Shown: positions 1 through 64,000 of the stretch, in pieces
Layout: the number at the start of each line of letters is the position of its first letter
Numbering within the stretch: the first letter of the stretch is position 1
Origin: Phoenix dactylifera
Lineage: Eukaryota > Streptophyta > Magnoliopsida > Arecales > Arecaceae
NCBI RefSeq assembly: GCF_009389715.1
Contig: NC_052392.1
Span: 32,833,227 to 32,897,226, forward strand
DNA length: 64,000 nt
Reading direction: 5' to 3'
Notes under the pieces: model-generated
What the model was told of the DNA's origin: nothing
The model's input: the letters and a program-made list of their open reading frames with translations, nothing else
Database searches by the model: none
Made by a program: the position numbers and the translations under genes

Positions 1-889
1 GCTCTCTGATTGCTAATAGCTTCGCCTGGATATCTTCTATGTTGCATCAAATTGTCAGTGCCCATAGTGGTTCTCTGATTGCTAATAGCTCCACATGGAC
101 AGGTTCTATGTTGCCCCAAATTGTCAATGCCCATAGTGGCCTTCATGTGACATCTCTAATCACAATGTGAATTGGTGATTTTTTTCAGTCTTGGTTTCTT
201 CAGAATTTATCACAAACCATGTCAATTTTAGTTATCTTCAATTACAACCTGTTCAGAATAGTGCCCATCTCTTATTTCTTCTCTTGTTTGTAATGCTCTC
301 TCATTCCTTTGATTTGGATTACTGGCTTGTTCCATGAACTTGGGCTTACCCCTGTGGTCACACCACTTAACATTCTTATGGTCTAACATTGAATATTGAT
401 TAGTGCATTCCTGTGTATTGGGACCTAGATAACTATGATCTGAATAGGTCTTCCTCCCTTTCGCTCAAAAATTAAGAAAAAGTCATTCCTATCCTTCCAT
501 TGTGCCTATCTACTGCATCCAAACTCTTGTGTTCTTCTAGTAGGTTCATTTGTAATGGGACCTAAAATGACTCAATAGCTTGAGGATGCAAGCTGCCAAG
601 CTGGTAGTCTCTTGGTATTGTTTATAAAAGATGCAGGTTATGAATATCATCCTCGCTACATTTCATGATCTTAATGAAATTTTGATGGGTTTTGCCTATT
701 TATGTATCAAAGAAGAGATTAATAGAGGGACTTTAAAATGCTGTTTCGTTGTTTGTTCCAATTCGGAATTATAGTTTCCAAAGCTATGATTTTTTAATTA
801 TTTGTTATTGAAAAATGCAAATGTATTTACAGTTGCTTAATTATGCGAAGCTGAAAGATATTACAATATTTAACAATACTATATATTAT
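1..889. other. AT-rich intergenic DNA
   Basis: No coding region is recognisable. The first 140 bases hold two imperfect direct copies of a roughly 70-bp unit (ttctctgattgctaatagct... at about 1 and 71). Nothing else supports a gene. Confidence 0.5.
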
Positions 890-1495
890 TATAATAATTA
901 ACTATATATAAGAGTTGATTTTATTTCTCTTGAGAGGAGAGGGTATCTACTTTTCTTGACCTCAAAATCAATATAGGGCATTCAAATTGAAGATCTGCAA
1001 CATTGATCAAGAAGGAAAATTTACGTATTTTGGTGGTCTCTAACTTATGCATTGTATGGACAAAAAAAATGAACTATTAAAACGATATAAGATCATGTTT
1101 TTCTATGATCCAAGCATTAATAACTGTTGATTATAAATCTCTCTCTCTTTCTCTCTATGTATGTATCAACTTGTGTAGATCATGATCAATACTGTAGATT
1201 CATGTAGATCATGATCAATAATGTAGATTCTGAATTTGAATGTTTTAATATGTATTTTAGCATACTAGCATAATGAAAACTAAAACTATCCATTTTTGTA
1301 TCTACATAATCCATAAGTTAGAAATCATCAAAATACATGATTTTTTTTTAATCTGAAATATTTTAGTGTAATAGATCATGATGAATGGTGTAAATCTTTG
1401 ATTTGGATGCCCTATTATTGATTTTGTAGTTGAGGTGAGTGCATACCTTCTCCTCTCAAAAGGAGCAAAATCTATCTCTTATAATAATAATCACA
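890..1495. mobile_element. MITE with about 190-bp inverted arms
   Basis: The segments at about 905-1080 and 1285-1488 are reverse complements with scattered mismatches: both contain the run TATAAGAG, a GAGAGGAGA.GGTAT block, an AAAATCAATA..GGGCAT block and a TCTAACTTATG block in the same order when one is inverted. A spacer of about 200 bp lies between, itself holding two copies of a GATCATGATC palindrome. This is the layout of a foldback or MITE-type non-autonomous DNA element. The ends are not sharp and I could not define a target duplication, so the superfamily is open. Confidence 0.6.
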
Positions 1496-4400
1496 ACATT
1501 CATATGATTATATATTATACTATATTATATAATAATGACTATAGTAAAATTAATTTGGATTTATAATAAAATAATATTAATTAGTTTATTATTCTTCTAT
1601 GATAGTTTTAATTATATTATATACGACAATAACTACAATATGAAGATAGTAATATTATTAAATTAATTATATATAAAAATTATTGTGACCATTTTTAACT
1701 ATATTATGAAATTAATCTGGGGTCTTTTTATGAATCCTCTGATAGATTGCAATTGAATTGTAGATAAGTAAACAGCGGTAAAGGCTTGCCACAACTTCAA
1801 TTACTGCAGTTAGTACTGCAATCCATGCAATTAGAGGCAATCAAACAGTCCCAAAAACTGTCCTGTAGCCTGAGACCTCCCACTTAATCTCCCAAAGCTC
1901 ACCTTCTTTCCAACATTAGGGGAATAACTTCTCCAAGTTGTCATCCTCTAATCCACAACAGAAGGTTAGATTGGATATAAACATCATATGCTGTAAAAAC
2001 TATTGTCAGGATTTGTTGCAACCTACCACAGGAACATAACCCTCAATAGGGATGCCACTTTCCAAGAATTACTCCATATTACAATTTCGTCATTTAAGAA
2101 AATGAGGTAATATGATTCTTATGATAGTTACAAGCTGCTTAAATCTCTTACGCTAGCACTTGGGTGATAAATCTAGCATACTTCATCTTCTAATCTGCAA
2201 GTTGGAAGTGGTATAGATAATATCCTCTCCTGCACTATAGTATGAAGCAACTCTCCATTTATCTTCGTTTTAATTACTGCAGTGTGAAATTAAATCCTTG
2301 TTAGAACAGCTTTTTTCTTTGATGACAATTTTAAAGAGGCTGTCTAGATAGGGTTTTAAGAGTTGCTCATCCTTGACATCAACAATTTTCCTGCTGGAAC
2401 CTGAGTCCCATTTTAATGCATGAATATCTTTCCCTCCTATCTTGGTCATATCTCTGAGTATTGCTGGATTTCCATTATTTTTTATAGGAATACGTTCATC
2501 TGATTTATGATTAGCTCCAACCATCCTTTTTGATGTAATCTTCTTTGCTTGAAGCGAACACCAACTCTTTTCATGAGTAGTTAAAATTGCATATTTAGCA
2601 TCTCTTTGATTCCCAAGTCTCCCACTTCTTTGGAGATGCATACCTTATCCTAATTAACTGGCATGCCTGATCCATTCTGAAATTTACTCCATAAATACTT
2701 AATCACATTCTTTCCATTCTTTGTAAATATGGCATTTCTGAGTACCATGTATGCAGTCATTCATGAATTAATTGATTGGAGATGTGATCATATGACATGT
2801 TTCCACCAAAATATGATAGATTAGCTGTAGCCATCAACTTTTGGGACACCATATTCAAGCAGATCATGAAAATTCTTTGCTTAGTCTATTATCTACAGTA
2901 TTACCAAGATATAGGCATTATCAGTTGCCGTCACAAACTTTCTTGTAGGGGCTCGAAGAACACCAAGCACCAAACTACATTGTAGTCTATATAATTTGAT
3001 GTGGAAGAACAATTTAATAATATCAGACAAGAACAAAGTAAATGTACTAAATTGAGCATTAAGAAGTGACTAAGATGATGAGCGCGAAGGAAGAGTAAAC
3101 GAATTCAGGATACAGTATGAAGGAGATGAAAAAATATTACGGTAAAGTAGATAAGAAAAATTGCCATGTTCCAGAGTTGACATGCTTAATAATTTCGTGC
3201 AGGATGAGATGAGAATTAGTGGACAATACCAGAAGTAGATTAACAAATGTTTAGAGGCAATCAAAATCAAGCTGAACATGGGATATTGGTACAGAAAACA
3301 GAGGAAATCACAGCATGTTCAGAACCATGAGAGCATAGTGATGAATGACACTGAAGATTACTGGTTACAAAGTGTACTGGAGGCAGGAGACATGCTAGAG
3401 ACCTCTACGAGAATTGCTTGAGATGCTCAGAAGGATCTACATTTTAATTTACTGATACATCTGTAATCAGTAGTCTAAGGAAAATGATCGAATGAGGACA
3501 AACCAGAATATTTGATGAGCACAATTAAGGTGCAGCAAGATTAATAGAAATCAACTTATATGACTTAATGACTTTCAGTTCTTGCAGACGGACTTCTTTG
3601 AGGAGCCAATGCATATATTTTTTCTAAAACAGTATTAAAAGATAATAGAGAATATGACACAAGTGTTTTGCAACAAAAGCAGCATAGACAATGAGCAGAC
3701 ATAAGCACTGGACAAAACCAGAGCCTCTGCATCTAAAGAGCAGCCAGCTATGAACCTTATTCAATTCTCAATTTTGCTTGCGCCCCTTGAATCTGGTTCA
3801 TCTGTTACCTCATCTCTTCAGCATTTATTTTTCAAACTCTCCATGGACCATTTCCTCAATTTGAGGTGCAAGTTTTCTTTCTTTTCTCGTTTCTTTTTTC
3901 AGAAAAAGAGTTCCGTTTTCTCTCTCTCTCCTCCTCTTCAAGGCAGTATCCTGCAGCAGAAGATTACATCACAGCACTCCACACGTCAGAGGGCTTCCTA
4001 GCCCTATGGACACACAATCGAATGCGTTGCATCTTGCTAAAAAATTCTGCTGCATGAATAAGTATGACGAGCAGGTTAGAACTATGCATCATTTATAATG
4101 TACATTAATCAAGCATGTCCATCTATCTTGTGCTAATATTATTTCTTTCTCCTAGTTGATGCTATAACACCTTCCAAGAAGAAAAGGAAAGAGACTTGAG
4201 AGAATTCAGAACCCAGAAAAGGATTATGAACTGGTTTTCCCAACTATTCCAATTGCCTCATATGACCATCCCGGCCTTTTTCGAACTTAGAAGGTAAGAA
4301 AAAAGCTAGAACTCAATTATTGAGGCATTCCCTTGATGTTGGTCAAATACTTGAAGATTGGGCTATATTGATCAACACCTGCTAAAGGTGGTCCCAATGC

Positions 4401-4680
4401 AAGCTGCTGCTGCTGCCTTCCTTCCTATCCTAACAACCACAGCCTCCTTTGGTGTCACATGTCCAATCTTATAATATCCTCCCCCTTGTGGAGGATGGAA
4501 AAGGGAATGGATAAAATCCCATGCAAGCTAAGAAGATAGCCTTGCATTCATGCTCCCTTATGGGATATGATCAAATCTTTGACATAAAATAGAGGGAGGG
4601 CCATGTCCTCCACATGGCTCCTTGTTATTATTGTTGGAAATGTGCGGGGGGATCAAATGTCAATTGCGTAATGCATAGGT
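1496..4680. other. intergenic DNA, no recognised gene
   Basis: The DNA is AT-rich. A 123-codon open frame on the minus strand (2270-2641) matches no family I recognise. The remaining open frames are short. I see no RNA gene and no element ends that can be placed. Confidence 0.45.
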
Positions 4681-4689
4681 GGTCAACCG

Positions 4690-4909
4690 TTAGCCTTTCA
4701 TTTTCTATCAAAGTTAGTAAAGCTAACAAATTTCGGAAGGCAAACAATGCGGCGGATTGGATCGCCTCCTTTGCAGTACCACTTTGAACCCATCACATAG
4801 AGGGCACTAGAGCACGTACCAATGGCACTATAGCGTATTCTGTATTGTCAATTTTCTGGACGTACTCACAGCCGCATGTAGTGAGACGCCGTTGTACCAA
4901 AAAAAAAAA
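4690..4909 (+). pseudogene. LINE 3' end remnant (RNase H tail and poly-A)
   Basis: The plus strand encodes a short peptide with the core NNAADWIASFAV (about 4735-4790), which resembles the last helix of the RNase H domain carried by plant LINE-type (non-LTR) retrotransposons. It is followed after about 100 bp by a poly-A run (4898-4909). The rest of the element is missing, consistent with a heavily 5'-truncated copy. A clearer relative with the same motif (REANKADWVASYVASHSG) is at 46422-47667 on the other strand. Confidence 0.5.
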
Positions 4910-5057
4910 GAGAAGTGCTAACAAATGGTGAACCTTTCTTCCAACAATTCGATTAAATGTTGCAGTACTGCGATAAGTGTGATACACATGAGTTGAAGTG
5001 GACCTGATGACTGCGAACTCGATCTAATTCAGATTTCTTTTATTTTATGTATGAGAT

Positions 5058-5060
<3 letters not shown>

Positions 5061-5096
<36 letters not shown>
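5061..5096. repeat. (GA)n microsatellite
   Basis: About 18 uninterrupted GA dinucleotides. Confidence 0.95.
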
Positions 5097-5099
<3 letters not shown>

Positions 5100-5820
5100 T
5101 GCCCTTAAGAAAGTGATGCATTGTTACTAAGTGTCAATAAACAAATTGCCCTGAATAAAGTGAGGTGATTATTTACTAAGTCCTATGGGAAGTTTGGGTT
5201 ATAAAATAGTAGAGACAAAGACATCCAAACCACAAAAAATGGTGGCAAACGTGATTCATCATTCATGCAACATGACATTTTCTCTGGGTGGGCTCCACCT
5301 GATGTTGATTTATTTATGTTTTAAAAATACCACCTGATGTTGATTAACATAATTTTCTGAAAGAAAGAAGGTGGCGTAAGTATTGATGTGTTCCAAGACT
5401 TAAATTGTGGCTGGAATTTGTCTGATATTGATGTGTAGTGAAATCTTTGGCTTGAACCTCCCTTGCATCTTAAAAAAACGTTCCACGGATATTCCATGTT
5501 TATAGTCTGAACTAGAAAGACTAGTTTCCTTGACTTAAAAAAAAAAAAAAAAAAAAAAGAAAAACGTTCCTGGGGGACCAATAGAGATGACATTCATGCA
5601 TGGAGATGGGCCTCATAAAGATGAGCCATGGTTGCCATGCTATCTATCTAAGCCTTGTTTTTCTACTCTATGCTCAATTTGTAGTTTTAAAACTTGCCAA
5701 GTCAAAATGCATCCAAATTGGTCTAGTATGGTAAAATTTCCATATTTTTTTATGGATTGCTTGAGTTTTTGGTCGACTGGTGGATCAACCATTCGTTTTT
5801 TATCAGTGGATTGGTTTTTG
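5097..5820. other. intergenic DNA with poly-A run
   Basis: No gene is recognised. A poly-A run of about 22 bases begins near 5538 and sits between two copies of an AAAAACGTTCC motif (about 5474 and 5561), so it may be the tail and flanking duplication of a small retroposed insert. This is tentative. Confidence 0.35.
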
Positions 5821-6259
5821 TTTTATATCCGTGGTCATAATTTACATTATACGATCAAATATTTCTTTATGGATAGATTTTGGATACTTATACAGGATCA
5901 AGGAATCCAAATAATACCTTCCGGCTAGCTATTTTGGGTGAGCTCCTGAGTTGTTACAAATGGTATCAGAGCAGACCCAGCCCATAATCTATATGGACTA
6001 GGGACACTGTAGCATAGATCCATTGGGGTTGATCACTGGCCAATCGTAGTATTTGTGATTAGATTTGAATGAATTTAAACCCTTAGTCTGACGAGGACGT
6101 TAGAGCTTGAACAGAATGAGTATGTGAGGATCCGTACAGTCGTGTGTTTAGTCCCATATCAGTTATTTACTGGATAGATCTTAGGTACTTATACAGGATA
6201 AAGAAATTCAAATAATATTTTTCAACTAGTCATTTTGGATGAGATTTTGAGTTGTTGCA
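5821..6259 (+). mobile_element. TRIM-like small LTR retroelement, copy 1
   Basis: A direct repeat of about 137 bp occurs twice: a decayed 5' copy ending at 5958 (TGTTACA) and a 3' copy at 6123-6259 (TGTGAGG...TTGCA). Both carry GGATAGAT, ACTTATACAGGAT and CAAATAATA blocks in the same order. The 5' repeat is followed two bases later by TGGTATCAGAGC (5961-5972), the standard primer-binding site complementary to initiator methionine tRNA. The internal region is only about 164 bp and has no coding capacity, so this fits a terminal-repeat retrotransposon in miniature (TRIM) mobilised in trans. A second copy of the family lies at 26465-26878 on the minus strand. The start of the 5' repeat is approximate. 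Confidence 0.7.
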
Positions 6260-7680
6260 GAGAGCGAATAAATAGAGGAAACATAGTGCTCTTTTTGCAT
6301 CAATGTAATGTTCATCCAATGGCCATGGATAAAATGCGAACATGAACATGCTTGTTTTTCAAGAAAAGGAGTTTTCTATTTCTATCATCCAAAATAAAAA
6401 GAAAAATAAAAATGGTAAAGCCTCCATCGTAGGAGTCCCACTCAATACCTGTCCTGGAGTCCATATGGAAGGCTTTGTCCTCCTTGTGACCGACGCAGGG
6501 GCATGAAGGTAGCGTCCCTCCGCTTGCATATCACTCGCAGTATATTTAATATAATCAGTGAGAAATAATTATTGATATGTCATCAGCTGGTTCTCCAGGT
6601 ACATTTAGGATGTGAGTGGAGTACTCTTTGGTAGACCTGCCTACAAGATTGATTGAACTCAACTCCAAGCTATTCAAGCTTAGCTAAAAATCTACAGTCT
6701 GAATTGACTCAAAGCAGGGTTGCTAGTTACCTGTCAAGCCTGATCACTTCAAAGTTTTGGAACCTTCATGGATTTTGGTCCAATGTAAGATTGGTTTAGA
6801 TCTACCACACAATGAAAAGAACTTTCATTGTAATAAAATGTTGATCATGGTTTCTTCAATATTCCTGTTTGGATGGCCACATAAGGTGTGGCCGGAATAG
6901 TCCCTACACAGTATATGGTGGAAAGAAGTTTAGCTTCAATGGAAGAAACTTTATTCAGAAGTAGAAAACTCACATTTATACAAATCCAAATATCTCGGGG
7001 CACCGGGAATCACCTTTTAGAAGGAATCGATTATTGGAACGGTAACCGACATATGCTACAACCCATATCATGTAGGAATATGGGGTTGATTATGCTACAC
7101 GAATATTGATGGCTTCGCATATTCATTCAAAGAGAGATTTTGATAGTTATCAGATGGCTTTCAGGTCCATCTTCTGCTAATACCCGACCTCATCTTTTTA
7201 TTATGTAGCTAACCATACTGGGTTTATACAAATATTCTGGTTCAATTATAACATATCGTGCTTGTCTATAAACTCCATTGTATTGCTGCAAGCGAAAAGG
7301 TGCAATCCATTATACCAAAAAAAAAAAAAGCAATCCTCTAAAGTAGACAATCATTGACTTACCAAATCGAATGAATATGTCCAAAATCCCCAACTTTGGT
7401 TTGTCCAGAATAAAATTATGCCAAGAACCTCGAAATATATTGTTTGCCAAAAAAAAAAAGATTTGTGCGGAATATAGTTTGTTTAATTCCTATAATCTCG
7501 AGAAGGGAGGTGCTAGAACAGCACAGAAATCTGAAGAAGAGAACCTAATAAAAGTTGTTCGACAATGACGCCTCGGAATCAGACGGCTCACGCGTGTCGA
7601 GGCCGCTAGATTCTGATTGGCTCGCGTGGACTCCATAGTGCTGATGGAAAGGTGTGCACCTTTATAAAACTTGATTTCTT
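6260..7680. other. intergenic DNA, no recognised gene
   Basis: Several short open frames have no recognisable similarity. A poly-A run at about 7317-7330, preceded by TATACC, resembles other LINE-like tails in this window. Nothing else is supported. Confidence 0.4.
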
Positions 7681-7727
7681 TATTCTCCTGTTGGGGGAAC
7701 GCCGGGTCCGCATAGTTTATTCGTTAG

Positions 7728-7923
7728 GATAAGTTTCCATCGCCCTTCCTCGTGGGCCCACCACGCTAATTGTCGTCATACGTGTCGAAAAAGATAAGGC
7801 AACCATCTCCCCTAGATACGGGACAAAAACACGTGCACTATACCTCTTTGGCACGTGTACGTTGGTGAACCTCCGACGTTCCTTCCATCGGAGCGTGGAT
7901 AGACTCATCCACTCTGCCACGTG
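7728..7923. promoter_or_regulatory. G-box / I-box cluster without an assigned gene
   Basis: Three perfect CACGTG G-boxes (7830-7835, 7852-7857, 7918-7923) and two GATAAG I-box cores (7729-7734, 7793-7798) lie within 200 bp. Together G-boxes and I-boxes are a hallmark of light-regulated plant promoters such as rbcS and Lhc. No coding region that I recognise follows within 2 kb on either strand, so this may be an orphaned promoter, a promoter captured by a transposon, or coincidence. Confidence 0.4.
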
Positions 7924-8629
7924 TAAGTAGGGAAATTATGGTTGGAAGTGTAACGGTGCAATGAATGTCATAATAATTATTTTCTGTAAAATATTCAGAT
8001 AATAATTATTCTTTTTTAAGATTAGGAAAGTCTATCCATTATCTGCTATATTATACTTATCGCATTTTTCTAGGGCCATGTTCCCTTGGATGAAGTTTCC
8101 ATCCAATTACCACTTGAATAAGAAGTGATACCATCCAAACAAGTAGTTAAAAATTATTTTTTATTATTATTTGTTATAGTTAATTTTATATATTATTTTG
8201 TTATCATCTAGAAAGGTAATATTTTTTAATATTGACTTTCCTTTGTATTAATCAAATTTTAACCTCAAAAAATCTATCCAAAGTTGAAGATTAAAATATA
8301 GAAGGTGAGAAGGAACCCAAGGCTCCTCTTCGCTCTCCGTCTCTCTCTCTCTCTCTCTCTCCAAGCATGGGACTGTAGGCGGACAAATATGAAAGAGATA
8401 CACAGATCGCCTGCTTTATATATAGAGAGCTCCTCAAGGGCTTGGATCGACATGACAGTTCGCCTGCTCGGCCTACTCTTCATCATGTGTCATCCAGACG
8501 TTTGATCCTTGGTGATCACACGGATCGTCACTACCAAAAGCATCCAATTGTTACTCTAAATATCACGCCGTGAATGATATTGCTCCGGAAAGAGTAAATG
8601 CCAGCACATAATTATAAATGCAGCTTCCA
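7924..8629. other. intergenic DNA with CT-rich run
   Basis: AT-rich DNA, then a (CT)n stretch near 8339-8362 with a TATA-like stretch (about 8417-8424). No protein family is recognised. Confidence 0.4.
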
Positions 8630-9440
8630 AAAGATTTTTGGAATTGAAAAGACAACTCCAGTTGATCGGTTTTATGGCTTGCTTCGGTTGGTTGTCTCCG
8701 CCGAAGAGATTATATTCTTTGCCAGAGCCAAGCAAGTTAACTTAGTCTCGAAAGTGAGGGGAAAGTTATATACCTTGGAACCGACTATAGCCAACGTGGC
8801 AGACCGGCCAATAGGAGCTCGCCATATAGCCGTGAGCTGACTAATATGAGCCCGCCACACAGCCGACCCTAGAGGCATGCAGAGAGACCTTTAAATTTCA
8901 AACTCTCGCTCCGGTTAGCGATGACTTGACCACGATCGCGAACGATTTCCTTAACTACATGACGTGCGAGCGATCCACGTAAGTATGATACGCAGGCATG
9001 ATGTTCAAGTGAGATGCATGGTCTGTTGCGAAAATGGCCCACACACTTGTCTGATTGCTCGGTGATGGGTGCCAGCCCTTGTCTATATAAACTATACCTG
9101 GGAGACCTTCCAGATAAGTTTTCTAAGTTTCTCAAATCCTCTAAGCTCTATATCCATCCATTTCGCTGTTATTCTGCTGCTTTCATAACATCTCCATTGT
9201 TCTCTGAAAGTTGAGTCTGATTTAAGCATCAGAGGGTTTCCCACCAAACACTATGGGACATCGACTTCCTTTGTCAGTATTATTTCAGGTTAGATCCGGC
9301 ATTATAGCCACCATCTGAGCACAACCCTCTCCATCTCTTTCACCTTGGGGACGTGCAACAACCTTCAAGTCGACTCCTCCGACCGGGACAATAGGTAGGC
9401 CGACCTCTCCAGCGATCTCGTCAGCTCGGCACCTGAGTCA
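8630..9440 (+). mobile_element. degenerate Ty3/gypsy-type LTR
   Basis: This moderately GC-rich block differs from its surroundings. It contains a TATA-type promoter (CTATATAAAC, about 9083-9092), then a leader with a motif TGA.TTAAGCATC.GAGGGT (about 9219-9236). That motif matches in arrangement the TGACTTGAGCGTCGGAGGG segment in the LTRs of the inverted element at 29798-34365. Such TATA plus 'gagcgtcggagggt' arrangements are characteristic of the R-U5 part of many monocot gypsy LTRs. No partner LTR or internal coding region adjoins it, so it is an old solo LTR or fragment. The boundaries are approximate. Confidence 0.45.
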
Positions 9441-10946
9441 AGCCATATCTCAGTGTCAATAATATTAAAGCTGTAATATGCATGATTGGTGCTTGTTAAT
9501 CATGCAAACTCACAATCAATTTAAGATAAGATTCACATCTTGCATTTTAGTCTAGTGCTAGTAGCTCCTGTCATATTTGATGTGCTCTGGATGCATGGAA
9601 GAACAAATACACCATCTGTAGATCGTGGGGAAATTCGGTCTTCACCTACTTGCCTTATAAATGTAACAAGGTGATTGACCAAGATCTACCTCTCATGGTT
9701 GCTTTATGGTTAGTGGAAAGAGGGATCAAGCTATATTTTATAGTTATTACTAATTCAAGAGTTTTCTAACTAAAGATAATTCGATTCACACAAAGAAAGT
9801 AATTCCAACATATAATTTTTCCCTACTGATATCCACCAATGCTCTTCTTATGCCCTCATATCTTAAACTTCTTCCAGAAGGCTTTACTTGCAACTGAATC
9901 AGTTCCAACTTTGCGACAATGTTGCAAAAAAGAGAGCATCGATCATCATCGCCATCCTTTAGAAACCATGAGAAATAAGTTACTAAACATCTTGTTTCCT
10001 TTTCAAATTCCATTTATTTACCATGAGTGTCTTGCATATTAGCAATGCAGCTGGCTATTTTTGGTTCTACTTAATATCAAAAGATACATGGAGTGTCTAC
10101 TATTCGACTAATTGAACAAGGACGAGAGCGAGGAATAATGTGGTGCATTGAAGTATCTTTTCATATCAAGATGTTTAGTATATAATTCGAGCAACATTAA
10201 GTGTTTAGTTTCTATCTTAGCAACCTTGCACTTGAGCTCTGTCCAGGGGTTGTGCAAGTCCATCACCCTACCAACTGCCCAAATGGGTGCGCTTGGGCTG
10301 AGAAAACTGCTGCTTCTTGGATCTATATAGGGCGCACGCTATAGAATAACATATCAGATCAGACTCCTCTTTTGCCATATTTTATCTCGAAAACTAAAAG
10401 TCAAGTAAGGATAGAACTCGGAATCAGTCAATCCCATCATTATAGAAAACAGAAAGAAAATTGTATGTGCCAAAAGAGATAGTTCATGAAGAAAAACCAT
10501 CCATATTCTTTTTCTTCCTCGTCAAGCCTCTCTATATATCCTTTTTCTTATCAAGTTGTCTATTCCATCTATGAGGTCTTTCTTCTCTTCCTAAGTTTCT
10601 TTCTCCTCTTCTAAATTTCTCTCTCTTTTCGAAGATCTTTGCCCCTAAGAAGTTCATGAAATCTAAAAAATGTATACAATTTTTTATGTTAGATAAAACT
10701 AGAAAGCTATGTAACCGTACTAATGAACACCATATTCTAAAAACTATATATCTATTTACCTAGATATCTGTATTGGCTTACTAGATAACTAATTTATTGG
10801 TGTGTATTATCTAGCCATATAATATATATTAGTAAAAAATATATTTTAAAAATTATATACCAATTTATTTAGATGTATGTATGAAGTCACTACTAGGTGT
10901 GTATTAAATAAACTTACAATATATATCAGAAAGTCAACGAGGTGTG

Positions 10947-10995
<49 letters not shown>

Positions 10996-11100
10996 ATATT
11001 TTAATTATAAGACTGTGGATTCTATTAATAAAAGAAGTCTTTAATTTTTAATTTTTTTTAAAGATAGATACTAAAAAAATATATAGTAAAATTGGAACCC
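9441..11100. other. AT-rich intergenic DNA
   Basis: No gene is recognised. Two imperfect direct copies of a roughly 120-bp AT-rich unit lie at about 10730-10930, directly before a TA microsatellite. Confidence 0.4.
10949..10993. repeat. (TA)n microsatellite
   Basis: About 22 TA dinucleotides. Confidence 0.95.
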
Positions 11101-12240
11101 CTTCATATCTCGGATACCGGCCGATGTGATTTTTGTTCCTAGATTTCAGAAGCACTTGGCACGGGTCAGGAGTCCAGAACCCAAGCGCCGGAATAAACCG
11201 TGGACGCCCGAATGCCACGTGGGGGCAGCAGAACGCCCTTCTTTCTTTCCTTCTTCCTTTCTTTTCTTTTCAAGTAATCGCCGCGTCTCGTCGCTTCCCG
11301 CGCCGTGGTGGCGCCGAAACTCCGTTTTGGATTTTTTTTTTTTTCCGGAGCCACCAACCAGTGGACGGACTTCTCTCCTCACCGTTACGCTAACTCAACC
11401 TTTAACCCCCTTCCTTGCACCAAATAACGACAATGCCCTGCATCACCGTCTGAAGTGCGCTGTCTAGAACCACCGCAAACCAACAGTCCTCTTCATGACT
11501 TCAATTTATAGCTGAGATTAAACTGAACCCTTAAATTATCTCATTTTACCAGACTTTAGCGACACCCCCTCCTCTTGAGAGAAAACAAAGAAAAAGAAAA
11601 CACAACAAGAGGCCGTTCTGTGCTTCTTTTTTTTCTTTTTTTTTAAGAACAACCAAACATGACGACTAAAGGCAGAAATAAAAAACTGAACTTATTCACT
11701 GAAAACAAGCAAGAAAACCTTGGGCAAAAAAAAAAGAGAACGGTGGCCGCTGGAAGTTGCGTGGCATCTTCGTAATTAACGAATCCCAGAGGCCCAAATT
11801 ATCGCACCAGCGATATTAGTTGCTAACAAACCGCACCGCACCGCACGGCATCCCAACCGATGTCACAGGATCCGCTCACTACCCCGTTGTCGCCAACTCG
11901 GACGAACCCACATAAACCTCCCCTTCGTCACGCTGAGCCATAGTGAGTTAACCTCACGGGAGGGTGACTGGATCCCCGCTAGATCCCTTCATTGACGATT
12001 CACGCGGCGAGACGCGCCGACCCGCCAAATTCGTCGTTCGGACACGTGAAACGGGTAGCTCCCAGTATCTGAAGATTAAGTAAGAAAAATTAAATCAAAA
12101 AGATAAATAAACAATAGCCGTCCGATTTTGACGGTCCCGATCCAACTGATGACGGCCCCAAACACGAGCCGTCCGATCTCATCACTTAATTCTAGTTGTT
12201 TGGAAGGTGACGGCTCTCCCTAAACGAGGGGAATTAAACG
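11101..12240. promoter_or_regulatory. upstream region of the MED26-like gene
   Basis: GC content rises sharply relative to the preceding 1.5 kb. The region has CT-rich runs (about 11240-11270), a short CCGCA tandem (about 11830-11850) and two copies of a GACGG/CCGTCCGAT type motif (about 12118-12175). No open frame here looks like a real protein; those present are overlapping shadows of low-complexity sequence. It is best read as the promoter side of the gene starting near 12.2 kb. Confidence 0.4.
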
Positions 12241-13023
12241 GCGTTTGCTTCGAAGAAAGGAGGAGGGTTTGGACGAGTCAAGAAGGGCGACCGCCTTCGC
12301 TCCGTCAACTGGTCCTCCCTACTCCTCTTCCGATTGGGTTTCTAATTCCTATTCTGACTTATTTTATTTCATTAATTATTCTGGAATAGCAGCGCAAAAT
12401 ATAGCATTTATAGAAAAGGGATTTGGATTTATTCTCGTTAACCGGGAACTACGGGGGATTGGGATAGATAAACAATCGATCGAAGGGATTACTCGCCCGT
12501 CCCTATCCATCGCTGTATTCGCCCTCCCTTCTTTTTTCCAGAGCGGTAGAGAAAGAGAAAGAGAAAGAGAGGTGAAAAGTTGGAACAATTTTTTTGGGGA
12601 ATTTTGGTCTCTGTCCCAAAGTTCCCAAATCGGAGGTTTTGGATTCCGAGAGGGAGGGGAACAGGGAAATCTTAGCATGGTCGAGGGGGTCAAGGGATTG
12701 AAAAAACCATCGGGAAGTTAGGAGTTTTGGGGTGTTGGAAAGGGGACGGCGATCGGTTTCTTGGGTGGAAATTTGGATTTCTTTGGGGAGGATCGTTGGG
12801 AATGAAAAAAAGGATCCGATCTTACTTGCCCTGTTTTGTGTCTTTCTTGCTTGTTGCGATCGGAAACAAGTTTGATCGGTGAGAGGGGTGATAACCCTTC
12901 GGGTTTTGGGTTGGCTGCATCGGAATCGGCGGTCAAGATTCGATAAAGAAAGGGCCTTCTGGGATCTCTTTGATCGTTCCTCGCCGGAGCTCCGATCGAC
13001 GCCGCCGTGCCACCGCCATCGCC
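12241..13023 (+). promoter_or_regulatory. 5' leader of MED26-like gene with upstream ORFs
   Basis: The long stretch before the main ATG is mostly GC-rich with GA runs (about 12546-12572). It holds at least two small upstream ORFs closed before the main start: 12677-12721 (14 codons plus stop) and 12802-12882 (26 codons plus stop). The second is 141 bp upstream of the main ATG. I cannot place the transcription start, so whether both are in the mRNA is uncertain. Confidence 0.4.
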
Positions 13024-15846
13024 ATGGCGAATTCGTCGGCTTCGCTGGACTACTGGAGGAAGTTCTTCCGCAGCGCGAATTCCGACATCTTCGAAGTCCT
13101 CGAGCAGGCGATCCTCGTCGCGGCGTCCGATTACCCCCAAGAATTCAGAAGCAGGAGGGATGGGATTGGTGAGAAGCTCTACACCTGCCTCCTGCCGCGG
13201 TGTTCCGGGTGCGATCGGGTCGAGTCTCGGGTGAGCACGGAGGGTGGGGAGGAGGGAGACGGCAGCGTCAAGAGAGATGTCGAGAAGGAGAGCAAGGTGG
13301 ACAGCAGCAACGAAGTGTTTGAGGACTTGAACCGGCTCGTCAGCAGCTACAGCTACGACGAGGCCGAGGCGTTAACTGAGGAGATCGAGGAGGAAAGCCA
13401 AATGTTTGCGGAGGTTTTGAGGATTAAGGAGATTCTTGCCAACAAGCATGATCAGGTTTCTGCCATCTTTTATCATGAATTCATATTTTTGTGTATTGTT
13501 AGTGATGCATTTGCAGAGCTAAATTTGAAAAGAATTTAAGATTGTAATCGTCGAATTGATTCTAGGATTTGTTCTATTTCTGATTTGGATCTTTTTGAAT
13601 GTAATGAGGCTGATTGATTTGTGACTATTGTTGCTTTGCAGTCGGATAGTGTCTTGTTTGACTCTTTGAGGAGGCTGCAGCTGATGGAGCTTTCTGTAGA
13701 GACCTTGAAGGTGTGAATTGGATGTGTTCTTTCCTTGATAATTGTCGCCACATTCCTCTTAAAAAATGTGCAAATCCATTGCAATGGAAGTAGTTTTTTT
13801 TTGATTGCTTGGTTTCTTATTAGACTTTTCTATCCTTTGGATCTCAGGCAACTGAAATCGGAAGGGCTGTTAATGGTCTGCGGAAGCACAACTCAAAGCA
13901 AATTCGCCATCTTGTGCGAACTCTCATTGAGTAAGTTTCTTGCACTCTTGTAAGCTTGCTGCAAGAAAGTAAGAAACTAAATACCAGTAGCTCTGTTGGA
14001 TGGTTCATTGAGGTTTCTAGTGTAGTATTTGATAATTCTTGCCATAATGACTGCATGTATGAACCATTAAGGTGTCCTTTATACACCTTGTCAGTTATCT
14101 TCATGAATTTCATATGTAGTTGCATTCATTATCACCACTTTTTTGTATATAGTTGGTTACTGCACATAGCTTATGATGTTTCTGAATTTGTAAAGGGTTA
14201 TGTTCGGGTCTGTGTTGATAACTGACCTACACAATAGTGTCTCTTTGGTGCTACTCTTAGTACCTACGGTTCAGCTGAGACTGCTACATCAGCATATGTT
14301 TGATATTTGCCTGCAGCAATGTACTTGCTTTTGTTTAATATGCATGTTGTAATGTGTGTGAAGTCATTTGGAACCCGCATGGTACCAGTATAGGCTGCTT
14401 CAGATTCTTTTGCATCAGATATTGAACATCCTTCTGACTGTTCACCATTTGGAACTATTCATGCATTGAGAAGATGAATGAAACTGTTGTTGATGGATGT
14501 TTAACAATTGCATCTGATACTGACCATATAACATTTGATTTCATTTCTGGGTTGCAGTGGTTGGAAAGTTTTGGTTGATGAGTGGGTCAGTGCGACAGCT
14601 GCCATTGCAGGTAAAAAAGACGGACTTACTAATTCTGGCTTCTCTGGCATTATGTGATCTTCTAATATGGTCATTAATTATTATAAAGTCCTAAGTGGCT
14701 TTGACCTGCATTTACAGATAATTCCCCAGCCTCTGTCAATCCTTCTGTCGTGGATGAGGAGGAAGAAGGACTCCCATCGCCTCCATTGGATGAGGGAGCT
14801 TTATGGGCTACACAGACTACTTCCATCCAGCTCTCCAAGGTATAGCAAGCAAACATTTGTTATTTTCTGCAGATTAGAGTACTTTTTTACATGAGCTGAC
14901 TAGGTTCCATTTTTATGTGCTTTTCCAAAACTGCCTGGCCATGAAGTTCTTCGATGGAATGGATGATGATGGAAGTGAGTAGCTGAGCTTTCTTCTGCTG
15001 TCTGTTTATGGTCTTGCTGATTGCTTCTTTCCTATTGAATTCCCCTTGTATTAATATAATCCCTGTGCTGGCAATGTTGCTGCAGATTTGAGAAATAATG
15101 GCGAGTTTGACAAGAACAGGGAAGATGGAAGGAGGCTTCCGGTGAACCATGAAACAGTAAGGAAGCAGCAACCTCCATGCCAGCCAGTTGTCACTGAAGA
15201 TAGGGGGCAGATGAGGAAACAAGAACCGGTGATGAGGCAAACAAAGCCACAGGAAGCCTCTGCTCCCCAAGCTAAGCCTCAACGCATTTTGAGGAAAGAA
15301 AGCAAGCCTCTCAGTGCTAACTCTGGGCCTGGAAGACCAGCGAAGCTACCTTCTGAGCAGAAAGCTGTTGATGAGATGAAACCTAAACAACAAGACCTTT
15401 CTTCTGTCCAGAGGAAGCCCCCTGTGATTCCACAAGATGTAAGTATAATTATATTTCGAGAAATATGTGGAACTATTCTAGTATGTGAAGTCTTCAATAT
15501 ACTTAATTCTCCATCTTCTGTGTAGAAGTCAAAATATTCTGAGGAGGCATTGGTTCGGGCCAAGTTAGAGGCAGCAAAGAGGAAACTTCATGAGGGTTAC
15601 CAGCAAGCTGAAAATGGTAAGTTCATCTCAATATAAAAATTATTTTTCAGATGATAGTAACTAGTATCTTAAAGTGTACAATTTGACCTGATGGGTACTT
15701 CTTATTTTCCATTTGATGCAGCAAAGAAACAAAGGACGATACAAGTAATGGAGCTGCATGATATACCAAAGCAGAGCCATCACCATAGACAACCTAACAT
15801 GAAACCTCGAAACCAGTTCAGGAGCTGGGCGAATGGGCGGCATTAG
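13024..15846 (+). CDS. MED26-like: Mediator subunit 26-like protein (TFIIS N-terminal domain), 9 exons
   Basis: The gene encodes a probable subunit of the Mediator complex that bridges transcription factors, RNA polymerase II and elongation factors in the nucleus. Exons read from splice sites, all GT-AG and in frame: 13024-13455, 13642-13710, 13848-13930, 14558-14610, 14718-14839, 14947-14974, 15086-15438, 15526-15616, 15722-15846. They give 1356 nt and 451 aa. Residues 1-75 carry the plant MED26 N-terminal signature (YWRKFFRSANSDIFEVLEQA, then a Cys-rich stretch). Residues about 125-207 form the TFIIS N-terminal / LW four-helix domain, ending in DGWKVLVDEW (195-204). Residues 216-380 are acidic, then basic and proline-rich, probably disordered. 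Residues 381-430 are a charged helix. Length and layout match plant MED26a/b/c-type proteins. Exon 6 (28 nt) is the least certain. The ATG was chosen because the conserved N-terminus begins there, in the context GCCATGGCG. Confidence 0.9.
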
Positions 15847-16100
15847 TTTGTGCCAGTTGGATCAGCGAACTGCATCCATGGATGATCCCTTTCTACAAGT
15901 GGAGGAAGATGTTTTGCTTGCCGCCAGGATTGTATCTACCGGGCGAGCACACTTGTCAAGACCAAAGAATTTTTTTTCCCCAAGTAGTTAGATGAGGACT
16001 CAAAAGAGTTCAACTGAAAGAAGACATTTTGAGAGGTGGACTGTATTCTAACCAAGTCATAAATGATTGGTTCATTATTAAGATAAGCTTTGTAGAAATA
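15847..16100 (+). other. 3' UTR region of the MED26-like gene
   Basis: Non-coding DNA follows the TAG stop. No perfect AATAAA is close by; near-matches such as CATAAATG (about 16059) could serve. The polyadenylation site is not determined. Confidence 0.35.
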
Positions 16101-19100
16101 ACTTAACAGAATTCAAAAAATCACCTTATCATTTTCCATTCCTGCTATTTTTTTCCTTTGCTGGTCCCTCTGTGATGTAACAACAGCACTATTTAGCTGA
16201 CTTATGGAAACATTTATATAGTCTTAATTGCAGTTCTTGTGGATGTATTTGTTGGTTATTGATGGCCTCCCTTAACATCTACCTGTTCCACCCTTTTCAA
16301 AAGCCACTCTTATATTTGTTACATTACAGCAGCTGTCAGACTACTGAAGCTGTTTGTATTTAATATATGTAGAAGACCATAAGTGTTTATGTGGGGCGAA
16401 ATTTGATTTAGCCTTGGTGGTTTTCTGAAAAACTGAGTTTTGCAACCTAGCCTTTTGTTGAATCTACAGCATTTTCTGTTAAGAAAAATGTTGGCATAGG
16501 TCTAAGCTATTTTATGCCATTGACATTAATCTTTCATAATACATGGTCTAGAGTCTTTTGTTGCCAGTGTTTGGGGTTAAGTGGAGGTTGCTCCCATGGT
16601 CGCACCCCTCAGACTCGCAACTGGAGTTTCTGTATGTTGGTGCATTTCCAAATATTCATTCACAAGTAATTATAAAACTAATTATACATATTATCAAAAT
16701 TTTCTTACAACTAATTATTATTATGGAAAACTCTCAATAACAGTAATTGTTATCTAAAATGCAAAATCCATATAATTTTTTGCGCACAGTTGCTTATATG
16801 CAATCCGATCGTGTACATACTAATCTTCATATCAGCTCGACCATCTTTCGATGGAGGGCCAATTGTGCATCCGCGTCGACATATAAAGCTATAACTATGA
16901 ACGCATTAGGTAGGTATAGCACCTCTCATTCGGGGAATATCATCAATGAAATCGGAGGTTAGTCTTGGTACATGCAAACTAACTGATATAACAGTTGCTG
17001 CTCCTACGTTCTAATTTGTGTTTCAAAGTAAATTGATGTTTTTGGGAAATTTGAAGAACTTGATTTTCATGTAAAGTTCTTCGGAGACAACCATCTTTTC
17101 ATGTGTAATAATGTTATGCCTTGATTTCTACTTTGAAGCTAGTATGCTGGAGTCAATAAGACTAACAATTGTCCACCATTATTTTAACTTGACAGGTATA
17201 GTCTTCCTGTTTCTACTTTCATTCCACATTTATCTGGTGTATTTGCTTAAAATAAGAAAATTAAATTAACTTGGTAAAAGGCTTGAAGTTTTTCTTTAAT
17301 GTACTCCAATTTTTGTTATGTGCCGTAGACTGTCTGTGTCTCATATGTTAATTAGTATTTTATGTGAGAGAGTCCACGTTTCATGGTTCGATAGGGTAGG
17401 AAGTGCATTTAAGTAGCCCCCGGGGTTTTTCTCTTTAAGTTAGAAATTTAAGGCAGAGATAAGTATATCTTTGTGGTCCTTAATTAATTCTTTTTGTCCC
17501 CTCTATCCTTCATGAAATACATAAATAATTAATATAAGACTCCTAAAATTAAGATAAAAAAGAAGATACTTAAGGGAGTATTGTAGGCCTAAAACCCTTC
17601 TGGATTTAAATAAAACATCAGCTCAAAACTATCCACCCCATGGTTGTTGCTTGATGCCCAAATTAACTGTTGTTCGCATAGAGATGGATTATATACTTTG
17701 TATAAAATATCCCTAGTGCAACAAGAATATAGTGCCTAAGTAGGAATCCTTTTCTAAGTGTTGGGGCATGCATATGCTAACTTATTCACATATCCTATTA
17801 ATAAATCGCCGGCAAATTAACTAAGGACTTAAATCCTAATAATCCAGATGAGTCGATTAGACTCGACCTAACTTCACCATCTCAAGTCTCCCTAACAAAA
17901 TTTGGACAAGTATATAGCTTGTGAGCCCAAATTCTAGACTAAGGATAATTATAGCACCAAGCCCCATGTTAAGGAAATAGCCTAATTTTTGTCCCTTAAA
18001 TAATGACTTGGACTCTAAGGAAACAATGATCAAGTGGGAAATGGAGGAGTGGAGTTACGACCATGGAGTGGTTTGAGCGTGCCCATGCCCCCTTGCTTTT
18101 ATCTGTGCTTTTGTTTGCAGTCCCCATTCCCCTTTGGAAGTATGACCTTGTTCTCTATACTTTATTTGTTCCTTTATTTTTGAGAGCACCACAAAGACCT
18201 TTCCAACGCCGTCCTCAGCGACCTTTTCCCCTCTTGAAGATTCGGTCCTAGCAAGAGCAAAGACTAAAGACTCCTTAGGTTCCTCAAACAATTTAAAACT
18301 AAAGGTTTCCTACCTTGACCCATATGGGAAGGTCTAATCTAATTCTATTCAACTCCAAAACAATCTCCCTTGACAAGTCTAGGTAATTGGTAATGGTGGA
18401 ACGTTTATTTATTAGCATCCTTGTTCTATGATTTTATTTCATCACCCCATATGTCACTGAGGTGTAATATTTAGCACATGTTTCTCTTTTCCATTATTTT
18501 TGTCCTTTTGGTAGACTATTGAGGGCTCGTTACAAAGAAACACCATCTCTATCCGCTCTATAGCAGCAGCGGATGATTTTAATATATTGTTATGATCTAT
18601 ATAACAATGACCCTAAACCTGGTAGGGTCATATTATATTATAGTAGGCTATTAATTTGCAAGGGTATGGTAGTTGACTATTGATAGGATAAGATATTGAA
18701 ATACTTTCAACTTGTAATTTATGAGAGAATCTGTATTTGCTAGGCGCCTAGGCCACAGGTGTTTCTAAATGGAAGTGATATTACTTATAAAAAAATGCAA
18801 CAGATTTATTTTGGAAAAATTAGAGCGAAACATTGTAACTTTTGCGAACATTAATATAAAAAGCTCTTCTTTGGTAATAAAAACTGTTCTATTGGCATGC
18901 ATTATTTCGGGTTTTTTATGAGAGTCAATGCAAATTTTGTCGTTGATTTTTTTTTTTTTTTGTTTTGTTTTTGTGAATCCATCGAAACAGTGTTAGGTCA
19001 TATGAAGTAGAAGCCACTGTAAAATCTTTTTCAATGGAAAATAGTGGGTGAACTCAGCATCTGACCAATTGGATCTATATAATTTTCAATAACACCTTTC

Positions 19101-21273
19101 AATCCGTATACATGACTGCATTTGTAAGGGCTCTGATACTTTTCTAACATGAGTATTAGTTCACATGGATTTGGGTGATTAATTCATGTACGAAATGTTA
19201 GTTACGTAGTAATTTCCAAGAAATAGCAATCTTCTGAGCAGTTCCACTGAGACTATAGCCACGGTCAATGGCTATAGTTCGATCCACAGGTGCATTAAAA
19301 GAGAGTGACCAAATTCAACTTGGTCTGTAGATGAACAGAATGCCGGAAAGGTGAGAAAAATGAGGGAAAGGAATAAAAGCCGGAAAGTCCCATTTTTCTT
19401 CTTTCTTTATGTTTTCTCCATATTTTTTATAATATGTTTATTCTCTTGCATATTATATAATACGAACATCCATATATATGGCTGCCTCGGATCACTTCAC
19501 CATCCAACATCTTATTGGAAATTAAAGTGATGATGCCCCTAGAAATTACTATCCATGGTGCAAAATAATAAACCAAAATTAAAAATTTAATTTAGTTTTT
19601 TTAAAAAAGTGATTGGTGGTAAGCTTGTTTGGATTGAGCCATGTGTTATACACTATTTTAAGAACGTGATTCGCTCCATACGTACAGGTATTCTGTAATC
19701 TCGTTCCTAAGATACAACAACTTAGTTGGACCCGATCTTTCTCTAACGAATACAGTAGTTGAAAAGATTTGATCCGAATAATTTTTTCATATGCCTTAAA
19801 AAGAATAAAAAAATAAAATATAAAGAGAGAAGTAGAAATATTCTCTATCTATTTTAGAAAGAAGAAAGCAGAGGAAATAGAGAATCGATTTGAGTAAGGG
19901 CAGATAGTTGATTCAGTGATTCAAGACGTCGTTTGATCTAGAGTCTATTTATAGACTTTGTTTGGTGACCGATAAGACACTATTTTTTTTAAGGAAGAGT
20001 CGTAATTTATCAAAAGAAAAAAATTCTAATATAAAAATATTTTAAACTATTTAAATTAAAAAAGATTAAATTAAAATTTTAACGCATCTAATATCCCAAA
20101 AAGTGGATTTGTGGTACAATTGGAGCAGACATACATGTGTCACGTCCTAGCGGCCACTGGACTTCCTTAACCAAGAAGTAGTATGGATTTAAAGAGAGAT
20201 AAGTACAGAGAATCCTACTCATCTCATAAAGCTGCTCTGCGCGGCCTCCACACAACCAGCCCAGCTTTTCCTCCACAAAGATTGCCTAACCTTTTAGCTT
20301 CCCAGGCTCATCCTCAAAGACATTTGCGTGAAGCAACAACATGAAGCTCAATACATTTATCTGTCTACTCTTATTATCTTATAAACAAAAAAATATCCTT
20401 ATGATAACCTAGCTTGGGTTGCTTAACAATTCTGCAAGTCACTAATCTGAATGTACTTCACATATCAACATGAGAAAATTCAAAGCAGGAAAAGAGAAGA
20501 GAAAAGATGATTAAAGCAACAAGTGTATAAGCACGTCCGGTGCACGCAATTGAAAAATTGACTCCCATTCTTGAGAAAGAACTTGATATAGCTGTTGCGA
20601 ACCGATTAGCCTAACAGCGAGGACCACAGCTTTGGCAAATGGCAATCGTATCGTGTACTAAACTATGCTTGCATCGATCTTATTGACATCGCAGGAGCAC
20701 TTGGATTATGGAATGGAAGGTCAAAAAAGATCCCATAGTGATTTATGATTCTATGATATAGTATTGCCCATCATGATGCATAATTTGAAATACTTGTGAA
20801 CAAAAATGCTATATAAAAAAAGAAAATATTATTGCTTATAGGAAAGTCATAATAGTCTTGCTAGTGATGAATTGGTCAATAGCCTAGCAGTTGTAATCCT
20901 TCTCTCAGTGGAGGCGGTTCCAATTTGGAAACTTAGAGGCACTATCAAAGTACTTAGTTGATGAATACTGATAGAATTATCTGATATCGTTAGGATTATT
21001 TTCTTTTCTTTTCTTTTTTGAGGCTAGCCCCCATCTTGCTACCTTATGCCCATCCCACCCTTAGAACCGACTCCAACCGGGTTTAAAACCCTGTCTCCTT
21101 ACTAATTTAAAAACCAATTCCAAGAAAAGGAGAAAAAAAGGAACATATTTAATTTCAAAAATAATAAAATCATCTATATTATTTTATTAACCAATGTATA
21201 ATTTGAATACAACAATTATGAAAATATACAATACAAAATATTCGCATATATTGTTATAAAAAATAATAAACAT
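16101..21273. other. intergenic DNA, no recognised gene
   Basis: About 5 kb of AT-rich sequence. I looked for retroelement domains, RNA genes and conserved peptides on both strands and recognised none. A poly-T run of about 15 bases near 18948 may mark an old retroposed tail on the minus strand. Confidence 0.4.
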
Positions 21274-21954
21274 GAACTAAAATAGTTACAATAACTAATG
21301 CTATCTTTATGATACCCATATTGTGGACCATTAGCAATATTATATTTTGTCTCCGTTACAAAGTACTTGAAAGAGGAAGAAGTGACCAATAATTTCAAGT
21401 ATGATTAAGGTTTTACCTTCCAATGTTATATTCATCTTCTTGAAATGTTCATTTATTGCCATCATAAATAAGCTTCCATTTATAGTGGCTATTTTATCAT
21501 TTGTCCCTCCATTTTTTCACCTATTCTCCAACAAAATCTCTTCGCATTTATTACACATTAACCAAGCTCTACCCCTTTCATAAGAAAATTATTTTTAACC
21601 TATACATTATCCAATTTTCCAAGAAAGCAAAAAATCCTTCTCTCTAACATAGACCTTAAACCGTACTAGCAATCTTTATTTGGTAGAATTTACCATTGAT
21701 CCCCCTTTCCAAACATATAATGATATGTGCATATCCCTTTTTCTTCTATTGCACACAAGCATCGGAGCTTACATGTTTTGTATTGGGCAGCTAACCTTAG
21801 CTCAGCTTGTTGGCATCTCTATTAACTTGTAGGAGATCTAGAATTCAGATCCTAGTGGTGGCTAATGAACTAAAATAATTACAATAATTGTTGCCATCTT
21901 TATGGTACCCTTATTGTGGACAATTAACAAAGTTATATTTCTAGTTTTCTTTAG

Positions 21955-22740
21955 TATTTACACCGTATCTTAACATCCAAGGTTCATCGTACACATGGTG
22001 GTTCTAAAGAAGAATTTGATAAAGCTGCTTCAAATTTTGAGTTAGGGGATATACAATTGCCCAGTTAGCTAGTAGGATGATTATATAGGGGTAGACAAGT
22101 CAGTATTGAAGGTATTCCCAAATATAGAAGACAGTATTATAGGCCGAATAAAGATGGATGAACAACAAGAGTCATGTCGGTACAAGCCCAGGTTGAAAAG
22201 AAATGATTGTCAACCTAACAATTAGTGTAGAGTAGGTTATGCCAATAAACATGCATAGTGAAAAGACAAGCGCATCAATTATCAGAACCAACAAGCTAGA
22301 TATGGTAGTAACCATTAAAGTGGGCATTTATTATTTATTAGTATAACTAAGTAAACATTATACATTGTAAGGGATCCTTCGACAATCCAAATCAATGAAT
22401 TTTATCTTATTTTAGTTCTTAATCTACTAGTAGCTTCTACTCTAGAAGTAACTGTAACTTAGAATCTCTACTACTACAATTTAGTATTACACTCATATCT
22501 CTATCTAGATTTATCTCCTTCAAATGGTGGTGTGATGGTGGTGAAAATTCTTAAAAGTTAAGGTATCTAAACTTGTACTCTCTATTTTTTCTTGGATCAC
22601 CATCTTTTTGATAGATCTGACATTAGTAGCACACCCGTGCACACATCATACCCTACCATCCGACTTGTGCTAACAGGCTCTTTAGCAGGCCCATTCCCTT
22701 AGACGGTGCAAGAGAGCTTCTATGGTGGCAAACACTTGGT
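21955..22740. mobile_element. insertion splitting a repeat unit (possible LTR fragment)
   Basis: The repeat unit breaks at about 21955 and resumes at about 22740 when compared with the copy at 23600-23720. The intervening sequence has no repeat-unit similarity. It has no convincing coding frame; tracts such as GGTGGTGTGATGGTGGTG (about 22524) are only suggestive of an LTR-type insertion. Identity and exact ends are not determined. Confidence 0.35.
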
Positions 22741-24087
22741 GATTAACTAAAAGGGAAATAAATGACCAACAGTTTCAAGTAATATTTAAGATGTTATCTT
22801 TTCAATATTATATTCATCTCTTTAAATTGTTCATTCATTATCTTCATAAATAAGTTTTCTTTTAGAGTAGCTATTTCATCAATTACCCTCCATTTCATTA
22901 TCTGTTTTCTAATGGAATCTCTCCACAATTGTTAGATAATAATAATAGTTTTAATACTAATTTTTTTTCCAATGCTTCTCCTTTTATGAGGAAATTATTT
23001 TTAGCTTGTGCATTATCTAATTTTACAACAAAGCAAAACTCCTTTTCTCACTCCAACATAGGCCTTAAACCCCATTAGCAGCCTCTATTTGGTAAAATCT
23101 ACCATTTATCACTCCTTCCAAACATTTAGAAATATATACACATATCCTCTCTCTCTCTCACACACACACACATAAGCATTGGAACCAACATATTTTATAT
23201 TGGCCCACTAGCCTTAGCTCGACTTGTTAGCATCTCTCTTCACTTGTAAGAGGTCTAGAATTCAAATCTTAGTAGTGACATCCCACTATATTTTTGAAAA
23301 CAATATATTTGTTCTAAATTTGGTTACTTTTTTCTAATTTCACCTAAATGTAGTAAAATCTGGCTCCATTTCTGAAGTTGTGGTCTAATTAAAAGCAAAA
23401 TCTCCTCATCTCTCCAACATAGGCCTTAAACCTACTAGTAACCTTTATTTGGTAAAATTTACCACCGACCTATCCATTCCAAAGAATAATATATACACAT
23501 CCATCTTTCTCCTCCTAGCCAACTAGCCTTAGCTCAGCTTGTTGGTATCTCTCTTAATTTGTAAAAGATTTAGAATTCAAATATTAGTGACGGCTAATAA
23601 ACAAAAATAGTTACAATAATTGTTGCAATCTTTATTGTACCTTTATCGTGGACCATTAACAAAGCTATATTTTACTCCCCCTTAATAATTAACAGAAAGA
23701 GGAAGACCTAAGTAATAGTTTCAAGTATTATTTAAAGTTCTATCTTTCAATATTATATTCATCTCTTTGAGTTGTTCATTCATTATCTTAATAAGTAACT
23801 TTCTTTTAGAGTGGCTATTTTATCAATTGCTCTCCATTTTTTAACATCTCTAATGGAATCTCTTCACAATTATTAGACACTGATAATAGTTTTAATACTA
23901 AATTTTCTTTCTAACTCTTCTCCTTTTATGAGGAAATTATTTTTATCCTGTACATTATCTAATTTTGCATCAAAGCAAAATCTTCTTGACTTGCTCCAGC
24001 ATAGGCTTTAAGCCACACTAGCAGCCTCTCTTGATATACCATTGAGAACTTTCTCCAAACAAATAACTGTGCATGCATATACTCTTT

Positions 24088-24111
24088 CCCTCTCTCTCTC
24101 TCTCTCTCTCT
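24088..24111. repeat. (CT)n microsatellite
   Basis: About 10-12 CT dinucleotides inside a repeat unit. Confidence 0.85.
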
Positions 24112-24596
24112 TGCTCACAAGCATTGGAGCCAACATGCTTTGTGTTGGTCAGCTAGCCTTAACTCAACTTGTTGGCATCTCTCTTCACTCTAAATTTTAA
24201 ATCTTAGTGGTGACATTCCTCTATGTTTTTGAAAACAACATGTTTGTTCTAAAGTTGTTTTTTTTCTTCCTGATTTCACCTAAATATAGCAAAATCTGGC
24301 TCTATTCTATTTTAATTACTAAGAAGATTTGTCGGAACAATTTAAGCTATTAAGCAAAATACAACCTTATAAATTTGGATTAGTATGTCATTTATATCAA
24401 AGATAATCTCTAAGATATTTTCTTGCAAAAGATTTTGGAAATAATATATTTCTCAGCAATTATGGTACCACCATCCCTAAAATCTTTCATTGGAAATTCT
24501 GGGTGGAATATATTTTCTATTGGCTGAGCATAATTGGATTATCAAGAGAGATATGAGTTTGAAGAAGGTTAAAATTAAAGCCACTACTAATATTTA

Positions 24597-25699
24597 GGCC
24601 CTGTTTGGAGGAGCTTATGGAGGGCCAAAAAGTACTTTCTAGCCCTCCAAAAGTACTTTTAGATAAAAAATGGTGTTTAGTAAAATTTTCGGAAAGCTGT
24701 TTCAGCTTTTGCAGGAAGCTGAAAGCAGCTTTTGGGGAGAAGCACCAATTTGGAGCTTTCCGAAAATGTTGTTTTTAACTTTGTCGGGAAGCTATTTTTT
24801 GGACCAAAATATTCCCATTTAAATCTCACTTTGTTTTCCCAAAATCCTCATCCATCCTCTCCCTCTCTCACCCATCCTCTCCCTCTCCCTCTCTATCTTC
24901 TTCTTCCCCTCTCACCCATTCTTCTCCCTCTCCCTCTGTTCCTTCTTCCTCTTCTTTTTTTTTCTTTTTTTTTTGTTTTGGGAGCTCGTGGCTATCCACG
25001 ATGGCAGCCACCATGCCGGCCACCACCCATGGCCGGCGACCCCTTTATATTTCAATGAAATAAAATAATAAATAAATAAATAAATAAATAAAATAAAAAA
25101 GAAAATAATGAGTGAGTGGCAAATAATTTGATCTAAATAAATAAATAGAAATATTAGTAATTATTTAACCAATTTTATCATCTAGCTAGAAAATTTGTTA
25201 GAGAGATAAATGGTCATTAGAAGGATGAAAAATTAATTTACACTAATAATTATAATATTTTATATATTTATTATTGTATTATACTATAAATATTATATTA
25301 TATTATATTATATCATAATACATTGATATGTTATGTTAAATAATTTAATATTATATTAAATTATTATTCTATAATACATAATATTATAGTACAATATTAT
25401 AATAATATTATATTACATTACATTAATATTATACTATATCATATATTTATGTATTAATACATATTATATTTTATTATGCTCTATTCTATAATACTGGTAA
25501 TGTCCTTTATGGTCATTTTGTCACACAAAAGTACTTTCTCAATTTATTTACCAAACACATGTTAAAGTGCTACAGTACTTTAGAAATATAGTTACCAAAT
25601 AGCAAACAGTTTTTTATAAACGCTCTATTTCAGACAGCTCTACTTTTAACAGCTCTACTTCCAAAAGCTCTACTACTAACAGCTCCTCCAAACAGGACA
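24597..25699. mobile_element. Tourist/PIF-Harbinger-like non-autonomous element (1.1 kb)
   Basis: Terminal inverted repeats share CCTGTTTGGAGGAGCT exactly; the left end reads GGCCCTGTTTGG and the right end, inverted, reads TGTCCTGTTTGG. They are flanked by TTA on both sides (24594-24596 and 25700-25702), the usual 3-bp target duplication of PIF/Harbinger and Tourist elements. The interior holds a CT-rich tract (about 24850-24960), a (AATA)n tract and a very AT-rich block (25250-25490). No transposase frame is present, so it would need an enzyme in trans. A truncated relative of the left end is at about 54094-54310. Confidence 0.75.
25058..25093. repeat. (AAAT)n microsatellite
   Basis: A tetranucleotide tract of AATA units within the Tourist-like element. 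Confidence 0.85.
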
Positions 25700-25702
25700 T
25701 TA

Positions 25703-26464
25703 GTATATGATGAGGCAAATTTATTGAATTAGGTTGAAAAATATGGCATAAAGTTAAGGTCAATAAATTGACCCCATAGAGGCCATAGGGCTGCTATTGT
25801 CATAACCCTTCTCTTTTTTAAATAAAGTCATCCTCTTGGTTTCCACTATTAAGATGACAAATATGTTGTATTAAGAAAGAGCAAAATAATCATCAATCTA
25901 TTTAAATAATCAAAAATCTTTAATCAAATGACATGCTCATAAATTTTCTTCTCATGCATGACATTCATTTTATCATCCTCTGATTTACTTTTTCCCAAAA
26001 TTTCTCTCATTCTGATAGCAACACATGGTGGACCAAGTATTTGTGCGATTCACAGGGTTGGCACAACCATGGGTGTCAGATTTTAGTGGGAAGACTTTTC
26101 TATTCAAAAAATGCTATGATACTCAAATCTATGATTGAAGATTTTTTTTCTATAGTGTTGGTTTATCATATGGTAAGAGATTGGTACGTAACTTGACATC
26201 TGAACTCTCCATGCAAACCAAACTAATACCATGAGCTGCATCATAATACCCTTTTCCCACCAAAAGTTGATGAACAATTCTTAATAATAGGTTGGGACCA
26301 TATAGCATTTCTTTAAATTGCACTAGGAAGACTTCCATCCCCATCTTCATCATTACTTCTTCATTTCAATTCTAAATGCCTTGCATGTGAGACAAGTAAA
26401 GGCAAGTACTAGTAAAAGAAAAGGCTGTAGAAAGCCCAAAAAATAAAAATATAAGAGTGGGAGG
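25703..26464. other. intergenic DNA, no recognised gene
   Basis: AT-rich sequence with no recognisable coding or RNA feature. Confidence 0.4.
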
Positions 26465-26878
26465 TGTCACAATCTTGAACTTTATTAAGAAAAACTAGCA
26501 AAAAAAATATTATTTAAATTTTCTATCTCTGTGTAAATATCTAAGATCTATCAAATGTATAACCGAAGCAGGACCAAGCACATATTTGCACGGATCCTTA
26601 TATACTCTCTATTTAAATCTTGGCATACTCGCTAAGCTAAGAATCCGAATCTAGTCAAATCCCATTACAAACAATACGAACAAATCATTATCAACCTCAA
26701 TAGGCCCGTCTTGCAGTATCTCCCAGTCTACATAGATCATAAGTTAGGTCTATTCTGATACCATTAGTAACAACCCAAAAGATATTATTTGAATTTTTTT
26801 AACCCTATATAAGTACCCAAGATCTATCCAGTGCATAGCTTATATAAAGCTAAACATATACCCGTATGGATGCCTAAA
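26465..26878 (-). mobile_element. TRIM-like small LTR retroelement, copy 2
   Basis: Read on the minus strand, two direct repeats flank a short non-coding interior. The 5' repeat is about 26878-26766 and the 3' repeat about 26605-26465. Both contain GATAGATCTT, then a TA.TTA.A.AG block, then A.TT.AAATAATAT. Next to the 5' repeat lies TGGTATCAGAATAG (about 26763-26750), an initiator-Met primer-binding site with a decayed 3' part. Order and sequence of the blocks match copy 1 at 5821-6259, so the two belong to one family. The repeats differ from each other substantially, which implies an old insertion. Confidence 0.65.
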
Positions 26879-29792
26879 AAAACTTCATAAATTATATAAA
26901 TAATAAAATATATTTGTGGTAAACATGATAAATCAAATTCACTGAAGGCTTCTCATACAATGTTTGGATCTCCTCCAATTCTGGGTTGGATGATAGAGGG
27001 CAGGTTTTCGAATTAAAACCTTTGATAAACTAGCACAACCATGGTGATGGGATGAGAAATTAAATACAGTAGGTCTCATTAAATTATAATTACCATGTCA
27101 ATCATGGAGGGTTATGATTGAAAGACATGTCCTTCCCACTGCAGAGAGTAGTCCACATCCTCTCAGATGCATTGAATGTTTTGAACCGCTGGATGATTGG
27201 ACCATCGATCTGCTAGATGTCACTATGAACAACGACTTCTCCTGAGAGTCCAAGCCAAAAGGTTTGATTGATTGGAAGCCTGGGAAAGCTATCGCCCGCA
27301 AAGCTGTTTCAAATCCAAGAGCTGACGCAGCCATCCAAAGTCGGGAGGTCGGCAGGACCCCACAATACGAGTGGAGCCTGGACGGTGCCGCTGGTCGGCT
27401 CAGACCACCTCCACCTATTCCTTCTTTATGCTTTTCCAATGGCTCACAAGCTTGCTCGGTGGATTGTGTCTTTTTTTTTAAAGATTTTTCCTCATTTCTC
27501 TTGTCGAGTCATCAGCCATGAAAATCTCGTGGTTGGTGGAGTTTGCAATTTGGAGATTTGAGTATTTGGAGAGATCTACTTGTGTTTGTTTTCTTACATG
27601 AAGGGTAGGTATGCGTGCCACCTACTTGTTATTTTTGAGAAACATGTCAAGCTATCATCTATCATCTACTCTTGGTAGCACCATTTTCTCCATATATTTT
27701 TCCTAGAGATATTATTAATCTCTAATCTGCCGGAGGTGTCGAGCTTTGGCGATCAACATCTGCTTTTCCTTCGAACCTTTAATGAACTAGCAAGATACCC
27801 TGATATTTGATTTTCGTTGTTGATTTGTTTAAAAATTGAGATTGGCCTTGGTGGATGACTTCTTGTGGCAAGTGGCAACCATGTTTTGGTTGATCCTACC
27901 TTTAAAATTCTAGCTTACATATGTACATTTGGTATGACCATGAAAGAATAAAAGCAGTCGCTTTGAATGATAGGTGAGCAATGACCTCTTGTGATAGGTA
28001 AGCAATGACCAAATCTCAAGTTTGAGAGGCGTTTTTGATATTTGTAGTATTAAAGTATGTAGAAAATCAAATGCAAGGGTGCAGGCCAAGTAATGTCATG
28101 GTGCATTGGATTTAGGTGAAATCACATACAAGTGAAAAGCTTTTAATTTAGCATCAGGTTCTGAGCATAAAGCTTGGTGATCCAATTCAAACTCAGCGTT
28201 TACAATTGCAAGGCGAAAACGACACAAAAAAAGTTAGATCATGGTTGATTTTTTTTTTTTTTTCCTTTTGAATTACTTATTTTATTAAGGAATGGGAGGT
28301 GGTTGCGTACATTGAACGCTTAACTAAGAACCTTTAACAAGATCCAGCAAGTTGTGCTCTTCATTGATTCTTTTCTTCGCAAGCCTCCCTCCGTTCAATG
28401 CCACATCTCTGGGCTCCATACTACGTTAGCAGGCATCAGCATACCCTGAAACTTCCAAGGCATCTCATATCAATCTTGACTGGAGAGGAGAAAGTTAAAT
28501 TAAGAAAACTGCATGCTATTTCTACTACTAAGCTTAAAATGTTCTCTTGGCCCGAAAAATCCAACCCAAAACTAGCTTTAGTGCTAAGACCTAGATTCAT
28601 ATATGGTCTATCAGTTGGCAAATTTGCAACATTTTGGGTCTATTCAGGACAGGTTTTGGCCGGATATAAATTGAGGTGCTCGACTTAGGTTTTCAACTTG
28701 ACCGGTCAAGTTCGATTTAATTGGATCCAATTGTTCGAGAACCATGCCAGCCCAATTGAAGGTTACATAACATATACTATGCTTAAGCTTTAAGCCATCA
28801 AAACTGCTCGAGAGGCAAAAGTTGATGTTCATCTATTAACTCTTCAGCTAATAATACTTTATGACAGTAAAACTTGAGCTATATAAATGGTTTAGGCCAT
28901 GCTACGTCCTGAACCTCTTATCTAAGTCCAGCTTGAACTCAGGACTTGGACCCAGCATTGACAAGTTGGAACCGGACCCAGAACATCCTAGGTCTATGCC
29001 AAGTCCGCTCCTTTTAGATGTGGGCCGGATATAACTTAAGAGTTTGGTGGTAGAGTTTAATGTCAAGATTTATGATAGATCTCCACTTCAAATAAAACAT
29101 TTTAAGACCATGTTTGGGTCAGGTAGCATTAGTCCACTACTGTTTGAAATTAGAAAATTGATCAGATGGTTGGTACCTCTCTCCTAAAAGCTTGCCCTTG
29201 AGGAAGGTCCAAAGGTGGTAACATGTTTTTACTATATTGCCTAAGAAAATGAAAAAAATAGAGATTGCTTGGCTCTCAGAAGGTCACTAATAAGGCTTTT
29301 AAACAAGGGTCCTATCAGGGCAGATAAAGTTCCAGATCCATGCTCGTTGGGGATTCAATTCTAATCTTTCTACCAGATTCTTCCCATCTAAATATTGTAT
29401 TCTACCTCACACTTATTCAGTTTAGATTAAATCTACACTCTAAGAAAGACACTATTATCCATTCATGATACAATTTTGAAGTACATTAGGTAAGATAATA
29501 AATTTAATAGTTGTAAACCTTAGAGTTATATGGTCAGGTTGGATCAAAATTGCATCCAGTACACACATTTACTAAATCTGGATCCAAGTGTTTTATGAAT
29601 CTTCCTTAGAATCCGAGACGTTGCGAAAGAAGGTGAATCATTTTTTCACGTGAAAGATACAACCTGTATCCCCTAGTCAGAAAATAGAATGCAAAACTGA
29701 TGAATTGCAAAGAACAATATCTCCATCTCTAACAACAATGGCTTAGTGCAACTGGAATGTTTTACTGGTCAGCAAAGGCAGTTCTTATCATA
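26879..29792. other. intergenic DNA, no recognised gene
   Basis: AT-rich to moderate composition. Short open frames at 27098-27561 overlap on both strands without recognisable similarity. Poly-T tracts occur near 27472 and 28250. A pyrimidine- and purine-skewed 'ggattgg/ccaaccc' style tract lies at about 28550-28760; similar text occurs at 38760 and 50560-50830. Confidence 0.4.
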
Positions 29793-29797
29793 CCGAG
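29793..29797. other. target-site duplication, left (CCGAG)
   Basis: Five bases directly before TGTTGCTGG match the five directly after the right end (34366-34370). Confidence 0.8.
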
Positions 29798-30755
29798 TGT
29801 TGCTGGAAATTGGACCCGGGGGCGATCTTCGGTCGGAGAGAGGGAGCAGCAGGTCCTCCCGGCGGGCCGGTGATCCGTTGGCGGGTAGCGTCCTCCGTCT
29901 GGGTGCCTGCAGACAAACCGGTGGCCGGGTTTTCCGGCGCCGGCCCTCCGACGCTCAAGTCAGAAAGGGGGGCAAACAGTGGGGACAGAAGAAGAGAAAC
30001 AGTGTTTTGTGGAGTGCGTAATTTTTTCCTCCAACCCCCCACCTGAGAAGCCAAGGCTCCCTTTTATAAGCGGGGGTCGGTTTACCTGTGATGTAACGGG
30101 GCGAGGCCATAGTACGGCTCGGCATGTGGTTCAGGTCAGCGCACGAGCAGGCGAATCATTGCGCTGATGTCGGCGATAAGGGCGTCATACGACCCGAATT
30201 AGCACGCTACCAGGCGAATTATTGCATTGGTGTCGGAGGTAAGGCCGAGATCAGAGACTTATCATAGTCGATTATCATAGTCGATTGGACTTTACTAGGC
30301 TAGCTTGCCGTGGAGAGCTGAGAGTCTGTAGATGACAGGAGCCATGCGCATTAATTGTGGAGTAAGCCGGAGATCCCCATTAATTGTGGAGTAAGCCGGA
30401 GATCCGCATTAATTGTGGAGTAAGCCGGAGATCTGCATTAATTGTGGAGTAAGCCGAAGATCCGCATTAATTGTTGAGTGAACTGGAGGTTTACAGTGGT
30501 CATGCGCAATAAATGCCGGGGGAGCGGCAGAGTATGGTCCTCGGCCGGACCTCAGAGAGGTATGGCCGTAGTAGGTGGCTGACAAGGGTAGACCTTGAGC
30601 ATCAGGGTTTTCCTAGGTCGGAGGTTCCGAGGTCGGATGTCTTGAGGTCAGGCGCTCCGAGGTCGGACGCCGACTTCGGCCGTCCAGGGTCGGCGATTGT
30701 ATGACTTCTTAGGGGCATTTGTGTCACTGGGGGGAAAAATCTTATTCCCCCAACA
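29798..30755 (-). repeat. LTR, left copy (958 bp, minus orientation)
   Basis: On the minus strand this starts TGTTGGGGG at 30755 and ends AGCAACA at 29798. It contains a TATA box (TTATAAAA, about 30062-30069 on the opposite strand) and the R-U5 motif CTGACTTGAGCGTCGGAGGG. A 29-bp minisatellite (attaattgtggagtaagccg unit) is present five times at about 30345-30480. Transcription from this LTR would run outward, toward lower coordinates. Confidence 0.8.
30345..30480. repeat. 29-bp tandem repeat in left LTR (5 units)
   Basis: Units of 29 bp begin with ATTAATTGTGGAGTAAGCCG; the last unit is diverged (TTGAGTGAAC). The right LTR has four units at about 33705-33830, and this one-unit difference accounts for the entire 29-bp length difference between the two LTRs. 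Confidence 0.85.
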
Positions 30756-31150
30756 CTACCCCCCGACTTCCGAGTTCGAGCGGCTTGAAGGCTCGGACGT
30801 GGGAAGTAAAGACTATCGTTAAAGTTGGGGGGAATCTCATCCGCACCCTTAAACTTCTCGGCGCCTTTATGACGGGACCCGCGCCCTTGGGCGCTTCGAG
30901 GTTGCTTTGTTCAGCGAACTAATGATGGGGCTTGTATCCTTACGTTTTCCGAAGCAGCTGTAATGGGGGTGGCGCCTCTCGGATCTCCGAGATCACTTCG
31001 TGCGGCGGACCCATGATGAGGGTCCTCGAGCTCGACGAGGCGGCGCCTCGATCTTGTGGTCGGGGTTCCCCGCTCATCAATGAGCATGCCGTTTCGTGCT
31101 TCAAAACAGACACGCGGCATGACCTAAGGTCGGACGCTTCCGATCTCGTG

Positions 31151-32537
31151 TTAGTGGATCATAGATCTAGTGAGGTGGAGGCTATATCGGGGCTCCACGT
31201 GTCCCAGAGCCTTATTAAATGAGGGGAGCGAGGGTGATGTCCGCTCGTTCTCCAAGGCGATTTGATCCTGCGGACCCATGATGAGGCCCCGAGATCCGAT
31301 GGGACAGCGTTTCGATTTCGTACCCGATTTATTGATCCGGAGTGAATGCGGTGCCTTGGCCTCCGAGGTCGACACGTGGCGCAATCCAGTCGGAGGATGG
31401 GAACCGACCCTGTCGATCTGGGCCGTCAGGGACTCTTCCCGGAAAACCCTCGAAGAGCTCGGCTCACTCGAGCTCGGGATTCCGGAACCTCTTACCTCGG
31501 GGCCTCTGGTCGGCTCAGACCCCGAGTGCTGGACATGGATCGTGGCGGGGCCCTCCCGCTGGGAAAGGGGCGCAGGACAAGGCGGGGCCGCCGAGCCCGC
31601 GTCGCCGATGGCCGACGTCCGCCCTTGGCCGGCTACGGAGGCCCCCGCCTCCGGGCCTCTCACCTCGGCCGATGAAGAAGCGCCGGCCAATCTTGGCTTC
31701 TTCCGAGGCTGGGGCATAGCTCCCCCGGCCTCGGCCTCTCGTCTCTTCAGGCGGGAGAAGAGGGACGTGTTGCTAGTCGGCATGTGGGGAATATCTGAAA
31801 TCAAAAAATTTCACTAAGTGTCAGACCAATGATAGTGAAAACAAAAGACAGGGAAAGAAAGTAATGTAACTACTCTTACCCTCGGGGCGCGCCGAGCTCA
31901 GACCCACACTCGCCAAGGCGTCCTCCCGTAGGAGCTCGGTCAGGTCGTACCCCTTCCCGAGGGCCCGTAGAGAGTCCAGGACCCTCAGCTCCCTCCTCGA
32001 GGGCTCGGAGAGCCTGTTGAGGGCCTTCAGCCGAGGGTGCCCCCACCTCGGGTTGAACCCCCACGGCGCCTCGGACGCAAGGAAGAAAAACTTCCCCTTC
32101 CACTCATGAATAGAGGAAGGGGCACCCTGGAAGAGTGACATACCGCCCCGAAAGGCAAAGTATAGCCACCCTGCGTCCGCCGGGTTCTTTTTTAACAGAA
32201 AGCACCGGCGGAAGATGCTTACCGAGATCGGGATCCCATGCCCGAGGCATAGGGATAGGAATCCGATTATGGTCCTCCACGAGTTCGGAGCCAACTGTGC
32301 CGGGACGAGCTAGTACTCGACCAGCAGATTATTCACAAACTCGTGAACAGGGAACCGTAGGCCGGCCCAGAGCGTCTCGCGGTAAACCGCGATCCGACCT
32401 GGGGGCGGCCGTGTCACCCTGTCTTCCGGCCCCGCGGTTTCCAGGCGAAACCCGGGCTGGAAGAAGAACCGGGAGCGGATTAACTCCAACTCCTCCCCCG
32501 ACAGGCTCGACCCTACTTCCTCAGGACCGAGACCCAT
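31151..32537 (-). pseudogene. gag-like gene of the inverted-LTR element, broken by a stop
   Basis: A minus-strand frame starts at ATG 32537-32535. The region around 32290-31880 (IGFLSLCLGHGIPISVSIF, a WLYF.FRGG block, then a KFFFLA...WGF block) resembles the plant 'putative gypsy type transposon' domain found in gag-like retroelement genes. A single in-frame TAG lies at 32312-32310. A plausible 85-bp intron (31879-31795; donor GTAAGA, acceptor TTTCAG) joins the two exons in frame. The second exon encodes a basic, low-complexity tail and then runs past the spacer into the left arm at 31431, ending at a stop at 31151, so its C-terminus is chimeric. No protease, reverse transcriptase or integrase is present, so the element is non-autonomous. 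Confidence 0.6.
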
Positions 32538-32735
32538 TTTTACAGAGAAATGAAACAAGATTAAAAGCAGAGGAGGGAAGAAGAAGAGGAACCCTAGCAA
32601 TTACGGGGTAGGAACCTACGGGACATCGCCGAAAATCGCTCCGGGCACCGACGGCAAGATTTGGTCAGGGGGTAGAGCAAGGAGGGAGACGGCGAAAATG
32701 GAAAATGCAAAGCAACCAAATGTAACTTTTAGGGT

Positions 32736-32756
32736 AGACTCGTGGGGTTTATATAG
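32736..32756 (-). promoter_or_regulatory. TATA box upstream of the gag-like frame
   Basis: On the minus strand TCTATATAAACC lies about 5 bp inside the spacer, just after the right arm ends, and about 210 bp upstream of ATG 32537. It is a good plant TATA consensus and could drive the gag-like gene independently of the LTRs. Confidence 0.5.
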
Positions 32757-33436
32757 ACCCCCCTGACGGCCCAGATCGACAGGGTCGGTTCCCATCCCCC
32801 GACTGGATTGCGCCACGTGTCGACCTTGGAGGCCGAGGCACCGCATTCACTCCGGATCAATAAATTGGGTACGAAATCGAAACGCTGTCCCATCGAATCT
32901 CGGGGCCTCATCATGGGTCCGCAGGATCAAATCGCCTTGGAGAACGAGCGGACATCACCCTCGCTCCCCTCATTTAATAAGGCTCTGGGACACGTGGAGC
33001 CCCGATATAGCCTCCACCTCACTAGATCTATGATCCACTAACACGAGATCGGAAGCGTCCGACCTTAGGTCATGCCGCGTGTCTGTTTTGAAGCACGAAA
33101 CGGCATGCTCATTGATGAGCGGGGAACCCCGACCACAAGATCGAGGCGCCGCCTCGTCGAGCTCGAGGACCCTCATCATGGGTCCGCCGCACGAAGTGAT
33201 CTCGGAGATCCGAGAGGCGCCACCCCCATTACAGCTGCTTCGAAAAACGTAAGGATACAAGCCCCATCATTAGTTCGCTGAACAAAGCAACCTCGAAGCG
33301 CCCAAGGGCGCGGGTCCCGTCATAAAGGTGCCGAGAAGTGCAAGGGTGTGGATAAGATTCCTCCCAACTTTAACGATAGTCTTTACTTCCCACGTCCGAG
33401 CCTACAAGCCGCTCGAACTCGGAAGTCGGGGGGTAG

Positions 33437-34365
33437 TGTTGGGGGAATAAGATTTTTTCCCCCCGTGACACAAATGCCCCTAAGAAGTCGTACAATCGCC
33501 GACCCTGGACGGCCGAAGTCGGCGTCCGACCTCGGAGCGCTCGACCTCAAGACATCCGACCTCGGAACCTCCGACCTAGGAAAACCCTGATGCTCAAGGT
33601 CTACCTTTGTCAGCCACCTACTACGGCCATACCCCTCTGAGGTCCGGCCGAGGACCATACTCTGCCGCTCCCCCGGCATTTATTGCGCATGGCCACTGTA
33701 AACCTCCAGTTCACTCAACAATTAATGCGGATCTCCGGCTTACTCCACAATTAATGCGGATCTCCGGCTTACTCCACAATTAATGCGGATCTCCGGCTTA
33801 CTCCACAATTAATGCGCATGGCTCCTGTCATCTACGGACTCTCAGCTCTCCACGGCAAGCTAGCCCAGTAAAGTCCAATCGACTATGATAATCGACTATG
33901 ATAAGTCTCTGATCTCGGCCTTACCTCCGACACCAATGCAATAATTCGCCTGGTAGCGTGCTAGTTCGGGTCGTACGACGCCCTTATCGCCGACATCAGC
34001 GCAATGATTCGCCTGCTCGTGCGCCGACCTGAACCACATGCCGAGCCGTACTATGGCCTCGCCCCGTTACATCACAGGTAAACCGACCCCCGCTTATAAA
34101 AAGGAGCCTTGGCTTCTCAGGTGGGGGGTTGGAGGAAAAAATTACGCACTCCACAAAACACTGTTTCTCTTCTTCTGTCCACACTGTTTGCCCCCCTTTC
34201 TGACTTGAGCGTCGGAGGGCCGGCGCCGGAAAATCCGGCCACCGGTTTGTCTGCAGGCACCCAGACGGAGGACGCCACCCGCCAACGGATCACCGGCCCG
34301 CCGGGAGGACCTGCTGCTCCCTCTCTCCGACCGAAGATCGCCCCCGGGTCCAATTTCCAGCAACA
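33437..34365 (+). repeat. LTR, right copy (929 bp, plus orientation)
   Basis: It starts TGTTGGGGGAATAAG at 33437 and ends CCAGCAACA at 34365. It has a TATA box (TATAAAAA, 34095-34102), then AGGAGCC and the CTGACTTGAGCGTCGGAGGG motif in R-U5. Transcription would run outward, toward the 3' end of the beta-tubulin gene. It is nearly identical to the left LTR apart from one missing 29-bp unit and scattered substitutions, indicating recent origin or gene conversion. Confidence 0.8.
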
Positions 34366-34370
34366 CCGAG
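34366..34370. other. target-site duplication, right (CCGAG)
   Basis: Matches 29793-29797 directly outside the left end. Confidence 0.8.
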
Positions 34371-36300
34371 GAAGCTTGGTCTTTGCACAATTGGTTTTAG
34401 TTACTTTATATTATGTACATCCTTTCTTCTTCTTCTTATTTTTTTTGTTTTTCTTTTGTATTTGATGTCAATGGATTGGCGCTAACAAGCAGATATTTTT
34501 CTAGAGGGTTATTGATGTTGGCCGGCAACATAATATATAGATAAGCTAACTGAGGACAAATATGTAAGATGCGAAAAGCAAGGAGAGTTGGGAATTATCA
34601 ACATCGGGGTACTTCAATGAGGGTGCAATACGAGGACTTCCAAGTAGGTCATCCAGTACTACTCTCATCAAAACCTACTAAACTGCGGAGTTCTAATAGG
34701 ATCCAATGCGTTAGTGCTGGTATGATTGTACATTCAATGAGCTCTATGAGGTAAGTAGCTATGACTCCGATCCCCATAGTGCTTTGTGTTGGCGTTCCCA
34801 TCCTTTAGATTGGCCGGCTCTCAGCATTTTGTAGGGGAATTTTGAAGGTGCCACACGCTGTTGTGATATGAAAACACGGGCTATAAACGAAGGGGCAGGC
34901 AACTTTCTTTTATCTAAGTATAGTTTTTTGAGGTCCTGGAATAAACTGGGTTTGGCCATTGAGTTCATTAAGGAGATGGTTGAGTTCACTCAAAATTGAG
35001 AACAAGTCACTCAAACGCTGTGTCGGGGAATGTTCATGACACATTGGATATGTTAATGCCTCTGGAGAAGTGGGAGAAATATAGTGTTTTTATTATTCGA
35101 TCAAGGTGTTCGGTTCAATACCCACAAAAAAAAAAAAAAAAAAAAAAAAATTATCTGGAAAAGTGTTTTAGACATCTACTCTTAAGATCAGTCAAATAGA
35201 TCTGAGATCACATCAGATTTCCTCGCACTTTCCCTCTATCGTGCTCTTGTAGCCTTACATCAACCATCTCGAGCTTACGATTGGGTTATCTTATTTACTT
35301 CCGTATTCCCATTCCACCATATTCTCTGAAAACAATCGAGGAGATCTAGGCTTTCCAACAAGAGGGCAGATTTGACCTGTGAGTGTATGATTGGTTTCTC
35401 TCCCTATTCTCTTCCTACAAATGGCAGGGGTTGAGAAATAGTAAAGTAGAAAAGGGAGATGAAGGAGAAGGAAAAGAATGATTCGAAAGAGACATTTGGT
35501 CGACTTCTCGATGAGTGGACGGGAACATTAAAATTAGAACTGAAAGTACGTCAAATATAGATAAAATATCAGTATTAGCTATATCTTTCTCTCTTTAACA
35601 AATTTATATGCAGATATGAAAGTTGGATAAAAATACAAAACATACCTATATTTATTGTACAAATATAGGTACAAATTAAATATTAAAAATATAGATATAA
35701 ATATAAATTAAATAGTTAAACCTTACAACTATCAAATAAAAGGCATATTTTCCTATCTGCACCCCATTTTTTTCATAGATAAGATATTAATCAGATATTC
35801 AAATTTATATTCATATCTAAATAGATTCTTTTATTCCACCTTCACCGTATTGAGGATATACGTCGTATAAGTGGGTCCCTTATTGCGCACATCGCAGCTT
35901 CGAAATGGACGATTGTGGTATGCGTACGCCGCCCACACACCTGAACCCATGGTTACCTCTCTGTGTTAGCAAGATTTAGCGCTTTAAATGGGCCAGGCCA
36001 GCCCACCTTCTTACCCAGGCTTCATTCCATCATTTTTGGGCATTGGGCTGCAGCATGTATAGGATATACTCAATGTGTACGAGCCTGCCCAACAAATGCA
36101 TTAAAATGATACTTTGAGACAGATGTAATCGTAAGCAAATTGCTTCCGCACCAAAAACCGAAAGCCGTGCAAGTTGCAAGAGATGTGAATCCATCTGCCC
36201 AACAGATTTTTTGAGTGTCCATGTTTACTTATGGCATGAACCAATTCGTAGCATAGGTCTATCTTATTGATACATTACTAAAAACTCCATTTGAATCATT
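34371..36300. other. intergenic DNA between the inverted-LTR element and beta-tubulin
   Basis: No recognised gene. A poly-A run (about 35127-35151) preceded by TTCAATACCCAC resembles the tail of a non-LTR retroelement on the plus strand. The sequence from 35520 on is AT-rich. Confidence 0.4.
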
Positions 36301-36337
36301 TGATTCCTCTTTACCAACAAAAGCCCGTACCTAATAA

Positions 36338-36761
36338 AATTTATTATTTCAACTATAAGTCCAAGCACGACAATTGACAATGCCGCAACCGAGACCGACA
36401 AAAGCAGCACTGCCGGAGACATAAGAAGGAAAAGCATGCTGTTGATCACTGATTTTCACAAGAATGAAGTTAAGGAGAGACCTTGCTGAACCACAGAATA
36501 ATAGCATGCAGATGGCAATAATCTCATAACATATCAATCAACATGCAACCTGCTAGAAACAACTTAGTAGGGTAGGTTGGCTCACGAAGAAGCACAAATA
36601 ACAACTCAGAACGGAGGATGATCACGTAAAAGGAGGACCTTACATATCCTGGAGCATGAGAATGTGCGGGGAGCTAGCACAAGCTATACCTGCTACCTTG
36701 CAACATAATACTGCCACAATCACAACAAACCAGCATAGCATCACTTCGGTTCATCTTGCCC
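36338..36761 (-). other. 3' UTR region of beta-tubulin
   Basis: Non-coding DNA downstream of the TGA stop. An AATAAA on the minus strand (plus-strand TTTATT at about 36340-36345) lies about 420 bp after the stop and is a plausible but unproven polyadenylation signal. Confidence 0.35.
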
Positions 36762-39700
36762 TCACATGTCCTGGGGCACCTCCTCTTCTTCCTCGTCCTC
36801 ATAGTCACCTTCCTCATCAGCAGTAGCATCTTGATACTGCTGATACTCCGACACAAGGTCGTTCATGTTGCTCTCAGCCTCGGTGAATTCCATCTCATCC
36901 ATACCCTCCCCTGTATACCAGTGCAAGAAGGCCTTCCTCCTGAACATGGCTGTGAACTGCTCGCTCACCCTCCTGAACATCTCTTGGATTGAGGTTGAGT
37001 TACCGATGAAGGTGGAGGCCATAGAGAGACCCCTTGGTGGAATGTCGCAAACACTGGACTTGACGTTATTGGGGATCCACTCCACAAAGTAGGAAGAATT
37101 CTTGTTCTGGACATTGATCATCTGCTCATCAACTTCTTTGGTGCTCATTTTTCCACGGAACATGGCAGATGCAGTGAGGTAGCGGCCGTGCCGAGGATCA
37201 GCAGCGCACATCATGTTCTTGGCATCCCACATCTGCTGGGTCAGCTCAGGGACTGTCAGGGCCCGGTATTGCTGTGACCCACGAGAGGTCAAGGGGGCAA
37301 AGCCAACCATAAAGAAGTGGAGGCGGGGGAAGGGAATCAGGTTCACAGCCAGCTTCCGGAGGTCAGAGTTCAATTGCCCAGGGAACCGAAGGCAGCATGT
37401 GACCCCACTCATGGTCGCAGAGATGAGGTGGTTCAAGTCTCCAACTGATGAGAGTGAACAAAATTTATGCACATGTATGTCAGGGAAAGCAACACTATAC
37501 CAGATGCCAGTGATCTATACAAATCTACATGAAGCAGAATCGTACATCTTCAAAGAAATGAAAGTGGATTTCAGAACTAATATCAATCATCAAGCAGAGA
37601 ACAGATTTAAGACATGCTTCGGATACGAAACACATTTCTAATTTTGAAAAAGAATGAACTAGAAGGCATGTGCTGAAGTGGAATAAAAGGCATGTGTTTA
37701 AGTGGAATAAAACGAGAACAATGAATATCCAGTGAGAGGAGGATACTAAAGTTTGTAAATCTTATAATAACTTGAAATATAACAAAATCTTATAGAAACA
37801 AAAAGAACTTGTGCTGGCAAAGCAAATGGCCTTAAACAACTGCTAAATTATGGAGTGCATGCATAACTTTAATCTGGCAAAGCAAACAGATCAACTCAGA
37901 TCTCTTTAATCTAGAAACCATTTTTGTTACACCTATTGTGCAGCAATGTGCCCACTATCGTAGTATAAATGTCGCGATAGAATTCATATTCAAATGAATC
38001 TGATACTTGGAAGACAATGATGTTCCTCAAATAGGCAGCATAGCTTAAAGACATTCTGGGACAGATAATATATAATTATATGTTATTGGGTAGCACTGAA
38101 GATCATAACTTATTCAACTTGCAGTCAATTAGGCTATATGAGCTTTGCTTGCGGCATCTCTAACTATTCGGTTAGTGTCTTTCACTTAATGAATCATGCG
38201 TTTTTCAAAGCATTACTCTTCTTGAGTGCAGGTTCGGTGATTCATACTATGTCGGATGAGCAAGATATGCGAAAGATTGGGGAGCTTGCCTCCTCGTTTC
38301 CTTTGACCTATGCGGATATCCTGAGCCAAGCACAAGCAATAGTCTCAAAAAGTAATGCAGTTGGATCAAGAAGGCTGAAAGCCCAGCAGTAAAGCTCACG
38401 TTGTCGACGCCTCTTGTCCGTCAGTGAGTGATTTCTCGTATGTGTAAAGATGGGTAATAATTTTTGTTTTCTAGCAAAATATTACAGATCAGTCTTCTGA
38501 TACTGTAATGAGCAATTATATTGGCATCTCAGAAGTTTTTCTTTTGTACTAGGAATTCAGTTTCCACACCCCTGTATCTAATTATCCGCTCTCATTGACC
38601 TACACACTAGTCAGGCCTGGGGACGGAAAAAAATCAGTATTGCACAAAATTATAGTGTAATTATGATCAAGTTCCTATTAAAACACAAAGCAATTCAACC
38701 AAACGCAAGCCAAAAATTCCAAAAGACTGATCAACTAAGGTTTAGGGGAGCATTGTCATTATCAGGTTGGATTGGGTTATAGGGTTGGTCAGGTTGGGCC
38801 AAATTTTGCACTTTAACCTACCTGCAACCTTAAAAATTAATAAATCTTGTTTTAATACTGAAATGACCTTACTAAAATCAATAGAACTAAAATCTTATTT
38901 GCCTTGAGATACCATTACTAAAGAATCAATAGAACTAAAATTTACCCAGCAGTAAATCTGACTGACTTCCAGACTTTCATAAACTTTGATCGATGCCTCT
39001 AAAAATGAACAAGCCAGATTGTTAAAGAATAAAAAGATAACATAACTGAATCTGGCAGAATCAACTAGAGAAATTCATAAATAATGACCCTATCAGACAG
39101 AACCTGCATGAGTTATACAAATCCAAGCATAGGATATCCTTATAGCATAAAAACATACCAAGCGGAAAACATGGGTTTTTCCAAGCAGAACAAAGCACAC
39201 ATTATTAACTTACAGCTAGGAGTGGTCAGCTTCAGAGTGCGGAAGCAGATATCATAGAGAGCCTCATTGTCTAGGACCATGCATTCATCTGCATTCTCCA
39301 CCAACTGGTGGACAGAAAGGGTAGCATTATAGGGTTCAACCACTGTGTCAGAAACCTTCGGAGATGGGAAAACAGAGAATGTGAGCATCATCCGATCAGG
39401 GTACTCCTCCCTGATCTTTGATATCAGAAGTGTTCCCATTCCAGATCCAGTTCCTCCTCCAAGTGAGTGACAAACTTGAAACCCTGCAATGAAATGTCAT
39501 ATAATTAAGAAGATACAGAAACTAGATTTAAACAACAGAAGTGCAAAACAGACAAGATCATTGCAAGAAAAGTAAAATGTGTGATATGAGTTCTACAAAC
39601 AAAAGCCACTGCTTTTCTTTTTGTAAATTTTAGCTATCAAGGAAAAGAAAACCCAACAATTCTCAGGAACAAGGAAGGCCTAAAAGATCATCAAGCAATT

Positions 39701-40620
39701 ACTAAACCACTATTACTACTCATAAATCAAACCTAAGAATTGAATAAAACTGTAGTCCTAGTGATATAATTCAAATAAATAACAGACCCTAAGAAAACTC
39801 CTACATAAGATCCGGTTGAACTGAAAATATAAAAAAGACCCACAGTGAAATCAACTAAAGAACCATCATGAATCACTAATCAAATACTCCCATGAAACAT
39901 GAAAAATATTAAAAATAAAAAGCTTCATATTTAACATAATGATGCAGATAATATCAAAAATTTACCAGAAATTTAAATCCTGGTACAACATTATGGAGCT
40001 TAGATCAGGGTATGTTTCGGCAATCCAAGATCAGTGTTACAAACTGATAAATAAGAACAAGAAATATTGTGGTCCTAAACTGACAAAGATCTTATAAAAC
40101 GTCCACTCAGGACAAACTGATCTGAAGGAGAAATCAAAACGAAGTAAAAGAAAAATTCTCTCATTACTGTATAGACTGGATCAAAAGATCATACTGAAAA
40201 CTGCCAGCAAAGAAGCACTGATATACCTTGGAGGCAGTCGCAGTTCTCAGCCTCCTTTCTCACCACATCAAGAACCGAGTCAATGAGCTCGGCACCCTCA
40301 GTGTAGTGCCCCTTGGCCCAGTTATTTCCAGCACCGGACTGGCCGAAGACGAAGTTATCCGGGCGGAAAATCTGGCCGTATGGGCCCGTGCGGACGCTAT
40401 CCATGGTGCCGGGCTCCAGATCCATGAGCACCGCCCTGGGGACGAACCTCCCGCAGGAGGCCTCGTTGTAGTAGACATTGACGCGCTCAAGTTGGAGATC
40501 GGAGTTCCCTGTGTACCTCCCCGTGGGATCGATCCCGTGCTCATCGCACACCACTTCCCAGAACTTGGAACCGATCTGGTTTCCGCACTGGCCGCCCTGG
40601 ACGTGAAGGATTTCTCTCAT
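36762..40620 (-). CDS. TUBB: beta-tubulin, three coding exons
   Basis: The gene encodes beta-tubulin, which dimerises with alpha-tubulin to form microtubules and binds an exchangeable GTP. Coding exons on the minus strand: 40620-40227 (394 bp), 39483-39214 (270 bp), 37444-36762 (683 bp). Together they make 1347 nt and 448 aa, the usual plant length. Intron positions (after codon 131 plus one base, and after the LTTPS motif) and exon sizes are those of typical plant beta-tubulin genes. Visible hallmarks: MREI at the N-terminus (the tubulin mRNA autoregulation signal), GGQCGNQIG, the GGGTGSG nucleotide-binding loop, MREILHVQ start, and the acidic C-terminal tail [12 protein letters not shown]. 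No internal stop or frameshift is seen. Intron 1 is 743 bp; intron 2 is 1769 bp and carries a mitochondrial nad5 fragment. Confidence 0.97.
38122..38313 (+). pseudogene. nad5 (fragment): nuclear copy of a mitochondrial nad5 fragment (NUMT) in tubulin intron 2
   Basis: The plus strand encodes [20 protein letters not shown] followed by FLSAGSVIH and [11 protein letters not shown]. This is an unmistakable stretch of NADH dehydrogenase subunit 5, a mitochondrially encoded subunit of complex I. About 190 bp are recognisable and the frame is still open. It then runs into an unrelated 26-codon tail ending at 38392. It lies within the 1769-bp second intron of the beta-tubulin gene, antisense to it. 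There is no start, no end and no promoter, so it is a transferred fragment without expected function. Confidence 0.85.
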
Positions 40621-40626
40621 TTTGAC

Positions 40627-41610
40627 CTGAAATCGAAGCCAAGAAAAGAAAATTAGACCCGGAACAGCGCCGATTTTACAAGAAAATCAAAAGAAACTAA
40701 AAGAAACCCAGATCTACAGCCAACTATAGATCAAAGCGAGAAATGAGTACACCGACTGAACTAAATCTCTCCAAAAATCGCTTCAAAATTAGAAGAGAAC
40801 TCAGATCTACAGCTCCCTACGGATCAGATGGAGGATTGGAGCACAATAAAGGAAATATTTTGTAGGGAAAACCTCTGCCGACTATTTGGCAGATCAATCA
40901 AGAAATTAAAACACTGATCAAAGTGAACTTTACTAAAATGTCTTCAAAACTTTAAAGAAAACTAAAATGTACAGCTTGTCACAGATCAGATCGAAGACAG
41001 CAGTACAATGAGGCAAAATTTTCACACGAAAACCGTTGCCGACAATTCTGCAGACCAAATCAGAGAATCAAAACGCTGATCAGCGAGAATTTCTCCAGAA
41101 TCAGTTCAAAATTAAGAAAAAAATTAAAATCTATAGCTTGCCAAAGATCAGGTCAAGGGCTGCGGCACAACGAAGAAAAGTTTTCAGAGAAAAAATATCT
41201 GCCGACTATTTTACAGATCAAATCAAGAAATCAGAACACTGATCAGAATGTATTCCCCCAAAGTCACTATAAAACTCAAAATAAACTAAAATCCATAACT
41301 TCCTAAAGATGAGATCGAGAACTGCAGCACAATGAGGAAGAATTTTGAGAGAAAAACCTCTGCCAGCTATTACACAGACAAAATAAGAGAATCAAGGCAC
41401 TGATCCAACGCGAAATTTTCCCAAATCAATGAAAATTGGAAAAAAAATCAAGTATATAGCTTCCTAAAGATCAAATCGAAAAGTACACTAACATAAGCGT
41501 AAACTCTCTCAACAAACAAAGAGAAATTCTATGCGGATTATAAAATCTTCAGCTGATCAACATTGAGATCAAAGACTGTGTGGAAATTAACTGCAAAACA
41601 GGAGATTTAC
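40627..41610 (-). other. leader (5' UTR) intron of beta-tubulin
   Basis: On the minus strand a donor GTAAAT begins at 41610 (context TCGTCG|GTAAAT) and an acceptor TTTCAG ends at 40627, six bases before the ATG. The predicted intron is 984 bp. Leader introns are known in rice tubulin genes, where they raise expression and set tissue pattern. Splicing here is a prediction from sequence. Confidence 0.65.
40690..41500. repeat. degenerate ~162-bp tandem repeats in the tubulin leader intron
   Basis: A unit recurs about five times. The anchor CTGCCGACTATTT and variants are at about 40874, 41036, 41199 and 41360, spaced 161-163 bp. Each is followed by a 'CAGATCAAATCAAGAAATC' type block, 'ACTGATCA', a block with 'AAAACT.AAA.AAACTAAAAT', then 'TAGCTT.C.AAAGATCAGATC'. 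The flanking half-units at 40690-40800 and 41440-41500 are more diverged. Confidence 0.75.
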
Positions 41611-41745
41611 CGACGAGAATGGGAGACTATGGCGGAGAGAAGCGAGATCTGGAGGCTCCGGAGAGGATCGACCGCGAGACGAAGGGCCCGATGGAAGAAG
41701 AGCAATGGGGAAGAAAAAAGGCCCGGGAGGATTTTATAAGTGGTG
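41611..41745 (-). promoter_or_regulatory. core promoter and 5' UTR exon of beta-tubulin
   Basis: A TATA box (minus-strand CTTATAAAAT, 41740-41731) lies about 120 bp upstream of the leader-intron donor. The predicted transcription start would be near 41700, giving a short non-coding first exon of about 90 bp ending at 41611. Confidence 0.55.
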
Positions 41746-42483
41746 GAGCGGGGATGGGAAGGGGATCGGACGGCTGGATCTTTTTCCCTCCTTTTCTAAT
41801 CGGGATTTACGATCCGTCGGATTTAGATATCGGACGGTTGTCGGTGACGGTTTCTCAGAACGAGAGCCGTTGCTTTGGGTTTGAAAAATTAGAATACTTT
41901 ATGACGAAACTGCCCCTCGTTGGAAATCAAAATGACTAAACTACCCTCATCGGTTTGACGGTAAATTTCAGGCGGTTATTCTTTGCACAGTGTAGTGGTT
42001 GTCTGAAGCCGTTGCATTTATGATCAAACGGCCTGGAATAATGCTGAACAAGCATAGGAAAAATAACAACTCTATACAATTTTTACTCCAAATACTATCT
42101 GATTTGAAATGCAGATGAGAAGATGGATTGAGTTTATGCAATTTGATGATCATAAATGTTTGGGAAAGATTGTTTGGAACCTACAGATCATATGATAATT
42201 ATCATTAAAATTTAAGATCAATTGTTAAAAAAATATTAGTTTTTGCTTTTAAAATGTTTAAATATTTAAATTTATATTTAGTAATCCTACATGTTTACAT
42301 ATAAGGGTACTTGTATTATTGAAGTCTTGGAGTTGTAGTCTTGGTAGGATCGCGTGGGTTTCGGATTCGTGACTAATTACGCGTGCTTGGCTTGACCACC
42401 CATGCCGTGCATAAGGTGTAGTGAGCATGCATTGTGACAATTAAAAGAGTTCCTTAGGTCAGATCTCCATGCAATCATACTCA
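41746..42483. other. upstream region of beta-tubulin
   Basis: It contains two copies of a CGGACGG motif (about 41767 and 41833) and then AT-rich DNA. No gene is recognised. Confidence 0.4.
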
Positions 42484-42935
42484 CTAGAATATAACCCGCA
42501 TTGCGCGGCAGGGTTTACCTAAAATGGAAGAAAAATAAATTTCAATACCTTACCAACATATTTTTTTATAATAAAAAAATACTATTTTCTATTAGCAAAT
42601 GAACTTACATCAGTTTTAATGTTCACCATCCATAAGTTGTTCGTTTAAATCGCTATAAGAGTATTAATAAATTTTGAAGATTCAACAATGAAATATGATT
42701 AAAAATTATGGAAGAAAAAGGAATAGACGGGAAGGGAATGTTTAATGTTGAATTACCTCCACTGCAATCTCTTTGCAGGTGATGCAGGTAATAGTTCTCA
42801 GCAATGGTAATGTGGAGTTATATCATTTTTTTAAAAAGAAAAGAAAAGAAGAAAAAGAACAATATTTAATGTATGTTACCGGCTTGTGTTTGGTGATTTT
42901 CTAGAAGTTGTTTCTTGAAAAAGTTCATTATGAAT

Positions 42936-44090
42936 CTATTTTTTGGGAGTCGAAATAATAGATTCTTCTTGAATTTGAGACGAAAAAGGTCTGGATCTAG
43001 AACTTTCATCTACATCACGTTGAGATTCACTTTCTGAAAAAATATTTGTTATCTTGAAATTGTAAATATTGGCATTAAAACTGTGTGACCCAAACGAAAT
43101 TTGGAAGATGTAAGCGCCATCAAGAATCTTTTTAACAACAGCTGGAAGATTAAATCTGTCATATTTTGTATTCATCGCAAGGTTGGGTGCCGAGACACCA
43201 ATTAACTGCTAAGCTAATTTTCCAAATATTATAAAGATTGCTACACCAGTTTTATCCTCAACGATAGTGCTTAATTTATAACTTCAAAGGATAGATATAC
43301 ATCAGTTATTTTTGTTTAAGTAAAATGATAATGTATCCATTTTCAGAAACTAAAGTATGATACAAAAAATGTACTGCAACTTTACCATGGAGTTGGAGGC
43401 TAATCATTTTTACCATATTGGTTGCACCAAAAAATATCACCATAAACTTTTACTGCAACCCTACAACCATAACATGCTTTATACCACTAACTATAGGAGG
43501 TGTCAATGAATTTTAAAGTTGCCTTGCGCGTGAATTTCACCCCCTAAAAAACTTTAAATAATTGAAGATTCTTATGCAAGAAAATTATCGGATATAATCA
43601 TATTTTAGATTGCACTTGATAATCATGTGAATCCAATTTCAGCAATTCTTCAATCATTTTTTTGTTTGCAATACTTTCCTATTAAGGGCTAATAACTATT
43701 TCTTGCTCATGCTCCATAAATCTAATAGGAGCAATTGGTGCTTTAATCTTTTACACAAATTCATAGGTATATTTAGATCATAGTGGCTAAATCTAACTTT
43801 TTTGTTGAATACATTATTTCATTTCATACTATGTCATAACTTGTTTTAGTACTCCAGTATTTCCACCATTTGCATATCCAAGTAATATCTTGATGATGAA
43901 GATGTCGATAAGCATATTTTTTTCTTTAGAGATACAAAATAGAAAAAATATTTGAAGAATTACAATATTGATTTTTGCAGTAAAAAATATTGTAGCTAAA
44001 AATATACCTTTATATGTTCTCACGGTCATGGTTGTCAAAATAATAACAACCGGACCGTCTTTCTCCTTTTTACGAATAATGTCTTGATCA
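42936..44090 (-). pseudogene. replication protein A 70-kDa-like (RPA1) gene remnant
   Basis: Two separate minus-strand peptides resemble the DNA-binding OB-fold region of plant RPA1-like proteins. The first (about 44090-43950) contains DGPVVIIL followed by TVRTYKG and a hydrophobic strand. The second (43175-42936) contains ILDGAYIFQISFGSHSF and YNFKITNIFS, followed by a polar tail. Stops and frame breaks separate them, and some of the intervening sequence may be introns. RPA binds single-stranded DNA; RPA-like genes are often found within plant Helitrons. This copy is not intact. Confidence 0.5.
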
Positions 44091-44509
44091 AAGTCTTTAG
44101 CGAATTTGGCCTAAAAAGTGGTGGTCACCTTTTGATTGCTAGAGATTAAATAAAATTTTTATGGTTATTTGACAACATCATAGTATTCAAATATAGGGAA
44201 AAATAAAAGAGCAAAAAAAAAATTGCTTGTGCCGCAGGATATTTAAAACTTTCTTCAGAGACCAACTACACATGTGGTTATACCCGTAAAAAATCACCCC
44301 CATCAAAATGACTCTTCACACTATAAAATTCCATTTATGCCCTCGTTATTATCAGAATTTACAAAATTTAAGAAACACTCGTCAATGTGGGCTTTAACTA
44401 TACTGGATCCAACATTTTATAGACCAATAAGTAATCTCGTATATGCATGTAGGGACTTTGTTGGAACACTCATATACACTTGCTAGAATATTGCCAACAA
44501 CTCTGTTGC

Positions 44510-44645
44510 AAAAAGCATAAACTTTGTGTTTGCAACGCATGGATCTTGTGAGAACTCCATCACATTATTGCAAAACTCATGAACTCTGTGATTGCAACAA
44601 ACAAATCTTGTGAGGACTCCTTCACAACCTTGCAAAAATGCTATA
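44510..44645. repeat. diverged ~65-bp tandem duplication
   Basis: Two units contain 'TGTTTGCAACGCATGGATCTT' and 'TGATTGCAACAAACAAATCTT' type text followed by GTGAG.ACTCC.TCACA and TTGCAAAA, spaced by about 65 bp, inside the Helitron candidate. Confidence 0.6.
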
Positions 44646-44928
44646 AGCTGCTCTACTACAAGTCAGCAAGAACTTCACTATTTAAATGTGCAATTTTTTT
44701 TCAAAAAATGTTCAAACACCTTTGCCAGAATGTCGCAAATAAGTTTGTCCCTAGTAGCATGAACTCGTAAAGACTAAAGTATCAATATGTTATTATTTGT
44801 TTCAACAATTTAAAAGGAGATTGTCTTGTTTTACTTGTTGCACATAACATGAAATAGGGCTTTATATGTCAATGAATAAAGGTTACTAAAAGCACTTGCA
44901 TGCCACACACAGATATATATATAAGAGA

Positions 44929-46421
44929 TATACAGCTTCATACTTCAGGTCTCTCATATATAAATACTATATTATGATGTATGCTGGAAATCACCAACTT
45001 CCTAGCTACATAATCAAGGTCTCTCATTATCAAGTTCTATGGTCAGAGGCTTCAGAAGACCAACATGATAGGGAAAAAACCATCAAAGGACACAAAGATG
45101 GCATGGATGCATCAGAAAATGTGTTGGAATAAGATTGAAGACTAATGCTTCTAAATTTGCAGTAAGGGCCAACAATCACTGAAAAAGAGTATTTGAGACT
45201 ACATAGGAGACTAAATTCATGACCAATTACAGCCATATGGTGACAATTGACTTGAAAGTGCCCAACGAGTTCAAACTTTTGTAGTGAAAGATGAATCATA
45301 GAGACTAGCAGTCTCAAAACTCTCTAAAAATACCATAGAAAGAATTTCAAATCAAACTACTTCCATCATGTCATTCATTGCCATAAGTGGAATCACAACA
45401 ATCAGAGGAAAATGATAAAACTATGGCCGAAAAAACCAAACCTGCACCAGCGAGTTATACAGGGTCATATTAAAGCCCGATGGTAGTTTGTACATCATCA
45501 GACTTAATTGGATGGCAAAGAGATGACTTTTAGACCTAGTTTGAGTCTAAGTCAGCCTAGGTTAGATCCTACAATAGTTATGTTGCCATCTAACCAATAT
45601 AATATTGGAAAAGAGATCATTTGACTTGTTTTTACGTGTAGATCACCCTTAAGGCACAAGATTTTCTTCTAAAAGCCTTCTTTTACAAGTTCCTTAAGTA
45701 CAAGTTCCTTAAGTACTAGCCAAATTCTAGGAGATCTGACATGTTTCTATCAATACAAGGACCCTAGAATATAAAAACTTTCCTATGTAATCTCCTCTTT
45801 GGATCAATATTATTAAAAATATAAATATATATACTTAATAGGCTGGTGAACTTTCAAGCTAGATATTTCAAGTTTGATTCGAAAAACTGTTTGAGATATC
45901 CGAGTTGAGTTCAAGTTTGGTAATACTAAAATCGTGTTGAGTTTGGACTCAAATCGAGCTCGAGTAGATTGCAAGTTGCTCCGCTTATTTGTACCCTATA
46001 TTAACCTTATTAATTTATATTTTATCTTTTTTGAATATAACTTTTTGCAGTATGTTTAAGATATAGTTTTGACTATTTTATTTTTTTTTATTTGCAAGTA
46101 CATTCAGATTTTATATCAGTTCCTATGCAACTTTTTTTATTTTGTTATTATACTCTGTTATGTTTGGACTTCCGTATAGAAATTTGAGTTAAAGATGTCG
46201 ATGCTAGGATGTTAAAAACATGGTTATATGTTTTCATAGTTATGTTAATGAAGTATGTTCCTAATTTAAACAATGAAGAACAAAACACATCTATATTCAA
46301 TCAAAATATTGCATTAAAAAGAAAAATAAATCTATATCTACAATTTTATCAGTCGATTAAAAAAAATGAAGAAAATATTTATATGGTTTTAGCCACAAAA
46401 ACAAACTGTAATCATAACTCT
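44929..46421. other. intergenic DNA, no recognised gene
   Basis: AT-rich. A 95-codon minus-strand frame (45030-45317) has no family I recognise. Confidence 0.4.
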
Positions 46422-47667
46422 CTTTTTTTTTTTTTTTTGCGCTTAGGTGTGCATCTCACAGTACATGAGTATAGAGACACCTAATAAAATCAGAAAACAA
46501 TATATCATGAAGAGCCATGGGCAGCTCTCCCCCTGCATCCACAAAGTGCCACCTGAGTGACTGGCCACGTAAGAGGCCACCCAATCTGCTTTATTAGCCT
46601 CCCTATAAACATGCCTGACCAGCAAGGTGTCCTCATCTCTACCCATTGCCTAAATATCTTGGAGTAGGGGATGGTCCCACCTCGACACCCTCGGACCCTC
46701 CTGGATCCACCCTATAATAGTGGCCGAGTCGCCCTCCATAATAATGGAGCGAGCCTGCAACACTCGCCGCGCATATCAAAGACTCTCCCATGCAACTCTC
46801 AGCTCGGCACTGGGGACCGAGGTCTCTACTACCTAACAGCCACCAGCCGCCACTACACGAGAGCTCGAGTCCCTAATGACGAACCCAGCACCCCCTCTAC
46901 ATCCACCATCATGTACCGACCCGTCAAAGTTAATCTTGAGGAAGGTCGGAGGTGGGGGCTCCTAGGTGAAAAACATTAAACGAGGCGTCGTGTGAGCGGA
47001 ATGGAAGTCCTAGATATCTCGAACTATCAGAGGTCCACCTGATGAGGTCCCGTAACTAAGCTCCTTTGCTTGTACACAAGCACACTCTACCACATATCTC
47101 GGCGACATACGGTGTCCGCCAAAGATCTTAGCATTCCTGGCCAGCCAGATCTGGTAAGCAATGCATATAGTTCTAATAGCCATAGGGCGGAACTGGGGGC
47201 TAGCAGACTAACATCGGATGACCCATGAGAATTGATCCCTCAGTCTCCAGGCATCCTGTGAAATCTCTGCTAGAGACTAGGACCTCCTCGCCCATGCACA
47301 CTGTAGCAACACATGCTCAACTATCTCGTCAGCATCACACGTCGGACACCGGGGAAAATCCTCACCCCACAGTCACTGAGAATTGATCTTGTTGGTAGGC
47401 GATCCGAGATCACCTTTCAAAGAAACAGAGTCAGTCACAGGTGAAGGCCGAGCCGCCAGACCCAAGCACAGTCCGAGCCTATCTCGAGATCCTGCTGCAG
47501 AACTCGGGCTACATCCCCCACCCTGACCCCTGTTTCTACACAAAGACCGCCAAACTCTGACATCCAGACCCCTGCACCTAGGGACCGAAAGAGATCTTAC
47601 CCGTGCAGTAAAGGATTCTCCGAAAACCCGCTGCAGCCTATCACCATCCCACCGACCACCTCCGCTA
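46422..47667 (-). pseudogene. 5'-truncated LINE retrotransposon (zf-RVT and RNase H remnants)
   Basis: Read on the minus strand, frames give first a stretch with DRLQRVFGE and VWRSL (about 47650-47500), then a zinc-binding reverse-transcriptase motif PRCPTCDADEIVEHVLLQC (about 47360-47290). Next comes the start of an RNase H domain with NFDGS and RGGAGFVIRDSSSRVVAAGG (about 46940-46840), and then its end with REANKADWVASYVASHSG (about 46600-46540). A poly-A tail follows (plus-strand T run 46422-46438). Frames are broken by shifts and stops and the endonuclease and RT are missing, so it is a dead, 5'-truncated copy. CATAACT occurs on both flanks (46413-46419 and 47670-47676) and may be a short target duplication. 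Confidence 0.75.
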
Positions 47668-48539
47668 ACCATAACTTTTACCTAAAATAAATCCATTGGT
47701 AGATTTTTTTACTGCAGAAACAAAGCCGTAGGTTAAAGTTTTTAACTAACTGGAGGCAATTTTGTCACCTATGGAAGAACAAATCACATGTAAATTTCTC
47801 AATCATATAAGTATTCTCAATTGGAGTTCCCAAAAAATAACATTAATTGTTACTTTCTATTAGTTGCAATTGCCCGTCCCTATAGATTGTTTGTCCACAT
47901 TATTGGTTGTTGGTTGCAGCTGTAATGATGGGGACATCCTTTAATGAGGCCAATAAAATTAGATCCGTATCCTTGCACCGAGGTACTGAAAGAATTTAAC
48001 GCAAGACCAGGTAAGGCCATATTGGTAATCTTACAAGTATGGCTAAAGAAATTAAAAGAAGATCTAGTGGCATTTTGGTCGTTCCATGCAGAAGGGATCA
48101 CTGGCGCCGAGCGGGAATCACAAGGCGTAGTCGAAAGAGACAAAAAATGTCTCATTCTCGAGCGGCAGGTTCACGTGAGGTCATTGAGATGGACGTAACC
48201 CTCCATGTGATCTGACACCCGGCCTCCCACACTCACTGTTGCGGCCTAGCTTACATTTCGTCTCTGGTCTCTGACCCAGCGCTTTGCTAAAGTTCTAGTT
48301 ACGATGTCTTGGTTGAGTTTAAGAAAAATAAAAATTGGAAGTTGGTGAAGTTAGCTATTAAATCACACTCAGAGCTTTGCGTGATTTGGAGTTTAGGTAT
48401 CTGGATTCATGGACTTTTGGGGGGCAATCATGGACTCTTGGCGTTCTTTTTTGCTTGTGACAATTCATGCGACAAGCCACATGCCATGCACATGAAATTC
48501 CATAGGTACTTGGGCGGAGGAAATTTTTGACAGTGGCCA
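47668..48539. other. intergenic DNA, no recognised gene
   Basis: Short open frames around 47880-48200 on both strands resemble nothing I know. Confidence 0.4.
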
Positions 48540-49280
48540 CGCTGAGGCATTAGCCCAGATTAGCGAAAGCAATGCCCAAGATTTCGCCGGATAATCATCA
48601 CGGACAATGGCAAGTAGATCGATAACATCCGCTTCAAGAAGTTTTGCATTGAGCTTCATATAGATCATCGGCTAACTTTAGTTGGACATTTTTAGACCAA
48701 TGGAAAAGCCAAGGTGACCAACAAGACCATTCAGTAGGGCTTGAAGAAAAGACTTGATCGGGCAAAAAGGTTTTGGGCACATGAGTTACATATCATCTTT
48801 TGGGCATACCGAACTACACACTGAACCCCAATAGGTGAGACGCCCTTCAACCTTGCCTTAGCATAAAAGCGGTGATCCTGGTAGAGGTCGGCCTACTATT
48901 TAATCAGTGGACTCGTTTGATGAACAAAGAAATCCAGAAGACCTTTAAGCTAACTTGGACCTATGAAAGGAGACATGGGAACGAGTTCGAATCCAGATGA
49001 CAGCATGTCAGCGGTGAGTAGCTTTACTCTATTACTCCTAAGTGAAAGTCAAAATTTTCCGACTTGGAGACTTAGTTTTCAAAAGGACCGAGGTGGCGCA
49101 ACCAGCATAACAGGGCAAACTTGCACCAAATTAGGAAGGACTATACAAAGTAATTGAGATCGTCCACTTGGGAATCTACTGTTTGGAACACCCGGATGGA
49201 ATGTTGTGCCTTGGATGTAGAATTTAGCCAACCTCCAAGCATATCATCAGTAAGATGCATAATTACATCATGCAAACTTG
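48540..49280 (+). pseudogene. decayed Ty3/gypsy integrase / pol C-terminal region
   Basis: The plus strand, across several stops and shifts, shows integrase-core text: ITDNGKQ (about 48598), ELHIDHRLT, a TNGKA.VTNKTI block, GLKKRLDRAKRFWAHELH and WAYRTTH, then GETPFNLAL (about 48838). It is followed at about 49070-49215 by the FRLGDLVFKR ... YKVIEIV ... Y.LEHPDG text found downstream of gypsy integrases. It is a relic of a gypsy retrotransposon in plus orientation with no intact protein. Confidence 0.75.
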
Positions 49281-49384
49281 ACTATGAATGAATGAAACTC
49301 TAAAGCAATCGAATAATAGATCGGACGTGTCTTCCACAGATAGCCAACCTCCGAGTCTAAAGCGACCAAACATGCTGAAACATC

Positions 49385-49600
49385 ATGATCCGATGCATCA
49401 CTTAAAGACCATTGATCACAAGTACTGCATGTCAGACGCATCTCATAACAACCACCGGCTACAAGCAATAAGTATCGAGTGAGTCTCTCAATGACCACCA
49501 ACTAGGCCACCCTCAAGATTGGATGAGTCTCTTAATGACCATCGATCATAGGCCATAAGTCGGATGCATCTCCCCAATGACCAACGACCTATAAGCCCAC
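49385..49600. repeat. diverged tandem repeats downstream of the gypsy relic
   Basis: Text of the type 'gatgcatctc..aatgaccaccgatca' recurs about four times at roughly 60-70 bp spacing. This is probably 3' internal or LTR sequence of the gypsy relic. Confidence 0.5.
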
Positions 49601-50215
49601 ACGGCTTGTAGAGGAGAAACTAGCCGTTGGAAGCCATTTACTGCTTCCATAGTTATTTGCTTTGTATTGTTTTTCGACTCGTACATCGGTGTAAGATCCT
49701 GCGGTTCAAGGCTCTCCTAGATTCACTTCTCCCAACAAGCTTGTCTATATATTGATGAGGGCATGATCCAATCAAAGTCTCTTGTATTATCATAGAAGAC
49801 CTAATCAATTCTACAACTTGATAGTTCTACTAAGACAAGTTAAGCATATTTTTGCAACTCAGAACAGTGAACATATTAGCTTCCTTTGGAGATATTTGGA
49901 TGCAAGGACAAAAGTTGGTCTCAATGATTCATTTAGCTACTATCATTTCAGGAAAAGATGAGATATTTTAGGAAGCACCACCATTGATGATAAAGTATTT
50001 CAAGCTTTATCTTATTAGGATCACATATTGTTCCTTATAAACAACAATAGTGTCTTTTCCGTCTTGAGAGAGCCCACATGATACTAGAACCAGGCCTCTT
50101 CCATTCACCTTTTCTCTCGCTCCTTCGGCTTCTTATCATTGATGGTACTATCACTAGCAAGGAGGCATGAAACTTGACCATAGCGATGCTAAATACTTAA
50201 AAGGTTCAACTGAGG

Positions 50216-50216
<1 letters not shown>

Positions 50217-50247
<31 letters not shown>
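50217..50247. repeat. (TG)n microsatellite
   Basis: About 15 TG dinucleotides. Confidence 0.95.
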
Positions 50248-50250
<3 letters not shown>

Positions 50251-51930
50251 CGCATGTTCCTTGCAGTCATAGCAAATGGTTTTCAGTCTCCATATGAAAA
50301 TTGAACATAAGAACCATGAATAATTGAGGGTTCAGTTGAGGGACCACAAATAATATGCATCAGCTTTAGCTATATAAGAGAATGCGGAGTATTTGGAGTC
50401 TCTGTGAAATTTTAATTCAGAAACTTGTAATAATTAATGTTTTAGTTTAGAATCTCTAAGTAATTTCACACTAGCACATTCCTTAAGGGCTGCAAATGGT
50501 TTGTAGTTTGGATGGCAAATTTGACTATAGAAACCTCACAGAAGGGTTCACTAGAGGATCTATGTATATTAGGGGTGCAATTGGGTCGGATTGGACCAGG
50601 GCATGAGTGACCCTAAGCAGACTTGATTTTTTGTTCGGATCCTAATGTTAGACTCAGACGTAACCTAATAGAAGATCGGATCAGGTCCATGGATAAAATT
50701 TTTGACTCAATTGATCATTCAGGTTAAGTCAAGTCCATATATAACCCGGTCCTAACTCGAAAATTTGGGTCCGGATTAATTGGATCCGGGACAGGTCTGG
50801 ATTCACTTGATCAATTTTTTTCGTAATCCATGAAACATGAATTGCAAAATATTCATCTTTAACCAGCTAAATGGAAATTTAGGCCATTCTAACTAGCATG
50901 GAGAAATGAAGAATCGATTTTCATTGTAGCTGCACATAACATTGCCGTGTCCCAATAAAACTGGTCATGGGTAAGGTTGGGGAACAGAAAATATCAAATT
51001 TTACATATGTTCAACCCAAAGCCCGACTAAAAATAAATAACGTTTAGGCGCAAGGCGTTGCCCATGTTCAGCTATAGTCCCAAAAGATTGTGTAAGGAGC
51101 ATATGACCAAGTAAGTTAATATACAGGTGTTAAGAAGAAAATTTTCCAAATTGCAGCCGTTAGATTTTACAGCATCTCTCTGCACCAATTTTTTAATTCC
51201 TTATGGTGACTACAGCAATTTTCTATTATCAAGTACCAATAGCTTCCAAATCCATCTCTATGTAGAAGAAGGTCATCAGTGGAGAACCATAAATTAGAGA
51301 GGCCTGGCACCCTAAATTAGGAGAAGGTCATCACTTTTGTTTGGAAATGAGTAAATAAGCCTGCCACCCTATGAGATCATGACAGCAATAAATTCATCTG
51401 ATGACAAATTCCCAATGATGAAAATAAACCTCTTTATAATTATAGATTAGTCCCACAGCATCACCAAATGCATCCTTCTCTTCAACAGTTCGCTAAGATA
51501 CTATACTAATCCATAAAGCCATTATGGTATCATATTTCACGCAGACTACTGAGTTTTTCCATGAACACAAACTTTTAGTGGTTCTATAGGCTTCTTAAAT
51601 TTGTACAGTTACTGCACACTAAGGACTTCAATCTCAAAAAAGAGGATCGGTTGAATTCTCCATGCTGGAAATCCATGAGCCCCATCAGCATATTCTAGGA
51701 GCACTGCAAATAGATTATAACATGTCAAAAAAATCTAAATAGATTATAAAATAGAACTGAACAACAGAAAATCAGTAATTAGTTACATGCTTTTTCTTCT
51801 TGTAATCTTTTTTCTTTTAACACAAAAATTTGCTCAAAAAAAATCTCCTACCAAGCTCTCTCACTACTCTTTTTTTTTTTCAAAAGAAAAACAAAAAGAC
51901 ATACTCCCATGCCATAAAACTTATTAGCTG

Positions 51931-51931
<1 letters not shown>

Positions 51932-52006
<75 letters not shown>
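51932..52006. repeat. (TA)n microsatellite
   Basis: About 37 TA dinucleotides, the longest simple repeat in the window. It lies about 350 bp upstream of the SKP1-like TATA box. Confidence 0.95.
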
Positions 52007-52008
<2 letters not shown>

Positions 52009-52350
52009 TGAGGCTCAAACTAAGAGACAAATATACTAAAAATTCAGGAAATTAGGTATATAGGATGTCTTAAAGATGGGAATTCAGAAACTTATTTAAT
52101 TTTTTTTCTGAAGTAGTTCAGCCGAAATCCAGATAAAGATGGGACTTAAACGGAAGACCTTGATATCGAACCTGACTTCATCAACTGTATTTTGGAATCT
52201 TATGAGAAACTGAATAGGGATTGCAGAGTCAGACTCGGAATAGAACCACTGTGTTAAACGAATAATCTAATTTTAATCCTAGAAGGAATAGAATCCTACT
52301 TCTATTCAAATAATAACAATAATAATAAACTACTCTCCATCCATAGCGGT

Positions 52351-52360
52351 ATATATATAA
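52351..52360 (+). promoter_or_regulatory. TATA box of the SKP1-like gene
   Basis: ATATATATAA lies 123 bp upstream of the ATG. Transcription would be expected to start near 52385, giving a 5' UTR of roughly 100 bp. Confidence 0.6.
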
Positions 52361-52482
52361 CTACTTCTCCCTCGATTTCGATCACTTTGAGCATCGAAGA
52401 GACCGAGAATCCCTTCTGTGTTCAGAGAGAGACGGAAAGCGCGCGATAGTCTTCTTCCTTAAGCGTCGGGTGAAGGCGAATC

Positions 52483-53001
52483 ATGGAGAAAACCTCGACA
52501 GAAGCCGAAGCAACCGTGGCAGCTCAGAAGGAGGTGGGAGCACCTCCTCCGGAGAAGAAGGTGATTCTGAGGAGCTCCGACGACGAGGTGTTCGAGGTGG
52601 GACTCTCGGCGGCATCTCAGTCGGTGGCGATCAAGAACATGATCGAAGACGGCTATGCCGACGGCGGTATCTTCCTCTTCCAAGTCACCGGCCCAGTGCT
52701 CGCGAAGGTGGTGGAGTACTGGAAGAAGCACGCCGAGGGCGGTGGCAGCTCCGAGGAGCTCAAGAAGTGGGATGCCGAGTACGCGAACATGGAGAAAGAT
52801 CTCAGGTTCCAAGTCATCGAGGCTGCAGACTATCTCGACACCCAGCCGCTGCTCGACTGCCTGTGCCAGGCGGTGGCCGACACAATCGAGAATATGTCGG
52901 TGGAGGATTGTCGCGAGTACATGGGAGTCGAAAACGATTTCACTCCTGAGGAGGAAGCCGAAGTCCGGGCCAAGTACTCTTGGGCCTTCGAGAATCCTTA
53001 G
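52483..53001 (+). CDS. SKP1-like: SKP1-like protein (SCF ubiquitin ligase adaptor), intronless
   Basis: SKP1 links F-box proteins to Cullin1 in SCF E3 ubiquitin ligases. The 172-aa single-exon frame has a 25-residue Ala/Glu/Pro-rich leader, a BTB/POZ fold (about residues 26-90: KKVILRSSDDEVFEV, then a QSVAIKNMIEDG block, then GPVLAKVVEYWKKHAE) and the Skp1 C-terminal domain (about 100-170: LDTQPLLDCLCQAVAD ... NDFTPEEEAEVRAKYSWAFE). The length is normal. The helix before NDFTPEEE, usually close to KTPEEIRKTFNI, reads MSVEDCREYMGV here, so part of the F-box-binding face is unusual. Many plant SKP1-like paralogues are intronless and diverged, so this is likely a lineage-specific family member. 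It has its own TATA box and an AATAAA at 53134-53139, and no damage is visible. Confidence 0.93.
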   Translation: MEKTSTEAEATVAAQKEVGAPPPEKKVILRSSDDEVFEVGLSAASQSVAIKNMIEDGYADGGIFLFQVTGPVLAKVVEYWKKHAEGGGSSEELKKWDAEYANMEKDLRFQVIEAADYLDTQPLLDCLCQAVADTIENMSVEDCREYMGVENDFTPEEEAEVRAKYSWAFENP

Positions 53002-53133
53002 AAAGCTGCGTTCCGGCTTTCCTTTTTAGGTTTTGTTCGTGTTCTTCTATTCGCATTGGTTATCTAGGAGTCGGGAGTTTTTGTTGAATTCCAGTAGCTT
53101 GTTTTTAGAGATTTGATGAATTTAGCTTGTAGT

Positions 53134-53139
53134 AATAAA
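53134..53139 (+). terminator. polyadenylation signal of the SKP1-like gene
   Basis: A perfect AATAAA lies 133 bp after the stop codon. Confidence 0.6.
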
Positions 53140-53159
53140 GTTTTGGCATTATAGACTAA

Positions 53160-54090
53160 GACCCTCTCTTTATATCATTACGGAAAGAATGTATTGTATG
53201 ATCATGCCGCTCTACAGAGATTCGGTTTGGCTACAAATTTGCACCTGGATTCCTTCTCCACTTGAGGCCAGTTTTTTGTTATTTTAATCTGAAAGGAAGG
53301 CACTTTTTCTACTGAGTTCCATAACGTTTAATTATGGTGTTAAAAGCAACTTACATATCATTGTTAATTTATAAAGTTAATACTTAACAAAACAGAGTTT
53401 CCTAGCTAGTTCTCATACTAAAAGTGCTTTTGATATTTTGCTTCAGCACTTCTCATCAGAAAAAGATATTGAGCTTAAGAACGTTCTCTGTTTTTAACTA
53501 TATGATATAAAAATTATAGTGAATCTGACCTTGTTTAAGTATTTTGACGTCCTCCTGTTACGGTAGATTGAGTTAGTTTTGGCATAGTTTGGAATTAGGT
53601 TTCCTAGTTTCAGCCTATGCAAGACCACACTCATGATGATGGCTTTAATTTTACACTGACGGAACCCGTAAAAAAAAGGAAAAAAAAAACTACAACAAGC
53701 AGTTGACGAGAACTTCACGATCATGGTCTCTTAAGTGAGTACAACCTGTTAACAACTAGAATGAATCAATTTAGGTTGCTTCCCATAAGAAGTTTTATGA
53801 AGGTTCAACTCATGACTTAATTTCTTGGTGATGCATAATATAATGAATGAGTTCAGATTTGAGTAGAAAATAGGATAGTGGGATGATGGATGAGTTCTAA
53901 GATGATTTTTCATAAGCCACATTAGGCAAGATCCATTATGAATTAATGTGCTCTATATTTTGCTTGATCTAGGATATTTGGACATGCTTGTTTCATTTAG
54001 TCGAGGGAGGAGAATCAAGATAAAAATAAGGTTTTGGTAATCCAACTATTTTTTGATTTTATGTCTGTGATAATAGATAACATACATGTA
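53160..54090. other. intergenic DNA, no recognised gene
   Basis: AT-rich and without recognisable features. Confidence 0.4.
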
Positions 54091-54310
54091 GAGAGCTAGG
54101 CCCCATTTGAGAGAGCTTTTGGAGGGCCAAAAGCACTTTCTGACCCTCCAAAAGTACTTTTAGATAAAATAGAGATGTTTGGTAAAAATTTCAAAAAGCT
54201 GTTTTAGCTTTTTGAGAAAACTAAAAACAGTTTTTTGAGAGAAGTTCCATTTGGAGTTTTTTGGAAAAGCAATTTTAGATCCGGTCGGAAAGCTGCTTTT
54301 TCATCTATGA
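54091..54310 (+). mobile_element. truncated relative of the Tourist/Harbinger-like element
   Basis: From GGCCCCATTTGAGAGAGCTT onward the text follows the left 200 bp of the element at 24597. Shared runs include GGAGGGCCAAAA, CCCTCCAAAAGTACTTTTAGA and GGAAAGCTG. No matching right end is found, so this copy is truncated, the remainder being replaced by unrelated sequence. Confidence 0.6.
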
Positions 54311-54323
54311 CATGAATGATTAA

Positions 54324-54542
54324 AATCGTATCAATTGGAACGAAGTTAAGGCATACCTGAAAGCCGCCAATGTCACTGAAGCGTATAAAATGGGGATCTA
54401 TACTAATCCAATGCCACAACATCAAGGGGGACAAGTCACTACTCAAAGACTTACACCAGTACAAACTAATCCAGAACCTTCTGCCAGCGCTAACACCAGC
54501 CGAGCTTGCACTGCCGCTCGAAGAGAGATGCCTGGGAAATGA
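54324..54542 (+). pseudogene. unidentified open frame fragment next to a palindrome
   Basis: A 72-codon open frame without a start codon, containing YLKAANVTEAYKMGIYTNP and a Gln/Thr/Pro-rich tail, stops 9 bp before the 168-bp palindrome. The composition looks like coding sequence, but I do not recognise the family. A second fragment of similar character is at 54800-54990. Confidence 0.3.
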
Positions 54543-54551
54543 ACCATAAAT

Positions 54552-54719
54552 GGAAGGTAAGTTTCTCCGACACAATTCCGATCGGAGAAACTTTCACTTG
54601 TAAGGACTCCCCCCGAGGGGGTCGTTACCCCCCTTCGGCCTGTGGCCTCGTCCCCCTCGGGGGGATTAGTTTGTTTCGAAGTTTCTCCGATCGAAGTTGT
54701 GTCGGAGAAACTTCCTTCC
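54552..54719. repeat. 168-bp GC-rich nested palindrome (double hairpin)
   Basis: The two halves are reverse complements with few mismatches: GGAAGGTAAGTTTCTCCG at the left pairs with the right end at 54703-54719, and TCCCCCCGAGGGGG (54608-54621) pairs with TCCCCCTCGGGGGG (54651-54664). Each outer arm is itself a hairpin, AAGTTTCTCCG-13 bases-CGGAGAAACTT (54559-54593 and 54679-54713). The loop is about 26 bases. The GC content is far above the surrounding DNA. Confidence 0.85.
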
Positions 54720-54799
54720 CTATCCCTATAGTTTATAGTCCGTTACCAAAGGGAGTTTAGTATCCAAAATCTCTAGTAACCCAAGCCCCTAGCTAATAA

Positions 54800-54990
54800 C
54801 AAAAACAGGAAGTAACTCGTTCACTTCTCCGGGTGAAGATGTGGGTTCCAAGCCTGATTATGAAATTGAAACATATTTTAGTGAAGATCACATATTTGTA
54901 ATACCTTCATTTGAAGAAAGGAGTAATCGAATGTTGTTCGACTTTCTAGAGCGTTTAGCTGCAGTGGTTGCTGTTGAAACTGACATTTGA
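54800..54990 (+). pseudogene. second unidentified open frame fragment
   Basis: An open frame ending in TGA at 54990 encodes PDYEIETYFSEDHIFVIPS followed by FEERSNRMLFDFLERLAAVV. It has no start codon and no recognised family. It lies after the palindrome and could be the continuation of the fragment at 54324-54542, with the palindrome between them; this is an inference. Confidence 0.3.
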
Positions 54991-55059
54991 CCAAAACACC
55001 CGCGATAAAATATAACAATTACACAAAGAGATATATATATTAACTAGGGTCCTTGTTAC

Positions 55060-55061
<2 letters not shown>

Positions 55062-55097
<36 letters not shown>
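55062..55097. repeat. (CA)n microsatellite
   Basis: About 18 CA dinucleotides. Confidence 0.95.
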
Positions 55098-55098
<1 letters not shown>

Positions 55099-56494
55099 TT
55101 GGGATACATGATAACTCGAATTATCGAGTTGACTCTCTAAGTCAAAATATTAATATAAGGTGAGCAAGTTCGAGTCATGGGTTTCCCAACCTTGTACATA
55201 CATATATACATACAAATTTATATTAATTTTATTTATATAGCTTTCAATTAAAAATAAAAAGTAATGACATGTTAGATTATGTTTGGATATCTCTGACTTT
55301 AAGTAGAGTATATTTTTCCAATTCTTAGTCCATTATGATCATATATAGTTAGACCCAAAGCCTAGTAAGGGTTTGGGACTTGTAAAATCTAGACCCGACC
55401 CATCTTTATAGGCACAGGCACCATTACTGCTACACATACATATTGCATCTGACTAGCTTTACTTGTCGACATGGATCTGGCCACATATGTGATCATATTT
55501 TATTACGACCAGTATGTGGCAATTAAAAGAAGAGAGAGTCCATCATCTCTCTCTTCTTTGCTTTACTTCATTTGTTCCTCTTTATACACCATAGTCTTCC
55601 CTCTCTATTTTCTTATGCATTCCTACTTCTTGTTGGGATTTGTACCGAGCGCTAGCTTGAAGTTGGTCTATAGTAGATTTTTCTCTAGGCTAAAGAAGGA
55701 GATATTGAAGTACTGGAAAAGTTCTTTGTGAATTCCATGCATCAAGGGTGATGATTGTTGTTAAAGAGGGCTTTATTCTACTTCACCGTATATCTCCTTT
55801 AGCTATTGCCCAATAATCTCCCAATAATGCTCTTTTTTGCATCTTGATCACTAAGATCTACTCCAAGTTGTCACATTTGGTCTCCTAGAAACCATATTTG
55901 GCATGCAAGTCAAAGATTGGAGAAAAGAAGAAAAATCAAAACTGAGATGAAAATCTTATTTAGATGTACAACAAACTTAGAAAGTTTAATTTGTGTGGTC
56001 ATTATTTTTCTAAAATATGAAGACTTACTTCTCAAACTTATTATTCCGAGGAATGGATCATTGGTGGAAGCAACATTTTGTTGTGGTAGTATTACTAGCC
56101 AATGGTGGGGGGGGGCGATTTAGTTGGAGGTTAAACAAGCGAATGGTTCGAGGTGGGAGGAGGGAGAGAGGGAGAGAGAGAATGGGAGCCCACGAAGGTC
56201 AATATTCTAGACATGAAATCACAAAGAAAAGCAGAGGGGAATGGTCATATAGACAGGAGAGGAGAGAGAAAGAGAAATGGTCAAACTAAAAAGGAAGTTG
56301 AAGGGGAGATAATGGAAGACTTTGAACTAGAGGACATGGGAGGAGAAGAGAAAATCGAATGATAGGAGGAGAAGAGAATCAAAATATGAAAGTAATAGAA
56401 GATGAAAAGTCAGGGCAATTCGGGAATGGTATTTTTTTATTAGAAAAGTTAGAGCTAACGTGGTAGTGTCGGATTAGCCTGCAATGATAGTATA
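55098..56494. other. intergenic DNA, no recognised gene
   Basis: An 86-codon frame at 55471-55731 is rich in hydrophobic residues but matches nothing I recognise. A purine-rich GA/GGA tract runs from about 56150 to 56380. Confidence 0.4.
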
Positions 56495-56503
56495 TAAGAT
56501 ATT

Positions 56504-57849
56504 GAATAAATTACAAAAATTCTGTTAAGATTTATGTTAATTATGTTTACATCCAATAGTTTGTAAAACCTATACTTACACTTAGTTAAATTAACGATAT
56601 TAGTGAATCCATTTACCTCATATGAAAAATCAAAATTGATCCTGAGTGATGAGTAAATTACGAAAAACCCTTTAGATTATGGGTAAACTATACTTACATT
56701 CAATAGTTTGAAAAATCTAAGCTTATCCTCCTAAGATTTATTTTTATCCAATGCTTTAACCCATAACTTAATAAAATCTTAGCTAAATAGTTAACTTAAA
56801 TGGGACCTAAATACTACATCAGAAAAATTTATAAAATGACTAAACTAGCCTTAAGTGATATATCATCCATCCAAGAAGGACAACAACTATGAGGCACCAT
56901 GAGTCTGGAGCTTGATATTAATAAATTGATCTCTTAGGCAAGTGATGCCTTTAAAATTTTCTGCTGTAAAAAAATTAGCATTAAGAGTTTTGTCATTTGA
57001 GCCAACTTGTCCATAGTCTAAGCAAGGCCATGGAACTCCAACTAATGCACCTTCCAAAAAGAAGAGTTTTCATGCATGTATTGATTTGGATCCTTTTAAT
57101 TATAGGTTGCTAGAGTTATCATAGTTCCATATGTAAATATAGGAATCCTTATCTACAGCCACAATATTAAGAAACCATGTCTATAGTATTGGATAAGTAG
57201 AACATATAATCAGTAAATAATATACCGGCATCTCCGATCTCTATGACGTGGTGGGCAAAAAAGCAAGAACAAAATCTTATCAGAAAGGATACTTGTTGTC
57301 AGATGCTAGCCGAGAAGGTAGTTTGTCGCCGGATGTCAGTTGAAAAGAAAGCTTGTTATCGGTCACTCGTCAGAAAGGGATGCTCGTAGTGGATGGCGAA
57401 GCGAGAAAAAAATTCTAACTACCCAATCTTGAAAAGAAGAAAACTCTTGAAGATGGAAGACTTCGAAGAGATCCGAGAGTCAAAAAAAGTAAAAAAAGAG
57501 CCTTATTTTTTTATAGAAGTAATTTTGATTTTTTACAATAGATAAATGATTTTACTAATATTGTTAGTTTAACTAGGTGTAAGTAGACGGTTTACAAAAT
57601 ATTGAGTGTAAGTGTAATAAACGCATACCTCAGAAAGGTTTTTATAAGGTTATTTTGGTCATTTTCAAAAAATTTCTAATATAGCGTTTGGGTCCCATTA
57701 AAAATTAAGGGTTTGACTTATGTTCTGTTAAGTTATAGGTTAAAGTATTAGATAAAAATAAATCTCAAGTGGGTAAGTATAGATTTTTCATACTATTGGG
57801 TGTAAATATAATTTACCCCTAATCTTAGGAAAATTTTTGTAATTTACTT
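56504..57849. mobile_element. MULE-like element with ~340-bp terminal inverted repeats
   Basis: The left arm (about 56504-56850) and right arm (about 57505-57849) are reverse complements with divergence. In the same order each has TAAATTACAAAAATT, a 'TTACA.CCAATAGT.TG.AAAA' block, 'AGATTTATTTTTATC.AATGCTTTAACC.ATAACTTAA' type text and 'GGGACC.AAA'. The element is flanked by TAAGATATT on both sides (56495-56503 and 57850-57858). A 9-bp duplication with long inverted ends is typical of Mutator-like elements. No transposase frame is found. The interior (about 57280-57400) has three diverged copies of an 'AGAAAGG.TGCTTGTTGTC' type unit. Confidence 0.7.
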
Positions 57850-57858
57850 TAAGATATT

Positions 57859-59143
57859 TGTAAAAAATTTTAATAGATAAAGTGTTTTCTAGTGTACCCA
57901 TCATGTATGCTAACTTGATTCTTGCAATCTGCTAGAGATTAAATAGGCAATAAACTCCTTAATAAATTATCTACCCCATGTGTAATGCATGAAACCTAAT
58001 GAAACAATTCACTATTAAGATGAATTTGATTTCATCAATCAACATAAATATGTTTAAAGTTTGAATTACATATAAAAATATGAATAAATTTTGTTGAAAA
58101 GATGGACTCGACCTCTAGTTTCACTTAATAGCCTTGCAACCATTGAAACTAACATTAATTAATTTATGCTCGATCCAACCGATACTATAACTCATTAGAT
58201 CCAAGGTAGTCAACCACAATTCTAAAATATATAAGCTATACCATATATTAAAGGAGAGTCCAATACATTAAAGGAGAGTCCGGCATTCTCCTGGGGCACC
58301 AAGTGTCAAGCAAGAGAGTATTAATTCTCTTTCTTCTTTCTTTTTTTTTTTTTTTTAAATTTTAAGGGGAGTCAAGCTTTCAGCATGCCATATGCGTTCA
58401 ATTGAGGAGCCTGATCCCGTGATCGAGCCAACCTATCTTCCATCTGAGAAGGGAATGGAGGGTGTGGAGGTCAATACCTTTGTCATGTCTCCATACGCCT
58501 CTCACCACCTCCTTCCATTCTTTCATACATAGAGCATGGTACCTTTACCATGCCAAGACGCCTCTCAGCCCCTCCATCTTCAACCCCTCCTCTCTCTGTA
58601 TGAGGGGAAGAAAGCGGAAATCAACACTTCAGCCATGCCCCTGTATGCCTCTCACAATCCCCTCTCTATTTTTCTATATGTAGAAGACAGTACCTCTACC
58701 TATTGGCATAATAAATTAATTTTGATGAATACAAAATATTTGATTATATTATTAATGATTGTAAGCTCTTGAAGTAGTTAGATTGTTTTATAGGGAAGCC
58801 AGATGTATTTGAAGGGTTTAGAAAGCTTAGAGGAGCATTAAAGTTGAAGAGAGATTTGACAAGTTTTATGGAGTTCTATAGTCAAGGAGTATGCTAGATT
58901 AATGTGAGCGACCGTTGTAAAAAAAAAAAAAAAATTAGAACAGGACGTGATATCCACCGTCCTAAACTAGTTCTACAAAAAAAAATCGAAACTGTTGCAT
59001 CCCACATTGTGTAAAACCTTGTAACCAGTCAGGCCTGAGTGTTACATAGAAGTGCGAGGCAATTGGCTTCACTAAGTCCCCAGTTAGTCCAAGTTAGGGT
59101 TAGGTCAGCTTGTTGTGGCAATAAAAATGAGCTGCGGAGCTCC
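57859..59143. other. intergenic DNA and PPR upstream region
   Basis: AT-rich DNA. A C/T-rich region at 58440-58690 holds three diverged copies of 'ATGCC..TGTA.GCCTCTCAC' type text. A poly-A run at about 58920-58935 is preceded by GATTAATGTGAGCGACCGTTGT, resembling the tail at 63800-63835. No recognised gene. Confidence 0.4.
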
Positions 59144-61621
59144 ATGCTAAAAAGGCACGGCACATCCCATGCTCTTCTCCGAGATGCACCTCGGAGCATG
59201 CGCTTCTCTCATGCACTCCTCGTGGCACCCATCAGCCGATCGTCACCGTCCATCCCGTGCATTCTATACTCGCCATCCCAATTGGACCACGCCGCATCCT
59301 ACGTCCACGACCTCATCCTACGGTCCCGATCCCTCCCCGAGGCGAAGCAGGCCCACGGCCAGGCCGCTGTCCGCGGCCTCCTCCGCCGCCATCTCCCCAC
59401 CGCCGCCGCCCTCCTCCTCGCCTATTCCACCCACCGCGACCTCCCTTCCTCCCGCCGACTCTTCGAGGAAAGCCCCCTCCGCGAAGGCGCCGCCTTCCTA
59501 TGGAACGCCCTCTCCCGCGCCCTCTCCACCGCTGGCCTCCCCACCGACGCCCTTGCCGTCTACAACCGCATGCTCCGCCGCGGCATCCGCCCCGATGATC
59601 GCACCTTCCCCTTCGCCCTCACCGCCGCCGCCGCCGCCGCCGTCGCCCAGAAGGGTAGGGAGCTCCATGGCTCCGTCGTGAAACTAGGTTTCGAGGCCGA
59701 CCTCTTCGTCGGCAATTGTCTCTTGTCGTTTTATGGCGCCATCATGGCCTTATGCGACGCCCAACAGATGTTCGATGAAATGCGCCACCGAGATATCGTC
59801 TCCTGGAACTCCATCATTTCGCTGTCTTCCGCTAACGGATTACGCTCAGATGCGATGTATTGGTTCCTGGACTTAAAAAGGTCGGGCCTTGCGGTGAATG
59901 CAGTCACTTTAGTAAGTGTTCTGCCGGCTTGTGCTGCGGCGCAAGATGAGATATTTGGGAAGGGAATTCATGGGCATGCGATAAAGGTTGGTTTGGATTC
60001 AGTAGTTACTGTAGGTAATGCGTTTGTTGATATGTATGGCAAGTGTGGGAACTCGAAGGATTCAATGCAAGCTTTTCATATCATGCCAGAGAAAAATAAC
60101 GTTTCTTGGAACTCTATAATTGGTAGTTTTGTTCATGTTGGTCTTTTTGAAGATGCTTTGTGGATGTTTAGGGAGATGGTGGTCAATAAGATGAAGCCAA
60201 ACTCTGTCACTATAGCTAGTCTATTACCTGCATTGGTTGAGTTGGGCTCTTTCTGGTCGGGGAGAGAGGTTCATGGGTATAGCGTAAGGACTGGTATGGA
60301 TTCTGATGTCTTTGTATCTAATTCTTTGGTGGATATGTATGCAAAATCCGGATGTTTGAAGAAAGGCTCGAACATTTTCTACAGCATGGAGGATAGGAAT
60401 GTGGTTTCATGGAATGCAATGATTGCTAATCTTGCACAGAACGGAGCTGAATTAGAAGCCATTGCACTAGTTAGAGAAATGCAGGTTGGTGGGGAATTTC
60501 CAAATTCTGTTACATTTACTAATGTTCTTCCAGCATGTACTAGAATGGCTTCTCTGAGGAAAGGGAAGGAGATCCATGCTAGGTCAATCCGTGTGGGCTC
60601 CTCTTCTGACTTGTTCATGTCGAATGCTTTGATTGATATGTATGCCAAATGTGGAAGGTTGAAGCTTGCTAGAAATGTTTTTGATGTGTCAGAGAGAGAT
60701 GAAGTGTCTTACAATACCTTAATAGTGGGTTATTCTCAGACTTCAGGGTGCTCAGAGGCTGTGCATCTGTTTTTGGAAATGAGATTTGCAGGTTTTGAGT
60801 ATGATGTTGTCTCCTTTATGGGTGTCCTGTCAGCATGTGCTAATCTATCTGCACTCAAGCAGGGAAAGGAGGTCCACTGCTTGACAGTGAGGAAACTGTT
60901 CGACAACCATCTCTTTGTGGCAAACTCTCTGTTGGATTTGTACATCAAATGCGGAAGGATCAATCTTGCGAGGAAGATTTTTGATAGGATGTTAAATAAG
61001 GATGTTGCTTCATGGAATTCCATGATTTTGGGATATGGAATGCAAGGAGAATTGGAGACTGCAATCGAAACGTTTGACTTGATGAAGGATGAAGGCATGG
61101 AGTATGACCATGTTTCTTACATTGCGGTCTTATCAGCTTGCAGCCATGCTGGACTGGTCAAGAGAGGAAAGAAGTACTTTGATCAAATGATAGCACAAAA
61201 TATTAGTGCAACACATATGCACTATGCTTGCATGGTTGATCTTCTTGGGCGAGCTGGTCTGGTGGAGGAAGCAGTGGAACTTATCAGGGGCATGCCTTTT
61301 GAAGCAGATTCAAATGTCTGGGGTGCTCTTCTTGGGGCATGTCGCATCCATGGGAATATAGAGTTGGGTAGGTGGGCAGCAGAGCATTTGTTCAAGCTGA
61401 AACCAGGGCACTGTGGTTACTATATTTTGCTTTCAAATATGTATGCTGAGGCTGGGAGGTGGGATGAAGCAAATGAGATTAGGGAACTAATGAAATCAAG
61501 GAAAGCGAAGAAGAACCCAGGGTGCAGCTGGATAGTGATCGGTGACAAGCTACGTGCTTTTATAGCAGGAGAAAGGATAGAGGGTCCTGAGGAAGAGCTA
61601 TGTTATGCTGGACCTGGTTGA
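59144..61621 (+). CDS. pentatricopeptide repeat protein, PLS class with E motif
   Basis: PPR proteins bind organellar RNA; PLS-class members with E or DYW tails usually specify C-to-U editing sites in mitochondria or plastids. The frame is open from 59039, but the first ATG is 59144 (825 aa), with another at 59198. The basic, Ser/Arg-rich N-terminus suits an organelle presequence. From about residue 60 to 740 there are tandem PPR units with the usual anchors: DLFVGNCLLSFYG, DIVSWNSII, DVFVSNSLVDMYAKSG, NVVSWNAMI, LFMSNALIDMYAKCG and HYACMVDLLGRAGLVEEA. An E motif follows (VWGALLGACRIHGN ... YYILLSNMYAEAGRWDEA ... PGCSWI). The protein ends about 30 residues after GCSWI, with no E+ or DYW domain. 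There is no intron, as usual for PPR genes. GC content is very high over the first 500 bp and then falls. Confidence 0.93.
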   Translation: MLKRHGTSHALLRDAPRSMRFSHALLVAPISRSSPSIPCILYSPSQLDHAASYVHDLILRSRSLPEAKQAHGQAAVRGLLRRHLPTAAALLLAYSTHRDLPSSRRLFEESPLREGAAFLWNALSRALSTAGLPTDALAVYNRMLRRGIRPDDRTFPFALTAAAAAAVAQKGRELHGSVVKLGFEADLFVGNCLLSFYGAIMALCDAQQMFDEMRHRDIVSWNSIISLSSANGLRSDAMYWFLDLKRSGLAVNAVTLVSVLPACAAAQDEIFGKGIHGHAIKVGLDSVVTVGNAFVDMYGKCGNSKDSMQAFHIMPEKNNVSWNSIIGSFVHVGLFEDALWMFREMVVNKMKPNSVTIASLLPALVELGSFWSGREVHGYSVRTGMDSDVFVSNSLVDMYAKSGCLKKGSNIFYSMEDRNVVSWNAMIANLAQNGAELEAIALVREMQVGGEFPNSVTFTNVLPACTRMASLRKGKEIHARSIRVGSSSDLFMSNALIDMYAKCGRLKLARNVFDVSERDEVSYNTLIVGYSQTSGCSEAVHLFLEMRFAGFEYDVVSFMGVLSACANLSALKQGKEVHCLTVRKLFDNHLFVANSLLDLYIKCGRINLARKIFDRMLNKDVASWNSMILGYGMQGELETAIETFDLMKDEGMEYDHVSYIAVLSACSHAGLVKRGKKYFDQMIAQNISATHMHYACMVDLLGRAGLVEEAVELIRGMPFEADSNVWGALLGACRIHGNIELGRWAAEHLFKLKPGHCGYYILLSNMYAEAGRWDEANEIRELMKSRKAKKNPGCSWIVIGDKLRAFIAGERIEGPEEELCYAGPG

Positions 61622-62189
61622 AGATGTAAAGAATGAATTGTGTCTATGGTTGAATCCTTTGGCAGATACCTAATTTAAGGTTCTTTATACCATTGGGTGG
61701 CAAGTGCATTTGTAATCCGATGTCCTGCAGATGGACATTCCAGATCGAAGATGCAGGAAAGGTATCTGAGTTGCACCCGTAAATCTGTGAGGCAAGGCAG
61801 ATTCAAGAGTTCATTTTAAAGTACCCACTATGAGTTTGCCACTTAGTTGCCTTTTAGTTGTTCCAATTTCAACATTAAATTTATTGTAATACCACACTAT
61901 TTACTGAATACCACTCCTTGTACAATTAGTTAGTGAATCCAAATTTTTTTCATGATTCTCAACTAACCTTTTGATTCATTTCTGCATTTTCTGATACAAT
62001 TTGTATCTATGACATGTAAAGGTGTTGCTGATGATGGTGGTTAGCATAGTCACAACGATCTTCGGCCAATTACTGTAAGTATCACAAAGTTGTTAAGATT
62101 GATTGGGCTGGCACTCTTAGATCCTTGAGGACAGTTTTGACAGTTCAACCTATTCAGTGTTTCAGTAACAACATAAAGTTTGCTCGCAA
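61622..62189. other. 3' flank of the PPR gene
   Basis: Non-coding. It probably holds the 3' UTR, and no clear AATAAA stands out. Confidence 0.35.
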
Positions 62190-62312
62190 AGGATGGTGAA
62201 GAAGGACCCAGGGTGCAATTGGATAGAGATTGGCACAAGCTATGTGCTTATATAGTGGGAGAAAGAATAGAGGGACCCGAAGCAAAGCTACATCAAGCAA
62301 TGAAATATCCTA
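62190..62312 (+). pseudogene. decayed duplicate of the PPR gene 3' end
   Basis: About 110 bp match the last coding part of the PPR gene (61497-61606): both have GAAGAAG.ACCCAGGGTGCA, TTGGATAG.GAT and GGAGAAAG.ATAGAGGG in the same order. Translation gives DPGCNWIEIG, then a 1-bp deletion, then AYIVGERIEGPE. It lies about 570 bp after the PPR stop and has no repeats of its own, so it is a partial tandem duplicate and not a gene. Confidence 0.75.
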
Positions 62313-62609
62313 GTTGCAATCATTTGCATATCGTGGGAGTTGTTATCCTACATGGTTTGGTTCTATGTTCTTTATAGAATAGTTAGGACATGCATTCTTG
62401 GGAGAACTTGAGATGACATCTATTGGTTCACTGGATGAATTATGTTATAATCATAAGATCTCTCGCTACTCCTATCTCCAACAAGATTGTTGATTCCATT
62501 AGGCAATGGTATTTTCCAAGTAGTTGATGCTTAAAGAAATTTTTCATGACCTGATAGGTCATGGGAATTAATGTATGTACCATATGTCAGTCCAAAAGGT
62601 TAAAAACCC
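62313..62609. other. intergenic DNA
   Basis: Nothing recognisable. Confidence 0.4.
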
Positions 62610-62612
62610 AAA

Positions 62613-63093
62613 GGGCTCGTTTGGTTCGCGGGAAGTATTTTTCCTCCTAGGAATATGATTCCTGGGAATCAGATTCCTAGGAAGAGGATACCTAGGAAAG
62701 TACTTTTGACATGTTTGGTTAACCATGGGAAAGTGACTAATTTCCAAAGTGCTTATGTTTGGTTGACCATCCATGGTCCTAGGAAAGTTATGTATAATTC
62801 CTATTATGCCCTTAATAAAAATTAGGTCTTTAATGCCTCTTTAATGTTTCTTTAATGCTGAAGGGTTTTTTTGGGAAAAAATAAAAAAGGAGTGATTCCC
62901 ACCTCATGGGAAAGTAACTTTTCCATGTTTCTCATGGGAAAGACTTTCCCATGAAATGTGGGAATCATATTCCCATGGGAATACAACTTTCCCATCTCTC
63001 TCCTTTGAAAACTCCAACCAAACAAGAGGCATTTCATTACTTTCCCGTTGACCACACTTTCCCCCCTCCTTTTCCTGCGAACCAAACGAGCCC
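62613..63093. mobile_element. Tourist-like MITE (481 bp)
   Basis: The left end GGGCTCGTTTGGTTCGCGGG and the right end, inverted, GGGCTCGTTTGGTTCGCAGG are near-identical. AAA flanks both sides (62610-62612 and 63094-63096). The interior is rich in short palindromes such as TTCCCATGGGAA and CCTAGG. No coding capacity. The GGGC.CGTTTGG end style is that of grass and palm Tourist/Harbinger MITEs, although the 3-bp flank is AAA and not the usual TAA/TTA. Confidence 0.75.
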
Positions 63094-63096
63094 AAA

Positions 63097-64000
63097 TAGT
63101 CTTGAGTGCAAGTGGGTGATTGTTGGAGGTGTAATATGCCTAAAAGTCATTTCTATATTTAACATCAAGAATACTTGAAAAATCTTGACTATCTTCTATC
63201 TACATAGTCATATATGGTATAGGATATATGTTACATATCGATCATAAAGCCAAAAAAGAGTCTAAGGAGTTTGTCCAAGCCGATAAGGTATTTTCCACGA
63301 GAAGGATTGGATAGCCTAGGTACTTGTGACGTTAGGCATCGTACCTATAAGGCTACTAAGATGGTTAATGGCAGTATGGAGCTCCTTCTTCATTAATGTT
63401 GAATCTCGCATTGACGCTTGAGTAAACGGCTAGAAGATCTTATCTCATAAATCATCGTCTCTTCTTCTCTTTTTTTGCTTGGAGAAGAAAGAACCCCTAA
63501 GCGTTACTACACCTCCCTCTCTCTTTCTTGATGATGGAGGCATGTCGATTATATGCCACGCTTGGGTTTTCAGCACAAAATTGGAGCAATTTATTCAAAA
63601 TCAATTTGATCCATAAATCTACTAAAGGCAGCTTTACTTTCTTTAGGTTAGAATCACTCTTGGTTTTTTTTTTAAATTTTTGAGCATCTTAAATATGCAA
63701 CAAGGACAATCTGTGCAATGTAATAATAGAAGTTACACACCAGTCTAGAGAGTTTCTCCAGAATGGTGAACAAGCTGCAGACAATGCTCATGCGAGATTA
63801 ACGTGAGCTGCTGGTGTAACCAAAAAAAGAAAAAAATAAGAAACAAGTCTAGTTGTGCGATCAAAATAGAAGTTGTGCAGAGATATTTGTTGGTGCATAC
63901 TAGGCTTCATGGGCAAACTACGCAGTTTAGTAGATGCTTCACATTTTTTTCACACTTTCCTTGTTTTAATTCTGCAATTGTCTAACTTCTCAAATATGTT
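63097..64000. other. intergenic DNA with LINE-like tail
   Basis: No recognised gene. At about 63797-63838 GATTAACGTGAGCTGCTGGT is followed by an A-rich run. It resembles the tail at 58890-58935 and may be a 3' end of the same non-LTR family. Confidence 0.4.

Follow-up and report, generated by a model that had tools for sequence, protein, structure and literature searches.

A palindromic Retand-like insertion with two outward U5 ends and a 5-bp target duplication in Phoenix dactylifera

Positions 29798-34365 of the window (the whole stretch of 64,000 nucleotides of Phoenix dactylifera DNA that was analysed) contain two inverted arms, each made up of an LTR-like sequence (958 bp in one arm, 929 bp in the other) and 676 bp of 3' internal sequence. 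The insertion represents the 3' portion of a Retand-like Ty3/Gypsy LTR retrotransposon. We see about an even chance that it is a palindromic product of such a 3' end, generated from two unfinished minus-strand cDNAs that primed each other and inserted by a single integration through two U5 ends. The coordinates of the features are given in Table 1.

Table 1. Features of the palindromic insertion, in window positions
Feature	Position	Strand	Basis or remark
Target-site duplication CCGAG, left copy	29793-29797		Read directly
Left LTR, 958 bp, U5 outward	29798-30755	-	TG...CA ends, polypurine-rich tract inside, TATAAAA at LTR position 688 (near 30068)
29-bp tandem repeat, 4.6 copies, inside left LTR	30347-30479		Tandem Repeats Finder
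Left 676-bp 3' internal region	30756-31431	-	Arm alignment; polypurine-rich tract 30756-30772
Abnormal junction, left arm joined into exon 2 of antisense gene	31431-31432		Relatives P0008-P0010 match to the break, then differ
Unique spacer, 1329 bp (antisense TRP28 gene, 5' leader, TATA-like box)	31432-32760		Probably contiguous with right arm
Antisense gene exon 2, cut off at 31432	31432-31794	-	Acceptor AG ends at 31795
Retained intron, 85 bp	31795-31879	-	GTAAG...TTTCAG; phase fits both exons
Antisense gene exon 1, PF04195 (Transposase_28)	31880-32537	-	One in-frame stop, 32310-32312
TATA-like box upstream of antisense gene	32749-32755	-	5 bases outside arm edge; putative promoter
Right 676-bp 3' internal region	32761-33436	+	Arm alignment; polypurine-rich tract 33420-33436
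Right LTR, 929 bp, U5 outward	33437-34365	+	TG...CA ends, tract inside; TATA box at 34095
29-bp tandem repeat, 3.6 copies, inside right LTR	33713-33816		Tandem Repeats Finder
Target-site duplication CCGAG, right copy	34366-34370		Read directly

Arm 29798-31431 is the reverse complement of arm 32761-34365: outside one indel of a 29-bp repeat unit, 1573 of 1605 positions match, and the 32 substitutions comprise 28 transitions and 4 transversions. The earlier note had given the same arm coordinates with 676-677 bp of internal sequence, which the arm alignment settles at 676 bp per arm. The same pair was recovered again in separate comparisons of the window and is by far the longest and best among the inverted repeats listed there; leaving aside sub-repeats of the element itself, the remaining six of the ten listed pairs are 61-127 nt long and 73-89% identical. 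No other copy of the element was found within the 64-kb window.

Palindromes are a known class of assembly artefact, and an inverted-duplicate read or clone could in principle produce such an arrangement. The arms are 2% diverged, with 32 substitutions, and one repeat unit of 29 bp apart in length, which makes a simple artefact of this type unlikely; moreover, neither outer flank is a copy of the other, and the two carry a matched duplication. We attach next to no probability to an artefactual origin.

Both LTRs are bounded by TGTTG...CAACA, and an identical polypurine-rich CGGAAGTCGGGGGGTAG lies immediately inside each of them. Each LTR has a single TATAAAA, which lies on the proposed sense strand approximately 270 bp from the outer end, and the other strand has none; the strand and position of this motif place R-U5 outward and support the polarity independently of the LTR edges. 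AATAAA, a possible poly(A) signal, is also found once per LTR, on the antisense strand, with none on the sense strand, and does not help the U5-outward reading. The identification of these sequences as LTRs rests on their termini, the polypurine-rich tract, the TATA box and the neighbouring gene. Direct-orientation LTRs, which would turn one U3 and one U5 end to the outside, are absent: U5 faces outward on both sides, as had been proposed from a first reading of the sequence, and the LTR edges, the tract and the strand of TATAAAA all back that proposal. On its inner side each LTR borders the same polypurine-rich 3' region, and neither has there the primer-binding site of a 5' LTR. A DNA transposon with long terminal inverted repeats was ruled out by the LTR-type termini, the adjacent polypurine-rich tract and the fitting TATA polarity.

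The presence of CCGAG on both outer ends was confirmed by direct reading. The match is exactly 5 bp long, and the probability that two fixed positions share the same five bases is 0.0014 under the local composition. The insertion shows the TG...CA ends and short target duplication of an LTR retrotransposon. DIRS-type retrotransposons have inverted terminal repeats, as here; these elements rely on a tyrosine recombinase and do not duplicate the target site. Unlike them, the insertion has a 5-bp duplication and ordinary LTR ends, and a DIRS-like element was ruled out by the duplication. Autointegration was rejected also: its products are circles or internal inversions, and it would not yield two outward U5 ends with a duplication.

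The LTR and internal parts of the arms are alike in divergence (19/926 and 13/679, respectively), and the transitions readable as deamination are balanced between the arms (15 left, 13 right). Both observations fit arms that were nearly identical at insertion. The differences are somewhat clustered, with six in 34 bp (p 0.008, for a window picked post hoc), a longest difference-free gap of 347 bp (p 0.013) and a sum of squared gaps at p 0.046; adjacent pairs showed no excess (p 0.12). This clustering could be due to unlike parent molecules, to gene conversion or to chance.

Two ordinary Retand insertions in opposed orientation might also have been brought into this form by later inversion, recombination or gene conversion, and recombinant complexes are the common class in plants: about 7 Mb of Triticeae sequence contained 20 of them versus 2 template-switching complexes (PMC1950507). 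Under such a history, however, the outer 5-bp flanks would agree by chance alone (0.0014), the break on one side falls within the antisense gene, and the LTR and internal parts are equally diverged. We therefore regard later rearrangement as very improbable, in agreement with the earlier note, since two U5 ends with a 5-bp duplication would hardly be so produced.

The spacer between the arms had been left without an identity. It continues the right arm in normal order and reveals an asymmetry: the spacer belongs to that arm, and only one junction is abnormal. ORF pieces (13, drawn from 34 ORFs of at least 70 aa in 29700-34500) were scanned with Pfam; no gag or pol domain was found among them, and TRP28 was the sole match. 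Exon 1 scored 26.9 bits against PF04195 (Pfam cut-off 26.2); a 162-aa piece of it is 90% identical to relative P0001, and its first 75 aa are 92% identical. Exon 2 is 73% identical to relative P0010 over 71 aa.

A TRP28 (PF04195) gene in antisense, close to the 3' LTR, characterizes the Retand lineage of plant Ty3/Gypsy elements in the passages of PMC11963269 compared here, and the insertion shares this arrangement. It differs from the elements described in those passages in that the 3' part alone is present, as an inverted duplicate, without gag, pol or an LTR-adjacent primer-binding site. The minus-strand PF04195 match beside a plus-strand LTR agrees with an antisense TRP28 gene between pol and the 3' LTR, although placement after pol is not visible here, pol being absent. 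Tandem repeats in the pol-3'LTR region are an optional feature, found in about half of the elements of that paper (PMC11963269); here the 29-bp array sits within the LTRs and not in that region.

Searches for relatives yielded one stretch fitting the pattern in viral contigs and 45 in genome contigs of a prokaryote collection, none of which was confirmed, with no exact match in either. Near matching of the right LTR against a plasmid collection and a further protein search, aimed at polarising the arm differences, found no relative.

At the abnormal junction, three of the four relatives (the palm-type ones) match the antisense gene to REES or a near form and continue with (A/G)EPGSP, whereas the window enters the left arm instead. 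The minus strand reads GAAGAGT and then CCCTGACGG, where the right arm has CCCCCCTGACGG. A 1-3 base match of C at the junction is possible, its bounds coming from the protein comparison only.

Retention of the antisense intron rules out a spliced antisense mRNA as the template that was copied; an unspliced antisense RNA would still be compatible. Both arms hold 676 bp upstream of the polypurine-rich tract, so a normally primed plus strand cannot have supplied the second arm.

In the origin that we favour, one virus-like particle with two RNAs would have held two unfinished minus-strand cDNAs, one extended to 31432 and its partner as far as the counterpart of position 32761. Their 3' ends would have met through a C/G match of very few bases, and each strand would have been copied onto the other as far as the other's 5' end. 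As the 5' end of a minus strand is the tRNA-primed U5 end, the result would be a linear duplex with U5 at both termini, in which arm length reflects the shorter cDNA and the spacer derives from the longer one alone. Integrase would then insert this duplex in one event, leaving the 5-bp duplication. We infer the two molecules, their mutual priming and their meeting inside a particle from the anatomy of the insertion. Against this model stand the clustered arm differences and the fact that the arms are one 29-bp unit apart.

The same anatomy, namely U5-U5 ends, a 5-bp duplication, unequal arms and a junction with little or no shared sequence, would result if host end joining linked a pair of truncated double-stranded cDNAs at their tails, before or after co-integration of their U5 ends at one target. 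This route needs two complete U5 ends on partly made duplexes plus repair; the sequence offers nothing contrary to it, and we consider it unlikely but well worth keeping in view. The earlier proposal of a palindromic cDNA made before a single integration stands as regards one integrase-type insertion with two U5 ends and a 5-bp duplication. The prior palindromic cDNA is not established by this, since two truncated cDNAs could co-integrate and then join.

The first suggestion in that proposal, fold-back of a single strand, is in our view improbable. The minus-strand 3' end would snap back at the position of 32761 and copy itself to its own 5' end, and the hairpin would later be opened or copied. 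This explains why both ends are U5, why only 3' sequence is present and why the spacer is unequal, and is compatible with arms nearly identical at insertion. However, the hairpin has one open end, so that two integrable ends require an additional opening or copying step, and fold-back does not predict clustered arm differences.

The insertion shares with the template-switching complexes of Sabot and Schulman (2007, PMC1950507) an origin as an abnormal reverse-transcription product, a single integration that left 5-bp duplications at the flanks, and outer LTRs that closely resemble each other. In those complexes three LTRs all run in direct order and two cores are complete, in contrast to the two inverted LTRs with U5 outward found here; the flanking duplication from one integration is present, and an internal third LTR and complete cores are lacking. 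Inverted sequence also occurs in integrated HIV-1 proviruses, with inversions plus a >1 kb deletion (n=1) and genomic inversions (n=1) (PMC9278108); the seven passages of that paper compared here describe no palindrome with two outward U5 ends. No U5-U5 palindromic insertion of an LTR retrotransposon was found in the literature searched on structure and mechanism, which is weak evidence of absence given that most subscription papers lay outside its scope.

A tubulin gene has its coding end about 2.4 kb away from the insertion, which places two outward LTR promoters together with a long inverted repeat, potentially a source of small RNA, near that gene; any effect on it is speculation. The insertion represents the fossil of an aberrant reverse-transcription product that still integrated, and as such provides evidence that two identical U5 ends can be joined by the integrase of a plant Ty3/Gypsy element. 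We suggest tentatively, at somewhat less than an even chance, that mutual 3'-end priming of nascent minus strands yields U5-U5 palindromes accepted by integrase, with neither plus-strand priming nor a second strand transfer, as a regular class of by-products missed by annotation that seeks direct LTRs. Common LTR finders look for direct LTRs. U5-U5 insertions would escape them, and any long-read plant genome would allow the frequency of such insertions to be measured.

Global alignment of the two arms of the element at 29798-34365, located in positions 29798-31431 and 32761-34365, identified within the 64-kb window the inverted repeat that had been described in the earlier note: 1573 matches, 28 transitions, 4 transversions and a single 29-bp indel, which corresponds to an extra copy of the 29-bp unit that is repeated in tandem in the left LTR. 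An identical polypurine-rich tract was found at the inner edge of each LTR. Each LTR has a single TATAAAA motif, which lies on the proposed sense strand approximately 270 bp inward of the outer end; the opposite strand has none in either LTR. AATAAA, a possible poly(A) signal, is likewise present a single time in each LTR, confined to the antisense strand, and is neutral to slightly contrary as evidence on LTR polarity. On balance, both outer ends are U5, as had been proposed.

The target duplication claimed in the same note was also found: CCGAG flanks both outer ends, the match is exactly 5 bp long, and the chance probability of a five-base agreement between the outer flanks is 0.0014. Since the plus strand of the window contains 54 occurrences of CCGAG, weight is given only to its position at both ends.

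Coordinates of the LTRs, the antisense gene box and the surrounding features
Feature	Position	Strand	Remarks
Left LTR	29798-30755	minus	958 bp
Right LTR	33437-34365	plus	929 bp
TATA-like box of antisense gene	32755	minus	left-arm end falls 5 bases short
Direct repeats	21272-24306		several, 320-640 bp, 71-78% mutual identity
Dispersed direct repeat	24595-24800 / 54097-54301		approximately 206 bp, 77% identity
5S rRNA-like sequence	34620-34733	minus	about 250 bp from element; full model length, weak score (41 bits vs 38)
Tubulin gene, presumably beta type	36762-37514 / 40189-40686	minus	C-terminal part and first exon, respectively
Tandem array, 162-bp unit	40774-41479		4.4 copies, 70%; immediately upstream of tubulin first exon
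SKP1-like gene	52474-53001	plus	
Inverted repeat, perhaps an old DNA transposon	56511-57848		204 bp at 77%; two 124-127 nt stretches, 75-79%, about 0.9 kb apart
Long pentatricopeptide-repeat protein gene	59039-61621	plus	

The minus strand of the spacer (31432-32760) carries a gene with the PF04195 domain (Transposase_28, TRP28), the score of 26.9 bits being barely over the Pfam cut-off of 26.2. A search of 5.8 billion proteins with a 162-aa piece of this gene yielded 7 relatives from 108 candidates, the best of them 90% identical over 100% of the piece; PF04195 is annotated in six of the seven. The exon 1 relative P0001 showed 92% identity across 75 aa to the beginning of the gene, and the exon 2 search gave four relatives, two of which are named as Phoenix dactylifera proteins. 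No family besides TRP28 was detected by Pfam in 13 ORF pieces of the element, drawn from 34 ORFs of at least 70 aa within 29700-34500. The gene is not intact, because it is truncated at 31432 and contains an in-frame stop (32310-32312) where P0001 and a second exon 1 relative, P0002, read through.

According to a review (PMC7264820), the antisense gene of Silene Retand has a TRP28 domain, and Grande and RIRE2 are also listed as carrying antisense genes. Since the TRP28 gene is antisense to the right LTR, the spacer and the right arm together fit the 3' end that an element of this kind normally has. The right border (32760/32761) would thus be undisturbed, as judged from the order of gene and LTR rather than from an ordinary copy.

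At the left junction (31431/31432), the exon 2 relatives P0008, P0009 and P0010 parallel the window as far as EES, EKS and EES, respectively, the P0010 alignment reaching the last whole codon preceding the break. Past this point all three read (A/G)EPGSP, and the window passes into the left arm. The ordinary continuation is therefore present in three of the four exon 2 relatives, the fourth (P0011) being uninformative since this stretch is missing from it, and the junction of the window was seen in none of the four. The minus strand reads GAAGAGT and then CCCTGACGG; in the right arm, CCCCCC precedes TGACGG. The ordinary continuation, known from protein, would allow a shared C of 1-3 bases at the junction.

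An 85-bp intron of canonical form is present in the spacer (GT at 31879, AG ending 31795, minus strand). Exon 1, 658 bp from the ATG at 32537, is in phase with the MPTSN frame of exon 2, and the splice signals and frames suggest that the intron is used. A copy of the spliced antisense mRNA would have lost the intron, so this mRNA was not the molecule copied; sense genomic RNA is the likely template for the same reason. Unspliced antisense RNA is also a possible template.

The two U5 ends, together with the 5-bp duplication, indicate a single integrase reaction, and this part of the mechanism put forward in the earlier note stands. Both arms extend upstream of the polypurine-rich tract; hence the second arm was not made by a normal plus strand. 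A minus strand made by normal replication has its 5' end at the tRNA primer, beside U5; any 3'-to-3' fusion of two minus strands would therefore bear U5 at both ends. This position of the minus-strand end is described for HIV-1 in part of PMC9278108, and particles package two RNAs (PMC1950507). Two minus-strand 3' ends might pair briefly, each being extended on the other, which would yield in one step a linear duplex that ends in U5 on both sides. This mutual extension is favoured over the fold-back of a single strand, which the earlier note had named, because the first product of fold-back would be a hairpin with one open end, although the two cannot be told apart by sequence alone. The sequence is also compatible with two truncated cDNAs having been linked by host end joining, possibly after both molecules had been integrated.

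The arms are separated by a Kimura distance of 0.020, which at a grass rate of 1.3e-8 per site per year corresponds to approximately 0.8 million years; palms may be slower. Differences are similarly frequent in the LTR (19/926) and internal (13/679) parts, a split made with an LTR edge 3 bases off, those 3 bases carrying no differences. Read as deamination, 15 transitions fall in the left arm and 13 in the right. With 20000 random placements, p was 0.008 for six differences within 34 bp, a window picked after seeing the data, and 0.013 for the longest difference-free gap (347 bp); the sum of squared gaps gave 0.046 and adjacent pairs 0.12. This clustering counts against a perfectly uniform picture.

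The element is located among genes. The nearby 5S rRNA-like sequence may represent either a 5S pseudogene or the remnant of a Cassandra element, whose LTRs contain 5S sequences (PMC7215508); the direct repeats listed within 34366-37000 are only short (22-33 nt).

Abnormal template switching is described in sections of a 2026 gene-capture review, which make no mention of an inverted form of an LTR element (PMC13317346). The closest published case found is that of the template-switching complexes of Sabot and Schulman, 2 of which were reported against 20 recombinant complexes in approximately 7 Mb of Triticeae sequence (PMC1950507). Those authors likewise argued from flanking duplications and from the similarity of the outer LTRs; the LTRs are direct in their complexes, whereas in the date palm element they are inverted.
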